Assembly: GCA_027484825.1 (NCBI GenBank)
Contig: JAIXSE010000036.1
Span: forward strand, 62,001-126,000
DNA length: 64,000 bases
From: Rubrivivax sp.
Lineage (GTDB): Bacteria > Pseudomonadota > Gammaproteobacteria > Burkholderiales > Burkholderiaceae_C
Direction: 5' to 3'
Shown: piece after piece, positions 1 through 64,000 of the stretch
Numbering within the stretch: the first letter of the stretch is position 1
How the letters are laid out: the number at the start of each line of letters is the position of its first letter
The notes under the pieces: generated by a model
What the model was told of the DNA's origin: nothing
The model's database searches: none
Seen by the model: the letters and a program-made list of their open reading frames with translations, nothing else
Made by a program: the position numbers and the translations under genes

Positions 1-1
1 C

Positions 2-2695
2 CAGACGCTGGACCGTGTGGAGATCAGCGGCACTCGCGCCAGCCTGCAGCGCTCGCTCAATCTCAAGCGCAATGCGGCTCTGGTGCAGGACAGCATCAGT
101 GCCACCGAGCTGGGCCGATTCCCCGACGACAACGTGGCCGATTCCCTCAGCCACATCACCGGCGTGTCGATCTCGCGCACGGCGGGCGGCGAGGGCCAGA
201 AGGTGAGCGTGCGCGGCCTCGGCCCGGAATACACCCTCACCACCTTCAACAACCGCATCCTGGCCACCGACGGTGAAGGCCGTGACTTCGCCTTCGACGT
301 GCTGCCCTCGGACATCATCAGCGGCGCCGATGTGGTGAAGTCCGCGCAGGCGGCGGTGATGGAAGGCGCCATCGGTGGCGTGGTCAACCTGCGCTCCGCC
401 AGCCCCTTCGACCAGCCCGGCCAGCACGGCCTGCTGCGCCTGGAGGCGGACCGCAACACCATGAGTCGCCTCAACGGCGGCAAGCTGTCGGGCACCTACA
501 GCAACACCTTCGGCTCGCAGCTGGGCGTGCTGGTGGGCGTGGTGTATGCCGACCGCAAGGTGCGCACCGACACCGCTGGCAATGACGGCGGCTGGACCCG
601 CAACCCGATCAGCGACCCCGCCGCCAACTGGACCGGCAATGCCTGGGGCGGCAACATCGACCCCAATGGCAATGGCGTGCTGGACCCCGATGAAGAGGGC
701 TTGATCGGCCCGGGCCAGTTCCGCGTCGGCTCGGTGATGGAGCAGAAAAAGCGGCTGGCCCTGTCCGGCAAGGTCGAATGGCGGCCTGCCGACAATTTCA
801 AGCTGGTGGTGGACGGCATCCGCACCCGGCTGGATTCACCGCAGGTCGGCTATCAGCAGTCCTTCTACACGCTGTTCTCGCCGGGCCGCTGGTCCAACAT
901 GCAGGTGAGCAACGGGGTGGTGACCGGCTTCACCATGGACAACAGCGACCCCGAACTGCGCCTGAATCCCGAGCTGCTGAACCTCACCACCCACCGCGTG
1001 GTCGACACCGCCCTCTACGGCGCGAATGCGGAATGGAAGGCCAGCGCCGACCTGAAGTTCAACGGCGACGTCTACACCTCCACCTCCAAGCGCCATTCCG
1101 GCGGCCAGGACACCTACACCGTCCTGCGCATGAACCAGCCCAATGTCACCACGGTGCAACTGACCGGCTCGCAGGTGCCCAGCATCACCACGACGCTGGC
1201 CGATGGGCGCGATCTGGCGCAGGGGCTGGCCGCCGGCCAGTTCGGTGCGAGCGACTTCAACACCCATTACCTGGGCCTGTCCGGCGACAACATCGATGAC
1301 CGCATCAACGGCATCAGCCTGAATGGCACCTGGACGCTGGACCGCTTCAACATCGACACGGTGCAGTTCGGCATCAGCAGCACCCGCCGCAAGAAGAACC
1401 GGGACCTGGTGGACAACGCCATCAACGGCGGCGAGAACTACTACTCCGGCGACAACGCCATCAACGTCGGCGCCCTGGGCGGCAATGTGCTGGACCAGAA
1501 CCTGCACCTGCCCAACTTCATGAGCGGCGTCAGTGGCGACTTCCCGCGCAGCTTCCTGGGCTTTGATGTGCCCAACTATCTGGCGGCCCTGCAGGCCTAT
1601 AACGGCAAGCCGCGTCCGGACGGCACGACCTACGACTTCAGCAAGGCCGCGCCGGTGTGGAACCCGCTGCAGAGCTACCGGGTGAAGGAGACCACCACCA
1701 GCGCCTTTGTGCAGGCGGACCTCTCCGGGGACCGCTGGAATGCCGACGTCGGCGTGCGGCTGGTGCATACCCGCACCTCGTCCACCGCCTGGGACGCCAA
1801 GATCGTGGACCTGGTGGAAAACGGCCCCTTCAACTACACCGCCACCTATGCAGCGCCGACGCCGCTGGTCGAGACCGGCAGCTACACCTACGGCCTGCCG
1901 TCGGCCAACTTCGTCTGGCACTTTGACGACAAGCTGCAGCTGCGCCTGGGCGCGGCCAAGACCATGGCTCGTCCGTCGGTGGAGCAACTGGCGCCCACCA
2001 GCACCACCGCCAGCGTCGCCTGGGGCGACTTCACCCAGGTCTATGGCGGCAATGCCCAGATCAAGCCCTACAGCGCCCGCCAATACGACGCGTCGCTGGA
2101 GTGGTATTACGCCCGCAACTCGGCCCTGACCTTTGCGGTGTTCCAGAAGAACATCAAGAACCAGATCACCACCAGCTGGCAGACCGGCGTGGACATCGGC
2201 GTGCCGGGACATCTGTTCAATGTGCTCAAGCCGATCAACGGGGACAAGGCCCGGGTGCGCGGCATGGAGCTGGGCTTCCAGCATCTGTTCGACAACGGCT
2301 TCGGCGTGCGAGCCCAGTACACCCGCAACAACTCCCGCAGCTGGGTGGGTGGGGAGGAGCGTCCGCTGGAAGGCATTGCGCCGGCCACGTCCTCGCTGGG
2401 AGTGCTGTATGAGAAGGGCCCGTGGAGCCTGAGCGCCACCGCCGACCACACCGACGAATTCGTCAGCGCCATCAATGTGCTGGGCCCTGGGTTCAATGAG
2501 CGGGCCAAGGCCATCACCTGGCTGACGGCGCAGGCGGCGTATGAGGTCAACCAGTGGCTGCGCATTTCCATCGAGGGGCGCAACCTCACCGATGCCAAGC
2601 AGTCCTACACGCTGGGCGATGGCAACATCGTGCTGCCCCAGGGCTACAACCGCTGGGGTCGTTCCTTCACCGTGGGCGCCAGCCTGAAGTTCTGA
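2..2695 (+). CDS. TonB-dependent receptor (5' end outside window)
   Basis: Outer-membrane active transporter, probably for an oligosaccharide. The frame is open from the first base, so the signal peptide and start lie upstream. The visible protein begins with a plug domain: the stretches RFPDDNVADSL, VSVRGLGPEY and GAIGGVVNLR are typical of the large Xanthomonas/Caulobacter-type TonB receptors that take up plant glycans. A long beta-barrel follows with regular aromatic/Gly strands, and the protein ends in a C-terminal phenylalanine (SFTVGASLKF), the usual barrel-insertion signal. Only 22 bp separate it from the exported amidohydrolase gene. With the alpha-galactosidase beyond, this suggests uptake of alpha-galactosides. 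The substrate is inference. Confidence 0.93.
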   Translation, partial: QTLDRVEISGTRASLQRSLNLKRNAALVQDSISATELGRFPDDNVADSLSHITGVSISRTAGGEGQKVSVRGLGPEYTLTTFNNRILATDGEGRDFAFDVLPSDIISGADVVKSAQAAVMEGAIGGVVNLRSASPFDQPGQHGLLRLEADRNTMSRLNGGKLSGTYSNTFGSQLGVLVGVVYADRKVRTDTAGNDGGWTRNPISDPAANWTGNAWGGNIDPNGNGVLDPDEEGLIGPGQFRVGSVMEQKKRLALSGKVEWRPADNFKLVVDGIRTRLDSPQVGYQQSFYTLFSPGRWSNMQVSNGVVTGFTMDNSDPELRLNPELLNLTTHRVVDTALYGANAEWKASADLKFNGDVYTSTSKRHSGGQDTYTVLRMNQPNVTTVQLTGSQVPSITTTLADGRDLAQGLAAGQFGASDFNTHYLGLSGDNIDDRINGISLNGTWTLDRFNIDTVQFGISSTRRKKNRDLVDNAINGGENYYSGDNAINVGALGGNVLDQNLHLPNFMSGVSGDFPRSFLGFDVPNYLAALQAYNGKPRPDGTTYDFSKAAPVWNPLQSYRVKETTTSAFVQADLSGDRWNADVGVRLVHTRTSSTAWDAKIVDLVENGPFNYTATYAAPTPLVETGSYTYGLPSANFVWHFDDKLQLRLGAAKTMARPSVEQLAPTSTTASVAWGDFTQVYGGNAQIKPYSARQYDASLEWYYARNSALTFAVFQKNIKNQITTSWQTGVDIGVPGHLFNVLKPINGDKARVRGMELGFQHLFDNGFGVRAQYTRNNSRSWVGGEERPLEGIAPATSSLGVLYEKGPWSLSATADHTDEFVSAINVLGPGFNERAKAITWLTAQAAYEVNQWLRISIEGRNLTDAKQSYTLGDGNIVLPQGYNRWGRSFTVGASLKF

Positions 2696-2717
2696 TCCTG
2701 CGGAAAGCCCCCCCACC

Positions 2718-3890
2718 ATGACGCAACGATTTTTCACTCCACCGGGTGTTGCGACCCTCCCGGCCGCTTGGTTGGCAGCCCTGCTGGCGGGTCTGTCGCT
2801 TTCGCTGTCGCTGTGTCCGCCCGCGTGGGCAGCCCAGGCAGCGCCTACGGCGTCGCCATCGACGGCCCGTCCCTACACGATGGCCGACTTCGAGCGCGTG
2901 CCCAAGATCGATGCCCACGTGCATCTGCACAACGCCGACCCCGGCTTTGTGAAGGCCGCGCGCCGCCTGAACTTCAAGCTGCTCACCATCAACGTCGACT
3001 ACCCGGACTTCCCGCCGCTGGACGATCAGCAGCGGGTGGCGCTGTCGCTCAAGAAGGCGTTTCCGCAGACCGTCGCCTGGGCGGCGAGTTTCTCCAGCGA
3101 CGACGCCGACCAGCCCGGCTGGCTGGACGCGACCCGCGCGCGGGTGGACGCCGGTCTGGCCCAGGGCGCGGTGGGCGTGAAGGTGTGGAAGAACATCGGC
3201 ATGAGCCTGCGCAATGCGCAGGGCGATCTGGTGATGATCGACGATGCCCGCTTCAGCCCCCTGTTCGACGACTTCGCACGCCGCGGCATTGCCATGCTGG
3301 GCCACCAGGGTGAGCCGCACAACTGCTGGCTGCCGCTGGACCAGATGACGGTCAACAATGACCGCGCCTACTTCAAGGCCCATCCCCAATATCACATGGC
3401 CCTGCATCCGGAGATGCCCAGCTGGGAGGCGCAGATGGCTGCGCGCGACCGCATGCTGGCCGCCCATCCGGGGCTGCGCTTCATCGGCATGCACATGGCG
3501 TCCCTGGAGCGCAACGTGGATGAACTGGCCGACTTCCTGGACCGCTTCCCGCAGGCGAATGTGGACCTGGCCGCACGCATCGGCCAGTTGCAGGCTCAGA
3601 GTCAGAAGGACCGGGAGAAGGTGCGCCGCTTTATCCTGAAGTATCAGGACCGGCTGATGTACGGCACCGACCTGGCGCAAGCCCCGGACCAGTCCGGTGC
3701 CGCCCTGCTCAAGGAGATGGTGCCGTTCTGGCGCATGCACTGGCGCTACTTCAACACGGCCGACCGCTTCAAGGTGGACGACCTGGATGCGCCGGTGCAG
3801 GGGCTGGCCCTGCCGCGCGAGGTGGTGGACAAGCTCTACCACCGCAATGCCGAGCGGATCTACGCAGGGGGCTGGGAGGTGAAGCCATGA
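2718..3890 (+). CDS. exported amidohydrolase-superfamily protein
   Basis: Predicted 390-residue metal-dependent hydrolase of the amidohydrolase (TIM-barrel) superfamily. An N-terminal signal peptide runs to about residue 39 (hydrophobic core LLAGLSLSLSL, then PAWAAQA). The metal motif DAHVHLH gives H67 and H69. Later barrel motifs are GHQGEP, the MHMAS stretch and YGTDLAQ, whose aspartate is the usual final metal ligand. It resembles the amidohydrolase_2 group, whose members are often decarboxylases or lactonases; the substrate cannot be read from sequence. It sits between the TonB receptor and the alpha-galactosidase and overlaps the latter by ATGA, so the two are translationally coupled. 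The role in glycan use is inferred from context. Confidence 0.85.
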   Translation: MTQRFFTPPGVATLPAAWLAALLAGLSLSLSLCPPAWAAQAAPTASPSTARPYTMADFERVPKIDAHVHLHNADPGFVKAARRLNFKLLTINVDYPDFPPLDDQQRVALSLKKAFPQTVAWAASFSSDDADQPGWLDATRARVDAGLAQGAVGVKVWKNIGMSLRNAQGDLVMIDDARFSPLFDDFARRGIAMLGHQGEPHNCWLPLDQMTVNNDRAYFKAHPQYHMALHPEMPSWEAQMAARDRMLAAHPGLRFIGMHMASLERNVDELADFLDRFPQANVDLAARIGQLQAQSQKDREKVRRFILKYQDRLMYGTDLAQAPDQSGAALLKEMVPFWRMHWRYFNTADRFKVDDLDAPVQGLALPREVVDKLYHRNAERIYAGGWEVKP

Positions 3891-6688
3891 CCGCCCGTCG
3901 CGCCTTTTTGCAATGGCTGGGCGCCGCCCCGGTCGTGGCCACAGCACCGGCCTGGGCCCGCGCCGCCGGCAACGGTGCCGGCCCCACCGGCAGTACCCCG
4001 TCCGCGCAGGCGCTCGGTCGTGGTCACGTCCGGCTGCAGGACGACCGCGTGTCGATCCAATTCGATGAGCAGATGCGCTCCCGTCTGGTACGCCTTGGTG
4101 GCCCCCGCCCGCTTCCCCTCACCGGGTTCGATGCCGGGGAAAGCCTGCTGCTGGAAGGCGGCAAGGCGATGGATCGCTTCACCCTGACGGCCGCGCAACC
4201 CGGTGAGGCGGACACCGCCTGGGGCCCAGGCCAGCATCTGGTCGTGACGGGTCGCTCGGCCGCAGGCATTGAGAAGTCCGTCACCGTGACCCTGCTGGAC
4301 CGGCACCCCGGCGTGGTGCTGATCGACACGGTCTTCAAGAACACGGGCAGCGTGGCCCTGGCGCTGCAGGGGTGGACGGTGGGCGCGCACCGGCTGCTGG
4401 CATCGCCTCGCCATGGCGGCGGCTGGTGGACCTACTCCGGCGCCACCCATCAAGACCGTCGCGACTGGATGCAGCCCGTCAAGCGCGGCTTCGATCAGCG
4501 CAACTTCCTGGGCATGAATGCCTCCGACTACGGCGGCGGCACGCCGGTGGTGGATGTGTGGCGACGGGACCTTGGCGTGGCCCTTGGCCATCTGGATCGG
4601 GTGCCTCGTCTGGTGTCGCTGCCGGTGCGCGCCGTGGGCGATCAGGTGGACCTGGCCCTGCGCTGCGATGAGCCGATGACGCTGGCACCCGGCGCGGAAC
4701 TGCGCACGCCCACCGCCTTCTTGCACCTGCACGACGGAGACTGCTTTGTCCCGCTGGACCGTTACCGGCAACTGATGCTGGCGCAAGGCTTCGCCGCGCC
4801 GGAGCCCCCCCGCAGCGCCCACGACGCCGTCTGGTGTGCCTGGGGCTATGAGCGTGATTTCTCGCTGGACTATGTCCGCGCCACGCTGCCCAAGGTGCAG
4901 GAGCTCGGCCTCAAATGGGCGGTGCTGGACGACGGCTGGCAGCGCGCAACGGGTGACTGGACGCTGGACCTGGCCAAGTTCCCAGGCGGTGATGCGGACA
5001 TCAAGGCGCTGGTGCAGGACATCCATGCCCGCGGCATGAAGGCCCGGTTGTGGATCGCGCCGCTGGCGGTCGCCCCGGGCAGCGACGAACTGCATGAGCA
5101 CGCCGACCTGCTGCTGCTGGACAAGGACGGCGCGCCGCAGCTGGTGTCCTGGTGGAACAGCTTCTACCTCTGCCCCGCGCATCCGCAGACGCAGGCCCGC
5201 ATCGCCGCGATCTTCCGCAAGATCATCGGGGACTGGGGCTTCGACGGCCTGAAGATCGACGGCCAGCACCTCAACGGCGTGGCCCCTTGCTACAACCCCA
5301 AGCACCAGCATGCCCGCCCGGAAGACGCGGTCGAGCAGATGGCCGCCTTCTACAAGGCGATGTTTGAAGCGGCCCATGCGGTGAATCCGGAAGCCGTGGT
5401 GGAGGTGTGCCCCTGCGGCACGAGTTATGCCTTCCACAACATGCCCTTCATCGACCAGGCCCCGGCCAGCGACCCGCTGTCCAGCTGGCAAGTGCGCCAC
5501 AAGGGCAAGGCGCTCAAGGCCCAGATGGGCCGCTGGTCCGCCTACGCCGGGGACCATGTGGAGCTGTCCACCGGCGGGCAGGACTTTGCCTCGGCGGTGG
5601 GGGTGGGCGCGGTGGTCTCCACCAAGTTCACCTGGCCGGTGGACCCGAAGCCGAAGGACTCCTTCCTGCTGACGCCGGAGCGGGAGGCCCACTGGCGGCG
5701 CTATATCGATGCGCACAATGCCAAGGGCCTGTCCGACGGCAGTTATCGCGGCGAGCTCTATGACATCGCCTTCGATCTTCCGGAAACGCATGTGGTGGAG
5801 AAGAACGGCGTCATGCACTACGCCTTCTATGCACCGCGATGGGACGGGCCGGTCACGCTGCGGGGACTGGGCCCAGGCACCTGGCGCATCCGCGACTATG
5901 TGAACCAGAAGGATCTGGGCACCGTGCAGGGCGTCCGGCCCACGCTGAAGCTGCGCTTCGAGGAGCATCTGCTGATCGAGGCCACGCTGGTGACAGCGGA
6001 CGCGCGGCCTGTGGTCCGATCAGGCCGGGTGCCGGCACGCTGGCTGGACCGCGAAGGCTTCCCGGTGGCGTCCGCGTGGAGCGACGCACCGGCCAGCTTC
6101 TTCGCCCACGATTGGCGGGGGCAGGCCTTGACCGGTCCCCAATCCACACGGGTGCAACTGCTGCATGACGACCGCCAGCTGTATCTGCGCTTCCTCAGCC
6201 GCTATCAGCAACTGGCCACGCATGAGCGGGCGCTGTCCGCGACCGAGATCTATCCGCTGTGGGAGCGTGATGTGGTGGAGGTGTTCCTGCAAGCGCCGCA
6301 GGATGCGGGGACGTCGCGATATCGGGAACTGCAGGTGGCGCCCAATGGCCTGATGCAGGAGATCGGGATCAGTGAGACTCGGCGCCAGCGGGTCCTGAAT
6401 CAGTCCCGGGCCCGCGCGTCCGTGCAGGCGGAGCAGCGGCTGTGGACGGCGGAGCTGGCGGTGCCCTGGCGGTCGGTGAGCGGGGGCGCGGCGTTTGGGG
6501 CTTCGGCGCCGGGATCCAGCACGGCCTTCGCCTCCATGGGCGAGGGGTGGCGCATGAACTTCTTCCGCATTGAAGGTCTGCGCGGGGAAGGGCCGACGAG
6601 CGGGCGGATGTACTCCGCCTGGAACCCGACCCGCACCGAGAAGCCCAACTTCCATGTGCCGGACGCCTTCGGCCTGCTGAAGACCTGA
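3887..6688 (+). CDS. exported GH36-type alpha-galactosidase with C-terminal CBM9-like domain
   Basis: Predicted 933-residue glycoside hydrolase that releases alpha-linked galactose. The N-terminus carries a twin-arginine-like signal (ARRAFLQWLG, then PAWARAAG), suggesting Tat export. A beta-sandwich domain precedes a TIM barrel with WCAWGYERDF, VLDDGWQ, RLWIAP and DGLKIDGQ; D458 in the last is the expected nucleophile. CPCGT and a downstream aspartate near residue 529 (QAPASDP) would supply the acid/base; this assignment is inferred. Residues from about 715 on, beginning near WSDAPASFF, look like a family-9-type carbohydrate-binding or DOMON-like sandwich, which is unusual for simple GH36 enzymes. 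The gene starts inside the amidohydrolase stop (ATGA) and is last in the operon. Confidence 0.88.
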   Translation: MTARRAFLQWLGAAPVVATAPAWARAAGNGAGPTGSTPSAQALGRGHVRLQDDRVSIQFDEQMRSRLVRLGGPRPLPLTGFDAGESLLLEGGKAMDRFTLTAAQPGEADTAWGPGQHLVVTGRSAAGIEKSVTVTLLDRHPGVVLIDTVFKNTGSVALALQGWTVGAHRLLASPRHGGGWWTYSGATHQDRRDWMQPVKRGFDQRNFLGMNASDYGGGTPVVDVWRRDLGVALGHLDRVPRLVSLPVRAVGDQVDLALRCDEPMTLAPGAELRTPTAFLHLHDGDCFVPLDRYRQLMLAQGFAAPEPPRSAHDAVWCAWGYERDFSLDYVRATLPKVQELGLKWAVLDDGWQRATGDWTLDLAKFPGGDADIKALVQDIHARGMKARLWIAPLAVAPGSDELHEHADLLLLDKDGAPQLVSWWNSFYLCPAHPQTQARIAAIFRKIIGDWGFDGLKIDGQHLNGVAPCYNPKHQHARPEDAVEQMAAFYKAMFEAAHAVNPEAVVEVCPCGTSYAFHNMPFIDQAPASDPLSSWQVRHKGKALKAQMGRWSAYAGDHVELSTGGQDFASAVGVGAVVSTKFTWPVDPKPKDSFLLTPEREAHWRRYIDAHNAKGLSDGSYRGELYDIAFDLPETHVVEKNGVMHYAFYAPRWDGPVTLRGLGPGTWRIRDYVNQKDLGTVQGVRPTLKLRFEEHLLIEATLVTADARPVVRSGRVPARWLDREGFPVASAWSDAPASFFAHDWRGQALTGPQSTRVQLLHDDRQLYLRFLSRYQQLATHERALSATEIYPLWERDVVEVFLQAPQDAGTSRYRELQVAPNGLMQEIGISETRRQRVLNQSRARASVQAEQRLWTAELAVPWRSVSGGAAFGASAPGSSTAFASMGEGWRMNFFRIEGLRGEGPTSGRMYSAWNPTRTEKPNFHVPDAFGLLKT

Positions 6689-6714
6689 TCGGCCTACTGA
6701 AGATTCGCAGCACC

Positions 6715-6750
6715 AAGGTCTCGCCAAGGGCTTCCCCTGGCGAGACCTTT
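6715..6750 (+). terminator. strong hairpin terminator between convergent genes
   Basis: A perfect 12-bp stem (arms 6715-6726 and 6738-6749, AAGGTCTCGCCA and its complement) encloses an 11-nt loop and is followed on the plus strand by a run of five T. It lies 27 bp after the alpha-galactosidase stop and 5 bp from the GH114 stop on the other strand. It should end the plus-strand operon and probably serves both directions, though the T run is good only on plus. Confidence 0.85.
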
Positions 6751-6754
6751 TTCC

Positions 6755-7594
6755 TTACTTGCGCACCGTGGGCGCGAAGCAGGCGTAGCGGTAGGTGTCG
6801 TCCAGCTCCAGGGCCAGCACGAGTGTCTTGATGCCGGCGGCATTCATGCTGCTGCAGAGTTTGTCACGGGCCTGCTTCTTGTTGGTGCGGTACTTGGAGG
6901 CGTATTCCGCATTGAACACCGGCTTGCCCTTGCTGGTGAACACCGAATAGCCGCCGCATTCGCTGTATTCATTGCACTGCTCATTGAGGGCCATGTCGAA
7001 GTAGGGCTCCAGCGCGCTGAGCTGGTCCACATCGTTCTTCAGTGCAATCGCCAGGCCGCGGCTGTGGGCGGCATTGGCCAGGAACTTGTTGTAGTCCAGC
7101 TGATGCGCGGCGGTGAGCGGGAAGCCGGTGGTGTTGGAGTAGCCGTCCACATTGTCCGGTTCCACACCGTCGCAGCCCTTGGAGCGGGCGGTGTCCAGGC
7201 GACTGAGCATGATGTTGCGCACGTTGGTGGAGCGGATGTCCAGCCACCATTCACCTTCCCATTCCGGGTCCAGCGGCTTGCCGTAGTCGGTGGACTGGAA
7301 TGAATTCTTGTCCGCACGCCAGTTCTCATAGCTGCCGGCGGAGAAATAGCACACCACCTTGCGGCCTTGGGCCTTCAATGCATTGATCTGCGAGACGGTG
7401 GTGTCGAACAGGTCGACGTCATACACGTCCACGTTGTAGCTGGTGTTGATCTTGCCCTTGAGCTGCCATTGCCAGGTGGTGTTGGCCGTGGGCTTCCACC
7501 AAGTCTGCGCCTGTGCATTCATGGCGCCCATGCTGGCGGCAAGCAGGGTGAGGGAAGCGCACAGCTTCCAGACGCGTCGGGGGGTTGTGGTCAT
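6755..7594 (-). CDS. exported endo-alpha-1,4-polygalactosaminidase-like glycosidase (GH114)
   Basis: Predicted 279-residue secreted glycosidase with the GH114 pattern: WQWQLKGKIN near the start, then VDVYDVDLFD, KVVCYFSAGSYE, WWLDIRS, CDGVEPDNVDGY (carrying the presumed catalytic acids) and IALKNDV. The start at 7594 is chosen because GGAGGA sits 8 nt ahead; the longer frame to 7765 has no good ribosome site and would bury the signal peptide. Residues 1-30 form that signal peptide (RR, hydrophobic core, NAQAQ). GH114 enzymes cut galactosaminogalactan-type polymers of fungal walls or exopolysaccharides. This substrate is family knowledge and is not shown here. It is monocistronic and convergent with the alpha-galactosidase operon. 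Confidence 0.85.
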   Translation of the reverse strand: MTTTPRRVWKLCASLTLLAASMGAMNAQAQTWWKPTANTTWQWQLKGKINTSYNVDVYDVDLFDTTVSQINALKAQGRKVVCYFSAGSYENWRADKNSFQSTDYGKPLDPEWEGEWWLDIRSTNVRNIMLSRLDTARSKGCDGVEPDNVDGYSNTTGFPLTAAHQLDYNKFLANAAHSRGLAIALKNDVDQLSALEPYFDMALNEQCNEYSECGGYSVFTSKGKPVFNAEYASKYRTNKKQARDKLCSSMNAAGIKTLVLALELDDTYRYACFAPTVRK

Positions 7595-8117
7595 CGAGGA
7601 ATCCTCCATTGGCGGCACGGGGCCGGGGTTGAACAGCCCGGGGCACGTCCCGATGGACCTTCGTCCTGGCGATGGTGATTTCCAATGAATGGGCGCTGCC
7701 TCGTTTGGCTCGACTGAATGCAGTGTTTGCTTTCGATTCCGATTGATTCGAAAACGAAATTGCATTCAGTCACGCGCCGATCTGTGGCAGTTCAATGACG
7801 GAAAACCAATCGCCATGGGGCTGAAATCCATTCAGTGCCACAGGCGGGGTGGTTTCTATCATTGCGTTTTGGCTTTCACAACTTTCGGTCAATGACCATT
7901 TCGAAAGTGCTGAAGGCGACCGGCCACGACGCTTATGAGATAACTGATTGATCCATAAGGAGAGACCGCACTGAATGCCGGTCATCGAATGAGTCGGGGC
8001 ATTCGGCGCGGGATCAATTTGTCACCAATGAAACGCGATGGCGGGCGGTCGCCACGGCTGCGTGGCGGGAGGTCGCCGCCCAAAAAAGCGGTGATGAGGG
8101 GCAGGACTCGCCCGGGT
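7595..8117. other. 523-bp intergenic region with inverted repeats upstream of the GH114 gene
   Basis: No credible gene. It is noticeably richer in A+T than its surroundings between 7690 and 7990. It contains a perfect 11-bp inverted repeat (7712-7722 GACTGAATGCA, 7761-7771 TGCATTCAGTC) and further copies of the core CATTCAG/CTGAATG at 7829-7835 and 7971-7977. These are likely regulatory sites for the GH114 gene. The GC-rich part near 8043-8081 can fold into a stem but lacks a U tract in the useful direction. Confidence 0.5.
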
Positions 8118-8585
8118 TCAGGCGGTCGCCGCGGGCTGCTTGCCGTCCCGCCCCTGCCCCAGCACCTGAGCCTGCAGGCTCTGCACCGCTGCAAACTGGA
8201 TGGGCAGGGTGGTGGACACCAGCATGGGCGACAGCCAGGCGTCCCAGAACAATGCACTCACCATGGCCAGCGCAAACAGCGCCCCCACCATCACCAGCGC
8301 GGTGACGCATTGCTGGAGCGCATTCCCGCGCCGGATCAGCAGCAGGGTCGCGCCCATCAAGATCCCCAGCGACCAGCCAATGAAGGGCTGGTGGACCAGC
8401 CGGTGCGGGGTGGTCCGCGCGGTCCAGGGCACTTCCACACCCAGGTGGGGCAGGAGCATCACGGCCATCACCAGCACGGTGGCGGCCAGCAGCGGGCCGG
8501 AACCCAGGTGATTGAGAGACTTGAATCCACGCATGATGATCAGGGGCGCTGATGCCCAATGAAGCGATAGGGAGCCCGGCCGCAT
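8118..8585 (-). CDS. small membrane protein, unknown function
   Basis: A protein of up to 155 residues that I do not recognise. It shows three hydrophobic segments: LLAATVLVMAVMLLP, a second around IGWSLGILMGATLLLI, and a third around TALVMVGALFALAMVSALFW. A polar tail ends in KQPAATA. The start is uncertain: the listed ATG at 8585 has a purine-rich stretch almost touching it, while an internal ATG at 8534 gives MRGFKSL, a more usual N-terminus, but has no clear ribosome site. It lies just downstream of and on the same strand as the M48 protease, with a 34-bp gap, so the two are probably co-transcribed. Confidence 0.6.
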   Translation of the reverse strand: MRPGSLSLHWASAPLIIMRGFKSLNHLGSGPLLAATVLVMAVMLLPHLGVEVPWTARTTPHRLVHQPFIGWSLGILMGATLLLIRRGNALQQCVTALVMVGALFALAMVSALFWDAWLSPMLVSTTLPIQFAAVQSLQAQVLGQGRDGKQPAATA

Positions 8586-8619
8586 TCTCCCTGAGCCTCA
8601 GCGCTTGTCGAGTCGCTCT

Positions 8620-10026
8620 TCAGGGCTGCGCGCCAGCCGCGTTCATGGCCTCACGCCACCGCATCGCCGCGAAAATCCGCGAGCGTGTGCTGGGGTGGCT
8701 GTAAAACCAGAACTCTTCCAGCCGGCCGGGGTCCGCCTTGCGGTATTCCACCAGTCGCAACTGGCCCTCCGCAAAGGCCAACGGCTCCCGGGACAAGGCC
8801 AGCCCGAACTGGTCGGCTTCCGCCTCCTGCACCCGGATCATGGTGTTGGTGATGGGCGTGGCCAGCGCAAAGAAGATCGAGAAGATGGCGATCAGCAGCG
8901 GCAGCCCCGCGATGTCGGCCACGTCCTCCACGCCTGAGGCGGCGGAGGTGCGGCGCAGGCTTGCATTCATCACGACCTTGGCCACCAGGAAGCCGACCAG
9001 CAGCACCATGCCCAGCATCATGAGCATCTTGGGAATGTGATTGAGCACATAGTGGCCCATCTCATGCCCGGTCACCGCACGCACTTCCGCGTCAGTCGTG
9101 CGCCGCAGCAGGTTGTCATTCAAGCGGATGGCGGCGGAGCCGAAAAGCCCGGAGACATTCGCGCTCACCTTGGTCGTCTGCCGCGAGGCGTCGAAGACCA
9201 GCACGTCATGCGCCGGCACGCCGGTGGCCTGGGCCATGCGCAGCAGCGACTGCTTCAGCGGACCGTCCTCGACCGGCTTGTAGGTGTTGAACATCGGCTC
9301 GAACACGACCGGCGAGATGGCGATGACCAGGGTGAGCAGGACCATGGCCCCGACCGCGCCCCAGGCCCACCAATTCTGGCGGGCGCGGCGCATCAGCGCA
9401 TACAGGCCCACGAAGGCGACGGCGCCGATCAGCAGGTTGATGGTGCTGGCCACCAGCCAGTCGATGAGCCAGGCGGGCGCCGTCTGCGTGGCCATGCCGT
9501 AGGCGTGTTCGCGCCACCATTCCTCATAGGCGGTCAAGGGCAGACTGACCAGGGCACCGATGCCCAGGTAGACCGCTGAAAACAGAAAGTCGCGGCGCAG
9601 CGGCCCGCGCCCCACGCGTGTGGCCCAGTCCCGCACCCGGGCGCTGCGCCGGCCCGACATCCACACGGCCGCCACCGCCAGGCCCAGCAGCAAATGCCAC
9701 AGTTGCAGCCAGTAGCCGCCTTCGTAATAGGCATTGGACCGCTGCAGCACCGGCGCCGGGATGCGGTCCATGTAGGCCTGGGTGGCGGCGGTGGCATCCA
9801 TCGGCAGGGCGCGGATCCAGGCCTCGTCCACCGGCGTGACCTTGAACCAGGAGGCCTTGGCAATGGCGTCAGCCGTCTGGGCCTGTGTCTGGGCCTGCGT
9901 TTGGGCTTGCGTTTGCGTTTGTGCCCGCGTCGGTGCGGACGCTGCCTCGGCGGTCGCTGTGTCTGCGGCGGTGGCCGGCACCAGCACGCTCATCGACAGT
10001 GCGGCGGCGAGAAGACCTTTTCTCAT
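8620..10026 (-). CDS. M48 family (Ste24-like) membrane metallopeptidase
   Basis: Predicted 468-residue integral membrane zinc protease resembling CAAX prenyl protease 1/Ste24. A signal peptide (to about residue 20) is followed by a low-complexity Q/T/A repeat (about residues 35-52) and then several membrane helices. The zinc site is HEMGH (TGHEMGHYVLNH), with the third ligand in EAEAD. FWFYSHPSTRSRI near the C-terminus is the conserved Ste24 tail motif. Bacteria mostly lack prenylated proteins, so a quality-control role in the envelope is more likely; that is inference. The Q/T repeat is encoded by an imperfect GCCTGNGT/TTG hexamer run and may vary in length between strains. Confidence 0.9.
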   Translation of the reverse strand: MRKGLLAAALSMSVLVPATAADTATAEAASAPTRAQTQTQAQTQAQTQAQTADAIAKASWFKVTPVDEAWIRALPMDATAATQAYMDRIPAPVLQRSNAYYEGGYWLQLWHLLLGLAVAAVWMSGRRSARVRDWATRVGRGPLRRDFLFSAVYLGIGALVSLPLTAYEEWWREHAYGMATQTAPAWLIDWLVASTINLLIGAVAFVGLYALMRRARQNWWAWGAVGAMVLLTLVIAISPVVFEPMFNTYKPVEDGPLKQSLLRMAQATGVPAHDVLVFDASRQTTKVSANVSGLFGSAAIRLNDNLLRRTTDAEVRAVTGHEMGHYVLNHIPKMLMMLGMVLLVGFLVAKVVMNASLRRTSAASGVEDVADIAGLPLLIAIFSIFFALATPITNTMIRVQEAEADQFGLALSREPLAFAEGQLRLVEYRKADPGRLEEFWFYSHPSTRSRIFAAMRWREAMNAAGAQP

Positions 10027-10124
10027 TCTCCCTCCCGGGGTGTTTGTGAAAAGGCGTGATTGTTCTCACCCTGGCCGGTGCCGATTCGGATCATTCGACG
10101 AACAGCACACCGGACCTGACAGAA

Positions 10125-10146
10125 CGCTTCGTCGCCCGACGAAGCG
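10125..10146 (-). terminator. hairpin downstream of the kinase/receiver operon
   Basis: A perfect 9-bp stem (CGCTTCGTC, 10125-10133, with its complement at 10138-10146) encloses a 4-nt loop. It lies about 20 bp after the stop of the PAS kinase gene. On the minus strand it is followed by TTCTGT, a weak U tract, so termination efficiency may be modest. Confidence 0.5.
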
Positions 10147-10166
10147 CCAGGGCACGGGGCGTGCCG

Positions 10167-12397
<2,231 letters not shown>

Positions 12398-12401
<4 letters not shown>

Positions 12402-12961
12402 AGCCGCACTTCACCCGGATCTTCCAGAATGAACGAGCCGTCGTCAGCCCATTGCACCTGGGTGAGGCCCGGCTCCAGCAGCTCCAGCCGCTTGAGCTCG
12501 GCCTGCTGCGCCGTCAGGCGGCCCTGCTGCACCCGCACCAGGTCGGCCAGGCGCTGGTTCTCCAGCATCAGGTCTCGCATCTGCAGCACCTGGCGGACCG
12601 AGCACAGCAGGTCCAGGTCCACCCAGGGCTTGCCGATGAAGCGCACGATGCCGGCGTCGTTGAGGCCGCGCACCAGTGCATCCATGTCGGCGTAGCCGGA
12701 GACGATCATGCGCTGGCAATCGGGTTGCAGCGCCCGCAGCCCGGTCAGGAAGTCCACGCCATTCATCACCGGCATGCGGTAGTCGGAAATCGCCAGCGCA
12801 TAGACATGGCGGCGTGCCTGCTCCAGCGCCTCGGCGCCGTTGCTGCATTCATCCACCGCATAACGCTCACCCGATGGCGTCGTCAGGCCGTGACGGATCA
12901 GCCGGTTCAGGGCGTGGAGGATGCCGGGCTCATCGTCCACGATCAGGATACGTTCTTGCAT
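12398..12961 (-). CDS. stand-alone response regulator with coiled-coil tail
   Basis: A 187-residue protein with one receiver domain: the acidic pair in LIVDDEPG, phosphoacceptor aspartate in ISDYRMPVMNG, the switch Ser in IVSGYAD, and the lysine in GKPW. After the receiver comes a leucine-rich coiled coil (about residues 125-165) and no DNA-binding or enzymatic domain. It probably acts through protein contacts. GGGAG about 7 nt upstream supports the ATG at 12961. It overlaps the PAS kinase gene by 4 bp and follows the REC-HD-GYP gene by 13 bp, so all three are likely one transcript. Confidence 0.88.
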
Positions 12962-12974
12962 GCAGGGCTCCCGC

Positions 12975-14333
12975 TCACGCCGCTTGCGGCGCAGCTGTTG
13001 CCGGATCTTCGGACGGACCCTTGGGGCCCGCCTTCTCCTCGATCCGGACGGAGAACGTGAGCTTCACGCCCTCCCGGTTGGCGAACTCCCTGATCTGGCG
13101 GACCATCCGCGCATCAAACACATACCCGGCCGCCAGCAGCAGCGTGCCCTTGGGCGTCAGCAGGTCGCGAGACAGCCGCATGCCGGGCTGGATCTCATGG
13201 GCGCCCAGTTGACGTTCATGCTCGTCGTAGGCGGGGGCTTCGGCCAGCGCCTTCTGCAGCGCTTCCACCACGTCGTGCAGATAACGCGTGCCGGCACCGC
13301 CCCGGACCAATTGCACCGCCTCGGCCACCGAATAACGTTTCTCGGCCAGGCGCCCGCTCAGGGCTGAGCAATAGTCGCTGACCGCGCTGAGCACCTGCAC
13401 ATCCACCGGCACCGCGTCGCCGGCCAGACCGTCCGGGAAGCCCTTGCCGTCCAGCCGCTCATGCTGCCAGCGCACCAGCCGGGCCACATGATGCAATTCC
13501 GCCAGCGGCAGCAGGGCCGCTTCACCGTTGAGCGTGTGGCGGCGGTAGCGGGCTTTTTCGTCGGGGGTCATCACTGACACCGGCTTGTGCAGCAGGGTGT
13601 CCGGCAGGCCGATCTTGCCGATCTCATGCAGCAGGCCGGCCAGGTGCAGATCGTCCTGTTCCCGCACGGACAGGCCAAAGTGACGCGCGGTGCGACGGGC
13701 CAGGTCCGCCACCTGGCGCGAATAGCCGACCAGGCCGCCTTCCCGCAATTCCATGAGGCCGGAGAACACCTGCACCGACAGCAGGAAGTTCTCCTTCACC
13801 TGGGTGAAGGACCGCTCCAGCATGCCATTGACCTGCTCCAGCTCCTGGGTGCGTGCGCGCACCCGCTGCGACAGGTCCTGGTTCAGGGCGGCCAGCTCGG
13901 CATTCTGCTGGGCGGTGAGGGCCAGCAAGGCCTGGTTCTGCAGCGCCAGTCGGCGGCGTGCAATGGAATCCTCGATCGCGGCCAGCAGCTCCCGGTCGTC
14001 CCAGGGCTTGGCGATGTAGCGCTGGATCTGGCCGAGGTTCACCGCGGCCACGGTGGTCTGGATGTCGGCATACCCGGTCAGCAGGATGCGTCCGACGTCC
14101 GGATGGCCGGCATGCACCTTCTCCAGGAAGGCCGCGCCATCCATTTCTGGCATGCGCATGTCGGAGACCACCACATCCACCGGCTCGCTGGCCAGCAGGG
14201 CCAGCCCTTCGGCGCCGCTGGAGGCCAGTAAGGCCCGATAGCCCACCGGCCGGACCAGCCGGCGCAAGGCGCTCAGGATGGACGGCTCATCATCGACAAA
14301 CAGGACCACGGGCGGTGAAGCATCCGCATCCAT
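12975..14333 (-). CDS. receiver plus HD-GYP-like protein (c-di-GMP phosphodiesterase family)
   Basis: A 452-residue protein. The receiver occupies residues 10-130 (FVDDEPS, VSDMRMPEMDG, LLTGYAD, AKPWDD). A coiled coil follows, then an HD-type domain with LLHEIGKIGLPD (H236), RRHTLNGEA, and QHERLDGKGFPDGL. Against the HD-GYP consensus the HD pair reads HE, the first His of HHE is Gln, and GYP is GFP, so this is a divergent member whose c-di-GMP hydrolysis is not assured. A C-terminal region with PGMRLSRDLLTPKGTLLLAAG follows, a module often found in such regulators. The start at 14333 is chosen because GGAG lies 8 nt upstream and the next 35 residues of the longer frame look non-coding. Confidence 0.85.
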   Translation of the reverse strand: MDADASPPVVLFVDDEPSILSALRRLVRPVGYRALLASSGAEGLALLASEPVDVVVSDMRMPEMDGAAFLEKVHAGHPDVGRILLTGYADIQTTVAAVNLGQIQRYIAKPWDDRELLAAIEDSIARRRLALQNQALLALTAQQNAELAALNQDLSQRVRARTQELEQVNGMLERSFTQVKENFLLSVQVFSGLMELREGGLVGYSRQVADLARRTARHFGLSVREQDDLHLAGLLHEIGKIGLPDTLLHKPVSVMTPDEKARYRRHTLNGEAALLPLAELHHVARLVRWQHERLDGKGFPDGLAGDAVPVDVQVLSAVSDYCSALSGRLAEKRYSVAEAVQLVRGGAGTRYLHDVVEALQKALAEAPAYDEHERQLGAHEIQPGMRLSRDLLTPKGTLLLAAGYVFDARMVRQIREFANREGVKLTFSVRIEEKAGPKGPSEDPATAAPQAA

Positions 14334-14442
14334 GACAGCGTCTCCGGTGTGCGTGTGTATCCAAGTGTAGGACTGGCCTGCGGGTCGTGGTTCCTCTTCT
14401 GCATGCCGGGCGCCATGCATCGGCAGCACGGCCGCCAATTCA

Positions 14443-17400
14443 TCACGGGATAGCGCCGTCCAAGCTCACCGCCGTTGCCGGCGGCTGCAGCCACTCGCCC
14501 AGGAGCGCGCCCGCCTCGGCCAGCCGCAGTTCTTCCACCAGCGTCCTGGCCTGGCCGAAGCGCTCGGGCCCCAGACGGTCCCGCAGGGGGGCCGACAAGG
14601 CGTCGAAGCTGTCCAGCGCCTCGGCCTGCTGGTCCCGCAGCAGCTGCAGCAGGTCCGCCAGCTCGGGTGCATGCGAGCCGGTCATGACGGCTGGGATCTG
14701 CTTGGGACCCAGCCAGGGGGCGGCGGCCGCGGCCAAGGCGGCGAGCTGTTCATTCAGCCGCACCACATGGCCGGTGGCGGTCTGCAGGTCGCCATGGCGG
14801 CAAGCGGTTTCCGCCAGCGTGGCGGTGGCCGCCACGGCCGCTGCGCCCACATTGCCGGCACTGCCCCGCAGCTTGTGCAGCCGGGCCGCCATGGTGGGCA
14901 TGTCCTCGCCGCCGGTGCCGGGCATGGGCATGGCCGGGTGATCCTTCAAGAGCATGCCCAGCAGCGACAGGAACAACGTCCGGTCCCCGTCCAGCCGCTG
15001 GCGCACGTCCTGGGTGTGGATGCCGTCGATCTCCGGCCAGTCGATCATCGGGTCCACGGCGGCGGCAGCATCCGCCGCTTCCGTCCCTTCTGCGGAGGGT
15101 GCCAGTGCCGCCACGTTCGACACATTGGCCGCATTGGCCGCGTTGGCCGTACTGGCCGCCTTCGTCGCACGCACGCCTTCCACACGGTCCGCGGTGCCCG
15201 CAGCCTGAGCGGTGGGCGAGGGGGGGCCTGCTGCCACTGTCTCTGCCCCTGCGCCCGACAGTCCCCGCGCCCGCTTCACCAGCCGCGTGATGCATTCGAT
15301 GACCTCGGTCGGCTGGAAGGGTTTGACGATGAAGTCATTCATGCCGGCAAACCGCGCTTCCTGCCGCTGGCTGGCCAGCGCGCCGGCCGTCAGGGCCACG
15401 ATCGGCAGGTCCGGCAGGACCAGATCGTGCCGGATGATCCGGGTGGCCGTCATGCCGTCCATCACCGGCATGTGGATGTCCATCAGCACCAGGTCGCAAT
15501 GCGGCGCATGCTGGCGCAGATAGTCCACCGCCTCCCGGCCGTCGGTGGCCAGGGCCACGCTGGCCCCGCAGGATTCGAGAATGCGCTTGGCCACTTCCAG
15601 GTTGATCTCGCTGTCGTCCACCACCAGCACCGAAATGCCGGCCAGGGCGTCGCGTGCCGTGCTGGTGGGCAGGGCAGGGGCGGTGATGAGGCTTTCGTCG
15701 GCCAGAACGAAAGGCAGCTCCACCCAGAAGCGGCTGCCCTGGCCGGGCTGGCTGGACAGGCCCACCTGGCCGCCCATCAGCTCCGCCAACTGCCGCACGA
15801 TCGACAGTCCCAGCCCGGTGCCGCCAAAGCGCCGCGTGATGGAGCTGTCGCCCTGGGCGAAGGGCTGGAACAGCAGCTCGGCGGCTTCCGGTGCAATGCC
15901 GATGCCGGTGTCCTCCACCTCAAAGCGCAGGCGCACATGGCCGGGCTCGGCCGGCAGCAGCGCGGTGGTCAAGCGCACATGGCCGGCATCGGTGAACTTG
16001 ATGGCATTGCCCAGCAGGTTGGTGAGGATCTGGTTGACCCGCAGCGAGTCGCCCATCACCAGCGCCGGCAGCGGCTGCGGCACATGCTGCACCAGGCTCA
16101 CGCCCTTTTGCTGGGCCTGCACCTTCATCACGTCGACCAGATAGTCCAGCAGCTCCCCCGGGGCGAAGGGCTGCAGCGAAATGCTCAGCTCGCCAGCCTC
16201 GATCTTGGACAGGTCCAGCACATCGTTGATGATGCCCAGCAGATGCTGGCTGGCGCGGATCATCTTGGTCAGCAGCTCAGACTGCGGGGCGGTCAGCCGC
16301 GTCTGCTCCAGCAGGAAGCCCAGCCCGATCACCGCATTCATCGGCGTGCGGATCTCATGGCTCATGTTGGCCAGGAAGTGGCTCTTGGCCTTGTTGGCCT
16401 GCTCGGCGGAGGCCTTGGCTTCGAGCAGCATGCGTTCATGGCGCAGCTGTGCGCTGATGTCATGGGCAATGCCCAGATAGCCCAGCAACTGGCCCTGGCG
16501 GTCCTGCATGGCCGTGACGACCAGCGAGACCGGCAGCGTGGAGCCGTCCTTGCGGCGGTAGGTCCACACCAAGGTCTGCCCGTGCGCCCCCGGTTCGCGG
16601 AAATACTGCTCGCCGGCGATCCGTCGTCCCAGCGACAGGCCGAGCTCGCGGGCACGGGCCTTGATCTCCGCCGGCAGATGGATGAGGCCGGGCGTCGCAT
16701 GGCCGATGACCTCATTGGCCTGATAGCCCAGCATCTTCTCCGCACCGCTGTTGAAGACGCGGATGATGAAATCCCGGTCGGTGGCAATGATGGACACCTC
16801 GGATGCCGACTCCAGCACGGTGCGCAGCAGGGACGAGGCCTCCACCAGCTCCATCTCGGCCCGTTTCTGATCGGTCACGTCCCAGTTCACGCCGATCATG
16901 CGGCGGGCGCTGCCCTCGGCATTCGGCTCCACCCGCGCCACCGCCCGGATGTGACGCACCTGCCCATCCGGCCAGAGGATGCGGAACTCGGTGTTGAAGT
17001 TGCGACGGCCATGCAGACAGTCCTGCAGCCGGGCATCGACCTGGGCGCGGTCCTCCGGATGGATCATCTCGCGCCAGAAGGCATCGCTTTGCGGGCCGGT
17101 GCGTGGGTCCAGGCGGTAGAGCGCATACATCCGCTCGTCCCAGGTGGCGGAACCGTCGATCAGGTCGTATTCCCACACCCCGATGCCGGCAGCGCTGGTG
17201 GCCAGGGCCAGCCGGGCATGGCTTTCCGCGGCGGCCACGCGGCTTTCCCGCAGCTCGGTCACGTCATGCACCAGGACGTAGAAGCCTTGCACCTGGCCGT
17301 TCACCACGTCCGGCAGGTAGTGGGCCAGCGAATGGCGCACGCCGCGGCCGTCGGGCCGGGGAATGCTGCGCTCGAAGGCCTGCGCCTCGCCGCGCAGCGC

Positions 17401-19080
17401 CCCTTCGATGTGGGCACGGTTGCGGCTCATCAGATCGGCGCCAAGCAGCTCCTGCATGGTGCGGCCCGCCATCTGGCTTTCATCCAGGCCGAACCAGGTG
17501 CGGTAGGCCTTGTTGGCGAAGCGGTTGCGCAGGTGGCGGTCCCAGTAGCCCACCATCGAAGGCAGTGCGTCCAGGATGTTGCGCAGGTCCCGCTGGGCGG
17601 ACTCCAGGCTGGCCGTGCGTTCCTTGACCTTGTCCTCCAGCTCCCGGGTGAGGCGCTGGAGCTGGCGCTCGGCCTCCTTGGCCTCGCTGATGTCCCGCAC
17701 CGTCTTGAGGATGCCGATGACGGTGCCTTCGTCGTTGCGCAACGGGGTTCTGGAGATGGCCACGTCGAATTCGCGTCCGTGGCGGTCGCGCCGCACCGTG
17801 TCGTAGGTGGGGACGGCGGTGGCGATCTGGGCGTCGGGGAAGGCGGCCCAGGTGTCCTCTTCATGCCGGTCGGGCGCGATCAGGTGGTCCAGCGGCTGGC
17901 CGATGGCCTCCAGGCTGGTGTAGCCGAACAGCGTGGTGGCGGCGGCATTCCAGGACATGACCCGGCCGTCCAGGGACACGCCGATCAGCGCATCGCTGGA
18001 CGCCTCCACCATCGCCGCCCGACGCGCCTGCTCCGCGCTGAGCGCCTGCTGGCGGCGTTTGGACTGGCCGTAGAGCCAGGCCATGCAGGTCAGCAGCAGC
18101 ACCCCCAGTGCGCCTTCCAGGGCCACCTCGCCCGGCGAGCGCAGGTTCAGGGAACGGATGAAGCTGTCGCTGGGCTGGATCTCGGCTTCCCAGCGTCGGC
18201 CGTAGACATCGAGGATCAACAGGGTGGGGCCGACACCATGCCGCAGGGTGCGGCCTCCGGTGGTGGAGAAGAAGGGCGCGGACCGTTCGCCGCCAACCTG
18301 CGCTTCGACATCCCGCAGGGTCAGGTCGTAGTACTCGGGGCGGCTGTCCAGGTTGCTCAGGACGTCGTCCACACTGATCGGGGCATAGGCCCAGCCGACG
18401 GTGACGTTCTGGCGGGCCACCTCGCTCTCCGGCGGCAGCAGCGTGCTGTAGATGGGCAGCAGCAGCAGGAAGGACTGGCGCTGCTTGCCCTTGGCCTGCA
18501 CCAGGGTGATGGGGCGGGTGATGATGGCCCGGGCCTCGGACATCGACCGCACCGCCGCCTCCCGCCGGCTGTCGTCCGAGGCGATGTCCAGCCCCACCGC
18601 CGCGGCGTTGTACTCCTGCGGCTCGATGTACTGGATGACAAAGGCTTCGCCGTCATTGGGCCCCAGCGTGTGCACGGCGAAGGCGGGCGCGGTGTCCTGA
18701 CGGGCCCGCTGGCTGAAGCTGTCGAGTTGGTCGCGCGGCACCCGGCGGATGAAGCCGAAGCCACGGGCACCGGGGAACTCACGGGTGATGTCGCGGGTGA
18801 GGCTGTAGCGACGGAAGTCCTCCCGGGACACACGGCCCACGCCTGCCGTGACCAAGGCACCGCGAGCACCGCGCAGACCGTATTCATAGTTGCGCATGCG
18901 CGACTGGACCTGCTCGGCCACCTCCTGGGCCAGGGCACGGCTGCGGGTGGCCACGGTGTCCTGGTTCTCCTGGTATTGCCAGACCACGCCCCCCACGGTC
19001 AGCACGACACCGGTCAGCAGCCCGACCAGGGCATCGCGGCCGGTGAGGGTGCTCCATCCGCTCCAGGGGGCCTTTTGCAT
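14443..19080 (-). CDS. large hybrid histidine kinase: CHASE, multiple PAS, HisKA, REC, Hpt
   Basis: A 1545-residue membrane hybrid kinase. TM1 lies near residues 18-35 and TM2 near 325-345, enclosing a periplasmic CHASE domain (ARGALVTAG, ARGFGFIRRV, YIEPQEYN). At least four PAS/PAC modules follow between about 365 and 870. HisKA has [11 protein letters not shown] with H908; the ATPase domain has DTGIGIAP and GGTGLGLSI; the receiver has LMDIHMPVMDG with D1201. An Ala/Asn-rich linker leads to an Hpt domain (HKLRGSAGN, H1402). It therefore carries a full internal phosphorelay. It starts 4 bp after the next kinase gene, so the two are co-transcribed. CHASE domains usually bind small extracellular ligands; the ligand is unknown. 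Confidence 0.92.
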   Translation of the reverse strand: MQKAPWSGWSTLTGRDALVGLLTGVVLTVGGVVWQYQENQDTVATRSRALAQEVAEQVQSRMRNYEYGLRGARGALVTAGVGRVSREDFRRYSLTRDITREFPGARGFGFIRRVPRDQLDSFSQRARQDTAPAFAVHTLGPNDGEAFVIQYIEPQEYNAAAVGLDIASDDSRREAAVRSMSEARAIITRPITLVQAKGKQRQSFLLLLPIYSTLLPPESEVARQNVTVGWAYAPISVDDVLSNLDSRPEYYDLTLRDVEAQVGGERSAPFFSTTGGRTLRHGVGPTLLILDVYGRRWEAEIQPSDSFIRSLNLRSPGEVALEGALGVLLLTCMAWLYGQSKRRQQALSAEQARRAAMVEASSDALIGVSLDGRVMSWNAAATTLFGYTSLEAIGQPLDHLIAPDRHEEDTWAAFPDAQIATAVPTYDTVRRDRHGREFDVAISRTPLRNDEGTVIGILKTVRDISEAKEAERQLQRLTRELEDKVKERTASLESAQRDLRNILDALPSMVGYWDRHLRNRFANKAYRTWFGLDESQMAGRTMQELLGADLMSRNRAHIEGALRGEAQAFERSIPRPDGRGVRHSLAHYLPDVVNGQVQGFYVLVHDVTELRESRVAAAESHARLALATSAAGIGVWEYDLIDGSATWDERMYALYRLDPRTGPQSDAFWREMIHPEDRAQVDARLQDCLHGRRNFNTEFRILWPDGQVRHIRAVARVEPNAEGSARRMIGVNWDVTDQKRAEMELVEASSLLRTVLESASEVSIIATDRDFIIRVFNSGAEKMLGYQANEVIGHATPGLIHLPAEIKARARELGLSLGRRIAGEQYFREPGAHGQTLVWTYRRKDGSTLPVSLVVTAMQDRQGQLLGYLGIAHDISAQLRHERMLLEAKASAEQANKAKSHFLANMSHEIRTPMNAVIGLGFLLEQTRLTAPQSELLTKMIRASQHLLGIINDVLDLSKIEAGELSISLQPFAPGELLDYLVDVMKVQAQQKGVSLVQHVPQPLPALVMGDSLRVNQILTNLLGNAIKFTDAGHVRLTTALLPAEPGHVRLRFEVEDTGIGIAPEAAELLFQPFAQGDSSITRRFGGTGLGLSIVRQLAELMGGQVGLSSQPGQGSRFWVELPFVLADESLITAPALPTSTARDALAGISVLVVDDSEINLEVAKRILESCGASVALATDGREAVDYLRQHAPHCDLVLMDIHMPVMDGMTATRIIRHDLVLPDLPIVALTAGALASQRQEARFAGMNDFIVKPFQPTEVIECITRLVKRARGLSGAGAETVAAGPPSPTAQAAGTADRVEGVRATKAASTANAANAANVSNVAALAPSAEGTEAADAAAAVDPMIDWPEIDGIHTQDVRQRLDGDRTLFLSLLGMLLKDHPAMPMPGTGGEDMPTMAARLHKLRGSAGNVGAAAVAATATLAETACRHGDLQTATGHVVRLNEQLAALAAAAAPWLGPKQIPAVMTGSHAPELADLLQLLRDQQAEALDSFDALSAPLRDRLGPERFGQARTLVEELRLAEAGALLGEWLQPPATAVSLDGAIP

Positions 19081-19084
19081 GGTG

Positions 19085-21028
19085 TCAGTGGGGCGGCAGG
19101 TCCTCGGCCAGCAGCAGGGTCAGGGTGAAGCAACTGCCCTCGCCGAGGCGGCTGGTCACGGTCAGGTGACCGCCCATGGCATCGATCAGTTGACGGGTCA
19201 CCACCAGCCCGAGGCCGGTGCCCGGCAGGCGGCTGCTCTGCAGGCCCAGCCGGTTGAAGGGCTCGTAGAGGTGGGCAATCTGCTCCGGGCTCATGCCGAT
19301 GCCGGTGTCGGTGATCGAGATCTGCAGGTGCTGATCCGCCAGCGTCAATTCCACCGCGACCGTGCCGCCGCGCTTGTTGTACTTGATGGCATTGCTCAGC
19401 AGGTTGACCAGGCACTGCCGCAGTCGATTGCCATCCGCCAGGGCCAGTTGACCGTCCGGGATCTGGCGTGACTGGGTGAGCTGCACCCCCGTCTGCTCGG
19501 CCAGGCCTGCGGTGGTCCGCAGGGCGCTGTCCAGCACCTCCACCACATTCACCGGGCCGCGTTGCACCGACAACTGACCGAGCTCGAAATGCCCCAGCGC
19601 GCTCAGATCGTTCATCAGGGTGGACAACTGGGTGCAGCCTGCCTCGATCATGGCCACCCGCTGCGCCTGTGTGGCGTTGAGCGGCGCCACCTTGTCGCAG
19701 GCCATCAACTGGGCAAAGCCCAGGATGCAATTGAGCGGATTGCCGATCTCATGGGCCACGTAGGAGATCATCAGCGCCTTGGTCTTGTTGGCCGCCTCCG
19801 CCGCGGCGCGTGCGCTGGATTCGGCGGCCAGGCGTTCCCGGTCGGTCAGGTCCCGGCACATCAAGGTGGTCAGGCGCAGCGTGCCGTTGCCCACGGTGGA
19901 GATCGACACCTCCGCCGGCACCTCTGTGCCGTCGCAGCGCGACAGCAGCACCCGCTGGCCGGAGGTGGGCTGGCTCAGGTCCAGGCCAGGCAGGCGGTCG
20001 CTCAGCAGGTCCGCCGCCGGTCGGCCGGTGGACAGCAGCGGGTCCATGGCAAGCAGACGCCCGGCGGCCGCATTCATCAGGGCGATGTCACCCGCGGCGT
20101 TGATGGTGATGATGGCGTCCGACGCGCCCTCCACCACCGCCGCCAGCCGGTCGGCCTGCAGCCGTTGGCCCTCGGAAGCGGCCATGGCCAGTTCGATGTC
20201 GGTGCGCCGCTTGAGCTCCAGCAGGTTGCGCACCCTCGCCTTGAGTACGGTGCCGGAGAAGGGGCGGGCCAGGATGTCGGCGGCGCCCAGGGCCAGCGCC
20301 CGGGTCTCGTCAAAGCCATCGGCCTGACGACTGACAAACACGATGGGCACATGGCTGAGGGTGGGCGCGGCCTTGAAGAGGCGGCACAGATCGAATCCCG
20401 GCTCCTCGCGGCCCTGCAATGCCGTGTCCACCAGCACCAGGTCCGGCCGCCAGGTGCGCACCAGCACCATGATCATCACCAGGTCTCGGGCATCGGCGGT
20501 GCGGACTTCGCCGATGCCTTCCAGCGTCTCATGCAGCCCGGAGACTTCCACCGGATCACTGCCGACCACCAGCAGCCGCGACGGCCCGGCCCTGAGCACC
20601 TCCGGTTCGTGCAGCGCGGCCTGCGTGGCTTCCGCCTTCGCCCGCTCCACTTCCGCCACGGTGCGCAGCACTGCGCCGACGCGGGCCTGCAACTGCTCGG
20701 CCATGATGGGTTTTGTGACGAAGTCGGCGGCGCCCAGTTGCAGGGCTTCCAGGCGGGTGGCCTCGGAGTCGTCACTGGTGACGAACAGCACCGGCACGTG
20801 GGCCAGCGACCCATCGTTCTTGAGGATGGAGCACAGCTGCGTGCCGGACATGCCCGGCATCTCCATGTCGATCAGCATCAGGTCCGGGCATCGTGCCCGG
20901 GCCAGTGCCAGCGCCTGTTCCCCCGACAGCGCCAGGCGTTGATCGGGATACCCCGCCAGGACTTTGCTGAGCACCCGAAGCGTGGACGCATCATCGTCCA
21001 CCAGCAACAGCGACTTCTGTTTGGCCAT
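19085..21028 (-). CDS. histidine kinase with two N-terminal receiver domains
   Basis: A 647-residue cytoplasmic protein. The first receiver (LLVDDDASTL, LMLIDMEMPGMSG, TSDDSE, TKPI) is canonical. The second, at about 150-270, keeps VLVDTALQG and a late RPFSG but has lost the usual N-terminal acidic pair (LLVVGSDPVE), so it may be a pseudo-receiver. A PAS domain follows, then HisKA with VAHEIGNPLNC (H426) and an ATPase domain with DTGIGMSP and GTGLGLVV. REC-REC-PAS-kinase proteins usually take phosphate from another kinase and relay it on. GGGAGGG just ahead of the ATG supports the start. The adjacent CHASE kinase, 4 bp downstream, is the obvious partner (inference). Confidence 0.9.
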   Translation of the reverse strand: MAKQKSLLLVDDDASTLRVLSKVLAGYPDQRLALSGEQALALARARCPDLMLIDMEMPGMSGTQLCSILKNDGSLAHVPVLFVTSDDSEATRLEALQLGAADFVTKPIMAEQLQARVGAVLRTVAEVERAKAEATQAALHEPEVLRAGPSRLLVVGSDPVEVSGLHETLEGIGEVRTADARDLVMIMVLVRTWRPDLVLVDTALQGREEPGFDLCRLFKAAPTLSHVPIVFVSRQADGFDETRALALGAADILARPFSGTVLKARVRNLLELKRRTDIELAMAASEGQRLQADRLAAVVEGASDAIITINAAGDIALMNAAAGRLLAMDPLLSTGRPAADLLSDRLPGLDLSQPTSGQRVLLSRCDGTEVPAEVSISTVGNGTLRLTTLMCRDLTDRERLAAESSARAAAEAANKTKALMISYVAHEIGNPLNCILGFAQLMACDKVAPLNATQAQRVAMIEAGCTQLSTLMNDLSALGHFELGQLSVQRGPVNVVEVLDSALRTTAGLAEQTGVQLTQSRQIPDGQLALADGNRLRQCLVNLLSNAIKYNKRGGTVAVELTLADQHLQISITDTGIGMSPEQIAHLYEPFNRLGLQSSRLPGTGLGLVVTRQLIDAMGGHLTVTSRLGEGSCFTLTLLLAEDLPPH

Positions 21029-21213
21029 AACCCTCCCGACGATGCCCTGGTTTCATGTGAGCAGGAACGCCGCATTCCGTTGCAAAGGGTCCGCAGGCGC
21101 CGCAGCGCCCGGCCCGCGCGGTCTTTCGATGGATGGACAGGCTTGTTCTTGATGATCCCTCAGAGAACGGCAGGTCGGTGTCCGCAAGCTTGAGGTTGTC
21201 CGCGTGTGCGAAG

Positions 21214-22773
21214 TCAGGCAGGCCCCGCCTCCAGCTTGAAGGCACTGACCGCATCCACCAGCAGTCGCGCCTGATGGCTGAGGCTGTCGGCGGCGGCCGC
21301 CGACTGCTCCACCAGGGCCGCGTTCTGCTGCGTGGTTTCGTCCAGCTGCGCCACCGAGCTGTTGATCTGCAGGATGTCGCGGCTCTGCGCCTGGGAGGTC
21401 TGCCCCAGCTCGCTGATCAGGCCCACGACCCGGGCCACCTGGTCACGGATCTCCTGCATGCTGGTGCCCGCGCTGTCCACCAGACGCGAGCCCGCCTCCA
21501 CCGTCTCCACATTGCTGATGATGAGTTGCTTGATTTCCCGCGCGGCGGTGGCGGAGCGCTGCGCAAGACTGCGAACTTCACTGGCCACGACGGCGAAACC
21601 GCGGCCGGCTTCCCCGGCTCGGGCCGCCTCCACGGCGGCATTCAGGGCCAGGATGTTGGTCTGGAAGGCAATGCCGTCAATGACGCTCACAATGTCGCCA
21701 ATTCGCTGGCTGGCCTCATTGATATTCGTCATGGTGTGAATGACATGGCCCATGACTTCTGCGCCTTTTTCCGCAGCGCGGTTGGCGGCAGAGGCAAAGC
21801 TGGTGGCTTCCTGCGCGGTTTCGGCGCTGTGGGTGACGGTGCCGGAGAGCTGCTCCATCGAGGCGGCCGTCTGCTGCAGGCTGGAGGCCTGGCGTTCGGT
21901 GCGCTGCGAGAGATCCCCGTTGCCGACGGCGATCTGGCCGGCACCGGTGGCCACCGAGTCACTGCTGCTGCGCACCACGCCTACCAGTTGACGCAAGGCC
22001 TCCTGCATCTGCTGCAGGGAGCCCATCAGCTGTCCGACCTCGTCGCGGGACTCGGCTTGGATGCGGGTGCTCAGGTCGCCCTTGGCAATGCGCTGGGTGA
22101 TGGTCATGGCGGCGCGCAGCGGCCGGGTGACGCTGCGGGCCATCCAGCCGGCCACGCTGGCGCCCAGGATGGCCGACAGTGAGAGCAGGCCGATCATGGA
22201 CCAGCCGGCCCGGTCGATGGTGGCGTCCGCATCGGTGCGTGCGTCATCCATGGCCTTACGCTGCGCTTCGATCAGTTCATCCAGGGCGCCGAAATAAGCG
22301 GCCTGGGTCTGGCTGACCTCCCCGACCAGCAAGTCACGGGCGGCCTCGTTGTTGCCGTCCATGCCCAGCTTGATGGCGGGATTGATGGTCTTGACGTAGG
22401 CCTCGCGGGTGCGGGTCACCTTCTCCAGCAGCTCGCTGCCCGCCTGGTCTGCCAGCTGCGTCTGCAACTGCTTGAGCAATTCCTGGGTGGAACTGCGATT
22501 GGCATCGATGCGCTCCTTCTCGCGCTGCTTGGCGGCCGGATCGGTCAGCAGTGCAATGTTGCGGGCCACCCGGGCCGTCACATTCACGTTGTCCTTCAAA
22601 TTGGTGAGAAGCGAGACGATGACCAGGTGCTTGCCGGTCAATTCACGCATCTGCTCCCCCACATGCTGGAGGGCCACCCGGCCAAATCCCGCAACCGCCA
22701 TGCTCATCACGATGAGCAATGCAAACCCCAGCCGCATGCGCGTCGCAATGGACCTGTCCTTCAATGCCTGCAT
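21214..22773 (-). CDS. methyl-accepting chemotaxis protein
   Basis: A 519-residue receptor. TM1 lies near residues 10-30 ([17 protein letters not shown]) and TM2 near 190-210 ([17 protein letters not shown]), enclosing a four-helix-bundle sensor domain. A HAMP domain follows ([20 protein letters not shown]). The cytoplasmic coiled coil carries the highly conserved hairpin tip with [16 protein letters not shown]. No CheR/CheB-docking pentapeptide is seen; the protein ends in [10 protein letters not shown]. The start at 22773 is preferred over 22845 because GGGAGA lies 7 nt upstream and the membrane anchor then begins properly. It sits between two kinase genes with gaps of about 170-185 bp, so it probably has its own promoter. 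Confidence 0.95.
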
Positions 22774-22941
22774 GTCAGTTCTCCCTGGAAATGACGGCGG
22801 CGCGCCGTCGAGGTGTCGAGGTGTCAGCGGACCTTTGCAGGGCACGGCGCCTGGCAGCGCGTGTCCAGTTGGCTGATTTCAGCCTGTTGTATGCGTATCG
22901 TGGCCGGATTTGGACGATTTGTCGCGGTATCCGACTGGCGG

Positions 22942-26865
<3,924 letters not shown>

Positions 26866-27013
26866 TGCAGCCGATTCATGATCCGGCAAATGAGGGGGAG
26901 AGTCCAGTCTTTCCGAGACCTTTCCGAGACGATTACGAGACGATTCCCCCTTCAAAAAGGGGGGCGCCCGTCATCGCTCTACACTGGGCCGGCCCAGATC
27001 CGCCCGTGACCGC

Positions 27014-28099
27014 ATGCGCCGCCGACCGTCCACCTCCTTGCCCGCAAGTCCGCCTGCTCCCGCCTCCAACACCTCGTCCGCACCGCACGCTGCGACCCGG
27101 TCCGCGACCCGGTCCGCGACCCAATCTGCGACTCGATCTGCGACCCTGGTGGGCCTGGTGGCCCTGCTGCTGTGGAGTTCCTCCGTCGGGCTGATGCGCA
27201 GTGTGAGCGAAAGCTTCGGACCCACCGGGGGCGGCGCCCTGATCTACACCTGCGCCTCGGTGGTGCTGCTGCTGACCCTGGGGCCGACCCGGGTGTCGAC
27301 GTTGCCCCGGCGCTACCTGTTCGGCGGCGGCGCGCTGTTCGTGGCCTACGAGCTGTGCCTGTCCCTGTCGCTGGGCTACGCCAGCTCCGGACGTCAGGCC
27401 ATCGAGGTCGGCATGTGCAACTACCTCTGGCCGACGCTGACGATGACCGCCGCCATCCTGTTCAACGGGCAGCGAGCCAATGCGCTGATCGTGCCAGGCT
27501 TTGCCCTGGGCGTGCTGGGGGTGTGCCAGGTGCTGGGCGGTGACCAGGGCCTGGACCTGGCCCAGATGCTGGCCAATGTGCGGGCCAATCCGCTCAGTTA
27601 TGGGCTGGCCCTGCTGGGAGCGGTGCTGTGGGCCGCTTACTGCACGGTGACGCCGCGATGGGCCAACGGGAGCAACGGGGTGACGCTGTTTTTCATGGCG
27701 TCCGCGGCCGCGCTGTGGATCAAGTTTGCGCTGGGCGAGCAGCCGCCGATGCAGCCCAGCCCGAAGGCCCTGGGCTTCCTGGCCCTGTCGGCCTGCGCCA
27801 TGGCCTTCGGCTATTCCGCCTGGAACGTGGGCATTTTGCGCGGCCATGTGAACGTGCTGGCCGGCGCGTCGCAGTTCATTCCAGTGATGTCCGCCGCGTT
27901 GGCGGCGGTGGTGCTGCAGGCGCCGCTGTCGTGGCATTTCTGGCAGGGCGCCGCCATGGTGTGCGCCGGGTCGCTGCTGTGCTGGCTGGCGACCCGGGGC
28001 GGGCGGCGGGTCAGTCCTCCTTCAGCTTCTCATCCTCCTGCTTCGCATCCTCCATCGCCTCCGGCTCCAGTTCCTCGGCATAGCGGTTCAGACGGATGA
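27014..28099 (+). CDS. yddG: YddG-like aromatic amino acid exporter (DMT/EamA)
   Basis: A 361-residue inner-membrane transporter of the drug/metabolite superfamily with about ten helices. WSSSVGLMRSVSE, YELCLSLSLGYA, VGMCNYLWPTLTM and AWNVGILRGHVNVLA match the aromatic amino acid exporter YddG. Family members are usually near 290 residues; this one has about 40 extra N-terminal residues containing a 12-bp tandem repeat (R-S-A-T units), and a Pro/Ser/His-rich tail of about 30 residues. The tail is encoded on DNA that also encodes the end of the next, convergent gene (89-bp overlap). The true start may lie inside the repeat region. Export of Phe/Tyr/Trp is family knowledge. Confidence 0.85.
   Translation: MRRRPSTSLPASPPAPASNTSSAPHAATRSATRSATQSATRSATLVGLVALLLWSSSVGLMRSVSESFGPTGGGALIYTCASVVLLLTLGPTRVSTLPRRYLFGGGALFVAYELCLSLSLGYASSGRQAIEVGMCNYLWPTLTMTAAILFNGQRANALIVPGFALGVLGVCQVLGGDQGLDLAQMLANVRANPLSYGLALLGAVLWAAYCTVTPRWANGSNGVTLFFMASAAALWIKFALGEQPPMQPSPKALGFLALSACAMAFGYSAWNVGILRGHVNVLAGASQFIPVMSAALAAVVLQAPLSWHFWQGAAMVCAGSLLCWLATRGGRRVSPPSASHPPASHPPSPPAPVPRHSGSDG
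27092..27145 (+). repeat. 12-bp tandem repeat inside the yddG-like gene
   Basis: About 4.5 copies of GCGACCCGGTCC, with drift to GCGACTCGATCT in later copies, encode Ala-Thr-Arg-Ser units before the first membrane helix. In-frame length changes would be tolerated. Confidence 0.8.
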
Positions 28100-28727
28100 A
28101 CAGGCCCCAGCCGCCCATCAGCACGCCGACGGCGGTGACCATGGCGGCGGCATGCAGCAGCAGCGTGGAGCCCTCATGCGAGGCGCGGAAGGTGGCCACC
28201 AGGCCCTCGATGGCCAGTGCCACCACGATGACCACCATGAACCGCGACAGGAAGCGCCGGACCCGGGTGGGTGCACTGATGTGGGCGGTGCGGATCACTT
28301 CTTCCTCAGTGATGGTCTGGGCAATCTGAAGCGCCACCACGGCGGCAGCCAGCACGCCCATGGATTCGATCACCAACTGGGCGGCATGGTCGTTCAGGTC
28401 GGTGCTCAGTACCTCCCAGGTGCCCTTGGCGGCGATGTAGAGCAGCAGCAGGGCCATGCAGATGAACAGCAGGGCCAGCAGGGCATGCACGACCGAGAAG
28501 CCGCGCATCAGGGAGGGCGCGCCGTCGTTGTCGTCGTCAGTCGTTGGACGACTGGCACGAGTCGAGAGGCTCGGCCGTCGCTGCGAGAGGCGGTCTGGCG
28601 GTCGCGGGGAGCTTGGCTCGATCCTGTCGGCGCCGGCGGCCGTCATGGACGGCAAGGGGCTGCGGGCGCTCGGTGAAGGCGCTGACGAAGGCGCCGAAGA
28701 AGGGGGCTGGGGTGAAGCGGCATTCAT
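28011..28727 (-). CDS. four-helix membrane protein, unknown function
   Basis: A 238-residue protein that I cannot assign. The first 73 residues are Pro/Ser-rich and probably disordered. Four hydrophobic helices follow, beginning at VVHALLALLFICMALLLLYI and ending at MVTAVGVLMGGWGLFI. Between helices 2 and 3 is a polar, conserved-looking loop with EEEVIRTAHISAPTRVRRFLSRF, and the C-terminus is very acidic (EELEPEAMEDAKQEDEKLKED). A shorter start at 28508 (MRGFSVV) would remove the Pro/Ser region, but neither start has a clear ribosome site. The last 89 bp overlap the convergent yddG-like gene, so the two transcripts would be complementary at their 3' ends. Confidence 0.7.
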   Translation of the reverse strand: MNAASPQPPSSAPSSAPSPSARSPLPSMTAAGADRIEPSSPRPPDRLSQRRPSLSTRASRPTTDDDNDGAPSLMRGFSVVHALLALLFICMALLLLYIAAKGTWEVLSTDLNDHAAQLVIESMGVLAAAVVALQIAQTITEEEVIRTAHISAPTRVRRFLSRFMVVIVVALAIEGLVATFRASHEGSTLLLHAAAMVTAVGVLMGGWGLFIRLNRYAEELEPEAMEDAKQEDEKLKED

Positions 28728-28808
28728 CCCGCGACCTTAAGGGGCCGCTGTACGCCGCCTAGTAGGACAGCATCCCGCCGTGGCGACGGACAAGGCCGAT
28801 TCAAGCCA

Positions 28809-30113
28809 TCAGGACTGCGACGGCGGTCCCTTGCGCAAGAGGCGCTGGGCCAGAGCGTCGCCCTGCTGACGCAAGGCATTGGCTTTGTCGCCGGCCAGAC
28901 GGGCGGCGCCGACTGCGGCCCGGCGCGCCGCCTCAGCCGCGTCCGCTGCCTCCGCCGCCACCTGCGATGCCACCTGAGTGGCCACCTTGGAGGCCATCTG
29001 GGATGCCACCTGGGAGGCCTTGGCCGCCTGCTCCAGCGCCAGGCCGCCCTGCTGCCGGACTTGCTGCCGCACCTGCTCCGCATCAGGCAGCCGCTCCTGG
29101 GCCCAGTCCGCCGCCTTGCGGGCCGCCAGAGCCGTCTGCTCGGCCGTCTTCAGGGCGGCTTGCTGCGCCACTTGCAGCGTCTGCTGCGCGGCGCCTTCGC
29201 CCACGCGCCGGATCGTCTCCGGGTCGGGCAGCCGCTCCTGCGTCCAACTGGCGGCACCGGCCACCGCCGTGCGCACCTGCGTGGCGGCACCGCCGGCCGC
29301 CGCCACGGCCGCGGTCCAGGCCTTCGTCAGCTCCCCGGGCGGAGTGGTGCGCAGCAGCTGGACGGTACGGTCCAGGGCTTCGGTGTGCTGCGTTGTGAGC
29401 GGGCCGCCCGCTTCCAGCATCTCGCGCAGGAAGACGGCCAGGTCGTTCACGATGGCCTGATGGTTGCAGTCCGGGTTCATCCGCAGGAACTCCGCGCCTT
29501 CCCTGGCGATGGCGTCCAGCGATGCGTCGCCCAGTCCCAGTTCGACCGCCTGCACCGCCTGCGTCACAAACGGCTCGCCCAGTCCCCAGTCCTGGATGAG
29601 ATGGCGGATGAGGAAGTCCCGCTGCGCCGGTTGGACCGTGCCGTTCACCGCGGCCAGCCGCAGCGACAGCGGGGCGATCAGGTCGAAGAGGGCCAGCCCC
29701 AGCGTGTCCAGCGGCGTGTTGAGGTACTTGGGAATCTCGATGATCCGTTGGCCCCGGGTGTTGCCCAGCAGGCGGTAGAGCCCGTAGCAGGCACCGCCCG
29801 AGGCCAGCGCCGCAAAGGCCACCCAGCCCAGCGGCGTGGCCGATGCGCCCAGCACCGATGCCACCATGCCGGACTTGGCCACCGCGGCGCCGGCGCCCGC
29901 CGCGCCCAGCACATCCCAGACCTCCCGGGTGCGGTTGATCATGCGAAGGGAGGCGTACGCGTCTTCGCCGATGGCCAGCTTGGCCTTGAAGGTCAGGGGC
30001 TCGGCCACGACCTCGCGGACGCCCTCGAAGGTCGGGGCGGGCAGCAACAGCGGCGCCATTGCCGAAGGTGGAGACGGTGGCAGCGGAGGCTGCGGTGGCA
30101 GCGGATGGGACAT
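28809..30113 (-). CDS. TerB-like domain protein with Ala/Gln-rich helical tail
   Basis: A 434-residue protein. After a Pro-rich N-terminus, residues about 60-110 include a hydrophobic hairpin (VLGAAGAGAAVAKSGMVASVLG and LGWVAFAALASGGACYGLY). Residues about 130-220 contain RLAAVNGTVQPAQRDFLIRHLI and a following DWG-containing helix, reminiscent of TerB/DjlA-type helical domains. The last 170 residues are a long Ala/Gln-rich helix with a repeated motif (SWTQERLPDPETIRR, DWAQERLPDAEQVRQ), likely coiled coil. The start at 30113 is chosen because GAGGAG lies 6 nt upstream; the longer frame would run into the diguanylate cyclase gene. Function unknown; TerB domains occur in envelope-stress contexts. 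Confidence 0.75.
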   Translation of the reverse strand: MSHPLPPQPPLPPSPPSAMAPLLLPAPTFEGVREVVAEPLTFKAKLAIGEDAYASLRMINRTREVWDVLGAAGAGAAVAKSGMVASVLGASATPLGWVAFAALASGGACYGLYRLLGNTRGQRIIEIPKYLNTPLDTLGLALFDLIAPLSLRLAAVNGTVQPAQRDFLIRHLIQDWGLGEPFVTQAVQAVELGLGDASLDAIAREGAEFLRMNPDCNHQAIVNDLAVFLREMLEAGGPLTTQHTEALDRTVQLLRTTPPGELTKAWTAAVAAAGGAATQVRTAVAGAASWTQERLPDPETIRRVGEGAAQQTLQVAQQAALKTAEQTALAARKAADWAQERLPDAEQVRQQVRQQGGLALEQAAKASQVASQMASKVATQVASQVAAEAADAAEAARRAAVGAARLAGDKANALRQQGDALAQRLLRKGPPSQS

Positions 30114-30186
30114 GACGACTCCTCGGGACACGGTCCGTCTGAAGTCTAGTGGCTGGTGGCGGCCCGCGCCCGCATCGGGGCTGCGC

Positions 30187-32655
30187 TTATTCCACCCAGC
30201 GATTGCGGCCCAGCCGCTTGGCTTCGTACAGCGCCGCATCGGCCCGCTCCAGGGCGCGCTCCCAGTTGCCGGAGAGCGTGTGCGGCGGGGCATTGTCAGT
30301 GCCGTCCTGCGCGCCGGGCTGTGGCAGCTCCGGAAAACTCGCCACGCCCAGGGAGGCGGTGCAATGCAGCACCTGGCCGGTGGGCAGGCGGATGGGAGCG
30401 TCGCGCAGGCTGGACAGCAGCCGTTCGGCCACCACCGCGGTTTCTTCGCGCCGGGCATGCCGCACCACGATCAGGAATTCCTCGCCGCCCCAGCGCACCA
30501 GCAGGTCTTCGCCGCGGGTCGCTTCCCGCAGGCGGGCCGCCAGCTCCACCAGCACCGCGTCGCCCGTGGCATGACCGTAGCGGTCGTTGATCTGCTTGAA
30601 GTGGTCCACGTCCAGCAGGAAGAACAGCAGGTCTCGCCCGGGCTGGCCGGCCTCCACCGAGGGCTCTGTCATCTCCGCGGGGCGGGCATGGGCCCGCAGC
30701 GCTTCGGCCACGGCCTTGTCGATGACCTGGGTGAGAAAACGGCGGTTGCGCAGGCCGGTGAGCGGGTCGGTGAGGCTCAGCTCCTGGATGCGGTCATTGG
30801 CCAGTTGCAGTTGCTGATGGCGTTCCATCAGCTCGCGCTGGGCCGCTTCCAGCGCGGCCACGGCCCGGCTGAGCTCGCGGTTGGCGGCCTGCAGCTCACG
30901 GGCCCGCGCCGCTTCCTTGCGGGCCATTTCGCGGTGGTGCTGGGCTTCGGCCAGCACGGTCTCACTGCGGTGGCGCGCTTCCATGGCCATGCCCTGGCGC
31001 TCGGTGGCGCGGCGCTTGTCGGCGGCCAGCGCCTGCAGTGCACCGCGCAGGGCCACGATGGCGTCAGGATCCCGGCGACGGGCCTGCAGCCGGTCGGCCA
31101 GCTCCAGCAAGAGTTCATGGCGCTGGGCGCCTTCGAGCTGTTCGTCGGCAATGCGCAACGCCCGCTCCAGCAGCGCCACCGGTTCGTCGGCACAGACTTG
31201 GGCCGTCCCCGCCTCCACCTGGGCCTGAGCCACGCGTGACAGGCAGATCAGCGTGCGCAGCGCCTGGTCCGGATCCAGATGGGGCTGCTGCAGCGCCTTG
31301 TCGAGCAAGGACCGGGCCTGCGCCAGATCCTGCCGGGCATGGGCCACGCGGGCCAGCCCGAACAGCGCGTAAGCGCGGTCTTCCACCAGTTCCACATGGC
31401 GGCCCTGTTCATGGACCAGCGTGAAGCCGCGCTCGGCGGCATCGATGTTCCCGCATTCCAGCTCGGCATCGGCCAGCGCCAGTTGTGCATTGAGGAAGTG
31501 GGTGGTGCGCGGCACCCGCGCCAGCACCGTCACCGCTTCGCGGGCCATGCGGCGGGCCTCGTCCGCCCGGCCCTGGCGCACCAGCACTTCGGAGAACACC
31601 GACAGGGTGCAGCCCAGCGGATGCGGCCAGGCGCAGTGGCGGGCCACGTCCAACCGGTGGCCCAGGCGTGCGGCGGCAGCGTCCAGGTCGCCCAGCTCCA
31701 TCAGCAGGGAGGCGGCATTGGCGTTGTCCAGCAGCGCCCGGCGCATCTGGCCGCATTCCTCCGAGGCCTGGATGGACAGCAGCGCATGGGCCAGGGCGGC
31801 ATCACAGGCGCCGCGGCCCCATTCGGTGATGAACAGGAAGAACTGGGCCAGGGCGCGCAGGGCGGGAGAGGATGCGTTTTCCGACCGGCGTGCCGGGGCC
31901 TTCCAGGCGATGCCGGCCGCTGTCGCATCTTCGAAGGCGGCGAAGCAGGCCAGCGCCATCTCGGCGGTCTGCAGGCGGTCGGTGTCGCCGGCGGCCTCGG
32001 CCAGCGCGGCGGCACTGCGCATGAACTGGTTGCGCATGCGGGCGTCGCCCAGGTCATGCACGATGTTGGCGGCCACCCAGTCGGCGTCGGACTGGCCCGG
32101 GAGATGGCCCAGGGCGCGGAATCCGTCGCGAGCCTCGTCCGCCAGGCGCAGGGCCGACTCATGGTCCCCGCGCAGGTTCCAGGCATCGGCCAGGGCCAGT
32201 TGCACCCGTGCGCGGGCATGGCGTTGCAAGGGGGTGTCGCCCTGGGTCAGCCACGGATCGGTCAACAGGGCCTCTGCCAGCGCGGGTGTGTGCTGACCGT
32301 CGTACTGGCGCAGGAACCAGGCCGTGGTGATCTGCTGGGATCGGTCGGACCCGGAGAGGCTGCCGAGGGCGCGGGTGAGGCCGTCCCGGTCGGCGAAGCG
32401 AGGGAGCAGCAGCAACGCGGCGAGGGGATCCTGCGTATCCAGTGCGGTGGGCGTAGCGGGCGTAACTGGCGTTGCGAACTCGGCGGCAGCGGCGGCAGCA
32501 ACGGTATTGGCCGCATCGGCCAAGGGCGCCCCACCGCTCGCCCTGGCAGGCAGGACGCCAACCGCGCACGTCGCCTGACTCAGCGTGTCGGGCAGGGCAC
32601 AACAGACGGAAGCCGGCCATGGGCCGCTCCGAGGCAACTTGGACTCCACGTTCAC
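30187..32655 (-). CDS. TPR-containing GGDEF diguanylate cyclase
   Basis: An 822-residue protein with an N-terminal array of TPR-like helical repeats (about residues 90-540), a coiled coil (about 540-630) and a C-terminal GGDEF domain. The active site is GGEEF near residue 722, an active variant. An RxxD product-inhibition site (RGED) sits five residues ahead, and LDVDHFKQINDRYGH is intact, so it should make c-di-GMP. Starts are GTG: either 32655 or 32649 (GAGGGAG stands 6 nt ahead of the second). The protein lacks membrane helices, so the TPR part is probably a cytoplasmic protein-binding sensor. It is a plausible source of the ligand for the c-di-GMP riboswitch at 55.7 kb (inference). Confidence 0.9.
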   Translation of the reverse strand: MNVESKLPRSGPWPASVCCALPDTLSQATCAVGVLPARASGGAPLADAANTVAAAAAAEFATPVTPATPTALDTQDPLAALLLLPRFADRDGLTRALGSLSGSDRSQQITTAWFLRQYDGQHTPALAEALLTDPWLTQGDTPLQRHARARVQLALADAWNLRGDHESALRLADEARDGFRALGHLPGQSDADWVAANIVHDLGDARMRNQFMRSAAALAEAAGDTDRLQTAEMALACFAAFEDATAAGIAWKAPARRSENASSPALRALAQFFLFITEWGRGACDAALAHALLSIQASEECGQMRRALLDNANAASLLMELGDLDAAAARLGHRLDVARHCAWPHPLGCTLSVFSEVLVRQGRADEARRMAREAVTVLARVPRTTHFLNAQLALADAELECGNIDAAERGFTLVHEQGRHVELVEDRAYALFGLARVAHARQDLAQARSLLDKALQQPHLDPDQALRTLICLSRVAQAQVEAGTAQVCADEPVALLERALRIADEQLEGAQRHELLLELADRLQARRRDPDAIVALRGALQALAADKRRATERQGMAMEARHRSETVLAEAQHHREMARKEAARARELQAANRELSRAVAALEAAQRELMERHQQLQLANDRIQELSLTDPLTGLRNRRFLTQVIDKAVAEALRAHARPAEMTEPSVEAGQPGRDLLFFLLDVDHFKQINDRYGHATGDAVLVELAARLREATRGEDLLVRWGGEEFLIVVRHARREETAVVAERLLSSLRDAPIRLPTGQVLHCTASLGVASFPELPQPGAQDGTDNAPPHTLSGNWERALERADAALYEAKRLGRNRWVE

Positions 32656-32859
32656 TCCCTCTTCGTCAGCGCCATCGAATGTTTTGTTGGGGCGCCGGTG
32701 ACCTGTCTCGTTCAGGTCGGCTGCACCATAACAAAATGTGCTTACCGTCGGTATGGCGGCTTGCGAAAACGCTGCGGCGCTGGTGCGATTAAAGACGGAA
32801 GTGGGCGTTGATCGCCTCAGGGTTGTGCGAAAACGTGACGCAGTTCACGAAGCAACGGG

Positions 32860-33339
32860 TCAACGAAGGCCGGATTTGTCCAGCCCGTACAACGCATCCT
32901 GCGAGCCCGGCACCACCGCAAAACCGACCGACAGCCGGTTCCACCCATTGATGGCGACGATGGCAAAACTCAGCTCCGCCACCTCCTTGTCGCTGAAGTG
33001 CTCCCGCACCGCCAGGAAGTCCGCGTCGGCGACGCCCTGCGGCGGCAGGTGCGTCAACACTTCCACCCAGGCCAGCGCCGCCCGCTCCCGTGGCGAGAAC
33101 AGCGTCGATTCGCGCCAGATCGCCACATGGTGCAGACGCAGCGCCCGCTCGCCATGCAGGGTGGCTTCCTTGACATGCATGTCGACGCAGAAGGCGCAGC
33201 CATTGAGCTGTGAGGCGCGCAGGGTGACGAGGTCGCGCAGGGTGACGTCCAGGCTGGTCTGCTTCAGCAGGAGGCTGAAGTCCAGATACTTTTTGAAGAG
33301 CTCGGGGGCCTTGCGCGCATAGTCGAGACGTTGGGACAT
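32860..33339 (-). CDS. carboxymuconolactone decarboxylase/AhpD-family protein, partner of the ECF41 sigma factor
   Basis: A 159-residue AhpD-fold protein. The redox pair is C48 and C51 in NGCAFCVDMHVKEA, followed by the typical WRES and ERAALAWVE helices. Such alkylhydroperoxidase-like proteins reduce peroxides or handle small carbonyl substrates, but the in vivo substrate is unknown. ATG 33339 is preferred over the GTG at 33348 because GGAG lies 9 nt upstream. ECF41 sigma genes are known to neighbour this type of gene (the 'COE' set). A TGTCACA-N16-CGTC promoter at 33440-33466, inside the end of the sigma gene, reads into it with a leader of about 90 nt. Confidence 0.9.
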   Translation of the reverse strand: MSQRLDYARKAPELFKKYLDFSLLLKQTSLDVTLRDLVTLRASQLNGCAFCVDMHVKEATLHGERALRLHHVAIWRESTLFSPRERAALAWVEVLTHLPPQGVADADFLAVREHFSDKEVAELSFAIVAINGWNRLSVGFAVVPGSQDALYGLDKSGLR

Positions 33340-33435
33340 GGGGAACACTCCGTGATGATGAGGGGGCCTCCGCGGGGAAGTCCGCGGGGGAGACGTGTCG
33401 TAGGGCGGCCCGAGGGTCGGGACACGCCCTGCTCA

Positions 33436-34395
33436 TCAAGACGGGTCAGGGGCCCCGTTTGTGACAGAGGCGGCCTCAAGGGCCTGCGCCAGGGCTCGTA
33501 GCTTCTGCGGATTGCGCTGGGTGTGGATGCGCAGGATGCGCAGGCCGTCCGTCTCCAGACTCTGGGCGGACTCCAGTTGACCGTCGATGAAGCGCAGCAG
33601 GCCCCACTCGCCGTTGAAGCGCACCAGGGCCAGGCGCTGGCGCGCATCGCCGCGCTCGCTCCGGCGCCACACCGCGAAGTAGAGCTGCGCAATGCGGCTG
33701 GCGCCGGCCAGCACCCGGCCGAAGCTGGGCACGATGCCGCCGCCGTCGCTGATGAGTTCGGCATCTTCGGCCAGCAGGGCCTGGAGCTGGGCAAAGTCGC
33801 CGCGCCGGGCGGCCTCGGCGAAACCGGACAGCAAGCGGTAATGCTGCTCCGGTGACACCTGCTGGCGTGGGCGCTGGTCCTTCAGCTGCGTCTTGGCGCG
33901 GGAGACGATCTGGCGGCAGGCCGCCTCGGACTTGCCCAGCGCCCGGGCGACTTCGGCATAGTCCGCATCAAAGACCTCGCGGAGCAGGAAGGCCGCGCGT
34001 GCCTCGGGGGCCAGGCGTTCGAGCACTGCGAGGAAGGCGACCGACAGGTCGTCGGCACGCTCCAGCCATTGCTCCGGCGTGGTCGGTGCGTCATCGAGGG
34101 CGGCGAGGGCGGCGAGGGCTGGCGTCAGCTCATCCAGCTGCGGCTCCGGCAGCCAGAAGCCGACGTAGTGCGCGCGCTGTAGCCGCGCGGTGCGCAGCCG
34201 GTCGATGGACAGTCGCGTGGTGACGGACACCAGCCAGGCTTCGGCATTGTCGATCTGGGAGCGGTCCGCCTCATGCCACTTGAGCCAGACGTCCTGCACC
34301 AGCTCGTCGGCATCGGCCGTGGTGCCGAGCATGCGGTAGGCAATGCCCCGCAGACGGGGGCGCAGGCGTTGGAAGGATTGAGTGGCGTCGTCCAT
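33436..34395 (-). CDS. ECF41-group RNA polymerase sigma factor with C-terminal SnoaL-like domain
   Basis: A 319-residue extracytoplasmic-function sigma factor. Region 2 lies at about 8-75 (FQRLRPRLRGIAYRMLG, LVQDVWLKW) and region 4 at about 120-172 (FLLREVFDADYAEVARALG). Three group-specific features mark ECF41: the WLPEP linker motif (81-85), a C-terminal SnoaL-like domain with DGGG (217-220), and NPQKL (295-299) in place of NPDKL. In this group the C-terminal extension replaces a separate anti-sigma factor. The partner AhpD-family gene is immediately downstream. The promoter at 34405-34431 sits so close to ATG 34395 that the mRNA would have a leader of only a few nucleotides. Confidence 0.93.
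   Translation of the reverse strand: MDDATQSFQRLRPRLRGIAYRMLGTTADADELVQDVWLKWHEADRSQIDNAEAWLVSVTTRLSIDRLRTARLQRAHYVGFWLPEPQLDELTPALAALAALDDAPTTPEQWLERADDLSVAFLAVLERLAPEARAAFLLREVFDADYAEVARALGKSEAACRQIVSRAKTQLKDQRPRQQVSPEQHYRLLSGFAEAARRGDFAQLQALLAEDAELISDGGGIVPSFGRVLAGASRIAQLYFAVWRRSERGDARQRLALVRFNGEWGLLRFIDGQLESAQSLETDGLRILRIHTQRNPQKLRALAQALEAASVTNGAPDPS
33440..33466 (-). promoter_or_regulatory. predicted ECF41-dependent promoter of the AhpD-family gene
   Basis: On the minus strand TGTCACA (33460-33466) and CGTC (33440-33443) are separated by exactly 16 nt. This fits the ECF41 promoter form known for the family. It lies within the last codons of the sigma gene, and the CGTC ends just before its stop. 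The same elements with the same spacing lie ahead of the sigma gene itself. Confidence 0.75.
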
Positions 34396-34404
34396 GGGAA
34401 GCAA

Positions 34405-34431
34405 GACGGTGGCGCTGGGCCGCTTGTGACA
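34405..34431 (-). promoter_or_regulatory. predicted autoregulatory ECF41 promoter
   Basis: TGTCACA (34425-34431) and CGTC (34405-34408) on the minus strand are separated by 16 nt, identical to the site ahead of the AhpD-family gene. The -10 element ends 10 nt before the sigma start codon, implying a nearly leaderless transcript. The first element is embedded in the small palindrome CTTGTGACAAG. Confidence 0.75.
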
Positions 34432-34503
34432 AGCGTAGCGGACTTCAGGCGGACGCCTCAACAGGCGCCTATCGCCGCGATCCCCATGGACGTCGCCCGA
34501 TGC

Positions 34504-34704
34504 TCAGCAGGGGGCCTGCCACTCCCGCAGCTCGGTCGCGAGGATGCTGTGGCCGTCCTTGTCGGCGCGTGTGGCCAGTTCTTCGGCGTTTGCATCAGTC
34601 ACCAGCTCGCGGCCGACGCCCTTGACCAGTTGCTGGTAGACATAGTCGATGTCGGTGGAAGAGGCGCTGGTGGGGGGCTGAGTCTGGGGCAGGGATGCGG
34701 TCAT
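34504..34704 (-). CDS. 66-residue hypothetical protein
   Basis: A short acidic, helical protein that I do not recognise. It begins with a Pro/Thr/Ser-rich stretch (residues 1-18), followed by DYVYQQLVKGVGRELV and a polar C-terminal part ending REWQAPC. The start is well supported by AGGAG 7 nt upstream. The same frame runs open further upstream to 35064, but without a better start and through repetitive DNA. It lies between the flavodoxin-like gene and the ECF41 sigma gene, all on the minus strand. The gap to the sigma gene carries the sigma promoter, so it is not driven by that promoter. Function unknown. Confidence 0.7.
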   Translation of the reverse strand: MTASLPQTQPPTSASSTDIDYVYQQLVKGVGRELVTDANAEELATRADKDGHSILATELREWQAPC

Positions 34705-34927
34705 CGAAATCTCCTTGGACGTTCGGTCAATGAGCGGCCGGGGCACGGGGGCCGCCGGCCAGGGGATGAAGGACTGGGAGCAAAGGGCATTCCCAGCACC
34801 ACAGACCGCCTGCTTTGCCGCACTGCATCCATTGCCATCGCTGAGCTGCCTTCGCTGAATTGGCTTGGCTGAATTGGGGTGCGTGCATTGGGGTGGGGCC
34901 ATGGTGGGCGCACACGACCTGCATGGC

Positions 34928-35995
34928 TTACTTGGTCCGGGGCGCCGGACGCCGCTGGGGCTGCTTGAGCTCGCCCCGCCGCAGCAGCGCCACCGCGTCG
35001 CCCACCGCATCGGCCACCTGCCGCACTTCCTCCTGCACCGCCTCATCCCGATCCAGGGCTTCATGGCTGTTGAAGTAGGGCTCGTAATAGCCGATGTAGC
35101 GGTCCAGCTGGGACTGGCTGCCCGCTTCGATCAATCCCATCCAGTCCAGCCAGTCACTCAGGTTGCGGCGCTGCGATTCAATGCCCGCCACATCGCCATG
35201 CACCACCACGCCATAGGCGCGGCCGGCCAGATGCTTGGGATAGTCCCATCCCTTCTCTTCCATGGCCTTGGCCTCCTGGGCGGTCTTGCCATGTGTGGTG
35301 GTCGGGTCCGGATTGCCGCCGTCGGCGCACACCAGACGGTCGATCATCAGCTTCAGGGCGCTGGGAGATTGATACCAATAGGTGGGGGTGAGCAGGATGA
35401 CGCCGTGCGCGCTCACCCAGCGCTCGTAGATCTCGTTCATCCAGTCGTGAGACTGGCCCAGCGCGTAATTGGGATAACAGCTGCACGGGAAATGACACAG
35501 CGGCATGGCGGTGGACACGCAGCCTTTGCAAGGATGAATGCTGCGGCCGTATTCCGAGGTGGTCAGGCTCAAGTCCAGGACATCCACCTCGATATCGCGG
35601 GCGGCCAACTGGTCCTTGGCGATCTGCGTCATTCGCCAGGTTTTGGAGATCTCACCCGGGCAGGTGCCGTCATTGCGGTCACTGCCGCACACCAGCAGCA
35701 CGCGGGAGCGTGTGGACGTGTCCTTCCACCGTTCCTGGGCGGTGCGCAATCGGTCGCGGGTGAGCAGCCAATCCACCGACAGCTCGTAAGACGGGTCGGC
35801 AAATTCATCCCCTGCGCGGCGCGTCAAGGGGGCCTTGCGACCGTCCTTCATGGCGTCGAATGCAATGGCTTCCAGACGGGCCAGCGCCTCGGACTCGGTG
35901 TCAAAGGCCGGGTCAGTGAACTGGCGCATGAAGCGCTCGTGGAACTGCTCACGAGTGAGTGCGGGCGGCTGCTGGCCCTTGCGGATGTCGGTCAT
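34928..35995 (-). CDS. flavodoxin-fold NAD(P)H-dependent FMN reductase-like protein with cysteine cluster
   Basis: A 355-residue protein. Residues 1-100 form a helical N-terminal extension (LTREQFHERFMRQF). From about 97 a flavodoxin-like fold begins: VLLVCGSDRNDGTCPGEISK for the phosphate loop, then VDVLDLS, and LLTPTYWYQSPSALKLMIDRLV as the flavin-edge motif. An insertion carries four cysteines (CKGC, LCHF, CSC), giving a possible iron-sulfur or redox site; this is reminiscent of iron-sulfur flavoproteins. AYGVVVHGDVAG follows. The family transfers electrons from NAD(P)H through FMN; the substrate is unknown. ATG 35995 has only a weak ribosome site, but the upstream frame is not protein-like. 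Confidence 0.8.
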   Translation of the reverse strand: MTDIRKGQQPPALTREQFHERFMRQFTDPAFDTESEALARLEAIAFDAMKDGRKAPLTRRAGDEFADPSYELSVDWLLTRDRLRTAQERWKDTSTRSRVLLVCGSDRNDGTCPGEISKTWRMTQIAKDQLAARDIEVDVLDLSLTTSEYGRSIHPCKGCVSTAMPLCHFPCSCYPNYALGQSHDWMNEIYERWVSAHGVILLTPTYWYQSPSALKLMIDRLVCADGGNPDPTTTHGKTAQEAKAMEEKGWDYPKHLAGRAYGVVVHGDVAGIESQRRNLSDWLDWMGLIEAGSQSQLDRYIGYYEPYFNSHEALDRDEAVQEEVRQVADAVGDAVALLRRGELKQPQRRPAPRTK

Positions 35996-36400
35996 GGTGA
36001 ATGCGGCGAATGAGGGAAGAGGGACGGGGATGGGGGCGGGACGGGGACGGACCGCACTCAGGCAAATGACAGACCCGGCGAATGACGCAACGCCCATTCC
36101 GGTGCAGGCCCATGAAGGCCGCACCGCATTGAAGAGCTGTGCGGCCGATTGCACCGTCGCCGTGCGGCTTGTGGCGCGTCTGCGTGAAAACCCTTCCCGC
36201 AATCAAGGGGGAGGGAGAGGCCGTACTTCGGGCTTCCCCGCAACCGTCCTGTCATCAACGGCGCATACGCTCCGGCCGCTTCACCGGCAATTGCCACTTC
36301 ATTACTGTCCGCAGCAGTTCGACATCTTTGCGCAAATAAGTGGCCGGAAACGTTTGCGCAAATGCATTCACTGCGAAATCGTCAAGGGTAGGAGAACCTC
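35996..36400. other. 405-bp divergent intergenic region with a repeated palindrome
   Basis: This separates the flavodoxin-like gene (minus) from the PEP-CTERM gene (plus). I see no gene. Near its right end two identical copies of the perfect palindrome TTTGCGCAAA lie at 36327-36336 and 36353-36362, 26 bp apart start to start. They sit 39-74 bp ahead of the PEP-CTERM start codon, suitable for a dimeric regulator. The ribosome site TAGGAGA precedes ATG 36401. Confidence 0.5.
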
Positions 36401-37165
36401 ATGGCTTTTAAACCTGCATGGCTGGCATGGGCCGCCTTCATTGCCACCAGCGCCATGACCGGCGCCAGCGCACAGACCACTGTGGCTGAATGGGACTTCA
36501 ATGGCGCCTTTGATGCGTCCAATGGCGGCTACCAGGGCACGACCAAACATGACCTGAGCCAGAACGGCGCCAGCATTGCCTTCCTCAGCGGCACCACCAC
36601 CCTGACAACGCAGTTCGTGTCGTCCACCGGCAGCACCGACGCCATCACCAATGGCAAGGCCCTGAACACCGCCAACTATGCGCCGCAGGGCACGCAAAGC
36701 GGTGTGTATGGCGTGCAGTTCGGGGTGGACACCACCGGCTACGAGAACATCGTCTTCAGCTTCGACCAGCGCAACAGCGCCACGGCCTCCGCCTGGACCG
36801 AGCTGCTCTACACCGTGGACGGCGAAAGCTGGCTGGACGCCGCCACCTATCGCATGACCCGTCAGGGGAGCTTCGTCACCGGGCTGAGCTTTGATTTCTC
36901 GTCCATCCTGGGCGTGGCCAACAACGAGAGCTTTGCGGTGCGACTGGTCAGCATCTTTGCACCGGGCACCACCAGCTATGCCGGGACCACCAGCGCCTAT
37001 GCCACCGGCGGCACCATCCGCTACGACATGGTCCGCTTCACCGGCACCGAGATCCTCGCCCCGGTGGTGCCCACCCCCGCCGTTCCGGAGCCGGGTTCCT
37101 ACGCGCTGATGCTGGCGGGCCTGGGTGCCGTGGGCCTAATGGTGCGTCGCCGCCGCGCGCAATAA
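36401..37165 (+). CDS. PEP-CTERM sorting-signal exported protein
   Basis: A 254-residue secreted protein. A signal peptide (about 1-24, ending ASAQT) is followed by a beta-rich domain with AEWDFNGAFDASNGG and a run of Tyr/Ser/Thr-rich strands (YENIVFSFDQRNSATASAWTE is one). The C-terminus is a textbook PEP-CTERM signal: VPEPG, a hydrophobic helix, and VRRRRAQ (residues 228-254). Such signals are cut by an exosortase in exopolysaccharide-producing bacteria; no exosortase is encoded in this window. Its stop is 10 bp before the PHP lipoprotein gene, so both are probably one operon. It has a clear TAGGAGA ribosome site. Confidence 0.9.
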   Translation: MAFKPAWLAWAAFIATSAMTGASAQTTVAEWDFNGAFDASNGGYQGTTKHDLSQNGASIAFLSGTTTLTTQFVSSTGSTDAITNGKALNTANYAPQGTQSGVYGVQFGVDTTGYENIVFSFDQRNSATASAWTELLYTVDGESWLDAATYRMTRQGSFVTGLSFDFSSILGVANNESFAVRLVSIFAPGTTSYAGTTSAYATGGTIRYDMVRFTGTEILAPVVPTPAVPEPGSYALMLAGLGAVGLMVRRRRAQ

Positions 37166-37175
37166 GGAGATCGCC

Positions 37176-39650
37176 ATGAACTTCAAGCACATCCCGACCG
37201 CGTCGCAGACGCCGTCGTCCTCGTGGGCCAAAGGCTTGCGACTGGGCAGCCTGAGCCTGCTGGTGCTGGCCCTGGCCGCCTGCGGCGGTGGCCGCAACAG
37301 CGAGACCACGGTCACCATCGCCGCGGCCAGCGAGGAGCGCGCCTCCGCGCTGTCCGCCGATCCGACGGCCAAGTACCCCGACCACCACGAATTCGACGCC
37401 GCCCTGAACGTGCCGTTCAACGGCGTGGACGCCACCGGCGCCCGCAGCTTCACCGTGAACCTGGACTATGTCGGCGCCCCCGCCGGCACGCTGCTGGGCT
37501 GGCGCGTGGAAGTGCGCAACACCGCCGGTGCGCTGGTCAAGCGCTGGTCGGGTTCCGAGACCTACGCTGGCGACGCCCGCAGCCTCAAGCTCGACTGGGC
37601 CGGTCCCGGCGACAGCAGCACCAACGGCCTCTACACCGCCACGCTGGTGGCCGTGAGCGCACCGGCCGGCACCGTGCTGAAGGCCGACGGCGCCGACGCC
37701 CGTTTTGAGGAAATGCTGGCCCTGAGCACCAGCGGTGGCCACGGCCCTGTGACGCAGAGCTGGGCGCTGGCGGTCGGCAAGCCGGCCAGTATCGCCATGG
37801 GCGCGCTGCGTCCGCTGGCGGTGGGCACGGCCGGTGAAGCGGCGCAGCGGGTGCGCGGCCTGGCGGCATCGGTGGGCACGGGCAGTTGGCCCTACACCGT
37901 CTATTACGGCAGCTTCCACGGCCAGACCAACGATTCGGACGGTGGCGGCGCCATCGGCAGCTGCAGCTCGTCCCAGCCGGCCCAGACCGGCGCCTACGGA
38001 CCGGATGCGGCCTTCCCCTACGCCAAGAACGTGGGCCTGGACTTCTTCGCCAATACCGACCACAACCACTACTTCGACGGCTCGTCCAGCACCAACACCT
38101 CGGGCAGCGCCACGGCTGCCAAGGCACGGTATCAACGCGGCCTGACGATTGCGGCGGACTACAGCTCGGCCAACCCTGGCTTCCTCGCGCTGTACGGGAT
38201 GGAATGGGGTGTGATCAGCAATGGCGGCCACCTGAACATCTTCAACAGCAATGAGCTGTTCTCCTGGGAATACAACGTCAGCAATGAACTCTTCGGCGAC
38301 CGCTACATCGCCAAGAGCGATTACGCGACGCTCTATTCGGTGATGCGTGCCCAAGGCCTGATCGGCCAGTTCAATCACCCCGACGACACCGGCCAGTTCA
38401 TCATCAACGGCACCGACATGGCCTACAGCGCCGATGGCGACGAGGTGATGGTGATGGCCGAGGTGATGAACACCTCCGCCTTCTCGTCCAACACCACCGA
38501 GACCGAGACCTCGCGCAGCTCCTACGAGACCGCCTGGAAGAAGCTGCTGGAGCGCGGCTATCACGTCGCGCCGGCGACCAATCAGGACAATCACTGCGCC
38601 AACTGGGGGGCCAGCTACACCAACCGGACGGCGGTGCTGATTCCGACCGGCACGCCGCTGACCAAGGCCAGCCTGGTGGAAGCGCTCAAGGCCCGCCGCG
38701 TGTTTGCCACTCTGGACAAGACCTCGCAGCTGATCTTCAGCGCGAACGGCAAGATCATGGGCGAGCGCTTTGACAACAGCGGGTCCCTGGCCCTGAATGT
38801 CGGCTTCTACAACCCGAATGGCCGCACGGTGGTGTCCACCGAAATCTGGGAGGGGGTGCCGGGCCGCAACGGCACGGTCTCCCGCCTGGCGACCACTGCC
38901 ACGGCCACGGTGACGCCGGCCGACGGCAAGCACTTCTACTATGCCAAGGTCACGCAGGACGACGGCAAGGTGCTGTGGTCCGCGCCGATCTGGGTCAACC
39001 AGGGCGCGCAGGGCGGCGACACCACGCCGCCGACGGTGACGGCCTCGGTCTCCGGCAGCACCGGCACCATCAGCTTCAATGCCGCCGCAGCGGACAATGT
39101 GGGGGTGACGCGGGTCGAGTTCTGGCTGGACGGCGTGCTCAAGGACACGAAGACGGCGGCCCCCTACACCCTGGCGGTGGATTCGACCCAGCTGGCCAAC
39201 GGCGCCCACAACCTGGTGGCCAAGGCCTATGACGCCGCGGGCAACAGCACCACCTCGGCGGCGGTGAGCTTCAATGTGAGCAATGTGGTCAATGCCGGCG
39301 ACGAAGTGGAGCCGAACGGCACCATTGCCACCGCCAATGCCGTGGGCAACCGCACGGCGCTCACCGGCTTCATCAGCACCGCTACGGACAAGGACTACTT
39401 CAAGGTCACCCTGGCGGCCAACCAGCGGCTGCGGGTGGACATGACCGGCCCGGCGACGGCAGGCGTGGACTACGACCTGTATGTGGTGAGCAGCACCGGG
39501 GCGGGTCTGGCCCGGTCCGAGGGCGGCACGAGTGCAGAGTCGCTGACCTACCAAAATGGCACGACCGCCCAGACGGTCTACATCAAGGTGCAGGCCTATG
39601 CCAGCTCCAGCGCGACCTCGCCGTATCGGTTGACGATCAGCTATCCGTGA
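37176..39650 (+). CDS. PHP-domain (CehA/McbA-like) lipoprotein with Ig-like and PPC domains
   Basis: An 824-residue exported lipoprotein with lipobox LAAC at C36. A beta domain (about 65-190) precedes a PHP-type metallohydrolase core (about 240-600): SFHGQTNDSDGG, NTDHNHYFDG, GQFNHPDDTGQF and ATNQDNHCANWG supply the His/Asp ligands typical of CehA/McbA-like enzymes. Residues about 615-705 form a bacterial Ig-like domain (NVGVTRVEFWLDGVLKD), and about 710-824 a pre-peptidase C-terminal (PPC) domain with SATDKDYFKVTL. PHP proteins hydrolyse phosphoesters or carbamate/amide bonds; the substrate is unknown. AAGGAGA lies 5 nt ahead of the start. A terminator follows at 39662. Confidence 0.85.
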   Translation: MNFKHIPTASQTPSSSWAKGLRLGSLSLLVLALAACGGGRNSETTVTIAAASEERASALSADPTAKYPDHHEFDAALNVPFNGVDATGARSFTVNLDYVGAPAGTLLGWRVEVRNTAGALVKRWSGSETYAGDARSLKLDWAGPGDSSTNGLYTATLVAVSAPAGTVLKADGADARFEEMLALSTSGGHGPVTQSWALAVGKPASIAMGALRPLAVGTAGEAAQRVRGLAASVGTGSWPYTVYYGSFHGQTNDSDGGGAIGSCSSSQPAQTGAYGPDAAFPYAKNVGLDFFANTDHNHYFDGSSSTNTSGSATAAKARYQRGLTIAADYSSANPGFLALYGMEWGVISNGGHLNIFNSNELFSWEYNVSNELFGDRYIAKSDYATLYSVMRAQGLIGQFNHPDDTGQFIINGTDMAYSADGDEVMVMAEVMNTSAFSSNTTETETSRSSYETAWKKLLERGYHVAPATNQDNHCANWGASYTNRTAVLIPTGTPLTKASLVEALKARRVFATLDKTSQLIFSANGKIMGERFDNSGSLALNVGFYNPNGRTVVSTEIWEGVPGRNGTVSRLATTATATVTPADGKHFYYAKVTQDDGKVLWSAPIWVNQGAQGGDTTPPTVTASVSGSTGTISFNAAAADNVGVTRVEFWLDGVLKDTKTAAPYTLAVDSTQLANGAHNLVAKAYDAAGNSTTSAAVSFNVSNVVNAGDEVEPNGTIATANAVGNRTALTGFISTATDKDYFKVTLAANQRLRVDMTGPATAGVDYDLYVVSSTGAGLARSEGGTSAESLTYQNGTTAQTVYIKVQAYASSSATSPYRLTISYP

Positions 39651-39661
39651 TCTGAAGTTCA

Positions 39662-39690
39662 GGGTCGGCCTCGTCAGGTCGGCCCTTTTT
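39662..39690 (+). terminator. intrinsic terminator after the PHP lipoprotein gene
   Basis: A 9-bp stem with two G-U pairs (arms 39662-39670 and 39677-39685) and a 6-nt loop is followed directly by TTTTT. It starts 12 bp after the stop codon. Confidence 0.85.
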
Positions 39691-39889
39691 CGCCAATCGC
39701 CCCTTGGGGGGAAGGCAGCGGCGACGGCGAAGGCTTCGTGCGGATTTCCCGATGTGGGCGATTGGATGCTGGCGTGTGTGGCAGGTCTGTCAAGCGGCGG
39801 TCGCGGCCGCAGGCGTGGATGGGCACACTGCATTCACAGAGATCCGGACTCAAGGATCCACCAACCACACGACGAGGGAGAACTCCAGC

Positions 39890-40396
39890 ATGACCCGCTG
39901 CGCTTATTGCGACACCCGCATCCTTTTTGGCGGCAAACAGATTGGCGAGCGCCGCTACTGCGGTGAGAAGTGCGCCACCCATGGCGCCTTGGCCTTGGCC
40001 GCTGACAGCTTCTCCGCGCAGGACGTAGCGCACCATGTGGCGATGGTGCACCGGGGCAACTGCCCGAAGTGCGACGGTCAGGGGCCGGTGGACGTGCATA
40101 CGTCCCACCGCGTGTGGTCGGCGCTGTACTTGACGCAATGGTCCAGCCGTCCCGCCATCTGCTGCCGGCGTTGCGGCAACAAGCGCAGGCTGGGGGATGC
40201 CGCGTTCTCGCTGGTGCTGGGCTGGTGGGGATTCCCGTGGGGCCTGGTGATGACGCCGGTGCAGGTGCTGCGCAATCTCGTCGGCGCCTTGCGCAAGCCC
40301 GATCCGGACCGTCCGTCCCCGCAGCTGGAAAAGCAGCTGCGCCTGCATCTGGCGCAGCAGATGATGGCGGCGCAGCGTTCGCCCGGTCAGGTCTGA
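39890..40396 (+). CDS. zinc-ribbon protein with C-terminal hydrophobic segment
   Basis: A 168-residue protein of unknown role. The N-terminus is a treble-clef or zinc-ribbon motif (CAYC ... YCGEKC), and two more pairs follow (CPKC near residue 64 and CRRC near 97), so at least two zinc sites are likely. A hydrophobic, Trp-rich stretch (FSLVLGWWGFPWGLVMTPVQVL) suggests membrane association. The start at 39890 is chosen over 39704 because GAGGGAGA lies about 9 nt upstream and the preceding Arg-rich stretch is not protein-like. A 10-bp inverted repeat (39693-39702 with 39756-39765) lies in its leader region. Confidence 0.75.
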   Translation: MTRCAYCDTRILFGGKQIGERRYCGEKCATHGALALAADSFSAQDVAHHVAMVHRGNCPKCDGQGPVDVHTSHRVWSALYLTQWSSRPAICCRRCGNKRRLGDAAFSLVLGWWGFPWGLVMTPVQVLRNLVGALRKPDPDRPSPQLEKQLRLHLAQQMMAAQRSPGQV

Positions 40397-40418
40397 CGGG
40401 GCCGGGGCGCTGGCACCC

Positions 40419-41933
40419 TCAGCGCGCGGCAGCGGCCGCGTCGCTCTCCCAACCCCCGCCCAGCGCCAGGAACAGCTGCACCTGTTCGTCCACCAGCGTG
40501 GCTTGCGAAGCAGCCAGCGTCGCATCGCTGGCTGCCAGCGCGCGCTCCGCATCCAGGGCGTCGAGGTAACCGACCTTGCCCGCCTGATAGAGCCGCCTTG
40601 CCTGGTCGGCCACCACGGCGGCCGCATCGCGTGAGCGCTGCAGCGCCGCTCGGCGGTCCAGCTCCCGCGCATATTGATTCAGCGCGGTCTCGGTTTCGCG
40701 AAGCGCATTCAGCACCACGCCGTCGAATCGCGCCGCACTCTGACGTGTCGACGCTTCCGCCTGCGCAATGCGCGCATTGGCCACGCCGTTGTTGGGCAGG
40801 GTCCAACTGATCAGCGGGCCCAGGCTGAAGCTGAGCGATTCGGAACGTCCAAACCGAGCCAGTGTGCTCGGGCCTGAACCGGCGGACAGACCCAGGCTGA
40901 TCTTCGGATACCGATCTGCAATGGCGACTCCAATGCGTGCCGTGGCGGCATGCAATTCGCGCTCGGCCTGGCGGATGTCCGGGCGGCGTCGCAGCAGGGC
41001 GGCGCCGTCGCCCACGGGAATGGTGCCGGTGAGCTTCGGCGGCTCATGGCACTGCGCCAGTGCGGGGGGAAATTGCTCGGGCAGGTCGCCGGTCAGTGTT
41101 GCCAGCCGGTAGAGGGCCGACTGTCGCTGGGCCAGCAGCGGGGGCAGGGCGGCCTGCAACTGGGCCAACTGGCTGCGGGCGCGGGCAGCATCCATCTCAC
41201 CGACGCGGCCGGCGTGTTGCAGCCGCTCGGTCAGGTCCAAGGCCTGGCGCTGCAATTCCACCGAATGCTCTGCTGTTTCCAGCCGCTGGCCGCTGGCACA
41301 GGCTTCGGCATAGGCCCGCGCGGTGCTGGCCGCCACATTCACCTTGACCAGGTCCAGCGCCGCCGCAGCCGCCTCCGTGCTGGCCTGGGACGATTCCACC
41401 GCACGGCGGATCTGGCCGAACAGGTCCAGCTGATACGACACACCGACGCTGCCCGAATAACGGAAGGTGTCCGGCGGTACGTAGTCCTTCTTGATCATCG
41501 AGGTGCCGGACGGGTGACCGAAGTACGGCGCCGCATTCATGCTGACGCTGGGCTTTTCCGCGCCGGAGACTTCAGCTTCCATCGCCTGCACCTGCTCCAG
41601 ATGGGCGGCGGCCTGGCGAAGGTCGGTGTTGTGCGTCAGCGCCTTTTGCACCAGAGCGTCGAGCTGATCGTCATGGAACAGCCGCCACCAGTGCGCGGGC
41701 AGCGGCTCGGCGACGTAGGGCGCCCCCTGCAGCTCACTTGCGGCGCGTTGCTGCTCCAGGAATGGGGCCGAGGCTTGCGGGCGCTGCACGACGGCATCCG
41801 CCGGCACCTGATAGTCCGGCCCCTTTGGCGTGGTGGAGCAAGCAGCCAGCAGTACCGCCGCTGCCACGGCCACGGCTGGGGTGAGGCGCTTCAGGCGCTT
41901 CAGGCGCAGCGCGACGGGATGGGCGGCACTCAT
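40419..41933 (-). CDS. outer-membrane efflux lipoprotein, NodT/TolC family
   Basis: A 504-residue outer-membrane channel lipoprotein (lipobox LLAAC after a hydrophobic signal). Two OEP repeats are evident, with typical motifs PAHWWRLFHDDQLDALV, SVGVSYQLDLFGQIRR, RRRPDIRQAERELHAATARIG and YQAGKVGYLDALDAER. It provides the outer-membrane exit duct for a tripartite pump. It is the last gene of the efflux operon, overlapping the HlyD gene by ATGA, and is convergent with the zinc-ribbon gene. Substrates cannot be read from sequence; FUSC-linked systems export aromatic acids or drugs. Confidence 0.93.
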   Translation of the reverse strand: MSAAHPVALRLKRLKRLTPAVAVAAAVLLAACSTTPKGPDYQVPADAVVQRPQASAPFLEQQRAASELQGAPYVAEPLPAHWWRLFHDDQLDALVQKALTHNTDLRQAAAHLEQVQAMEAEVSGAEKPSVSMNAAPYFGHPSGTSMIKKDYVPPDTFRYSGSVGVSYQLDLFGQIRRAVESSQASTEAAAAALDLVKVNVAASTARAYAEACASGQRLETAEHSVELQRQALDLTERLQHAGRVGEMDAARARSQLAQLQAALPPLLAQRQSALYRLATLTGDLPEQFPPALAQCHEPPKLTGTIPVGDGAALLRRRPDIRQAERELHAATARIGVAIADRYPKISLGLSAGSGPSTLARFGRSESLSFSLGPLISWTLPNNGVANARIAQAEASTRQSAARFDGVVLNALRETETALNQYARELDRRAALQRSRDAAAVVADQARRLYQAGKVGYLDALDAERALAASDATLAASQATLVDEQVQLFLALGGGWESDAAAAAR

Positions 41934-42874
41934 GCGTGGTCTCCTCGGCGTTGGGGCGGAGTCGGGGACTTCGCCTCTGCCGACCCAACTGCCGACCCCG
42001 GCACCACCTGCACCGTCACCGTCTGCCCGGCCACCAGATGCTCACCCGCCGGCAGCGGATCCAGCTTCACCCGCACCGGCACCCGCTGCGGCAGACGCAC
42101 CCAGTTGAAGCTGGGATTCACGCTGGGCAGCAGATTGGTGCTGGTGCTGCGATCACGATCGGCAATGCCGGCCGCGACGCTTTCCACCCGGCCGCTCAGC
42201 GGATGCGACGCGCCCATCGGCAGCACTTGCACTGCATCACCCACATGGATGCGCGCCAGCTTGGTCTCCTCAAAATACCCCTCCACATACAGCGAGCGCT
42301 CATCCACCAGCGCCAGCACCGGATGACCGGCCGACGCATAAGCGCCCTGGCGCAGGTCGAAGTTGGTGATGGTGCCGGACGACGGCGCCTTCACCAGGGC
42401 CCGGTCCAGATTCAGCCGGGCCGCTTCCACGGCCACTTCTGCCTGGGCCACACCGGCCCGCGCCTGCTCGGCACGGCTGCGCGTCTGCTCGCGGACTTCC
42501 TGGGAGATCAGATTGCCCAGCCCGGTGTTGCGGTCCGCCTCGCGACGGGCCTGCGCCAGCACCACCTGCTGTGCGGACAACTGGGCCTGAGCTTGGCGCA
42601 GCGCCAGCTCGAACCGGGCGCGGTCGACCTCGAACAGCAGGGTGCCGGCGGCGACCGTCTGGTTGTCGGCCACCGGAACGGCGGTCACCAGGCCAGAGAC
42701 GTCCGGGGCGATCTGCACGACATTGGCCCGCACACGGCCATCCCGGGTCCACGGCGAGAGTTCGTAGCGGTCCCACAACCGCAAGGCGGCCCATACCGCC
42801 AGCAGCACCACCAGCAGGGTCACCGCCAGGGAGGCCAGTCGGCGCGGGCGAAGGAAGGAGGGGAGGGAAGTCAT
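41930..42874 (-). CDS. HlyD/AaeA-type membrane-fusion protein
   Basis: A 314-residue periplasmic adaptor with one N-terminal membrane helix (LASLAVTLLVVLLAVWAALRL). The first lipoyl half (ELSPWTRDGRVRANVVQIAPDVSG) is the usual AaeA/EmrA signature. A helical hairpin is next, then the second lipoyl half (VKAPSSGTITNFDLRQGAYASAG) and a beta-barrel domain (VEGYFEETKLARIHVGDAV). It connects the FUSC inner-membrane pump with the NodT channel. It overlaps the NodT gene by 4 bp and follows the DUF1656 gene by 27 bp. GGGAGG ahead of the ATG supports the start. Confidence 0.93.
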   Translation of the reverse strand: MTSLPSFLRPRRLASLAVTLLVVLLAVWAALRLWDRYELSPWTRDGRVRANVVQIAPDVSGLVTAVPVADNQTVAAGTLLFEVDRARFELALRQAQAQLSAQQVVLAQARREADRNTGLGNLISQEVREQTRSRAEQARAGVAQAEVAVEAARLNLDRALVKAPSSGTITNFDLRQGAYASAGHPVLALVDERSLYVEGYFEETKLARIHVGDAVQVLPMGASHPLSGRVESVAAGIADRDRSTSTNLLPSVNPSFNWVRLPQRVPVRVKLDPLPAGEHLVAGQTVTVQVVPGSAVGSAEAKSPTPPQRRGDHA

Positions 42875-42901
42875 GGCGTCGAGGTCCAGATCAAATTCAG
42901 A

Positions 42902-43141
42902 TCAATTCAGAGGCGAGAACAAACGCAGCAGCGTCGGCGCGGCGGTCTGGGAGAGGCCGCTCAAGGCCCACAGCAGCACCACATACAGGGCCATGTCGAA
43001 CAGCGCCGGATGCCAGATCCAGCGATAGGCGCCGCACAGCGCCAGCACGCGGCGCACGCCCCACAGCAGCAGCAGCGCGGCGAAGGCCAGCGGCATCAGC
43101 CAGGGCAGGTAGAGGCCGAACAGATCAACAGCGCCGGTCAT
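42902..43141 (-). CDS. DUF1656 (AaeX-like) small membrane protein
   Basis: A 79-residue protein with two membrane helices (LPWLMPLAFAALLLLWGV and FDMALYVVLLWALSGL) and an intervening RWIWHPALFD motif typical of DUF1656/AaeX. These small proteins regularly accompany FUSC-HlyD efflux pairs; their role is unproven. Its ATG lies in the stop of the FUSC gene (ATGA overlap), and AGGAGA about 8 nt upstream, within the FUSC gene, serves as ribosome site. A longer in-frame extension to 43516 exists but is antisense-like to nothing useful and overlaps FUSC, so it is not used. Confidence 0.85.
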   Translation of the reverse strand: MTGAVDLFGLYLPWLMPLAFAALLLLWGVRRVLALCGAYRWIWHPALFDMALYVVLLWALSGLSQTAAPTLLRLFSPLN

Positions 43142-45489
43142 GCCGGGATCTCCTGGGGATGGGGATTGGGATTGGGTTCGGAGGGACAGGATGGATCGGA
43201 CGGAGGGGCGGCCTGCACGGACGAGGCTGGCGGCACTGACGGCACTCGCGGGGCTGGCGGCGTTGGCAGTGTTTGCAGCGCCGCCGGGGCCGCTTCGGGG
43301 AACAGGCTCCGCCGCAATCCCAGCAGCGCGCTGACGGTGGCCCGCGCCGACGACGGCCACGGCGCATCGGCCGGGCAGACGGTCACCAGACGGCGCAGCG
43401 CATCGTCGATCAGGCCCAGCAGTGCCGGCGGCGGCGGTGCCAGCACACCAGCGATGCGCTGCGACTGCCAGTCCGCCAGACCACTGAGCAGCGGCTTCAA
43501 CGCCAGCGACGGCCATTGGTCGCGCTGGGCTTGCAGGGTGACGAGGTCCGCCCCCAGCCGCAGGTCGCGCAGCGCATCATCGGTGGGCACGCCCGGGACC
43601 GAGCCGCCCGCCTGCGCCACACGCGGCGCCAGCAGCGAGATGCGGTCCAGCATGCGCAGCAGGTAGGACTGGCTGCGGGCCACGGAGCGCGGCAGCCGGG
43701 CCAGTTCCTCCAGCTCCCGCCAGGTGGCCCGCTGGATGCGACGCGCGCTCCAGTCCGCGCCCACCGAGCGCATCAGTCGCGTGACCCGCGAGGCCACGAA
43801 CACCCCGGCCAGCTGGCCCAGCATGGAATTGAGGAAGGCGGGCAGGTCGGCCTGCGAGGTGTCGTGCATGGCCAGCGTGCCGGCCACGCCCAGCACAAAG
43901 GGCAGCGCCGCGCCCATGGTGGTGGGGCGGGCGACGAAGCAGCCGGCCAGCAGAAAGACCGGGGCGCAGACCAGCACCAGGGTCCAGATGTCCTGCACCA
44001 GCGGTAGCAGCACCAGCACATACAGCGCGCTCACCGGCATGGACAGCACGGTCCACTTCAGGAAGCCGTTGATGGCCGGCACCGGGTCGTCCATGCCGGC
44101 GAAGAAGCAGCAGAAGATGGCGGCCATCATTGCCGCGGCCGAGCCCATCGGCCAGCCGGTCAGCACCCAGAAGGCGCAGCACACGAGGATGGCGACCACC
44201 GCCGCCGCACCGGACAGGGCGGCCATGCCCAGGTCGATGTGCAGGCGCGGGCCGGTCAGGGTGGGGCGGTCGCGGCTGGGCATGGGGGCGCCGCTCAGGC
44301 CGTGGTCGATGTCGGCGCGCAGATGCATGCAGTGCAGCCAGCCGGTCAGCAGCAGTTCCAGGCGTTCGGCCAGAGCGAGACGGAGCAGTCGGGGCCATTC
44401 GGTGGCCTGTGGGGCCAGCGCGTCGGGCTTGGTGGCGGTCGCGGCGTCAACCGGGCTTGGGTTCGCCATCGCGTCGGTGTCCGTGAAAGCATCCGCCGCT
44501 GGATCCGCTGCTGCATCCGCCGCATCCGCTGCGGCATCCGCCGCATCCGCTGCTGTATCCGCTGGATCCGCCGCCACAGCCGTCGGCTGCCCCAGCCCGT
44601 CCAGCGCGGCCTGTATCGCAGGCCACTGCGCACGCGCTTGCGTCGGCGGCAACGCGATCCACTCCGCCACCTCGGCCAGCAGCGCGGCCACATCCGGCGC
44701 GATGCTGCCCTCCGTCGCCTCCAGCGCCCGCAGTCGGTCCTCCACCGCCGACAACTGCGGCGTCAAGGACGCCACCAGATCCTGCATGTCATGCACCGCA
44801 TCGGCGGTCCAGCGCAGATGGCTGGTGTCGAACGGGATGTGGGTGCTCAGCACCCGCAACTGACTGATGTCGCCAGCCACCCGGCGGCGGTCGGCGCCGC
44901 TGTCGCGCCGCGCGGTGAGGTCGGACAGCCAGGCCCGGGTGTCGCCCAGGGTGCGGTCCAGCAGCCCCAGCACCGTGGTGGCCAGGCCATTGGGCAGCAC
45001 CAGGCTGTGCACCAGCGTGGCCGACAAAATGCCCAGGCCGATTTCCTCGACCCGCGCGACCGCGGAATCAAAGATGTTCAGCGGCACATCCACCGACGGA
45101 AAGCCGATCAGCGCCGCGGTGTAGCCCGCCAGCATGAAGGCATAAGCGCGTGGCGTGCGGTCCCTCAGCGACAGGCACAGGCAGGTGCCCACCCAGAGCG
45201 CCAGCGCCAGGCTGAGCAGCTCCGGCGCATTGGCAAAGCGCGGCACCAGCAGCACGGCGGCGGTGCTGCCCACCAGGGTGCCGACAAAGCGGTACAGGGC
45301 CTTGGACCGGACCGCCCCGGCCAGCGGATGCGCCACGATGTAGGCGGTCATCATGGCCCAGAAGGGGCGCGGCTGGCCGGCCCAGTTGGCCAGGAACACG
45401 GCCAGCATGGCGGCGGCAAAGGCCTTGATCGAGAACAGCCATTCATTCCGGCTGAATCGGAGCAAGGCGGTGGCGGACTGCAGGCTCAT
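43138..45489 (-). CDS. FUSC-family (AaeB/fusaric acid resistance) efflux transporter
   Basis: A 783-residue inner-membrane pump with two bundles of about six helices, each followed by a cytoplasmic domain. PFWAMMTAYIVAHPLAGAVRSKALYRFVGTL is cut short here as PFWAMMTAYIVAHP and KALYRFVGTLVGS, the FUSC signature; the second bundle has AFWVLTGWPMGSAAAMMAA. Between them, residues around 305-335 form an Asp/Ala repeat linker (AADAADAA units), an unusual low-complexity insert. AaeB homologues export p-hydroxybenzoate and related aromatic acids by proton antiport. It follows the MarR gene by 26 bp and overlaps DUF1656 by 4 bp. Confidence 0.92.
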   Translation of the reverse strand: MSLQSATALLRFSRNEWLFSIKAFAAAMLAVFLANWAGQPRPFWAMMTAYIVAHPLAGAVRSKALYRFVGTLVGSTAAVLLVPRFANAPELLSLALALWVGTCLCLSLRDRTPRAYAFMLAGYTAALIGFPSVDVPLNIFDSAVARVEEIGLGILSATLVHSLVLPNGLATTVLGLLDRTLGDTRAWLSDLTARRDSGADRRRVAGDISQLRVLSTHIPFDTSHLRWTADAVHDMQDLVASLTPQLSAVEDRLRALEATEGSIAPDVAALLAEVAEWIALPPTQARAQWPAIQAALDGLGQPTAVAADPADTAADAADAAADAADAAADPAADAFTDTDAMANPSPVDAATATKPDALAPQATEWPRLLRLALAERLELLLTGWLHCMHLRADIDHGLSGAPMPSRDRPTLTGPRLHIDLGMAALSGAAAVVAILVCCAFWVLTGWPMGSAAAMMAAIFCCFFAGMDDPVPAINGFLKWTVLSMPVSALYVLVLLPLVQDIWTLVLVCAPVFLLAGCFVARPTTMGAALPFVLGVAGTLAMHDTSQADLPAFLNSMLGQLAGVFVASRVTRLMRSVGADWSARRIQRATWRELEELARLPRSVARSQSYLLRMLDRISLLAPRVAQAGGSVPGVPTDDALRDLRLGADLVTLQAQRDQWPSLALKPLLSGLADWQSQRIAGVLAPPPPALLGLIDDALRRLVTVCPADAPWPSSARATVSALLGLRRSLFPEAAPAALQTLPTPPAPRVPSVPPASSVQAAPPSDPSCPSEPNPNPHPQEIPA
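44489..44575 (-). repeat. Ala/Asp-encoding tandem repeat inside the FUSC gene
   Basis: An imperfect run of GCATCCGCC/GCATCCGCT units (plus-strand reading) encodes repeated Ala-Ala-Asp in the linker between the two halves of the transporter. The copies are close enough to slip in replication. Confidence 0.7.
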
Positions 45490-45515
45490 AAGCGGCTTTT
45501 CGAGGTCCTGATCGC

Positions 45516-46016
45516 TTACTTGCGCCGCGGCGGCACCAGGGCACTGGGGCAGCCCAGCCGCTCCTGCACCACGGCGAAGACCCGCAGCGTGGCTTCGATG
45601 TCGGCATCGGCCACGCCCGCATAGACCTCGTTGCGCAGGTCGCGCAGGATGACTTCGATCTTCTCGCAGGCCTCGCTGCCAGCGTCGGTCAGGTGCAGGG
45701 TGCGGGCGCGGCGGTCCTCGGGGTGTTCACGGCGCTCGACCAGGCCGGCGTCCACCAGTTGGTCGATGGTCCGGGTCAGCGAAGGGCCTTCAATGCCGAC
45801 CAGACCGGCCAGTTCACCCGGGCGCAGGCCGTCGCCCTGGCGACCGATCATCACCAGCGGCCAGGCCATCGTCTGCGACACGCCCACCTTGGCGACCGCC
45901 TGATTCGCGGTGGCGCGGTAGGCCCGCTCCAGGATGGGCAGGCTGGCGCCCAGCTGCAGCAGGGCCATCTCCCGCGCTGTGCGGGACATGGAACGAGGGG
46001 ACTTGGCAGTGCTCAT
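45516..46016 (-). CDS. MarR-family transcriptional regulator of the efflux operon
   Basis: A 166-residue winged-helix regulator. Residues about 45-110 form the HTH and wing: LRPGELAGLVGIEGPSLTRTIDQLV, then GLVERREHPEDRRARTLHLT, where the Asp-Arg-Arg motif marks the MarR wing. It is the first gene of the efflux operon (MarR, FUSC, DUF1656, HlyD, NodT), the usual arrangement for a repressor released by the pump's aromatic substrate. A perfect 8+2+8 palindrome (46033-46050) lies 17 bp ahead of its start and is the probable operator. Ligand identity is inference. Confidence 0.93.
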   Translation of the reverse strand: MSTAKSPRSMSRTAREMALLQLGASLPILERAYRATANQAVAKVGVSQTMAWPLVMIGRQGDGLRPGELAGLVGIEGPSLTRTIDQLVDAGLVERREHPEDRRARTLHLTDAGSEACEKIEVILRDLRNEVYAGVADADIEATLRVFAVVQERLGCPSALVPPRRK

Positions 46017-46032
46017 GGGCGCCCATTGTAGA

Positions 46033-46050
46033 TAGTTAGCTTGCTAACTA
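46033..46050. promoter_or_regulatory. palindromic operator, probably for the MarR regulator
   Basis: TAGTTAGC-TT-GCTAACTA is a perfect inverted repeat, A/T-rich in a GC-rich genome, placed 17 bp upstream of the MarR start. Its size and symmetry match MarR-family operators, and its position would block transcription of the whole operon. Confidence 0.8.
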
Positions 46051-46126
46051 AATTGTGGGGCTATTCGGGGGACTATTCCGGTAGCTATTCCGAGGGCAGC
46101 TCCGGGGGGAGCTATTTCAGCGGGAC

Positions 46127-46164
46127 CCAAAAACAAGGGCCGCTGCCTGGCGGCAAGCGGCCCT
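46127..46164 (-). terminator. intrinsic terminator of the MFS gene
   Basis: On the minus strand a long GC stem (46136-46147 with 46152-46164, one bulge, 4-nt loop) is followed by TTGTTTTTGG. It lies about 60 bp after the MFS stop and separates this gene from the MarR operon promoter. Between it and the operator is a short stretch with three CTATTC repeats (46071-46091). Confidence 0.8.
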
Positions 46165-46224
46165 GGAGATGCTGATTACAGAGGACGCAGCCCACCGGTG
46201 CGGCGGGCTGGCGGCCTCACCGCA

Positions 46225-47562
46225 TCAGTCGCGGTCCTTCATCTTGAGCATGCGGTTGGTGCGCAGGGCCACCAGCGTGACCACCGCGCCGGACAGCAGG
46301 TAGGCGGTCACCGCCCACAGCCCGAACTGGATCGACAGCGCCAGCGCCACCAGCGGGGCGAATGCCGCCCCAAACAGCCAGGCCAGGTCGGAGGTCAGCG
46401 CCGCACCGGTGTAGCGGAAGCGGGGCAGGAAGTTGGACGTCACCGCGCCGGCCGCCTGGCCGTAGGACAGACCCAGCAGCACAAAGCCCACCAGAATGAA
46501 GATGTTCTGGCCCATGGTGCCGCTGTCCAGCAGCAGTGGGGTGAACAGGCTGAAGATGCCGATGGCGATGGCCAGGGTGCCCAGGGTGCTGCGACGGCCC
46601 ACCCGGTCGGCGATCAGGCCGGAGATCGGCATGGCCAGCGCGGCCAGCAGCGCGCCGATGATCTGCACCGTGAGGAACTGCCCGACCGACTGTTCCGAAT
46701 GCAGGATCAGCCAGGACAGCGGGAACACCGTCACCAGGTGGAACAGCGCATAGCTGGCCAGGGCGGCAAACGCACCGATGAAGATGTTGTAGCCCTGCTC
46801 GCGGAACAGCTCGCCGGTGTCGCAGGGGTCCAGTTCATGCTCTTCCAGGTTCTTCTCGTACTCATGCGTCATCACCAGACGCAGTCGTGCGAACAGCGCC
46901 ACCACGTTCAGGGCGAAGGCCGCGAAGAAGGGGAAGCGCCAGCCCCAGCTCAGGAAGTCGATGACGTTCAGGCTGCCCCAGAGGTAGGCAAACAGCGAGG
47001 CGGCGATCAGGAAACCGGTCGGCGCGCCCAGCTGGCCCAGCATGGCATACCAGCCGCGCTTGCCTTCCGGGGCGTTGATGGCCAGCAGGGAGGGCAGTCC
47101 GTCCCAAGACCCGCCCAGGGCCAGACCCTGACCGATCCGCGCCAGTGCCAGCGCCAGGATGGCGGCAGGGCCCCAGGCGTTGTAGCCGGGGAGCACCGCA
47201 ATGACGCAGGTGGATATACCCAACAGGAAGAGGGCTACTGTCAGCTTGACGCCACGGTCGAATCGCCTTTGAAGCGACATGCCCAGCAAGGTGCCGATGG
47301 GTCGCACCACGAAGGCCAGCGCCAGCAGGGCGAAGGACCAGAGCGTGCCTTCCAGTCGCTCCAGGTGGGGGAAGAAGATCGCCGGAAACACCAGTACGGA
47401 GGCGATTCCATAGACAAAGAAGTCGAAGTACTCGGAGGCGCGGCCGATCACCACCCCCACCGCTATGTCGCCAGGGGCGACTGCGTCCTGCTCGGCCTGA
47501 GTGGCCACTCCGGTCCCGCGAGGGAGGGGTTGTCCCACTGTTGAAAGCGTGTTGCTGTTCAT
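46225..47562 (-). CDS. MFS transporter, metabolite:proton symporter (MHS) type
   Basis: A 445-residue transporter with about 12 helices. VIGRASEYFDFFVYGIASVLVF and PIGTLLGMSLQRRFDRGVKL carry the first MFS motif; RIGQGLALGGSWDG is the MHS-type motif (the GGEYGG region of ProP/ShiA-like proteins, altered here to GGSWDG). LIADRVGRRSTLG is the second-half MFS motif. MHS members import organic acids or osmolytes with protons; the substrate is unknown. The start at 47562 has AGGAGA 4-5 nt upstream; the longer frame to 47739 would overlap the cyo promoter region. It is divergent from cyoA. Confidence 0.9.
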   Translation of the reverse strand: MNSNTLSTVGQPLPRGTGVATQAEQDAVAPGDIAVGVVIGRASEYFDFFVYGIASVLVFPAIFFPHLERLEGTLWSFALLALAFVVRPIGTLLGMSLQRRFDRGVKLTVALFLLGISTCVIAVLPGYNAWGPAAILALALARIGQGLALGGSWDGLPSLLAINAPEGKRGWYAMLGQLGAPTGFLIAASLFAYLWGSLNVIDFLSWGWRFPFFAAFALNVVALFARLRLVMTHEYEKNLEEHELDPCDTGELFREQGYNIFIGAFAALASYALFHLVTVFPLSWLILHSEQSVGQFLTVQIIGALLAALAMPISGLIADRVGRRSTLGTLAIAIGIFSLFTPLLLDSGTMGQNIFILVGFVLLGLSYGQAAGAVTSNFLPRFRYTGAALTSDLAWLFGAAFAPLVALALSIQFGLWAVTAYLLSGAVVTLVALRTNRMLKMKDRD

Positions 47563-47640
47563 GAGTCTCCTACCTGGGACAAAATGTCCAATAGTTGGTT
47601 TGAGTCGATGAGGCAAAATCTGCGCCCGGTGTGCAACGGT

Positions 47641-47672
47641 CGACAAGTGTCGTTTACCCGTTAGTCGTAAAC
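47641..47672. promoter_or_regulatory. inverted repeats in the MFS-cyoA intergenic region, candidate RegA-type box
   Basis: CGACAAGTGTCG (47641-47652) is a perfect inverted repeat whose CGAC-N4-GTCG form fits the loose CGRC...GNCG half-sites known for PrrA/RegA regulators. It is followed by GTTTAC...GTAAAC (47652-47672). The region lies about 90-120 bp ahead of cyoA, and RegA itself is encoded at the end of the same cluster. The assignment is a hypothesis. Confidence 0.4.
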
Positions 47673-47759
47673 CCCCTGTCGCCCACAACCGGATGCCCGG
47701 CGCCGAAGCCAGTGTTCCCACTGGCCCGGCGATGGTCAACCGCCTGCTGGCTGTATCTC

Positions 47760-48824
47760 ATGTACCTCAAAGCATCACTAAAAACAAGTCTGGCCCGTCT
47801 CGGGCTGCTGTCGTTGGCCCTGCCACTGACCGCCTGCAACATGGTCGTGATGAAACCCTCGGGTGACATCGCCAACCAGCAGGCGCAACTCATCGTGGCG
47901 TCCACGCTGCTGATGATGCTGATCATCGTCCCGGTGATCATCCTCACGCTGGTGTTTGCCTGGCGTTATCGTGAATCCAACAAGGCAGCGACCTACTCGC
48001 CGGAGTGGGATCACTCCACCCGGCTGGAACTGATCATCTGGGGCGCGCCGCTGCTGATCATCATCGCCCTGGGCGCCATGACCTGGATCAGCACCCACAA
48101 GCTGGACCCCTACCGTCCGCTGGAGCGTCTGGATGCCCAGCGCCCCATCCCGGCCGGCGTGCAGCCGCTGGTGGTGGAAGTGGTGGCGCTGGACTGGAAG
48201 TGGCTGTTCCTCTACCCGGAGCAGGGCATTGCCACCGTCAATGAACTGGCCGCCCCGGTGGACCGCCCGATCCTGTTCAAGATCACCTCGTCCACGGTGA
48301 TGAACGCGTTCTACGTGCCGGCCATGTCCGGCATGATCTACGCGATGCCCGGCATGCAGAGCCAGCTCAATGCGGTCATCAACAAGCCGGGCACCTATGA
48401 CGGCTTCTCCGCCAACTTCAGCGGTGACGGCTTCTCCCACATGCGCTTCAAGTTCCACGGCCTGAGCAACGACGAGTTCTCGGCCTGGGTGGACCGCAAC
48501 AAGGCCGACGGCGTCGAGCTGTCGCGCGACCTGTTCCTGACCCTGGAAAAGCCCAGTGAGAAGGAACCGGTGCGCCGCTTCGCAACCGTCGCCCCGGGCC
48601 TGTTCGATGCGATCGTCAACCGTTGTGTGGACGGCAGCAAGATGTGCATGGGCCAGATGATGGCCATCGATGCGGCCGGCGGCGGCGGCAAGGGCGCGAT
48701 CAGCGGCCTGGCCAGCAAGCCCTGGAGCAATGACCAGAAGCGGATTTTCGTGGCCGCCCTTTGCACGCCCGACAACGCCGGCCAGTACGCCGCGCAGTGG
48801 TCGTCCACCCGTAGCCAGAACTGA
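47760..48824 (+). CDS. cyoA: cytochrome bo3-type ubiquinol oxidase subunit II
   Basis: A 354-residue membrane lipoprotein: lipobox LTAC with C26, then two helices ([18 protein letters not shown] and [19 protein letters not shown]) and a periplasmic cupredoxin domain. The domain has [15 protein letters not shown] and lacks the CuA-binding cysteines, as expected for a quinol rather than cytochrome c oxidase. The start at 47760 gives a normal signal; the upstream frame is not used although no strong ribosome site is visible. It is the first gene of cyoABCD, followed by cyoB after 98 bp. The complex couples quinol oxidation to proton pumping. Confidence 0.95.
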
Positions 48825-48922
48825 CGGAGCCGCCCGGCGCATCCGCTCCCTCCCCGGAGCGCGCCGGGCCCGAAAGTCCGACCGCCAAGGACGAAAGTCC
48901 GACAGCATTACCGAGATCCAAG

Positions 48923-50917
48923 ATGATTGACCTGCAAAAGCTCATCTTCGGACGCCTCAGCCTCGAGGCGATTCCATACCATGAGCCGATCCTGATCGGT
49001 ACCTTCGCGGCCGTCGCCCTGGGCGGCCTGGCCGTGCTGGTGCTGATGACCAAGTTCAAACTGTGGGGCCCCTTCTGGCGCGACTGGGTGACCAGCATCG
49101 ACCACAAGCGCATCGGCATCATGTACATCGTGCTGGGCATCGTCATGCTGCTGCGCGGCTTTGCCGACGCGGTGATGATGCGGGCCCAGCAGGCGCTGTC
49201 CTTCGGGGACAACGTCGGCTTCCTGCCACCGCATCACTACGACCAGGTCTTCACCGCCCACGGCGTGATCATGATCTTCTTCGTGGCGATGCCGCTGATC
49301 ACCGGCTTCATGAACTACGTGGTGCCGCTGCAGATCGGCGCGCGCGACGTGGCCTTCCCCTTCCTGAACAACTTCAGCTTCTGGATGACCGCCGGTGGCG
49401 CCGTCCTGGTGATGCTGTCGCTGTTCATGGGCGAATTCGCCCGCACCGGCTGGCTGGCGTATCCGCCGCTGTCCGGCATCCTGGCCAGTCCGGGGGTGGG
49501 GGTGGATTACTACCTCTGGTCCCTGCAGGTGGCGGGGGTGGGCACCACGCTCTCGGGCATCAACCTGATCGCGACCATCATCAAGATGCGCGCACCGGGC
49601 ATGACCATGATGAAGATGCCGGTCTTCACCTGGACCTCGCTGTGCTCCAACATCCTGATCGTGGCCTCGTTCCCGATCCTGACGGCCGCCCTGGCGCTGC
49701 TGACCCTGGACCGCTACGTCGGCACCAACTTCTTCACGACCGATCTGGGCGGCAACGCCATGATGTACGTGAACCTGATCTGGATCTGGGGTCACCCTGA
49801 GGTCTACATCCTGGTGCTGCCGGCCTTCGGCATCTTCTCGGAAATCACCTCGACCTTCAGCCAGAAGAAGCTGTTCGGTTATGCCTCCATGGTGTATGCC
49901 ACGGTCGTGATCACGATCCTGTCCTACCTGGTGTGGCTGCACCACTTCTTCACCATGGGCTCGGGCGCCAGCGTGAACTCGTTCTTCGGCATCACCACGA
50001 TGATCATCTCGATCCCGACCGGTGCGAAGATTTTCAACTGGCTCTTCACCATGTACCGCGGCCGCATCAAGTTCGATGTGCCGATGTACTGGACCGTCGG
50101 CTTCATGGTCACCTTCGTGATCGGCGGCATGACCGGCGTGCTGCTGGCCGTTCCCCCGGCCGACTTCGTGCTGCACAACAGCCTGTTCCTGATCGCCCAC
50201 TTCCACAACGTGATCATCGGCGGCGTGCTGTTCGGCCTGCTGGCGGGCATCACCTTCTGGTTCCCCAAGGCCTTCGGCTACAAGCTGGATCCGTTCTGGG
50301 GCAAGTGCTCGTTCTGGTTCTGGCAGATCGGCTTCTTCGTGGCCTTCATGCCGCTGTACGTGCTGGGCCTGATGGGCGTGACCCGCCGCATGAGCCACTT
50401 CGACGATCCGTCGCTGCAGATCTGGTTCCAGATCGCCGCCCTGGGCGCGCTGCTGATCGCCGCTGGTATCGGCTGCTTCCTGATCCAGCTGGTGGTGAGC
50501 TACCTCAAGCGCGACCAGCTGCGTGACGTGACCGGTGACCCCTGGAACGGCCGTACGCTGGAGTGGTCGACCTCGTCGCCCCCGCCGCAGTACAACTTCG
50601 CCTTCACGCCGGTGGTGCACGACCATGACGCCTGGTTCGACATGAAGACCCGCGGCCACCAGCGTCCGGTGAACGGCTTCAAGGCCATCCACATGCCCAA
50701 GAACACCAGTGCCGGTGTGATCATCGCTGCGCTGTCCACCCTGCTGGGCTTCGCACTGATCTGGCACATGTGGCTGGTGGCCGGCATTGCCCTGCTGGCG
50801 GTCGTGGCCACGGCCATCGTCCATACCTTCAACTACAAGCGCGACTACTACATCCCCGCGGATGAAGTGGCCCGCACGGAAGACGCCCGCACCCAGGTGC
50901 TGGCCGCACAGGCCTGA
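48923..50917 (+). CDS. cyoB: cytochrome bo3-type ubiquinol oxidase subunit I
   Basis: A 664-residue catalytic subunit with about 15 helices. Quinone-site residues known from the E. coli enzyme are all kept: RGFAD (Arg, Asp) and PPHHYDQ (His, Gln). The heme/CuB ligands lie in [25 protein letters not shown] (cross-linked His-Tyr), LHHFFTMG and [11 protein letters not shown]; the K-channel Lys is in GRIKFD. It reduces O2 to water and pumps protons. The C-terminus is conserved up to TRTEDART-like residues. It lies in cyoABCD, 20 bp before cyoC. Confidence 0.97.
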
Positions 50918-50937
50918 ACCCGAGCGAGCCATCCAAC

Positions 50938-51561
50938 ATGCAAGCAACGACCCTGACGAACAACACCGGCACGCCGGTGTTCTACGACAACGGTGATCAC
51001 CATCCGCAGCACGGAACCCTGCTGGGTTTCTGGCTGTACCTGATGAGTGACTGCCTGATCTTCGCGGTGCTCTTCGCCACCTACGCCGTACTGGGCCGCA
51101 GCTATGCGGCCGGCCCGTCGGGCGCGGACCTGTTCGACCTGAAACTGGTCGCGGTGAACACCGGCTTCCTGCTGCTGTCCTCCATCACCTACGGCTTCGC
51201 GATGATCGCGATGCTCAAGGGCAAGAAGGCCGGCGTCCTGGGCTGGCTGGCCATCACCGGCATCCTGGGCCTGTGCTTCCTGGGCGTGGAACTCTATGAG
51301 TTCGCGCACCTGATCCACGAAGGCGCCGGCCCGCAGCGCAGCGCCTTCCTGTCGTCCTTCTTCGCCCTGGTGGGCACCCACGGCCTGCACGTCACCTTCG
51401 GTGCGATCTGGCTGGTGGTACTGATGGTCCAGGTGGCCAAGCTGGGCCTGACCAAGGAAAACAAGCGCCGCCTGATCTGCCTGTCGATGTTCTGGCACTT
51501 CCTGGACGTGGTCTGGATCGGTGTCTTCACCTTTGTTTATCTGATGGGAGTGCTGCCATGA
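50938..51561 (+). CDS. cyoC: cytochrome bo3-type ubiquinol oxidase subunit III
   Basis: A 207-residue protein with five membrane helices: [56 protein letters not shown] (with the conserved Glu of subunit III), [20 protein letters not shown] and [20 protein letters not shown]. These match CyoC. Its stop overlaps the cyoD start by ATGA. It stabilises the oxidase and does not carry metal. Confidence 0.96.
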
Positions 51562-51947
51562 GCGAGCACAAGAACGATCATCACGACGACCACCACGATC
51601 ATCACGATGACGACGTCGGCTACCACGCCACCGTCAAGGGCTATGTGGTGGGCTTCATCCTGTCCGTCATCCTGACGGCCATTCCCTTCGCGCTGGTGAT
51701 GACCAAGGGCATCGAGTCGTCCAGCACGATGGCGCTGGTGCTGCTGGGCTTCGCGGCGGTGCAGATCGTGGTCCACATGGTCTACTTCCTGCACATGAAC
51801 TCGAAGGTGGAAGGCGGCTGGTCCATGCTGGCGCTGATCTTCACCGTCGCCATCGTGGTGATCATGCTGGCCGGTTCGGTGTGGGTGATGTTCCACCTGA
51901 ACAGCAACATGATGCCCACCGTCCACGACATGCGTAACATGCCCTGA
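51558..51947 (+). CDS. cyoD: cytochrome bo3-type ubiquinol oxidase subunit IV
   Basis: A 129-residue small subunit with three helices ([60 protein letters not shown]). The N-terminus is strikingly rich in His/Asp ([12 protein letters not shown]), more than in typical CyoD, and may bind metal. GGGAG about 8 nt ahead of the ATG lies in cyoC. Its stop shares one base with the SURF1 start. Subunit IV assists assembly of the CuB site in E. coli. Confidence 0.95.
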
Positions 51948-52810
51948 TGACCGAGCTGACTCCGGTCGCACGGCCGCGCCGCCGCATCGCCCGCCGGGCG
52001 TTGCAGCTGGGCGCGGCCCTTTTGTTTGTGGCCTTCCTCGCGCTGGGCACCTGGCAGGTGCAGCGGCTGGGCTGGAAGCAGGACCTCATTGCGCGGGTCG
52101 AGAAGCGGCTGTCGGCGCCTCCGGTGCCGGCGCCGTCGGCGGACCGTTGGGCGCGCATCACCAAGGCGGACGATGAATACCGCCGCGTGGTCGTGCACGG
52201 CGCGTTCGATCATTCGCGCGAGGTGCTGGTGGGCGCCAGCACGGTGCTGGGCACCGGCTACTGGGTGCTCACGCCGCTGCGCAGCCGTGACGGCAACTGG
52301 GTGATGGTGAACCGGGGCTTCGTGCCGCCGGAGTACAAGACCCGGGTGTCGCGCACGGCGACGGAAGCGCAGGGCGAGGTGGAGGTCATCGGGCTGCTGC
52401 GGCTGACCGAGCCGGGCGGCAGCCTGCTGCGCAAGAATGATCCGGCGGCGGGCCGCTGGTATTCGCGGGATGTCGAGGCCATTGGCCGGGCCCAGACGCT
52501 GGAAGGGCCGCTGGCGCCTTATTTCATCGACGAAGCGGATACGCGGCCCAGCCCCAACAGTCCCACCCCCGAGACCTGGCCCCGCGGCGGGCTCACCGTG
52601 GTCCAGTTCCCCAACAGCCATCTGTCCTATGCCTTGACCTGGTACGCCATGGCGGCGATGACGGCGGGCATCAGCATCTACCTGTGGCGCGAGCGGCGCC
52701 GGCGTCTGCGCGAGGGGCGACTGGATGACGGCGACGACGACAGCGACCACGACGGCGACGACGACGGTGACGCGGATGACAAGGCCCCCCGTGCCCCTGC
52801 GTCGTCCTGA
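51947..52810 (+). CDS. SURF1-family oxidase assembly protein
   Basis: A 287-residue protein with two membrane helices (LGAALLFVAFLALGTWQ near 22-38 and WYAMAAMTAGISIYLWR near 228-245) around a periplasmic domain. Family motifs are LGTWQVQRLGWKQDLI, WVMVNRGFVPPEY and NSHLSYALTWYAMA. SURF1 helps heme insertion into subunit I. In other bacteria a SURF1 paralogue is tied to a quinol oxidase, which fits here; no heme O synthase gene (cyoE) is present in this cluster. The C-terminal tail is an Asp repeat (DDGDDDSDHDGDDDGD), and its DNA also encodes the start of the next gene (35-bp overlap). Confidence 0.9.
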   Translation: MTELTPVARPRRRIARRALQLGAALLFVAFLALGTWQVQRLGWKQDLIARVEKRLSAPPVPAPSADRWARITKADDEYRRVVVHGAFDHSREVLVGASTVLGTGYWVLTPLRSRDGNWVMVNRGFVPPEYKTRVSRTATEAQGEVEVIGLLRLTEPGGSLLRKNDPAAGRWYSRDVEAIGRAQTLEGPLAPYFIDEADTRPSPNSPTPETWPRGGLTVVQFPNSHLSYALTWYAMAAMTAGISIYLWRERRRRLREGRLDDGDDDSDHDGDDDGDADDKAPRAPASS

Positions 52811-54206
52811 CCGGGAGCCCGGGGACAGCCGCTGGTCCAGCCGCTGGATGGGCTTGTCCGGCCTGCCGGGCCTGGCCAGCTTGTCAGGCGCCCTGGCGCC
52901 GGACAGCCAGGCCGGCCGCTCCAACCTGATGCAGATGGTGCAACTGCGCTGGCTGGCCGTGGCCGGGCAGTTCGCCACCGTGGTGTCGGTGCACTACACG
53001 CTGGGCATCCACCTGCCGGTGGCGGAGATGCTCACCCTGCTGCTGGTGCTGCTGCTGTTCAACCTGGCCTGCTGGGTGCGGACCCGCTGGGTGCCCAGCG
53101 TCAGCAATGTCGAGCTGTTTGCCGGCCTGCTGGTGGATGTGGCGGTGCTCAGCGGCCAGCTGTTCTACAGCGGCGGCGTCACCAACCCCTTCGTGTTTTT
53201 GTACCTGCTGCAGATCGCGGTCGGCGCGGTGCTGCTGCCGGCCCGCTACATCTGGCCGATGGTGTGGCTCACGGCCGCCTGCTTCCTGGCCCTGACCCAG
53301 TGGCATGAGCCGCTGCGGCTGCCGGACCTGGCCAGCCTGTCCCTGCCGCCGCACTATGTGGGTGGACTGCTGATCTGTTTTGCGATCAATGCATCGCTGC
53401 TGGTCACCTTCATCCATCGCATCAGTGGCAACCTGCGCCAGCGTGACGCGCGCCTGGCCGACCTGCGGCAGCGGGCCGCCGAAGAAGAACACATCGTGCG
53501 CATGGGCCTGCTGGCCTCGGGCGCGGCGCATGAGCTGGGCACACCGCTGTCCACGCTGTCGGTGATCCTGGGCGACTGGGCCCGCATGGCACCGTTTGCC
53601 GGCGACCCGGAATTGCGGCAGGAAATTGAAGAGATGCAGGTGCAGCTGCAGCGCTGCAAGTCGATCGTGAGCGGCATCCTGATGTCCGCCGGTGAGATGC
53701 GCGGCGAGGCCCCCGCCCTGACCACGATGCATGCCTTCCTGGGCGACCTGGTCGAGCACTGGCGGCGCACCCGCACGGCGGGCCGCCTGGAGTATCGACC
53801 CGACATCGACCTGCCGGACCTGCACATCATCTCGGATGTCGGTCTCAAGCAGATGATCGACAACATCCTGGACAACGCCCTGGAGGCCGCGCCCGGCCAG
53901 CCCATCCTGCTGCGGGCCTATGCGGAAGAGGACCAACTGGTGCTGTGCGTGCGCGACCGCGGCCCCGGCTTCCTGCCCGACATGCTGGAGCGTCTGGGCA
54001 AGCCTTATCAATCCAGCAAGGGCCGACCGGGGAGTGGTCTGGGCCTGTTCCTGGCGCTGAATGTCACGCGCTCGCTGGGCGGGCATCTGCAGGCACGCAA
54101 CCTGAGCCCGGAGGAGGTCGGCGGCGCGGAGGTGGAGATCCGATTACCACTGTCCGCACTGATGCCTCAGAGCCTCGCGGACAATGCAGCGCATGATGGC
54201 CGATGA
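52776..54206 (+). CDS. regB: RegB/PrrB/ActS-type redox-sensing histidine kinase
   Basis: About 476 residues with six predicted membrane helices in the first half. The RegB quinone-site heptapeptide GGVTNPF lies at residues 133-139; H252 is in the RegB-type H-box AAHELGTPLSTLSV; the redox-active cysteine region QRCKSIVSG has C294. The ATPase domain shows NILDNALEAAP, DRGPGFLP and GSGLGLFLAL. RegB kinases read the state of the quinone pool and control respiratory genes. The start is uncertain (ATG 52776 inside the SURF1 tail, or 52848). The placement after cyoABCD-SURF1 suggests that the oxidase is a target. It overlaps regA by 23 bp. Confidence 0.9.
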   Translation: MTRPPVPLRRPDREPGDSRWSSRWMGLSGLPGLASLSGALAPDSQAGRSNLMQMVQLRWLAVAGQFATVVSVHYTLGIHLPVAEMLTLLLVLLLFNLACWVRTRWVPSVSNVELFAGLLVDVAVLSGQLFYSGGVTNPFVFLYLLQIAVGAVLLPARYIWPMVWLTAACFLALTQWHEPLRLPDLASLSLPPHYVGGLLICFAINASLLVTFIHRISGNLRQRDARLADLRQRAAEEEHIVRMGLLASGAAHELGTPLSTLSVILGDWARMAPFAGDPELRQEIEEMQVQLQRCKSIVSGILMSAGEMRGEAPALTTMHAFLGDLVEHWRRTRTAGRLEYRPDIDLPDLHIISDVGLKQMIDNILDNALEAAPGQPILLRAYAEEDQLVLCVRDRGPGFLPDMLERLGKPYQSSKGRPGSGLGLFLALNVTRSLGGHLQARNLSPEEVGGAEVEIRLPLSALMPQSLADNAAHDGR

Positions 54207-54753
54207 AGAAGACCGCCTGCTGCTGATCGTTGAGGATGACGACGCCTTTGCCCGCACTTTGACCCGCTCTTTCGAGCGACGCGGTTACACGGTGCTTCGG
54301 GCGTCGACCCACGAGCAGGTGCATCAGCTGCTGGCCGAACGCGGGCCGGACGACACGCCGGAATATGCGGTGGTGGATTTGAAGCTGGCCTCGGGCGGCT
54401 CAGGCCTGTCCTGCGTGCAGACGCTGCATGAGCATGACCCGGCCATGGTCATCGTCGTGCTGACCGGCTACGCCAGCATCGCCACGGCGGTGGAAGCCAT
54501 CAAGCTGGGTGCACGTCACTACCTGGCCAAGCCGGCCAATACCGACGACATCGAGGCCGCCTTTTCGCGGGACCAGGGCGATGCGGAGGTGGAAGTGACC
54601 GAGCGGGCCACCACGTCGATCAAGACGCTGGAGTGGGAACGCATCCACGAAACCCTGGCGGCGACCGACTTCAACATCTCGGAGACGGCGCGTCGCCTGG
54701 GCATGCATCGGCGCACCCTGGCCCGCAAGCTGGAAAAGCAGCGGGTGAAATGA
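54184..54753 (+). CDS. regA: RegA/PrrA/ActR-type response regulator
   Basis: A 189-residue regulator (or 185-186 if translation begins at the ATGs at 54193 or 54196). The receiver keeps LIVEDDDAF, the phosphoacceptor Asp in VVDLKLASGGSG, VLTGYASIATAV and AKPANTDD; this loop is typical of RegA. After a linker comes a Fis-type HTH (WERIHETLAATDFNISETARRLGMHRRTLARKL) given here only in its key parts: ISETARRLGMHRRTLARKL. It pairs with the overlapping regB gene and should bind CGRC...GNCG-type sites; one candidate is upstream of cyoA. Confidence 0.92.
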   Translation: MQRMMADEEDRLLLIVEDDDAFARTLTRSFERRGYTVLRASTHEQVHQLLAERGPDDTPEYAVVDLKLASGGSGLSCVQTLHEHDPAMVIVVLTGYASIATAVEAIKLGARHYLAKPANTDDIEAAFSRDQGDAEVEVTERATTSIKTLEWERIHETLAATDFNISETARRLGMHRRTLARKLEKQRVK

Positions 54754-54755
54754 CA

Positions 54756-54780
54756 ACAGCCACCGGGTGGCGGTGGCTGT
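54756..54780. terminator. hairpin between convergent regA and lipoprotein genes
   Basis: A perfect 9-bp stem (ACAGCCACC, 54756-54764, with 54772-54780) with a 7-nt loop fills the 37-bp gap between the two convergent genes. No good U run follows on either strand, so it may act as a weak terminator or mRNA-end stabiliser for both. Confidence 0.55.
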
Positions 54781-54790
54781 CTGGGTGGTC

Positions 54791-55324
54791 TTACTGCTGC
54801 CGATACTGCGGCTGCTGATTTTGCGGCTGCTGATATTGCGGCTGCTGGTAGTTGGACTGCGGTGCACCCGTCGTGGCGGGCGCACGCATCACGCGGGTAC
54901 GGCCGCCGGTGGTCACCAGAATGACGGGTTCACCGGGCTGCCAGACTTCATTGCCCTTGGCCTGCACGATGGCGCGACGCTCGCCATTGCGCATCTGCAG
55001 CAGCAGCTCCACCGCATCTTCCTTGGTGGTGCTGCGCTCCACGGCATTGCCCAGCGCGGCACCGGCCACGGCGCCCAGCACACCCACCACCAGGCCTTCA
55101 CGATGGCCACCGACGCTGCCGCCGGCGATGGCGCCGACCACGCCACCGGTCACTGCACCGGCGCCGCTCTGGCTGCCGTCCACCGTCACCGGGCGGACAG
55201 ACAGCAGCGTGGCGTCCTGCACCTGCGACAGGCGCTGCGCATCTCCACGCTGAATCACATCAGGACTGGTGGTCTGGCAGGCGGTGAGCACGGCCACCAG
55301 GGAGGCAATCAGCAGCTTTTTCAT
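54791..55324 (-). CDS. glycine-zipper (SlyB/2TM-like) outer-membrane lipoprotein
   Basis: A 177-residue lipoprotein. The lipobox is LTAC, followed by QTTSPDVIQRGDAQRLSQV as in SlyB/Pcp-type proteins. The central region is a glycine zipper (GAVTGGVVGAIAGGSVGGHREG and VVGVLGAVAGAALGNAVE) that inserts in the membrane. A beta domain (AIVQAKGNEVWQPGEPVILV) follows. The tail is a QQPQY repeat of about 20 residues, encoded by 15-bp repeats at 54793-54850, not usual for the family. GGAG 8 nt ahead of ATG 55324 supports the start. The family supports envelope integrity. Confidence 0.88.
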   Translation of the reverse strand: MKKLLIASLVAVLTACQTTSPDVIQRGDAQRLSQVQDATLLSVRPVTVDGSQSGAGAVTGGVVGAIAGGSVGGHREGLVVGVLGAVAGAALGNAVERSTTKEDAVELLLQMRNGERRAIVQAKGNEVWQPGEPVILVTTGGRTRVMRAPATTGAPQSNYQQPQYQQPQNQQPQYRQQ

Positions 55325-55682
55325 AATCAGAACTCCATGACGGTAGGGGGCCAACGCCGGGCGCCGCTGCACCGTTGACCGGGCAACAAGACTTTACCCA
55401 GCCCCCCATTGGCGGGCCCAGGACCCGAGCGGGACCCGATCCGTCGACTCTACTCCTGCGCCAAATCGGCATCGTGTCGAGGCCTTGTTCTCTGATCGCA
55501 CCCAGTGGGCGAAGTCGTGTCGCCCGCACCCATCACTGCGGACGACGACTCAGAGGCGGAACCGCGAAATTGCTAACGCCCGGTCGCGCTCCCGTCAATC
55601 ACCCCCTGGGGGCTGCTTCACGGATCGGATACGTCTGGATACATTGAGCCCACATTGGCCGGCCACTGAGCGACGACTCAGA
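55325..55682. other. intergenic region between the lipoprotein gene and the riboswitch
   Basis: About 360 bp without a credible gene. It must contain the divergent promoters for the lipoprotein and for the two-partner secretion operon. A 12-bp direct repeat, CGACGACTCAGA, lies at 55543-55554 and 55671-55682, the second copy immediately ahead of the riboswitch. I see no clear -35/-10 pair. Confidence 0.5.
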
Positions 55683-55778
55683 CGCTGGCCCCCAGGGCAA
55701 AACCGGCGCGAGCCGGTGACGCAAAGCCTCCGGTCTCCCGGCCTTCACGGTCTGCGGGAGATAGCGGGGCCGCCAGCG
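55683..55778 (+). ncRNA. c-di-GMP-I (GEMM) riboswitch
   Basis: The aptamer matches the GEMM-I consensus almost throughout. P1 pairs CGCTGGC (55683-55689) with GCCAGCG (55772-55778). The conserved AGGGCAAA leads into helix ACCGGC/GCCGGT (55702-55707 with 55712-55717) closed by the GNRA tetraloop GCGA. The invariant GACGCAAAGCCTCCGG (55718-55733) follows, and then the second helix TCTCCCG/CGGGAGA (55734-55740 with 55755-55761) and the conserved TAGCGGGG. The tetraloop should dock into a receptor in the second helix, as in known structures. It ends 79 nt before the TpsB start codon and so senses c-di-GMP to control the adhesin operon. The direction of control is not shown by the sequence. Confidence 0.95.
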
Positions 55779-55856
55779 CGGTTGTCATCGCGCTGAATGG
55801 CTTCTTCTGAAGTGATGCGCGCCTTGGGTTCACAAGAATCAACAAGCGCGTAAGAG

Positions 55857-57659
55857 ATGAAGCTGCATTCTTTGCACCTGCATGGGGAGGGCCAGGCAGG
55901 TGTCGGCACTCCCTTGTCCCTGATCCACCGGGCCGTCCGCACGGCCCTTTGCATGAGCCTTGGCATGGGCGCCGGCTGGGCCTGGGGTCAGGCCTCGCCC
56001 CCTGGTGCCGTCGACCCGGACGCCCAGCGCCAGCTGCAGCAGCAGCGGGAGGCGCAGCAGCGTCAGGCGCTGGAGAGGGAGCCGGATGTGCGACTGCAAG
56101 CCAGCGCACCGCCCAGCCGGCAGCGGCTGCGGGACGATGAATCGCCCTGTTTTGTCATCCAGCAGATCGAGCTCAAGGGGGCGGAGCGCCTGCCGGCCAT
56201 TGCCCGGCTGATCCGCGCCGTGGACGGCCCGGCGGGCGATGACGCGCCAGTGGGCCGCTGCCTGGGGGCTCAGGGCATTGGCACCCTGGTCACCCGCCTG
56301 CAGGACGCGGTCATCGAGGCCGGCTACATCACCACCCGGGTGCTGGCCGCGCCGCAGGACCTCTCCAGCGGTCATCTGGTGCTGACGGTGGTGCCAGGTC
56401 GTGTCCACCGCATCCGACTGCGCGAGGGCACCTCCCCCCAGGTGCGTCTGTCCAATGCCCTGCCCATCCAGGAGGGGGAGGTGCTGAATCTGCGCGACAT
56501 GGAGCAGGCGCTGGAGAACCTGCAACGGGTGCCGGGCGCCCAGGCCGATATTCAGGTGCAACCCGCGCAGGACACCACCGAGCCGGGCTGGAGCGACTTG
56601 GCGGTCAGCTACCAGGGCGGGCGTCAATGGCGCTGGCAGATGTCACTGGACGACAGCGGCAGTGAATCGACCGGGCGCTATCCCTTGTCGCTCACCGCGT
56701 CCCTGGACCATCCGCTCACCCTCAACGACCTGTTCTACATCACCCTGAATCGGGATACCCGCGAACTGAATCAACGTCTGCATGACAAACCGGGGCCACA
56801 TCCTGGCACCGGAGGACATGTCTTGCACTATTCGCTGCCCTGGGGGCATTCCCTGCTCAGCATCACCGTCAGCCGCAATGGCTACCAGCAGGTGGTGATC
56901 GGCGCCAATCAGCGCTATGTCTACCGCGGCACCAGCAGCAACGGCGAGCTCAAGCTCACCCGCATGCTGTGGCGTGATGCCCAATACAAATTCAGCGGCT
57001 TTGCCAAGCTGTTTGGCCGCTCGTCCCGCAACTACATCGATGACACCGAGGTGGAAGTGCAGCGGCGGCGCATCGGCGGCTGGGAAGCCGGCGTCACGCT
57101 GCGGCGTCAGGCGGGCAGCGTCTCCACCGACATGGAGCTCAGCCTGAAGCACGGCACCGGCGCCTTCCATGCGCTGGAAGCGCCGGAGGAGGCCTTCGGC
57201 GAGGGCAGTTCCCGCATGAACCTGCTGCAGGGCAGCTTCGGCGTGGCCGGCGCGGTGCCGCTGGGCGAGCGGCGGCTGCAACTGAGCACCCAGTGGCGCG
57301 GCCAGTATGCGCTGCGCCCGCTCACGCCGCAGGACCGCTTCTCCATCGGTGGCCGCTATACCGTGCGCGGCTTCAGCGATGCGTCGCTGTCGGCCGACAA
57401 CGGCCTGCTCATGCGCAATGAAGCCGAGCTGCCGCTGACCGGCATGGCCTCGATGTACCTGGGCCTGGACGCCGGTGTGGTGTCCGGCCCCAGCGCCGGC
57501 CGACTGGCGGACAAGCACCTGGTGGGCGCCGTCATCGGCACGCGCTTGCGAGGCAAGGGCCTCTCCCTGGATCTCTTCGCGGCCACGCCTGTGCAGCAAC
57601 CCAGCAATTTTCCGGTCGCCCGATTCACGGCCGGCTTCTCTTTGAGCTATTCGCAATGA
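55857..57659 (+). CDS. TpsB/ShlB/FhaC-family outer-membrane translocator of two-partner secretion
   Basis: A 600-residue outer-membrane transporter. A signal region (to about residue 45, GWAWGQ) is followed by a Gln/Arg-rich linker, a POTRA domain pair (FVIQQIELKGAERLP to about residue 230, with YITTRVLAAPQDLSSG and VVPGRVHRIRL) and a 16-strand beta-barrel (SLDDSGSESTGRYPLSLTA to the end). The loop-6 motif VRGFSD (in GGRYTVRGFSDASL) is the FhaC hallmark. The ATG is not preceded by a good ribosome site, which fits translational control by the riboswitch upstream. Its stop overlaps the start of the exoprotein gene (ATGA), so both are made together. Confidence 0.93.
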   Translation: MKLHSLHLHGEGQAGVGTPLSLIHRAVRTALCMSLGMGAGWAWGQASPPGAVDPDAQRQLQQQREAQQRQALEREPDVRLQASAPPSRQRLRDDESPCFVIQQIELKGAERLPAIARLIRAVDGPAGDDAPVGRCLGAQGIGTLVTRLQDAVIEAGYITTRVLAAPQDLSSGHLVLTVVPGRVHRIRLREGTSPQVRLSNALPIQEGEVLNLRDMEQALENLQRVPGAQADIQVQPAQDTTEPGWSDLAVSYQGGRQWRWQMSLDDSGSESTGRYPLSLTASLDHPLTLNDLFYITLNRDTRELNQRLHDKPGPHPGTGGHVLHYSLPWGHSLLSITVSRNGYQQVVIGANQRYVYRGTSSNGELKLTRMLWRDAQYKFSGFAKLFGRSSRNYIDDTEVEVQRRRIGGWEAGVTLRRQAGSVSTDMELSLKHGTGAFHALEAPEEAFGEGSSRMNLLQGSFGVAGAVPLGERRLQLSTQWRGQYALRPLTPQDRFSIGGRYTVRGFSDASLSADNGLLMRNEAELPLTGMASMYLGLDAGVVSGPSAGRLADKHLVGAVIGTRLRGKGLSLDLFAATPVQQPSNFPVARFTAGFSLSYSQ

Positions 57660-60600
57660 ACCGTCTCCAGTACCGCATCGTGTTCAATAAGCAGCGCGGC
57701 CAGTTGATGGCTGTGGCTGAGACTGTCCGGGCACAGACCAAGGCGGCGGGCCAGACCGACGGACCGTCGCGGCGTGGCCTGGCGACGCCGGAGACGGTGG
57801 TGCCCGTCGCCTGCGGACCGCCGAGCCTGATCGCGCTGGCAGTGGCCCTGGCGGCCGGTGCGGTGCTGACCTTGCTGCCGGTGCCGGCGGCGCAGGCCCA
57901 GTCCCGGGGCCAGGCCGCATCTGCGCAGCAGCCGTGGCGCAAACCGCCAACCCGCATCGTGGCGGACCCTTCGGCCCCGGCGAACCAGCAACCCACGGTG
58001 TTGACCGCGCCCAACGGAACCACGCTGGTCAACATCCAGACCCCCAGTGCGGCTGGCGTGTCCCGCAACACCTATGGCCAGTTTGACGTCGGGCCCGACG
58101 GCGCCATCCTGAACAACTCCCGCACCGACACGAGCACCCAGCTCGGCGGATGGGTGCAGGGCAACCCGTGGCTGGGCCGGGGCGAGGCGCGGGTCATTCT
58201 GAACGAGGTGAACAGCAGCGCACCGAGCCAGCTCAATGGCTATGTGGAAGTGGCGGGGCGTCGCGCGGAGGTGATCATCGCGAACCCGGCCGGCATTCAG
58301 GTGGACGGCGGTGGGTTCATCAATGCCAGCAGCGCCACGCTGACGACCGGCACGCCGCGCCTGGATGCGGCGGGCAACATCAGTGGCTTTGCGGTGCAGG
58401 GCGGGCTGATCCGCATCGACGGGGCGGGCCTGGATGCCAGCTCGACGGACTACACCGCGCTGCTGGCCCGTGCGGTGGAGCTCAATGCCGGCTTCTGGGC
58501 CAAGGAGGCGCGGATCCAGACCGGCACGCAGGTGATGTCGGCGGAGACCGCCGGGGGCGGGGACGGGGCCGGTGAGGGGCTGGCCGCGAGCGGCGAGCGG
58601 CCGCGGTATGCGCTGGACAGCACTGCGCTGGGCGGGATCTATGCGCAGCGGATCACGCTGGTGGGAACCGAGGCGGGGCTGGGGGTGCGTCAATCGGGCC
58701 AGATGGTGGGCGGGCAGCTGACCTTGCGGGCGGATGGGTGGTTGGACAACACCGGCACCGTCTACGCTCAGGACAGCAGCACCGACGCCCTGACCGTGCG
58801 CTCCGCCACCGGCGTGAGCAATGCCGGATGGATGGCTGCCAAGGGCTCGGTGTCGGTCACCGCCCCTCGGCTGCAAGGGGATGCTTCCAGCGTCACGGCG
58901 GCGGGCCTGAATGAAGACGGCTCTCTGGTCGCGGGAACCGGCGCGCTCTCGCTGAATGCCAGCGACAGCCTGCGCCAGTCCGGCCAGGTGATGGCTGGGG
59001 ACCAAATCCGCCTGAGCGCACCGCTGCTGGATGTGAGCGGCGCCAGCGTGCAGGGCGGTCAGTTGTCCCTGCAGGGTGGGGAGCTTCGCGCTGAGGCCGC
59101 TCAGTTGGCCGCGACGGGTTCTCTGCAGATGCATGCGGACGGCGCGCTGAGCGCCCCCTCCGCCCGCATGCTGGCGGGCGACATGCACCTGGAGGCGACC
59201 ACGCTGCAACTGACAGCGGCCGAACTGTCAGCATCAGGCCGCTTGAGCCTGCAGGCGCAGGGGCTGCTGAACACCAGCGGCGCATCGCTGATCGGCCAGC
59301 AATTGCAGGTGGCCGCCACTGACATCAACAGCCGCGGCGGTGAATGGTTGCACCTCGGTCAGGAGCGCTTCACCGCGCAGGTGACCGGGCAATGGCTGAT
59401 GGACGGCGGCCGCCTGGCCACCAATGCGCAGGACCTGGTGCTGAGCGCCGGCAGCCTCAGTGCGGGGCAGGCCAAGCTCGAGCATTACGGCAGCGGCACG
59501 TTCTCCATGACAGCGCCAGTGGCGGACCTCAGCGGCGCGGCGGTCACGTCCTACGGCAGCCTGGTGGCCGTTGGTGACCAGCTCACCCTGGACAACGCGT
59601 CCGTGCTGGCGCGATCGGTGACGCTGAGCGGCGAAACGTTGTCCCTGCAGCACACCGAACTGCGCAGTGCCACCACGGCCTCGCTCAGCGGCGGCACGAT
59701 CGATCATCGTGGTGCGTTGACAACGGCAGATCAAGGCGCCCGCCTGAGCGCCCGCCAGACGCTCAACAACGACGGCGGTCAGATTCATGCGGCCAGCGGA
59801 AGCATTGAGCTCACCGCAGGCGGGAACGTCAGCAATCGCGGCGGTGTTGTGTCCGCCCGCGACGCGCTGACGGTGGCTGCTGGTGCCCTGGACCAAGCCA
59901 ATGGCGCACTGCTCAGCGGGCAGGACGTGCGCCTGCGTCTGGACGGCGACTACCGGGAAGCCGCCACGGGCGCCGCTTCCTCGGTGCTGGCCAGTGGCAG
60001 CCTCAGTGTCACGGCGGCCGATATCGAGCAGACCGGCGTGATGCGCTCCGGCGGCAGCACGTCGCTGGAGGCCGCCGGTCATGCGCGCTTTGCGGGCTCG
60101 GTCTACGCCCAGGGCGCTTCGCAGTTGCGGGTCACGGGAGACGCCGCGGTCAGCGGCTTGATGGGGGCTCAAGGCGACCTGTCGATCAGTGCCGGCAGTC
60201 TGCAGGCCGCCAGCGGCTCCACCTTGGCCGCGGGCCTCGCCGAGAACGGCCAGATCCAGCCGCTGGCCGTCCTGTCGGTACGCTCACCGGGCGACTCGCA
60301 AGTGCATGGCGAGCTGCTGGCCGGTCATGCCAGCCTCAGCGCCTCGTCCCTGGACCTCACCGCGGCACAAGTGAGCACCACAGCGCTGCAGCTTCAGTCG
60401 GATCGGCAACTGACGACCGACGGTGCAGCGGTGCGCAGCTCCCAACTGGCTCTGCAGGCCGGTGACTGGTCCAACCGCGCGGGCCAGGTGGCGGTCACCG
60501 GCACACAGGCCCTGCAACTGCAGTTGACCGGGCAGTGGGACAACCGCGGCGGGAGTTTCCAGACCAATAGTGCGGACGCTCGCCTGTCCGCTGGCCGCAT

Positions 60601-63600
60601 CGACAACAGCGGCGGCCTGATCAGCACCAGCGGTACCGGCCTTCAGCTGCAGACCCCTCAATTCCTGAACCAGGGCGGTCTGCTCGCGGGCGCAGGCAGC
60701 ATTCAACTGAGCGCCACCGAGCTGGCCAACGGCACCGGCCAGATCAGCGGCCAGTCCGTCTCGCTGCAGGCCCAGCGGCTGGACAACGCGGCGGACGGCC
60801 TGATCGCCGCCAGCACATCGCTGCAATGGACGGCCGACCAATTCCGCAACAGCGGGGTGGTCCAGGCAGGCCAGGGGCTCGTCGGCACCACGCGGGGCCT
60901 GCTGGACAACCAGGGTCTGATCCGCGGCCTTGCGGCAGTGGCCTTGCAGGCTGACCAGCTGGCGCAGAACGGCACGGTCGCCGCGCAAGGGGATCTGAGC
61001 GCCCGGGCGCGCACGGTCAGCGGCAATGGCAGCTGGGCCGCCGGCCTGGCCACGGACAACACGCTCAGCGGCCCCGCCACGCTGACGCTGCAAGCCCAGG
61101 ACAGCCTCCAGGTGGGCGGCCAGGCCCTGGCAAGCACACGCGTCGCCATGGAGGCGGGCTCGCTGGCATTGCAGGGCAGCCAGATGCGGGCGGCGGAGGT
61201 GGCGCTCGCCACCACGCAGGGTGATCTGCATCTGGACGGCGCGACGGTTGGCGCCAGCGGCACGCTCCGCTTGAGCAGTGCCGCGCTGCTCAGCACCGCA
61301 CAGGCCACGCTCAGCGGCGCCAGCGTGGCCCTGTCAGCGGCGGACTGGTCCCACATCGGCGGTTCGCTGGCGCAGACGGATGCCAGCGGCGCACTGACCG
61401 TCAGCGTGGCGCAGCAACTCAACAACACCCGCGGCACCATTCAGGCCAATGCGGCCAGCGTGCTGCTGCAGGCTCAGACCTTCACCAATACCCAGGGCCA
61501 CCTGTTGCATGCGGGCACGGGCAGCCTGCGTCTGGACGTTGGCACGCTGGAGGGCGCTGGCGGCGAGCTGTTGACCCAGGCGAACCTGAGCATCACCAGC
61601 ACCGGCTCGGTGGATCTGAGTCAAGCCAAGACCCAGGGCCGGCAGGTCAGCATCACCGCAGAGGCGCTGCAACATCAGGGCGGGCAATCGCTCGCCAGCG
61701 GCGCCATGACGGTGTCGGTTCAGCAGAGCCTGGACAACACGGGCGGCATCGTCCAAAGCGGGGCCGACCTCACCGTCTCCGGCGGGCGTGTGCTCAACCG
61801 CGATGGCCAGATGACCGGCCAGAACGTCAGCATCACCGGCGCGGCCTTGCGCAACGACGGGCAGGGGCTCGTCCATGCGCAGGGAGACCTCAGCGTGCAG
61901 GTCGGCGATCTGAGCAATGCAGGCGCCTTGCAGGCCACCGGCGCGGCCAACCTGCACAGCACCGGCGACCTGAACAACAGCGGCGTGCTGCGCGCTCAGG
62001 GCGACCTGACGGTGACGGCCGATGGGGCCATGACCCATACCGGCAGTCTCACGTCACAAGGGAATGTCCAGCTGACGGCTGCGAGCCTGTCCGGCAACGG
62101 CACCTTGGCCGCAGGCCTGAAGGCTGACAACACGCTCGCGGCCACGGGCGATCTGACGGTGCAGACCACCGGTGCCCTGCAGCAAAGCGGTCAGGCCTTG
62201 GCAGCGGGGCGGCTGTCGATGAGCGGCGCTTCGATGGCGTGGCTGGGCGGCCAGCTCCAGGGCCAGCAGGTGGGCCTGTCCGCGCTCGCCGGGGATGTTC
62301 GCCTGGACCGCAGCCAGGTCCGCGGCGGCGACCATCTGACCATGACGGCCGCACAGGCCCTCCATACCGAGGGCGCCCAACTGGCGGCCGGCCAGGTCTC
62401 GCTGACGGCCACCGACTGGCATCACGCCGGCGGAACGCTGGTGCAGACGGCCAGCAGCGGCACGTTCACCATCGGCCTCAGCGGCCAGTTGGACAACACG
62501 GACGGCCAGATCTCCAGCAATGCGCAGGACCTGCAGCTGACGGCCAGCCAGATCACCAACACGCGAGGCAGCGTGACGCATGCGGGCGGTGGTGCGCTGA
62601 CGGTCTCGGCCGGGCAGTGGTCGGGCGCTCAAGGTCAGTTGCTGGGCGCGGGCACCGTTTCGTTGTCGCTGACGGGGGAGGCGGACCTTCGCGGCGCCAC
62701 CACCCAGGGCGGTCAGGCCCTCAGCATCACCGGCGCTGCGCTGCAGCATCAATCCGGCCGCATGCTCAGCGGCGGAGGGCTGACCGTCAGCGTGTCCGGG
62801 GACCTGGACAACACCAGCGGCGAGTTGGCCGCAACAACCGGCGCTCACCTGACGGCAGCTTCGCTCATCAACCAGAACGGGCAGATCACCGGACAGGCCG
62901 TTGAGCTGGACGTCGGCACGCTGAGCAACACAGGCCAGGGCACAGTGAACGCCCAAGGCACGTTGACGCTCCGTGGCGGCCAAGTGGTGAACGAGGGCGC
63001 GCTCCAGTCCGGCGGGGCGATGACGCTGGACGTCACCGGCGCGCTGGGCAACAGCGGCTCGGTCTACACCTTGTCCTCGGCGACGGTGAATGTCGGCACG
63101 GCCCTGACCAACAACGGCCTGATGGCGGCGCAGGGCGGGTTGTCCGCACTGGCGGTGTCCATGCTGGGACAAGGCACGTTTGCAGCCGGGCTCAAGGCTG
63201 ACAACACACTGGCCCCCTCGGGTGAGCTGCATCTGCAAGCCCAGCAAAGCCTGCAGAACGCGGGAGCCTTGGTGGCAGGCGGCAGCTTGACTGCCAGTGC
63301 TGCCACGCTGCAGCTGCAGGACAGCCAATTGACCGGTCAACAGGTGAGTCTGCTGGCGAGCCAGGGCGACTTGCGGCTGGGCCGGTCCGTGCTGGCCAGC
63401 AGCGGCGCGCTGTCGCTTACCGCTTTGGCCGGGCAATTGAATACGCAGGCCGCCACGCTGAGCGGGTCGTCGGTGGACATCGCCGCCCAGCAGTGGCGTC
63501 ACGCGCAAGGCGTGTTGACGCAGACCGCTACGGACGGCCACCTCACCGCCGCAGTGGCCACCACCCTAGACAACCAGGGCGGCCAGATCCAGGCCGTTGG

Positions 63601-64000
63601 TGGGACGCTGTCCTTGACGGCCCAGACCCTGCAGAACACGCAGGGCCGCATCGTGCAGGCTGCCTCCGCGCCGCTGGCCTCGACGCAGTTGAACGTGGGC
63701 ACTTTCGCAGGCGCCGGCGGTCAACTGCTGACCACGGGCAGCCTGAACCTGCAGGCGACCGGCGCGGTGGACCTGAACGCCGCCGTGACCCAGGCCAATG
63801 GGCTGACCCTGTCGGCGGCGACGCTGAGCCATCAAGCGGGCCGGACGGTGAGCACTGGGGCAGCCACTCTGACCGTTGCGGGACTGCTCGATAACAGCGG
63901 CGGCGGCATGTCGGCCGCAGGTCCGGTGATGATTGGCGCCGGCAGTTTGAGCAACGGCGTTTTTGGCGGCAGCGGTGGAACCGTGCAAGGCGATGGCGTG
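57656..64000 (+). CDS. TpsA filamentous-hemagglutinin-like adhesin (3' end outside window)
   Basis: Open for at least 2115 codons to the right edge. It starts with an extended signal peptide of type V secretion (ESPR: NRLQYRIVFNKQRGQLMAVAE), a hydrophobic core (about 57-80) and cleavage near PAAQAQ. The TPS secretion domain follows at about 110-310 with NSSAPSQLNGYVEVAG, IIANPAGIQVDGGGFINAS and LTTG. The rest is a beta-helix of hemagglutinin repeats (DNSGG, LNNTRG and DLTV type turns). A super-repeat of roughly 357 residues is visible in the later half, marked by tryptophan codons at 59345, 60467, 61346, 62417 and 63494. It may be an adhesin or carry a C-terminal toxin; the end is not visible. 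Confidence 0.95.
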   Translation, partial: MNRLQYRIVFNKQRGQLMAVAETVRAQTKAAGQTDGPSRRGLATPETVVPVACGPPSLIALAVALAAGAVLTLLPVPAAQAQSRGQAASAQQPWRKPPTRIVADPSAPANQQPTVLTAPNGTTLVNIQTPSAAGVSRNTYGQFDVGPDGAILNNSRTDTSTQLGGWVQGNPWLGRGEARVILNEVNSSAPSQLNGYVEVAGRRAEVIIANPAGIQVDGGGFINASSATLTTGTPRLDAAGNISGFAVQGGLIRIDGAGLDASSTDYTALLARAVELNAGFWAKEARIQTGTQVMSAETAGGGDGAGEGLAASGERPRYALDSTALGGIYAQRITLVGTEAGLGVRQSGQMVGGQLTLRADGWLDNTGTVYAQDSSTDALTVRSATGVSNAGWMAAKGSVSVTAPRLQGDASSVTAAGLNEDGSLVAGTGALSLNASDSLRQSGQVMAGDQIRLSAPLLDVSGASVQGGQLSLQGGELRAEAAQLAATGSLQMHADGALSAPSARMLAGDMHLEATTLQLTAAELSASGRLSLQAQGLLNTSGASLIGQQLQVAATDINSRGGEWLHLGQERFTAQVTGQWLMDGGRLATNAQDLVLSAGSLSAGQAKLEHYGSGTFSMTAPVADLSGAAVTSYGSLVAVGDQLTLDNASVLARSVTLSGETLSLQHTELRSATTASLSGGTIDHRGALTTADQGARLSARQTLNNDGGQIHAASGSIELTAGGNVSNRGGVVSARDALTVAAGALDQANGALLSGQDVRLRLDGDYREAATGAASSVLASGSLSVTAADIEQTGVMRSGGSTSLEAAGHARFAGSVYAQGASQLRVTGDAAVSGLMGAQGDLSISAGSLQAASGSTLAAGLAENGQIQPLAVLSVRSPGDSQVHGELLAGHASLSASSLDLTAAQVSTTALQLQSDRQLTTDGAAVRSSQLALQAGDWSNRAGQVAVTGTQALQLQLTGQWDNRGGSFQTNSADARLSAGRIDNSGGLISTSGTGLQLQTPQFLNQGGLLAGAGSIQLSATELANGTGQISGQSVSLQAQRLDNAADGLIAASTSLQWTADQFRNSGVVQAGQGLVGTTRGLLDNQGLIRGLAAVALQADQLAQNGTVAAQGDLSARARTVSGNGSWAAGLATDNTLSGPATLTLQAQDSLQVGGQALASTRVAMEAGSLALQGSQMRAAEVALATTQGDLHLDGATVGASGTLRLSSAALLSTAQATLSGASVALSAADWSHIGGSLAQTDASGALTVSVAQQLNNTRGTIQANAASVLLQAQTFTNTQGHLLHAGTGSLRLDVGTLEGAGGELLTQANLSITSTGSVDLSQAKTQGRQVSITAEALQHQGGQSLASGAMTVSVQQSLDNTGGIVQSGADLTVSGGRVLNRDGQMTGQNVSITGAALRNDGQGLVHAQGDLSVQVGDLSNAGALQATGAANLHSTGDLNNSGVLRAQGDLTVTADGAMTHTGSLTSQGNVQLTAASLSGNGTLAAGLKADNTLAATGDLTVQTTGALQQSGQALAAGRLSMSGASMAWLGGQLQGQQVGLSALAGDVRLDRSQVRGGDHLTMTAAQALHTEGAQLAAGQVSLTATDWHHAGGTLVQTASSGTFTIGLSGQLDNTDGQISSNAQDLQLTASQITNTRGSVTHAGGGALTVSAGQWSGAQGQLLGAGTVSLSLTGEADLRGATTQGGQALSITGAALQHQSGRMLSGGGLTVSVSGDLDNTSGELAATTGAHLTAASLINQNGQITGQAVELDVGTLSNTGQGTVNAQGTLTLRGGQVVNEGALQSGGAMTLDVTGALGNSGSVYTLSSATVNVGTALTNNGLMAAQGGLSALAVSMLGQGTFAAGLKADNTLAPSGELHLQAQQSLQNAGALVAGGSLTASAATLQLQDSQLTGQQVSLLASQGDLRLGRSVLASSGALSLTALAGQLNTQAATLSGSSVDIAAQQWRHAQGVLTQTATDGHLTAAVATTLDNQGGQIQAVGGTLSLTAQTLQNTQGRIVQAASAPLASTQLNVGTFAGAGGQLLTTGSLNLQATGAVDLNAAVTQANGLTLSAATLSHQAGRTVSTGAATLTVAGLLDNSGGGMSAAGPVMIGAGSLSNGVFGGSGGTVQGDGV

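Follow-up and report, generated by a model that had tools for sequence, protein, structure and literature searches.

In a genome of the genus Roseateles/Mitsuaria, an operon resembling CdiBAI, made up of tpsB, tpsA and a candidate immunity ORF, is probably controlled at the level of translation by a c-di-GMP class I riboswitch. We analysed a 64,000-nucleotide stretch of this genome (the window) together with related loci, and what was computed comprises the aptamer, the operon, a pretoxin domain, C-termini that differ among relatives, a conserved linkage between riboswitch and operon, and arms of a leader hairpin, H4, that match within each leader (features are collected in Table 1). In the mechanism we favour, once the aptamer has bound its ligand the downstream RNA would fold into a second hairpin, H5, burying the tpsB ribosome site; translation of tpsB would then drop and that of tpsA would follow by coupling, since the tpsB stop and the tpsA start share an overlap of 4 nt. 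In the unbound state, some leaders could pair their downstream sequence with the aptamer core, leaving the ribosome site exposed.

Table 1. Features of the riboswitch-linked operon, and domains matched in the C-terminal regions of TpsA from the window and its relatives.
Feature	Position in window	Strand	Basis or domains
c-di-GMP-I riboswitch aptamer (RF01051)	55686..55777	+	cmscan
Possible P1 5' strand CGCUG, pairing with CAGCG 55774-55778 (5 bp)	55683..55687	+	direct sequence reading
Hairpin H4, beginning one nt after C92	55774..55795	+	predicted fold
Hairpin H5, burying the RNA directly before the tpsB start	55816..55851	+	predicted fold
tpsB, CdiB/FhaC-like outer-membrane transporter, 600 aa	55857..57659	+	ShlB (280.9 bits), POTRA_2, POTRA_3
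tpsA, start of CdiA-like exoprotein, continuing past the window	57656..64000	+	ESPR, TPS, Fil_haemagg
L033 (window) TpsA C-terminal region			PT-HINT
L194 TpsA C-terminal region			PT-HINT plus Colicin_D
L195 TpsA C-terminal region			Toxin-deaminase
L196 and L206 TpsA C-terminal regions			Peptidase_C39
L197 TpsA C-terminal region			DUF6862
L198 TpsA C-terminal region			PT-HINT plus Deam_C
L202 TpsA C-terminal region			DUF637 plus PT-VENN
L204 TpsA C-terminal region			PT-TG
L205 TpsA C-terminal region			Endonuclea_NS_2

The assignment of the aptamer to the c-di-GMP-I family is firm. When the window was scanned with cmscan against 4227 Rfam families, RF01051 gave the sole match above gathering score (54.5 bits against a cut-off of 35, E 6.7e-08); it spans the model at full length (positions 1–87 of 87), and a whole-genome search with RF01051 recovered the same aptamer. 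The first-pass annotation, which had proposed a GEMM-I riboswitch from the letters of the sequence, is thereby borne out, and every core element that it had named could be located: AGGGCAAA at 55694–55701, a P2 helix capped by a GCGA tetraloop (55708–55711), GACGCAAAGCCTCCGG from 55718 with P3 after it, TAGCGGGG ending at 55769, and a possible P1, whose 5' strand had been counted in, so that its coordinates started three bases before ours. P3, the other helix, in which a receptor for the tetraloop would lie, reads as a plain UCUCCC/GGGAGA helix, and the P1 bases of relatives differ, with no base-for-base conservation. The segment 55678–55880 as a whole folds more stably than its dinucleotide shuffles (z −2.66), with 3 of 200 shuffles as stable.

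The ligand might be another cyclic dinucleotide such as cGAMP, which GEMM-Ib variants sense, since a change of the residue at position 20 shifts the preference of class I aptamers to cGAMP. In Vc2 numbering, residues G20, A47 and C92 would correspond to G55696, A55723 and C55773, and the aptamer thus has G, A and C at the three predicted ligand-contact positions. These three residues are given as ligand contacts of both Vc2 and Vc1 in PMC4744006, and the predicted G at position 20 agrees with Vc2, which binds c-di-GMP; this makes sensing of cGAMP or a similar molecule highly improbable here.

The aptamer lies between a divergent upstream gene, taken for that of a lipoprotein in the first-pass annotation and with a glycine-zipper match to Rick_17kDa_Anti (22.8 bits, just under the 24.2 cut-off), and tpsB, whose start is 79 nt downstream. 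Together, the RF01051 match and the Pfam domains of both genes confirm the earlier placement of the aptamer in the leader of a tpsB–tpsA two-partner secretion (TPS) operon. The full TpsA frame encodes 4972 aa (2656–17574 in locus L033; 5050 codons from stop to stop), and its C-terminal part contains repeats of the Fil_haemagg_2 type together with PT-HINT, a pretoxin domain (E 1.5e-18), beyond which about 190 residues extend to the C-terminus with no Pfam match. Past the end of the window, a candidate immunity ORF of 129 aa, likewise with no Pfam match, overlaps the tpsA stop by 4 nt. It is followed in the direction of tpsA by further small ORFs of 230, 175 and 121 aa (L033 18033–19904), none of them with a Pfam match, which may be spare toxin or immunity cassettes.

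We inspected 16 riboswitch-linked TpsA frames and, having excluded four that run off their contigs, compared the 12 that reach a stop. Over the first 360 residues of the window's TpsA, the proteins of the eleven relatives show 65–79% identity, and yet its C-terminal domain was found in only one of them (L204). The stretch preceding this domain is 57–76% identical in six relatives and 21–40% in the other five, in which the constant part is set off less clearly from the variable one because this stretch diverges too. When the last 170 residues were compared all against all, just two pairs matched, L033/L204 and L196/L206. Pretoxin, colicin, deaminase or nuclease domains were identified in seven of the 12 C-termini and a C39 peptidase in two more (Table 1), while the C-terminal regions of L199 and L203 gave no domain match at E 0.01. 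At the tpsA stop, all 12 loci have an ATG-initiated ORF of 68–335 aa (ORFs of at least 60 aa were considered), whose start, counted from the first base of the stop, lies between 13 nt upstream and 35 nt downstream and which in seven loci shares a 4-nt ATGA overlap with tpsA.

A separate observation concerns the L033/L204 pair, which stems from two species: the C-terminal domain common to both (about 60% identical over the last 170 aa) sits behind PT-HINT in L033 and behind PT-TG in L204. Since the same domain follows different pretoxin regions, exchange of the C-terminal module is suggested by these sequences.

The operon combines a CdiB-type TpsB adjoining a giant TpsA that has a TPS domain and FHA repeats; a pretoxin region and, behind it, a C-terminal domain that varies among relatives whose N-termini are conserved; and, directly after tpsA, a small ORF like an immunity gene, for which an immunity function is predicted. 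What it does not have is a VENN motif preceding the toxin. The VENN string was found in none of the 16 TpsA frames searched, the window's included (four of them cut by contig ends), and the PT-VENN domain scored in L202 only when the last 600 aa of the 12 complete frames were examined. VENN before the toxin characterizes the classical E. coli type of contact-dependent inhibition (CDI) and is not universal. Because conserved N-termini, exchangeable toxin-like C-termini and an adjacent small ORF are hallmarks of CDI, the operon is most likely a CdiBAI-like one, whose product would most likely pass a putative C-terminal toxin to other bacteria on contact and may have a role in adhesion as well.

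The first-pass annotation had taken the product for a plain FHA-type adhesin, a view not supported in that form, given the PT-HINT domain near the C-terminus, the overlapping candidate immunity ORF and the other toxin-like C-termini of relatives. A product serving chiefly in adhesion or in the biofilm matrix, its C-terminal domain being incidental, would agree with the FHA repeats and the TPS and ESPR domains of TpsA and with the inclusion of adhesins such as CdrA among TPS exoproteins (accessible text of PMC5422565). We nevertheless consider it unlikely, given how close PT-HINT lies to the C-terminus, the variation of C-termini behind conserved N-termini, the toxin-like domains named in seven of 12 proteins and the ORF adjacent to tpsA in every one of the 12 loci. 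A CDI-like function thus remains the preferred reading of the operon.

The linkage of riboswitch and TPS operon is conserved and kept in most of the genus. The window's TpsB is 93% identical to that of a Roseateles depolymerans DSM 11813 locus and 89% identical to that of R. terrae CECT 7247. We searched 60 genomes, the window's included, with RF01051 and found matches at E 0.001 or better in 27 of them; 53 of the 55 resulting rows were mapped to DNA (G049:C66 and G041:C156 were left unmapped), and searches of more than 40 genomes used stricter filters, with which weak matches may be lost. Downstream of 15 of the 53 mapped riboswitches lies tpsA, in 11 cases with tpsB as well, and all 15 belong to the window's genus, where they are spread over 11 of 16 genomes. 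A sixteenth copy (G004:C30) has the same kind of leader on a contig that ends 152 nt later. Because four of the 15 loci (L042, L045, L051 and L054) have tpsA without a recognisable tpsB beside it, the riboswitch accompanies the secreted protein itself.

Across the 16 genomes of the genus, RF01051 matches occur in 14, and of the 14 TpsB loci with at least 46% identity, 11 are preceded by the riboswitch, a 42-residue TpsB fragment in G012 being excluded. The TpsB orthologs without it are in G007 (68% identity) and G011 (54% and 46%), and neither the tpsB region of G007 nor the tpsA-like regions L190, L191 and L192 gave an RF01051 match at E up to 1. On named GTDB contigs, the riboswitch is present at seven of seven TpsB loci with at least 74% identity, which are those of records G001, G003, G006, G009, G010, G013 and G014 and so add no independent cases, and at none of 24 distant TpsB loci (32–39% identity), for some of which the upstream sequence is short. 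Among 250 genomes of the family, 74 have RF01051 and 34 have TpsB (E 1e-30 or better), the two being co-located, among the matches listed, only in G000, G001 and G583, the last from another genus and with a linked TpsB 64% identical to that of the window. An order-wide draw had RF01051 in 149 of 399 genomes. In the window's own genome, the riboswitch is absent at two other TpsB loci and at two further tpsA-like genes near contig ends.

The orthologs that lack a riboswitch in G007 and G011, and the ambiguous switching modelled for the window's leader (see below), would be expected if the aptamer were a relic, with c-di-GMP binding retained or lost and its control of the operon gone. This is quite unlikely, however, for the aptamer has been kept before tpsA even at the four loci with no recognised tpsB, and all 15 TPS-linked copies score above the cut-off. 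We compared 17 leaders (those of the 15 mapped TPS-linked riboswitches, that of G004, which is truncated, and that of G583), which are related rather than independent; their start codons were chosen manually, and in L042 and L051 the one used belongs to a short frame that precedes tpsA.

Two hairpins are predicted between the aptamer and tpsB. H4 overlaps the 3' strand of P1, so that H4 and P1 are mutually exclusive, and it occurs in the minimum-energy fold of 14 of the 17 leaders, being absent in L045, L051 and L054. The two arms of H4 correspond leader by leader: when nt 93–99 are taken as the 5' arm, 106 of 112 cells can be paired with the 30 nt that follow in the same leader, compared to a maximum of 103 when these windows were swapped among 16 leaders (0 of 20000 permutations reached the observed value) and of 95 when they were shuffled (0 of 2000). 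L058, whose H4 is identical to that of L060, was excluded here and from an arm-permutation test (105 of 112, maximum 96 in 5000) that this one replaced, since the hairpins used there had been delimited by eye, which favours matching. The folding energy of H4 was no better than that of dinucleotide shuffles, with a mean z of −0.71 in the 17 TPS leaders and −0.73 in 29 control riboswitches. As for H5, it leaves the ribosome site largely paired in the minimum-energy fold of most of the 17 leaders, and accessibility of this site is under the shuffle mean in all but one (L050), although only five leaders had three or fewer of 60 shuffles with accessibility as low.

Other mechanisms were considered and set aside. 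Intrinsic termination is not favoured, scans of 55370–55900 having revealed no terminator-like site and no sigma-70 promoter. Anti-aptamer pairing was clearly better than in shuffles (at most 7 of 300) in four of the 17 leaders and absent in others, and is not supported as a general mechanism. In minimum-energy folds that included upstream RNA, long-range pairings prevailed and no coherent pattern emerged.

The sign of switching was examined by restricted-ensemble folding, in which the cost of opening the ribosome site with the aptamer folded is compared to that in unconstrained RNA, tertiary contacts being ignored, and in which 12 sets served as controls, the nucleotides from the end of H4 to the ribosome site having been shuffled in each. 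The opening cost, bound minus free, averaged +2.93 kcal/mol over the 17 leaders (11 up, 3 down), with shuffled sets at −1.39 to 0.84 (−0.90 to 1.20 in an earlier run with 15 shuffled sets). The mean was 2.92 (11 up, 2 down; shuffled maximum 1.13) with P1 holding nt 93–98, 1.95 (11 up, 3 down; shuffled maximum 0.81) with 40 nt of upstream RNA, and 1.36 (9 up, 5 down; shuffled maximum 0.93) with both. Since the folded aptamer makes the ribosome site harder to open, beyond the shuffled controls, our models lean towards an OFF switch at high c-di-GMP, acting at the level of the ribosome site. For the window's leader alone the modelled sign is ambiguous, since the bound-minus-free value flips with the setting (+3.3, −0.5, −1.0 and −4.8 across the four); among 1500 structures sampled for it, four had the aptamer core paired downstream, 972 had the aptamer intact and 524 were of other kinds.

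The first-pass annotation had implied the opposite direction, with c-di-GMP promoting attachment, and here the comparative folding points to repression. An ON switch, in which c-di-GMP binding opens the ribosome site and cells produce the giant adhesin or CDI exoprotein as they attach to a surface, is a less probable but serious alternative. It could work through P1, whose formation would free the 3' arm of H4 to open H5, and is in keeping with the mutual exclusion of P1 and H4 in the window's leader, which opens more easily when bound if P1 is held and 40 nt of upstream RNA are present (−4.8 kcal/mol); moreover, Vc1-gbpA and Bc2-cap, riboswitches of attachment-protein genes, are ON switches (accessible text of PMC4744006 and PMC4933901 respectively). 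Set against this are the bound state's greater opening cost in 11, 11, 11 and 9 of the 17 leaders in the four settings, with a lower cost in only 3, 2, 3 and 5, and means that in each setting exceed all 12 shuffled sets. Moreover, six of the seven responding class I riboswitches of Clostridioides difficile are OFF switches, one of them before a putative adhesin, according to the available part of PMC6200980. An OFF switch is hence the sign that we retain for the operon.

The same genome has other class I riboswitches, its 5.66-Mb assembly giving three RF01051 matches. The second precedes fliE, fliF and fliG (identified by Pfam), with fliE about 500 nt after the aptamer, and the third, at 69.5 bits the highest-scoring of the genome, precedes a protein of 875 aa (L034 6330–8957) with no Pfam or NCBIfam match; genes of similar size (885–889 aa) occur in four other members of the genus. 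In riboswitches of the fliE type, the core has GGGCACACC with GGGTCGCAAAG in place of GGGCAAACC with GGGACGCAAAG, a paired change seen in ten of ten (L035 3429–3532, that is, G000:C32:12428–12531, and L037, L043, L046, L053, L056, L059, L061, L065 and L066); FliE, FliF and FliG were confirmed by Pfam in L035 only, the other nine being assigned from protein starts. Elsewhere in the order, c-di-GMP-I riboswitches precede DUF1631 genes in two families (L073 2358–4706 and L080 5894–8179) and a gene with ankyrin and adenylate/guanylate cyclase domains (L081 6598–7998), the last a possible link between two second messengers.

Within the window, enzymes of c-di-GMP metabolism had also been annotated. 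The diguanylate cyclase at 30187–32655 holds up, with a GGDEF domain in which RWGGEEF is preceded by RGED. Its proximity is weak evidence for a supply of ligand to the riboswitch, since c-di-GMP forms a diffusible pool. The supposed REC-HD-GYP protein (12975–14438, minus strand) does have REC and HD-type (HD_5) domains, but it may be inactive as a phosphodiesterase, since its motifs read LLHEIGK and HERLDGKGFP instead of HD..GYP. On the plus strand at 52725–54753, a histidine kinase, whose membrane part resembles PilS with a score below cut-off, and a short regulator of the REC-HTH_8 type adjoin cytochrome oxidase and SURF1 genes; we take the pair to resemble a redox pair of the RegB/RegA type.

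Several known systems share parts of this arrangement. Class I aptamers likewise occupy the leaders of attachment-protein genes in Vibrio cholerae (Vc1 upstream of gbpA; PMC4744006) and Bacillus thuringiensis (Bc2 upstream of cap, a surface adhesion protein; PMC4933901). As described in the accessible portions of these papers, gbpA encodes a single colonization factor under positive control, with no mention there of two-partner secretion or a toxin domain, and Bc2 is an ON switch acting through a transcription anti-terminator, unlike the window, which has no terminator-like site and a predicted ribosome-site hairpin. Clostridioides difficile, too, has several class I riboswitches in one genome before flagellar and surface-protein genes, mostly OFF and one before a putative adhesin, but in a Gram-positive host and, in the available text, with no TPS or CDI target mentioned (PMC6200980).

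Among protein systems, CdiBAI and BcpAIOB share with the window TpsB, a giant TpsA with a conserved N-terminus and variable C-terminus, and an adjacent small ORF, as far as the accessible text of PMC5422565 and PMC9487645 goes; the order B–A–small ORF fits CdiBAI rather than Burkholderia bcpAIOB, and the window's TpsA differs from the CDI proteins described there in having PT-HINT and no VENN. A riboswitch is nowhere mentioned in these accounts, and one Burkholderia CDI operon needs quorum sensing (PMC9487645, available part). The CdrAB system of Pseudomonas aeruginosa is likewise a TPS operon under c-di-GMP control, exerted by the protein FleQ and LapG proteolysis instead of RNA (PMC5422565, in the part available). 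Known roles of c-di-GMP riboswitches are in motility, chemotaxis and some adhesins (e.g. the accessible text of PMC6200980). Among the open papers searched, none joins a c-di-GMP riboswitch with two-partner secretion, and a few join c-di-GMP, riboswitches and hemagglutinin, including filamentous hemagglutinin; TpsA was absent among the matches listed that join riboswitch, c-di-GMP and adhesin, and contact-dependent growth inhibition, c-di-GMP and riboswitch co-occur in a P. aeruginosa review. The RNA is of a known class, and its use before a CDI-like operon, if confirmed, would be new as far as open-literature searches show.

Tentatively, and with somewhat less assurance than either control of the operon or the OFF sign, we propose that in Roseateles and at least one genome of another genus the riboswitch may directly gate contact-dependent antagonism, high c-di-GMP stopping synthesis of the CdiB/CdiA-type proteins while a sibling riboswitch stands upstream of fliEFG. 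If true, a single signal, acting only by way of RNA, would govern motility and contact weaponry jointly. With flagellar, large-protein and CDI-like targets behind three class I riboswitches of one genome, the genus is well suited for testing whether motility and antagonism are set in the same or in opposite directions. If confirmed, the decision between sessile and motile life would be tied to interbacterial killing without a protein regulator.
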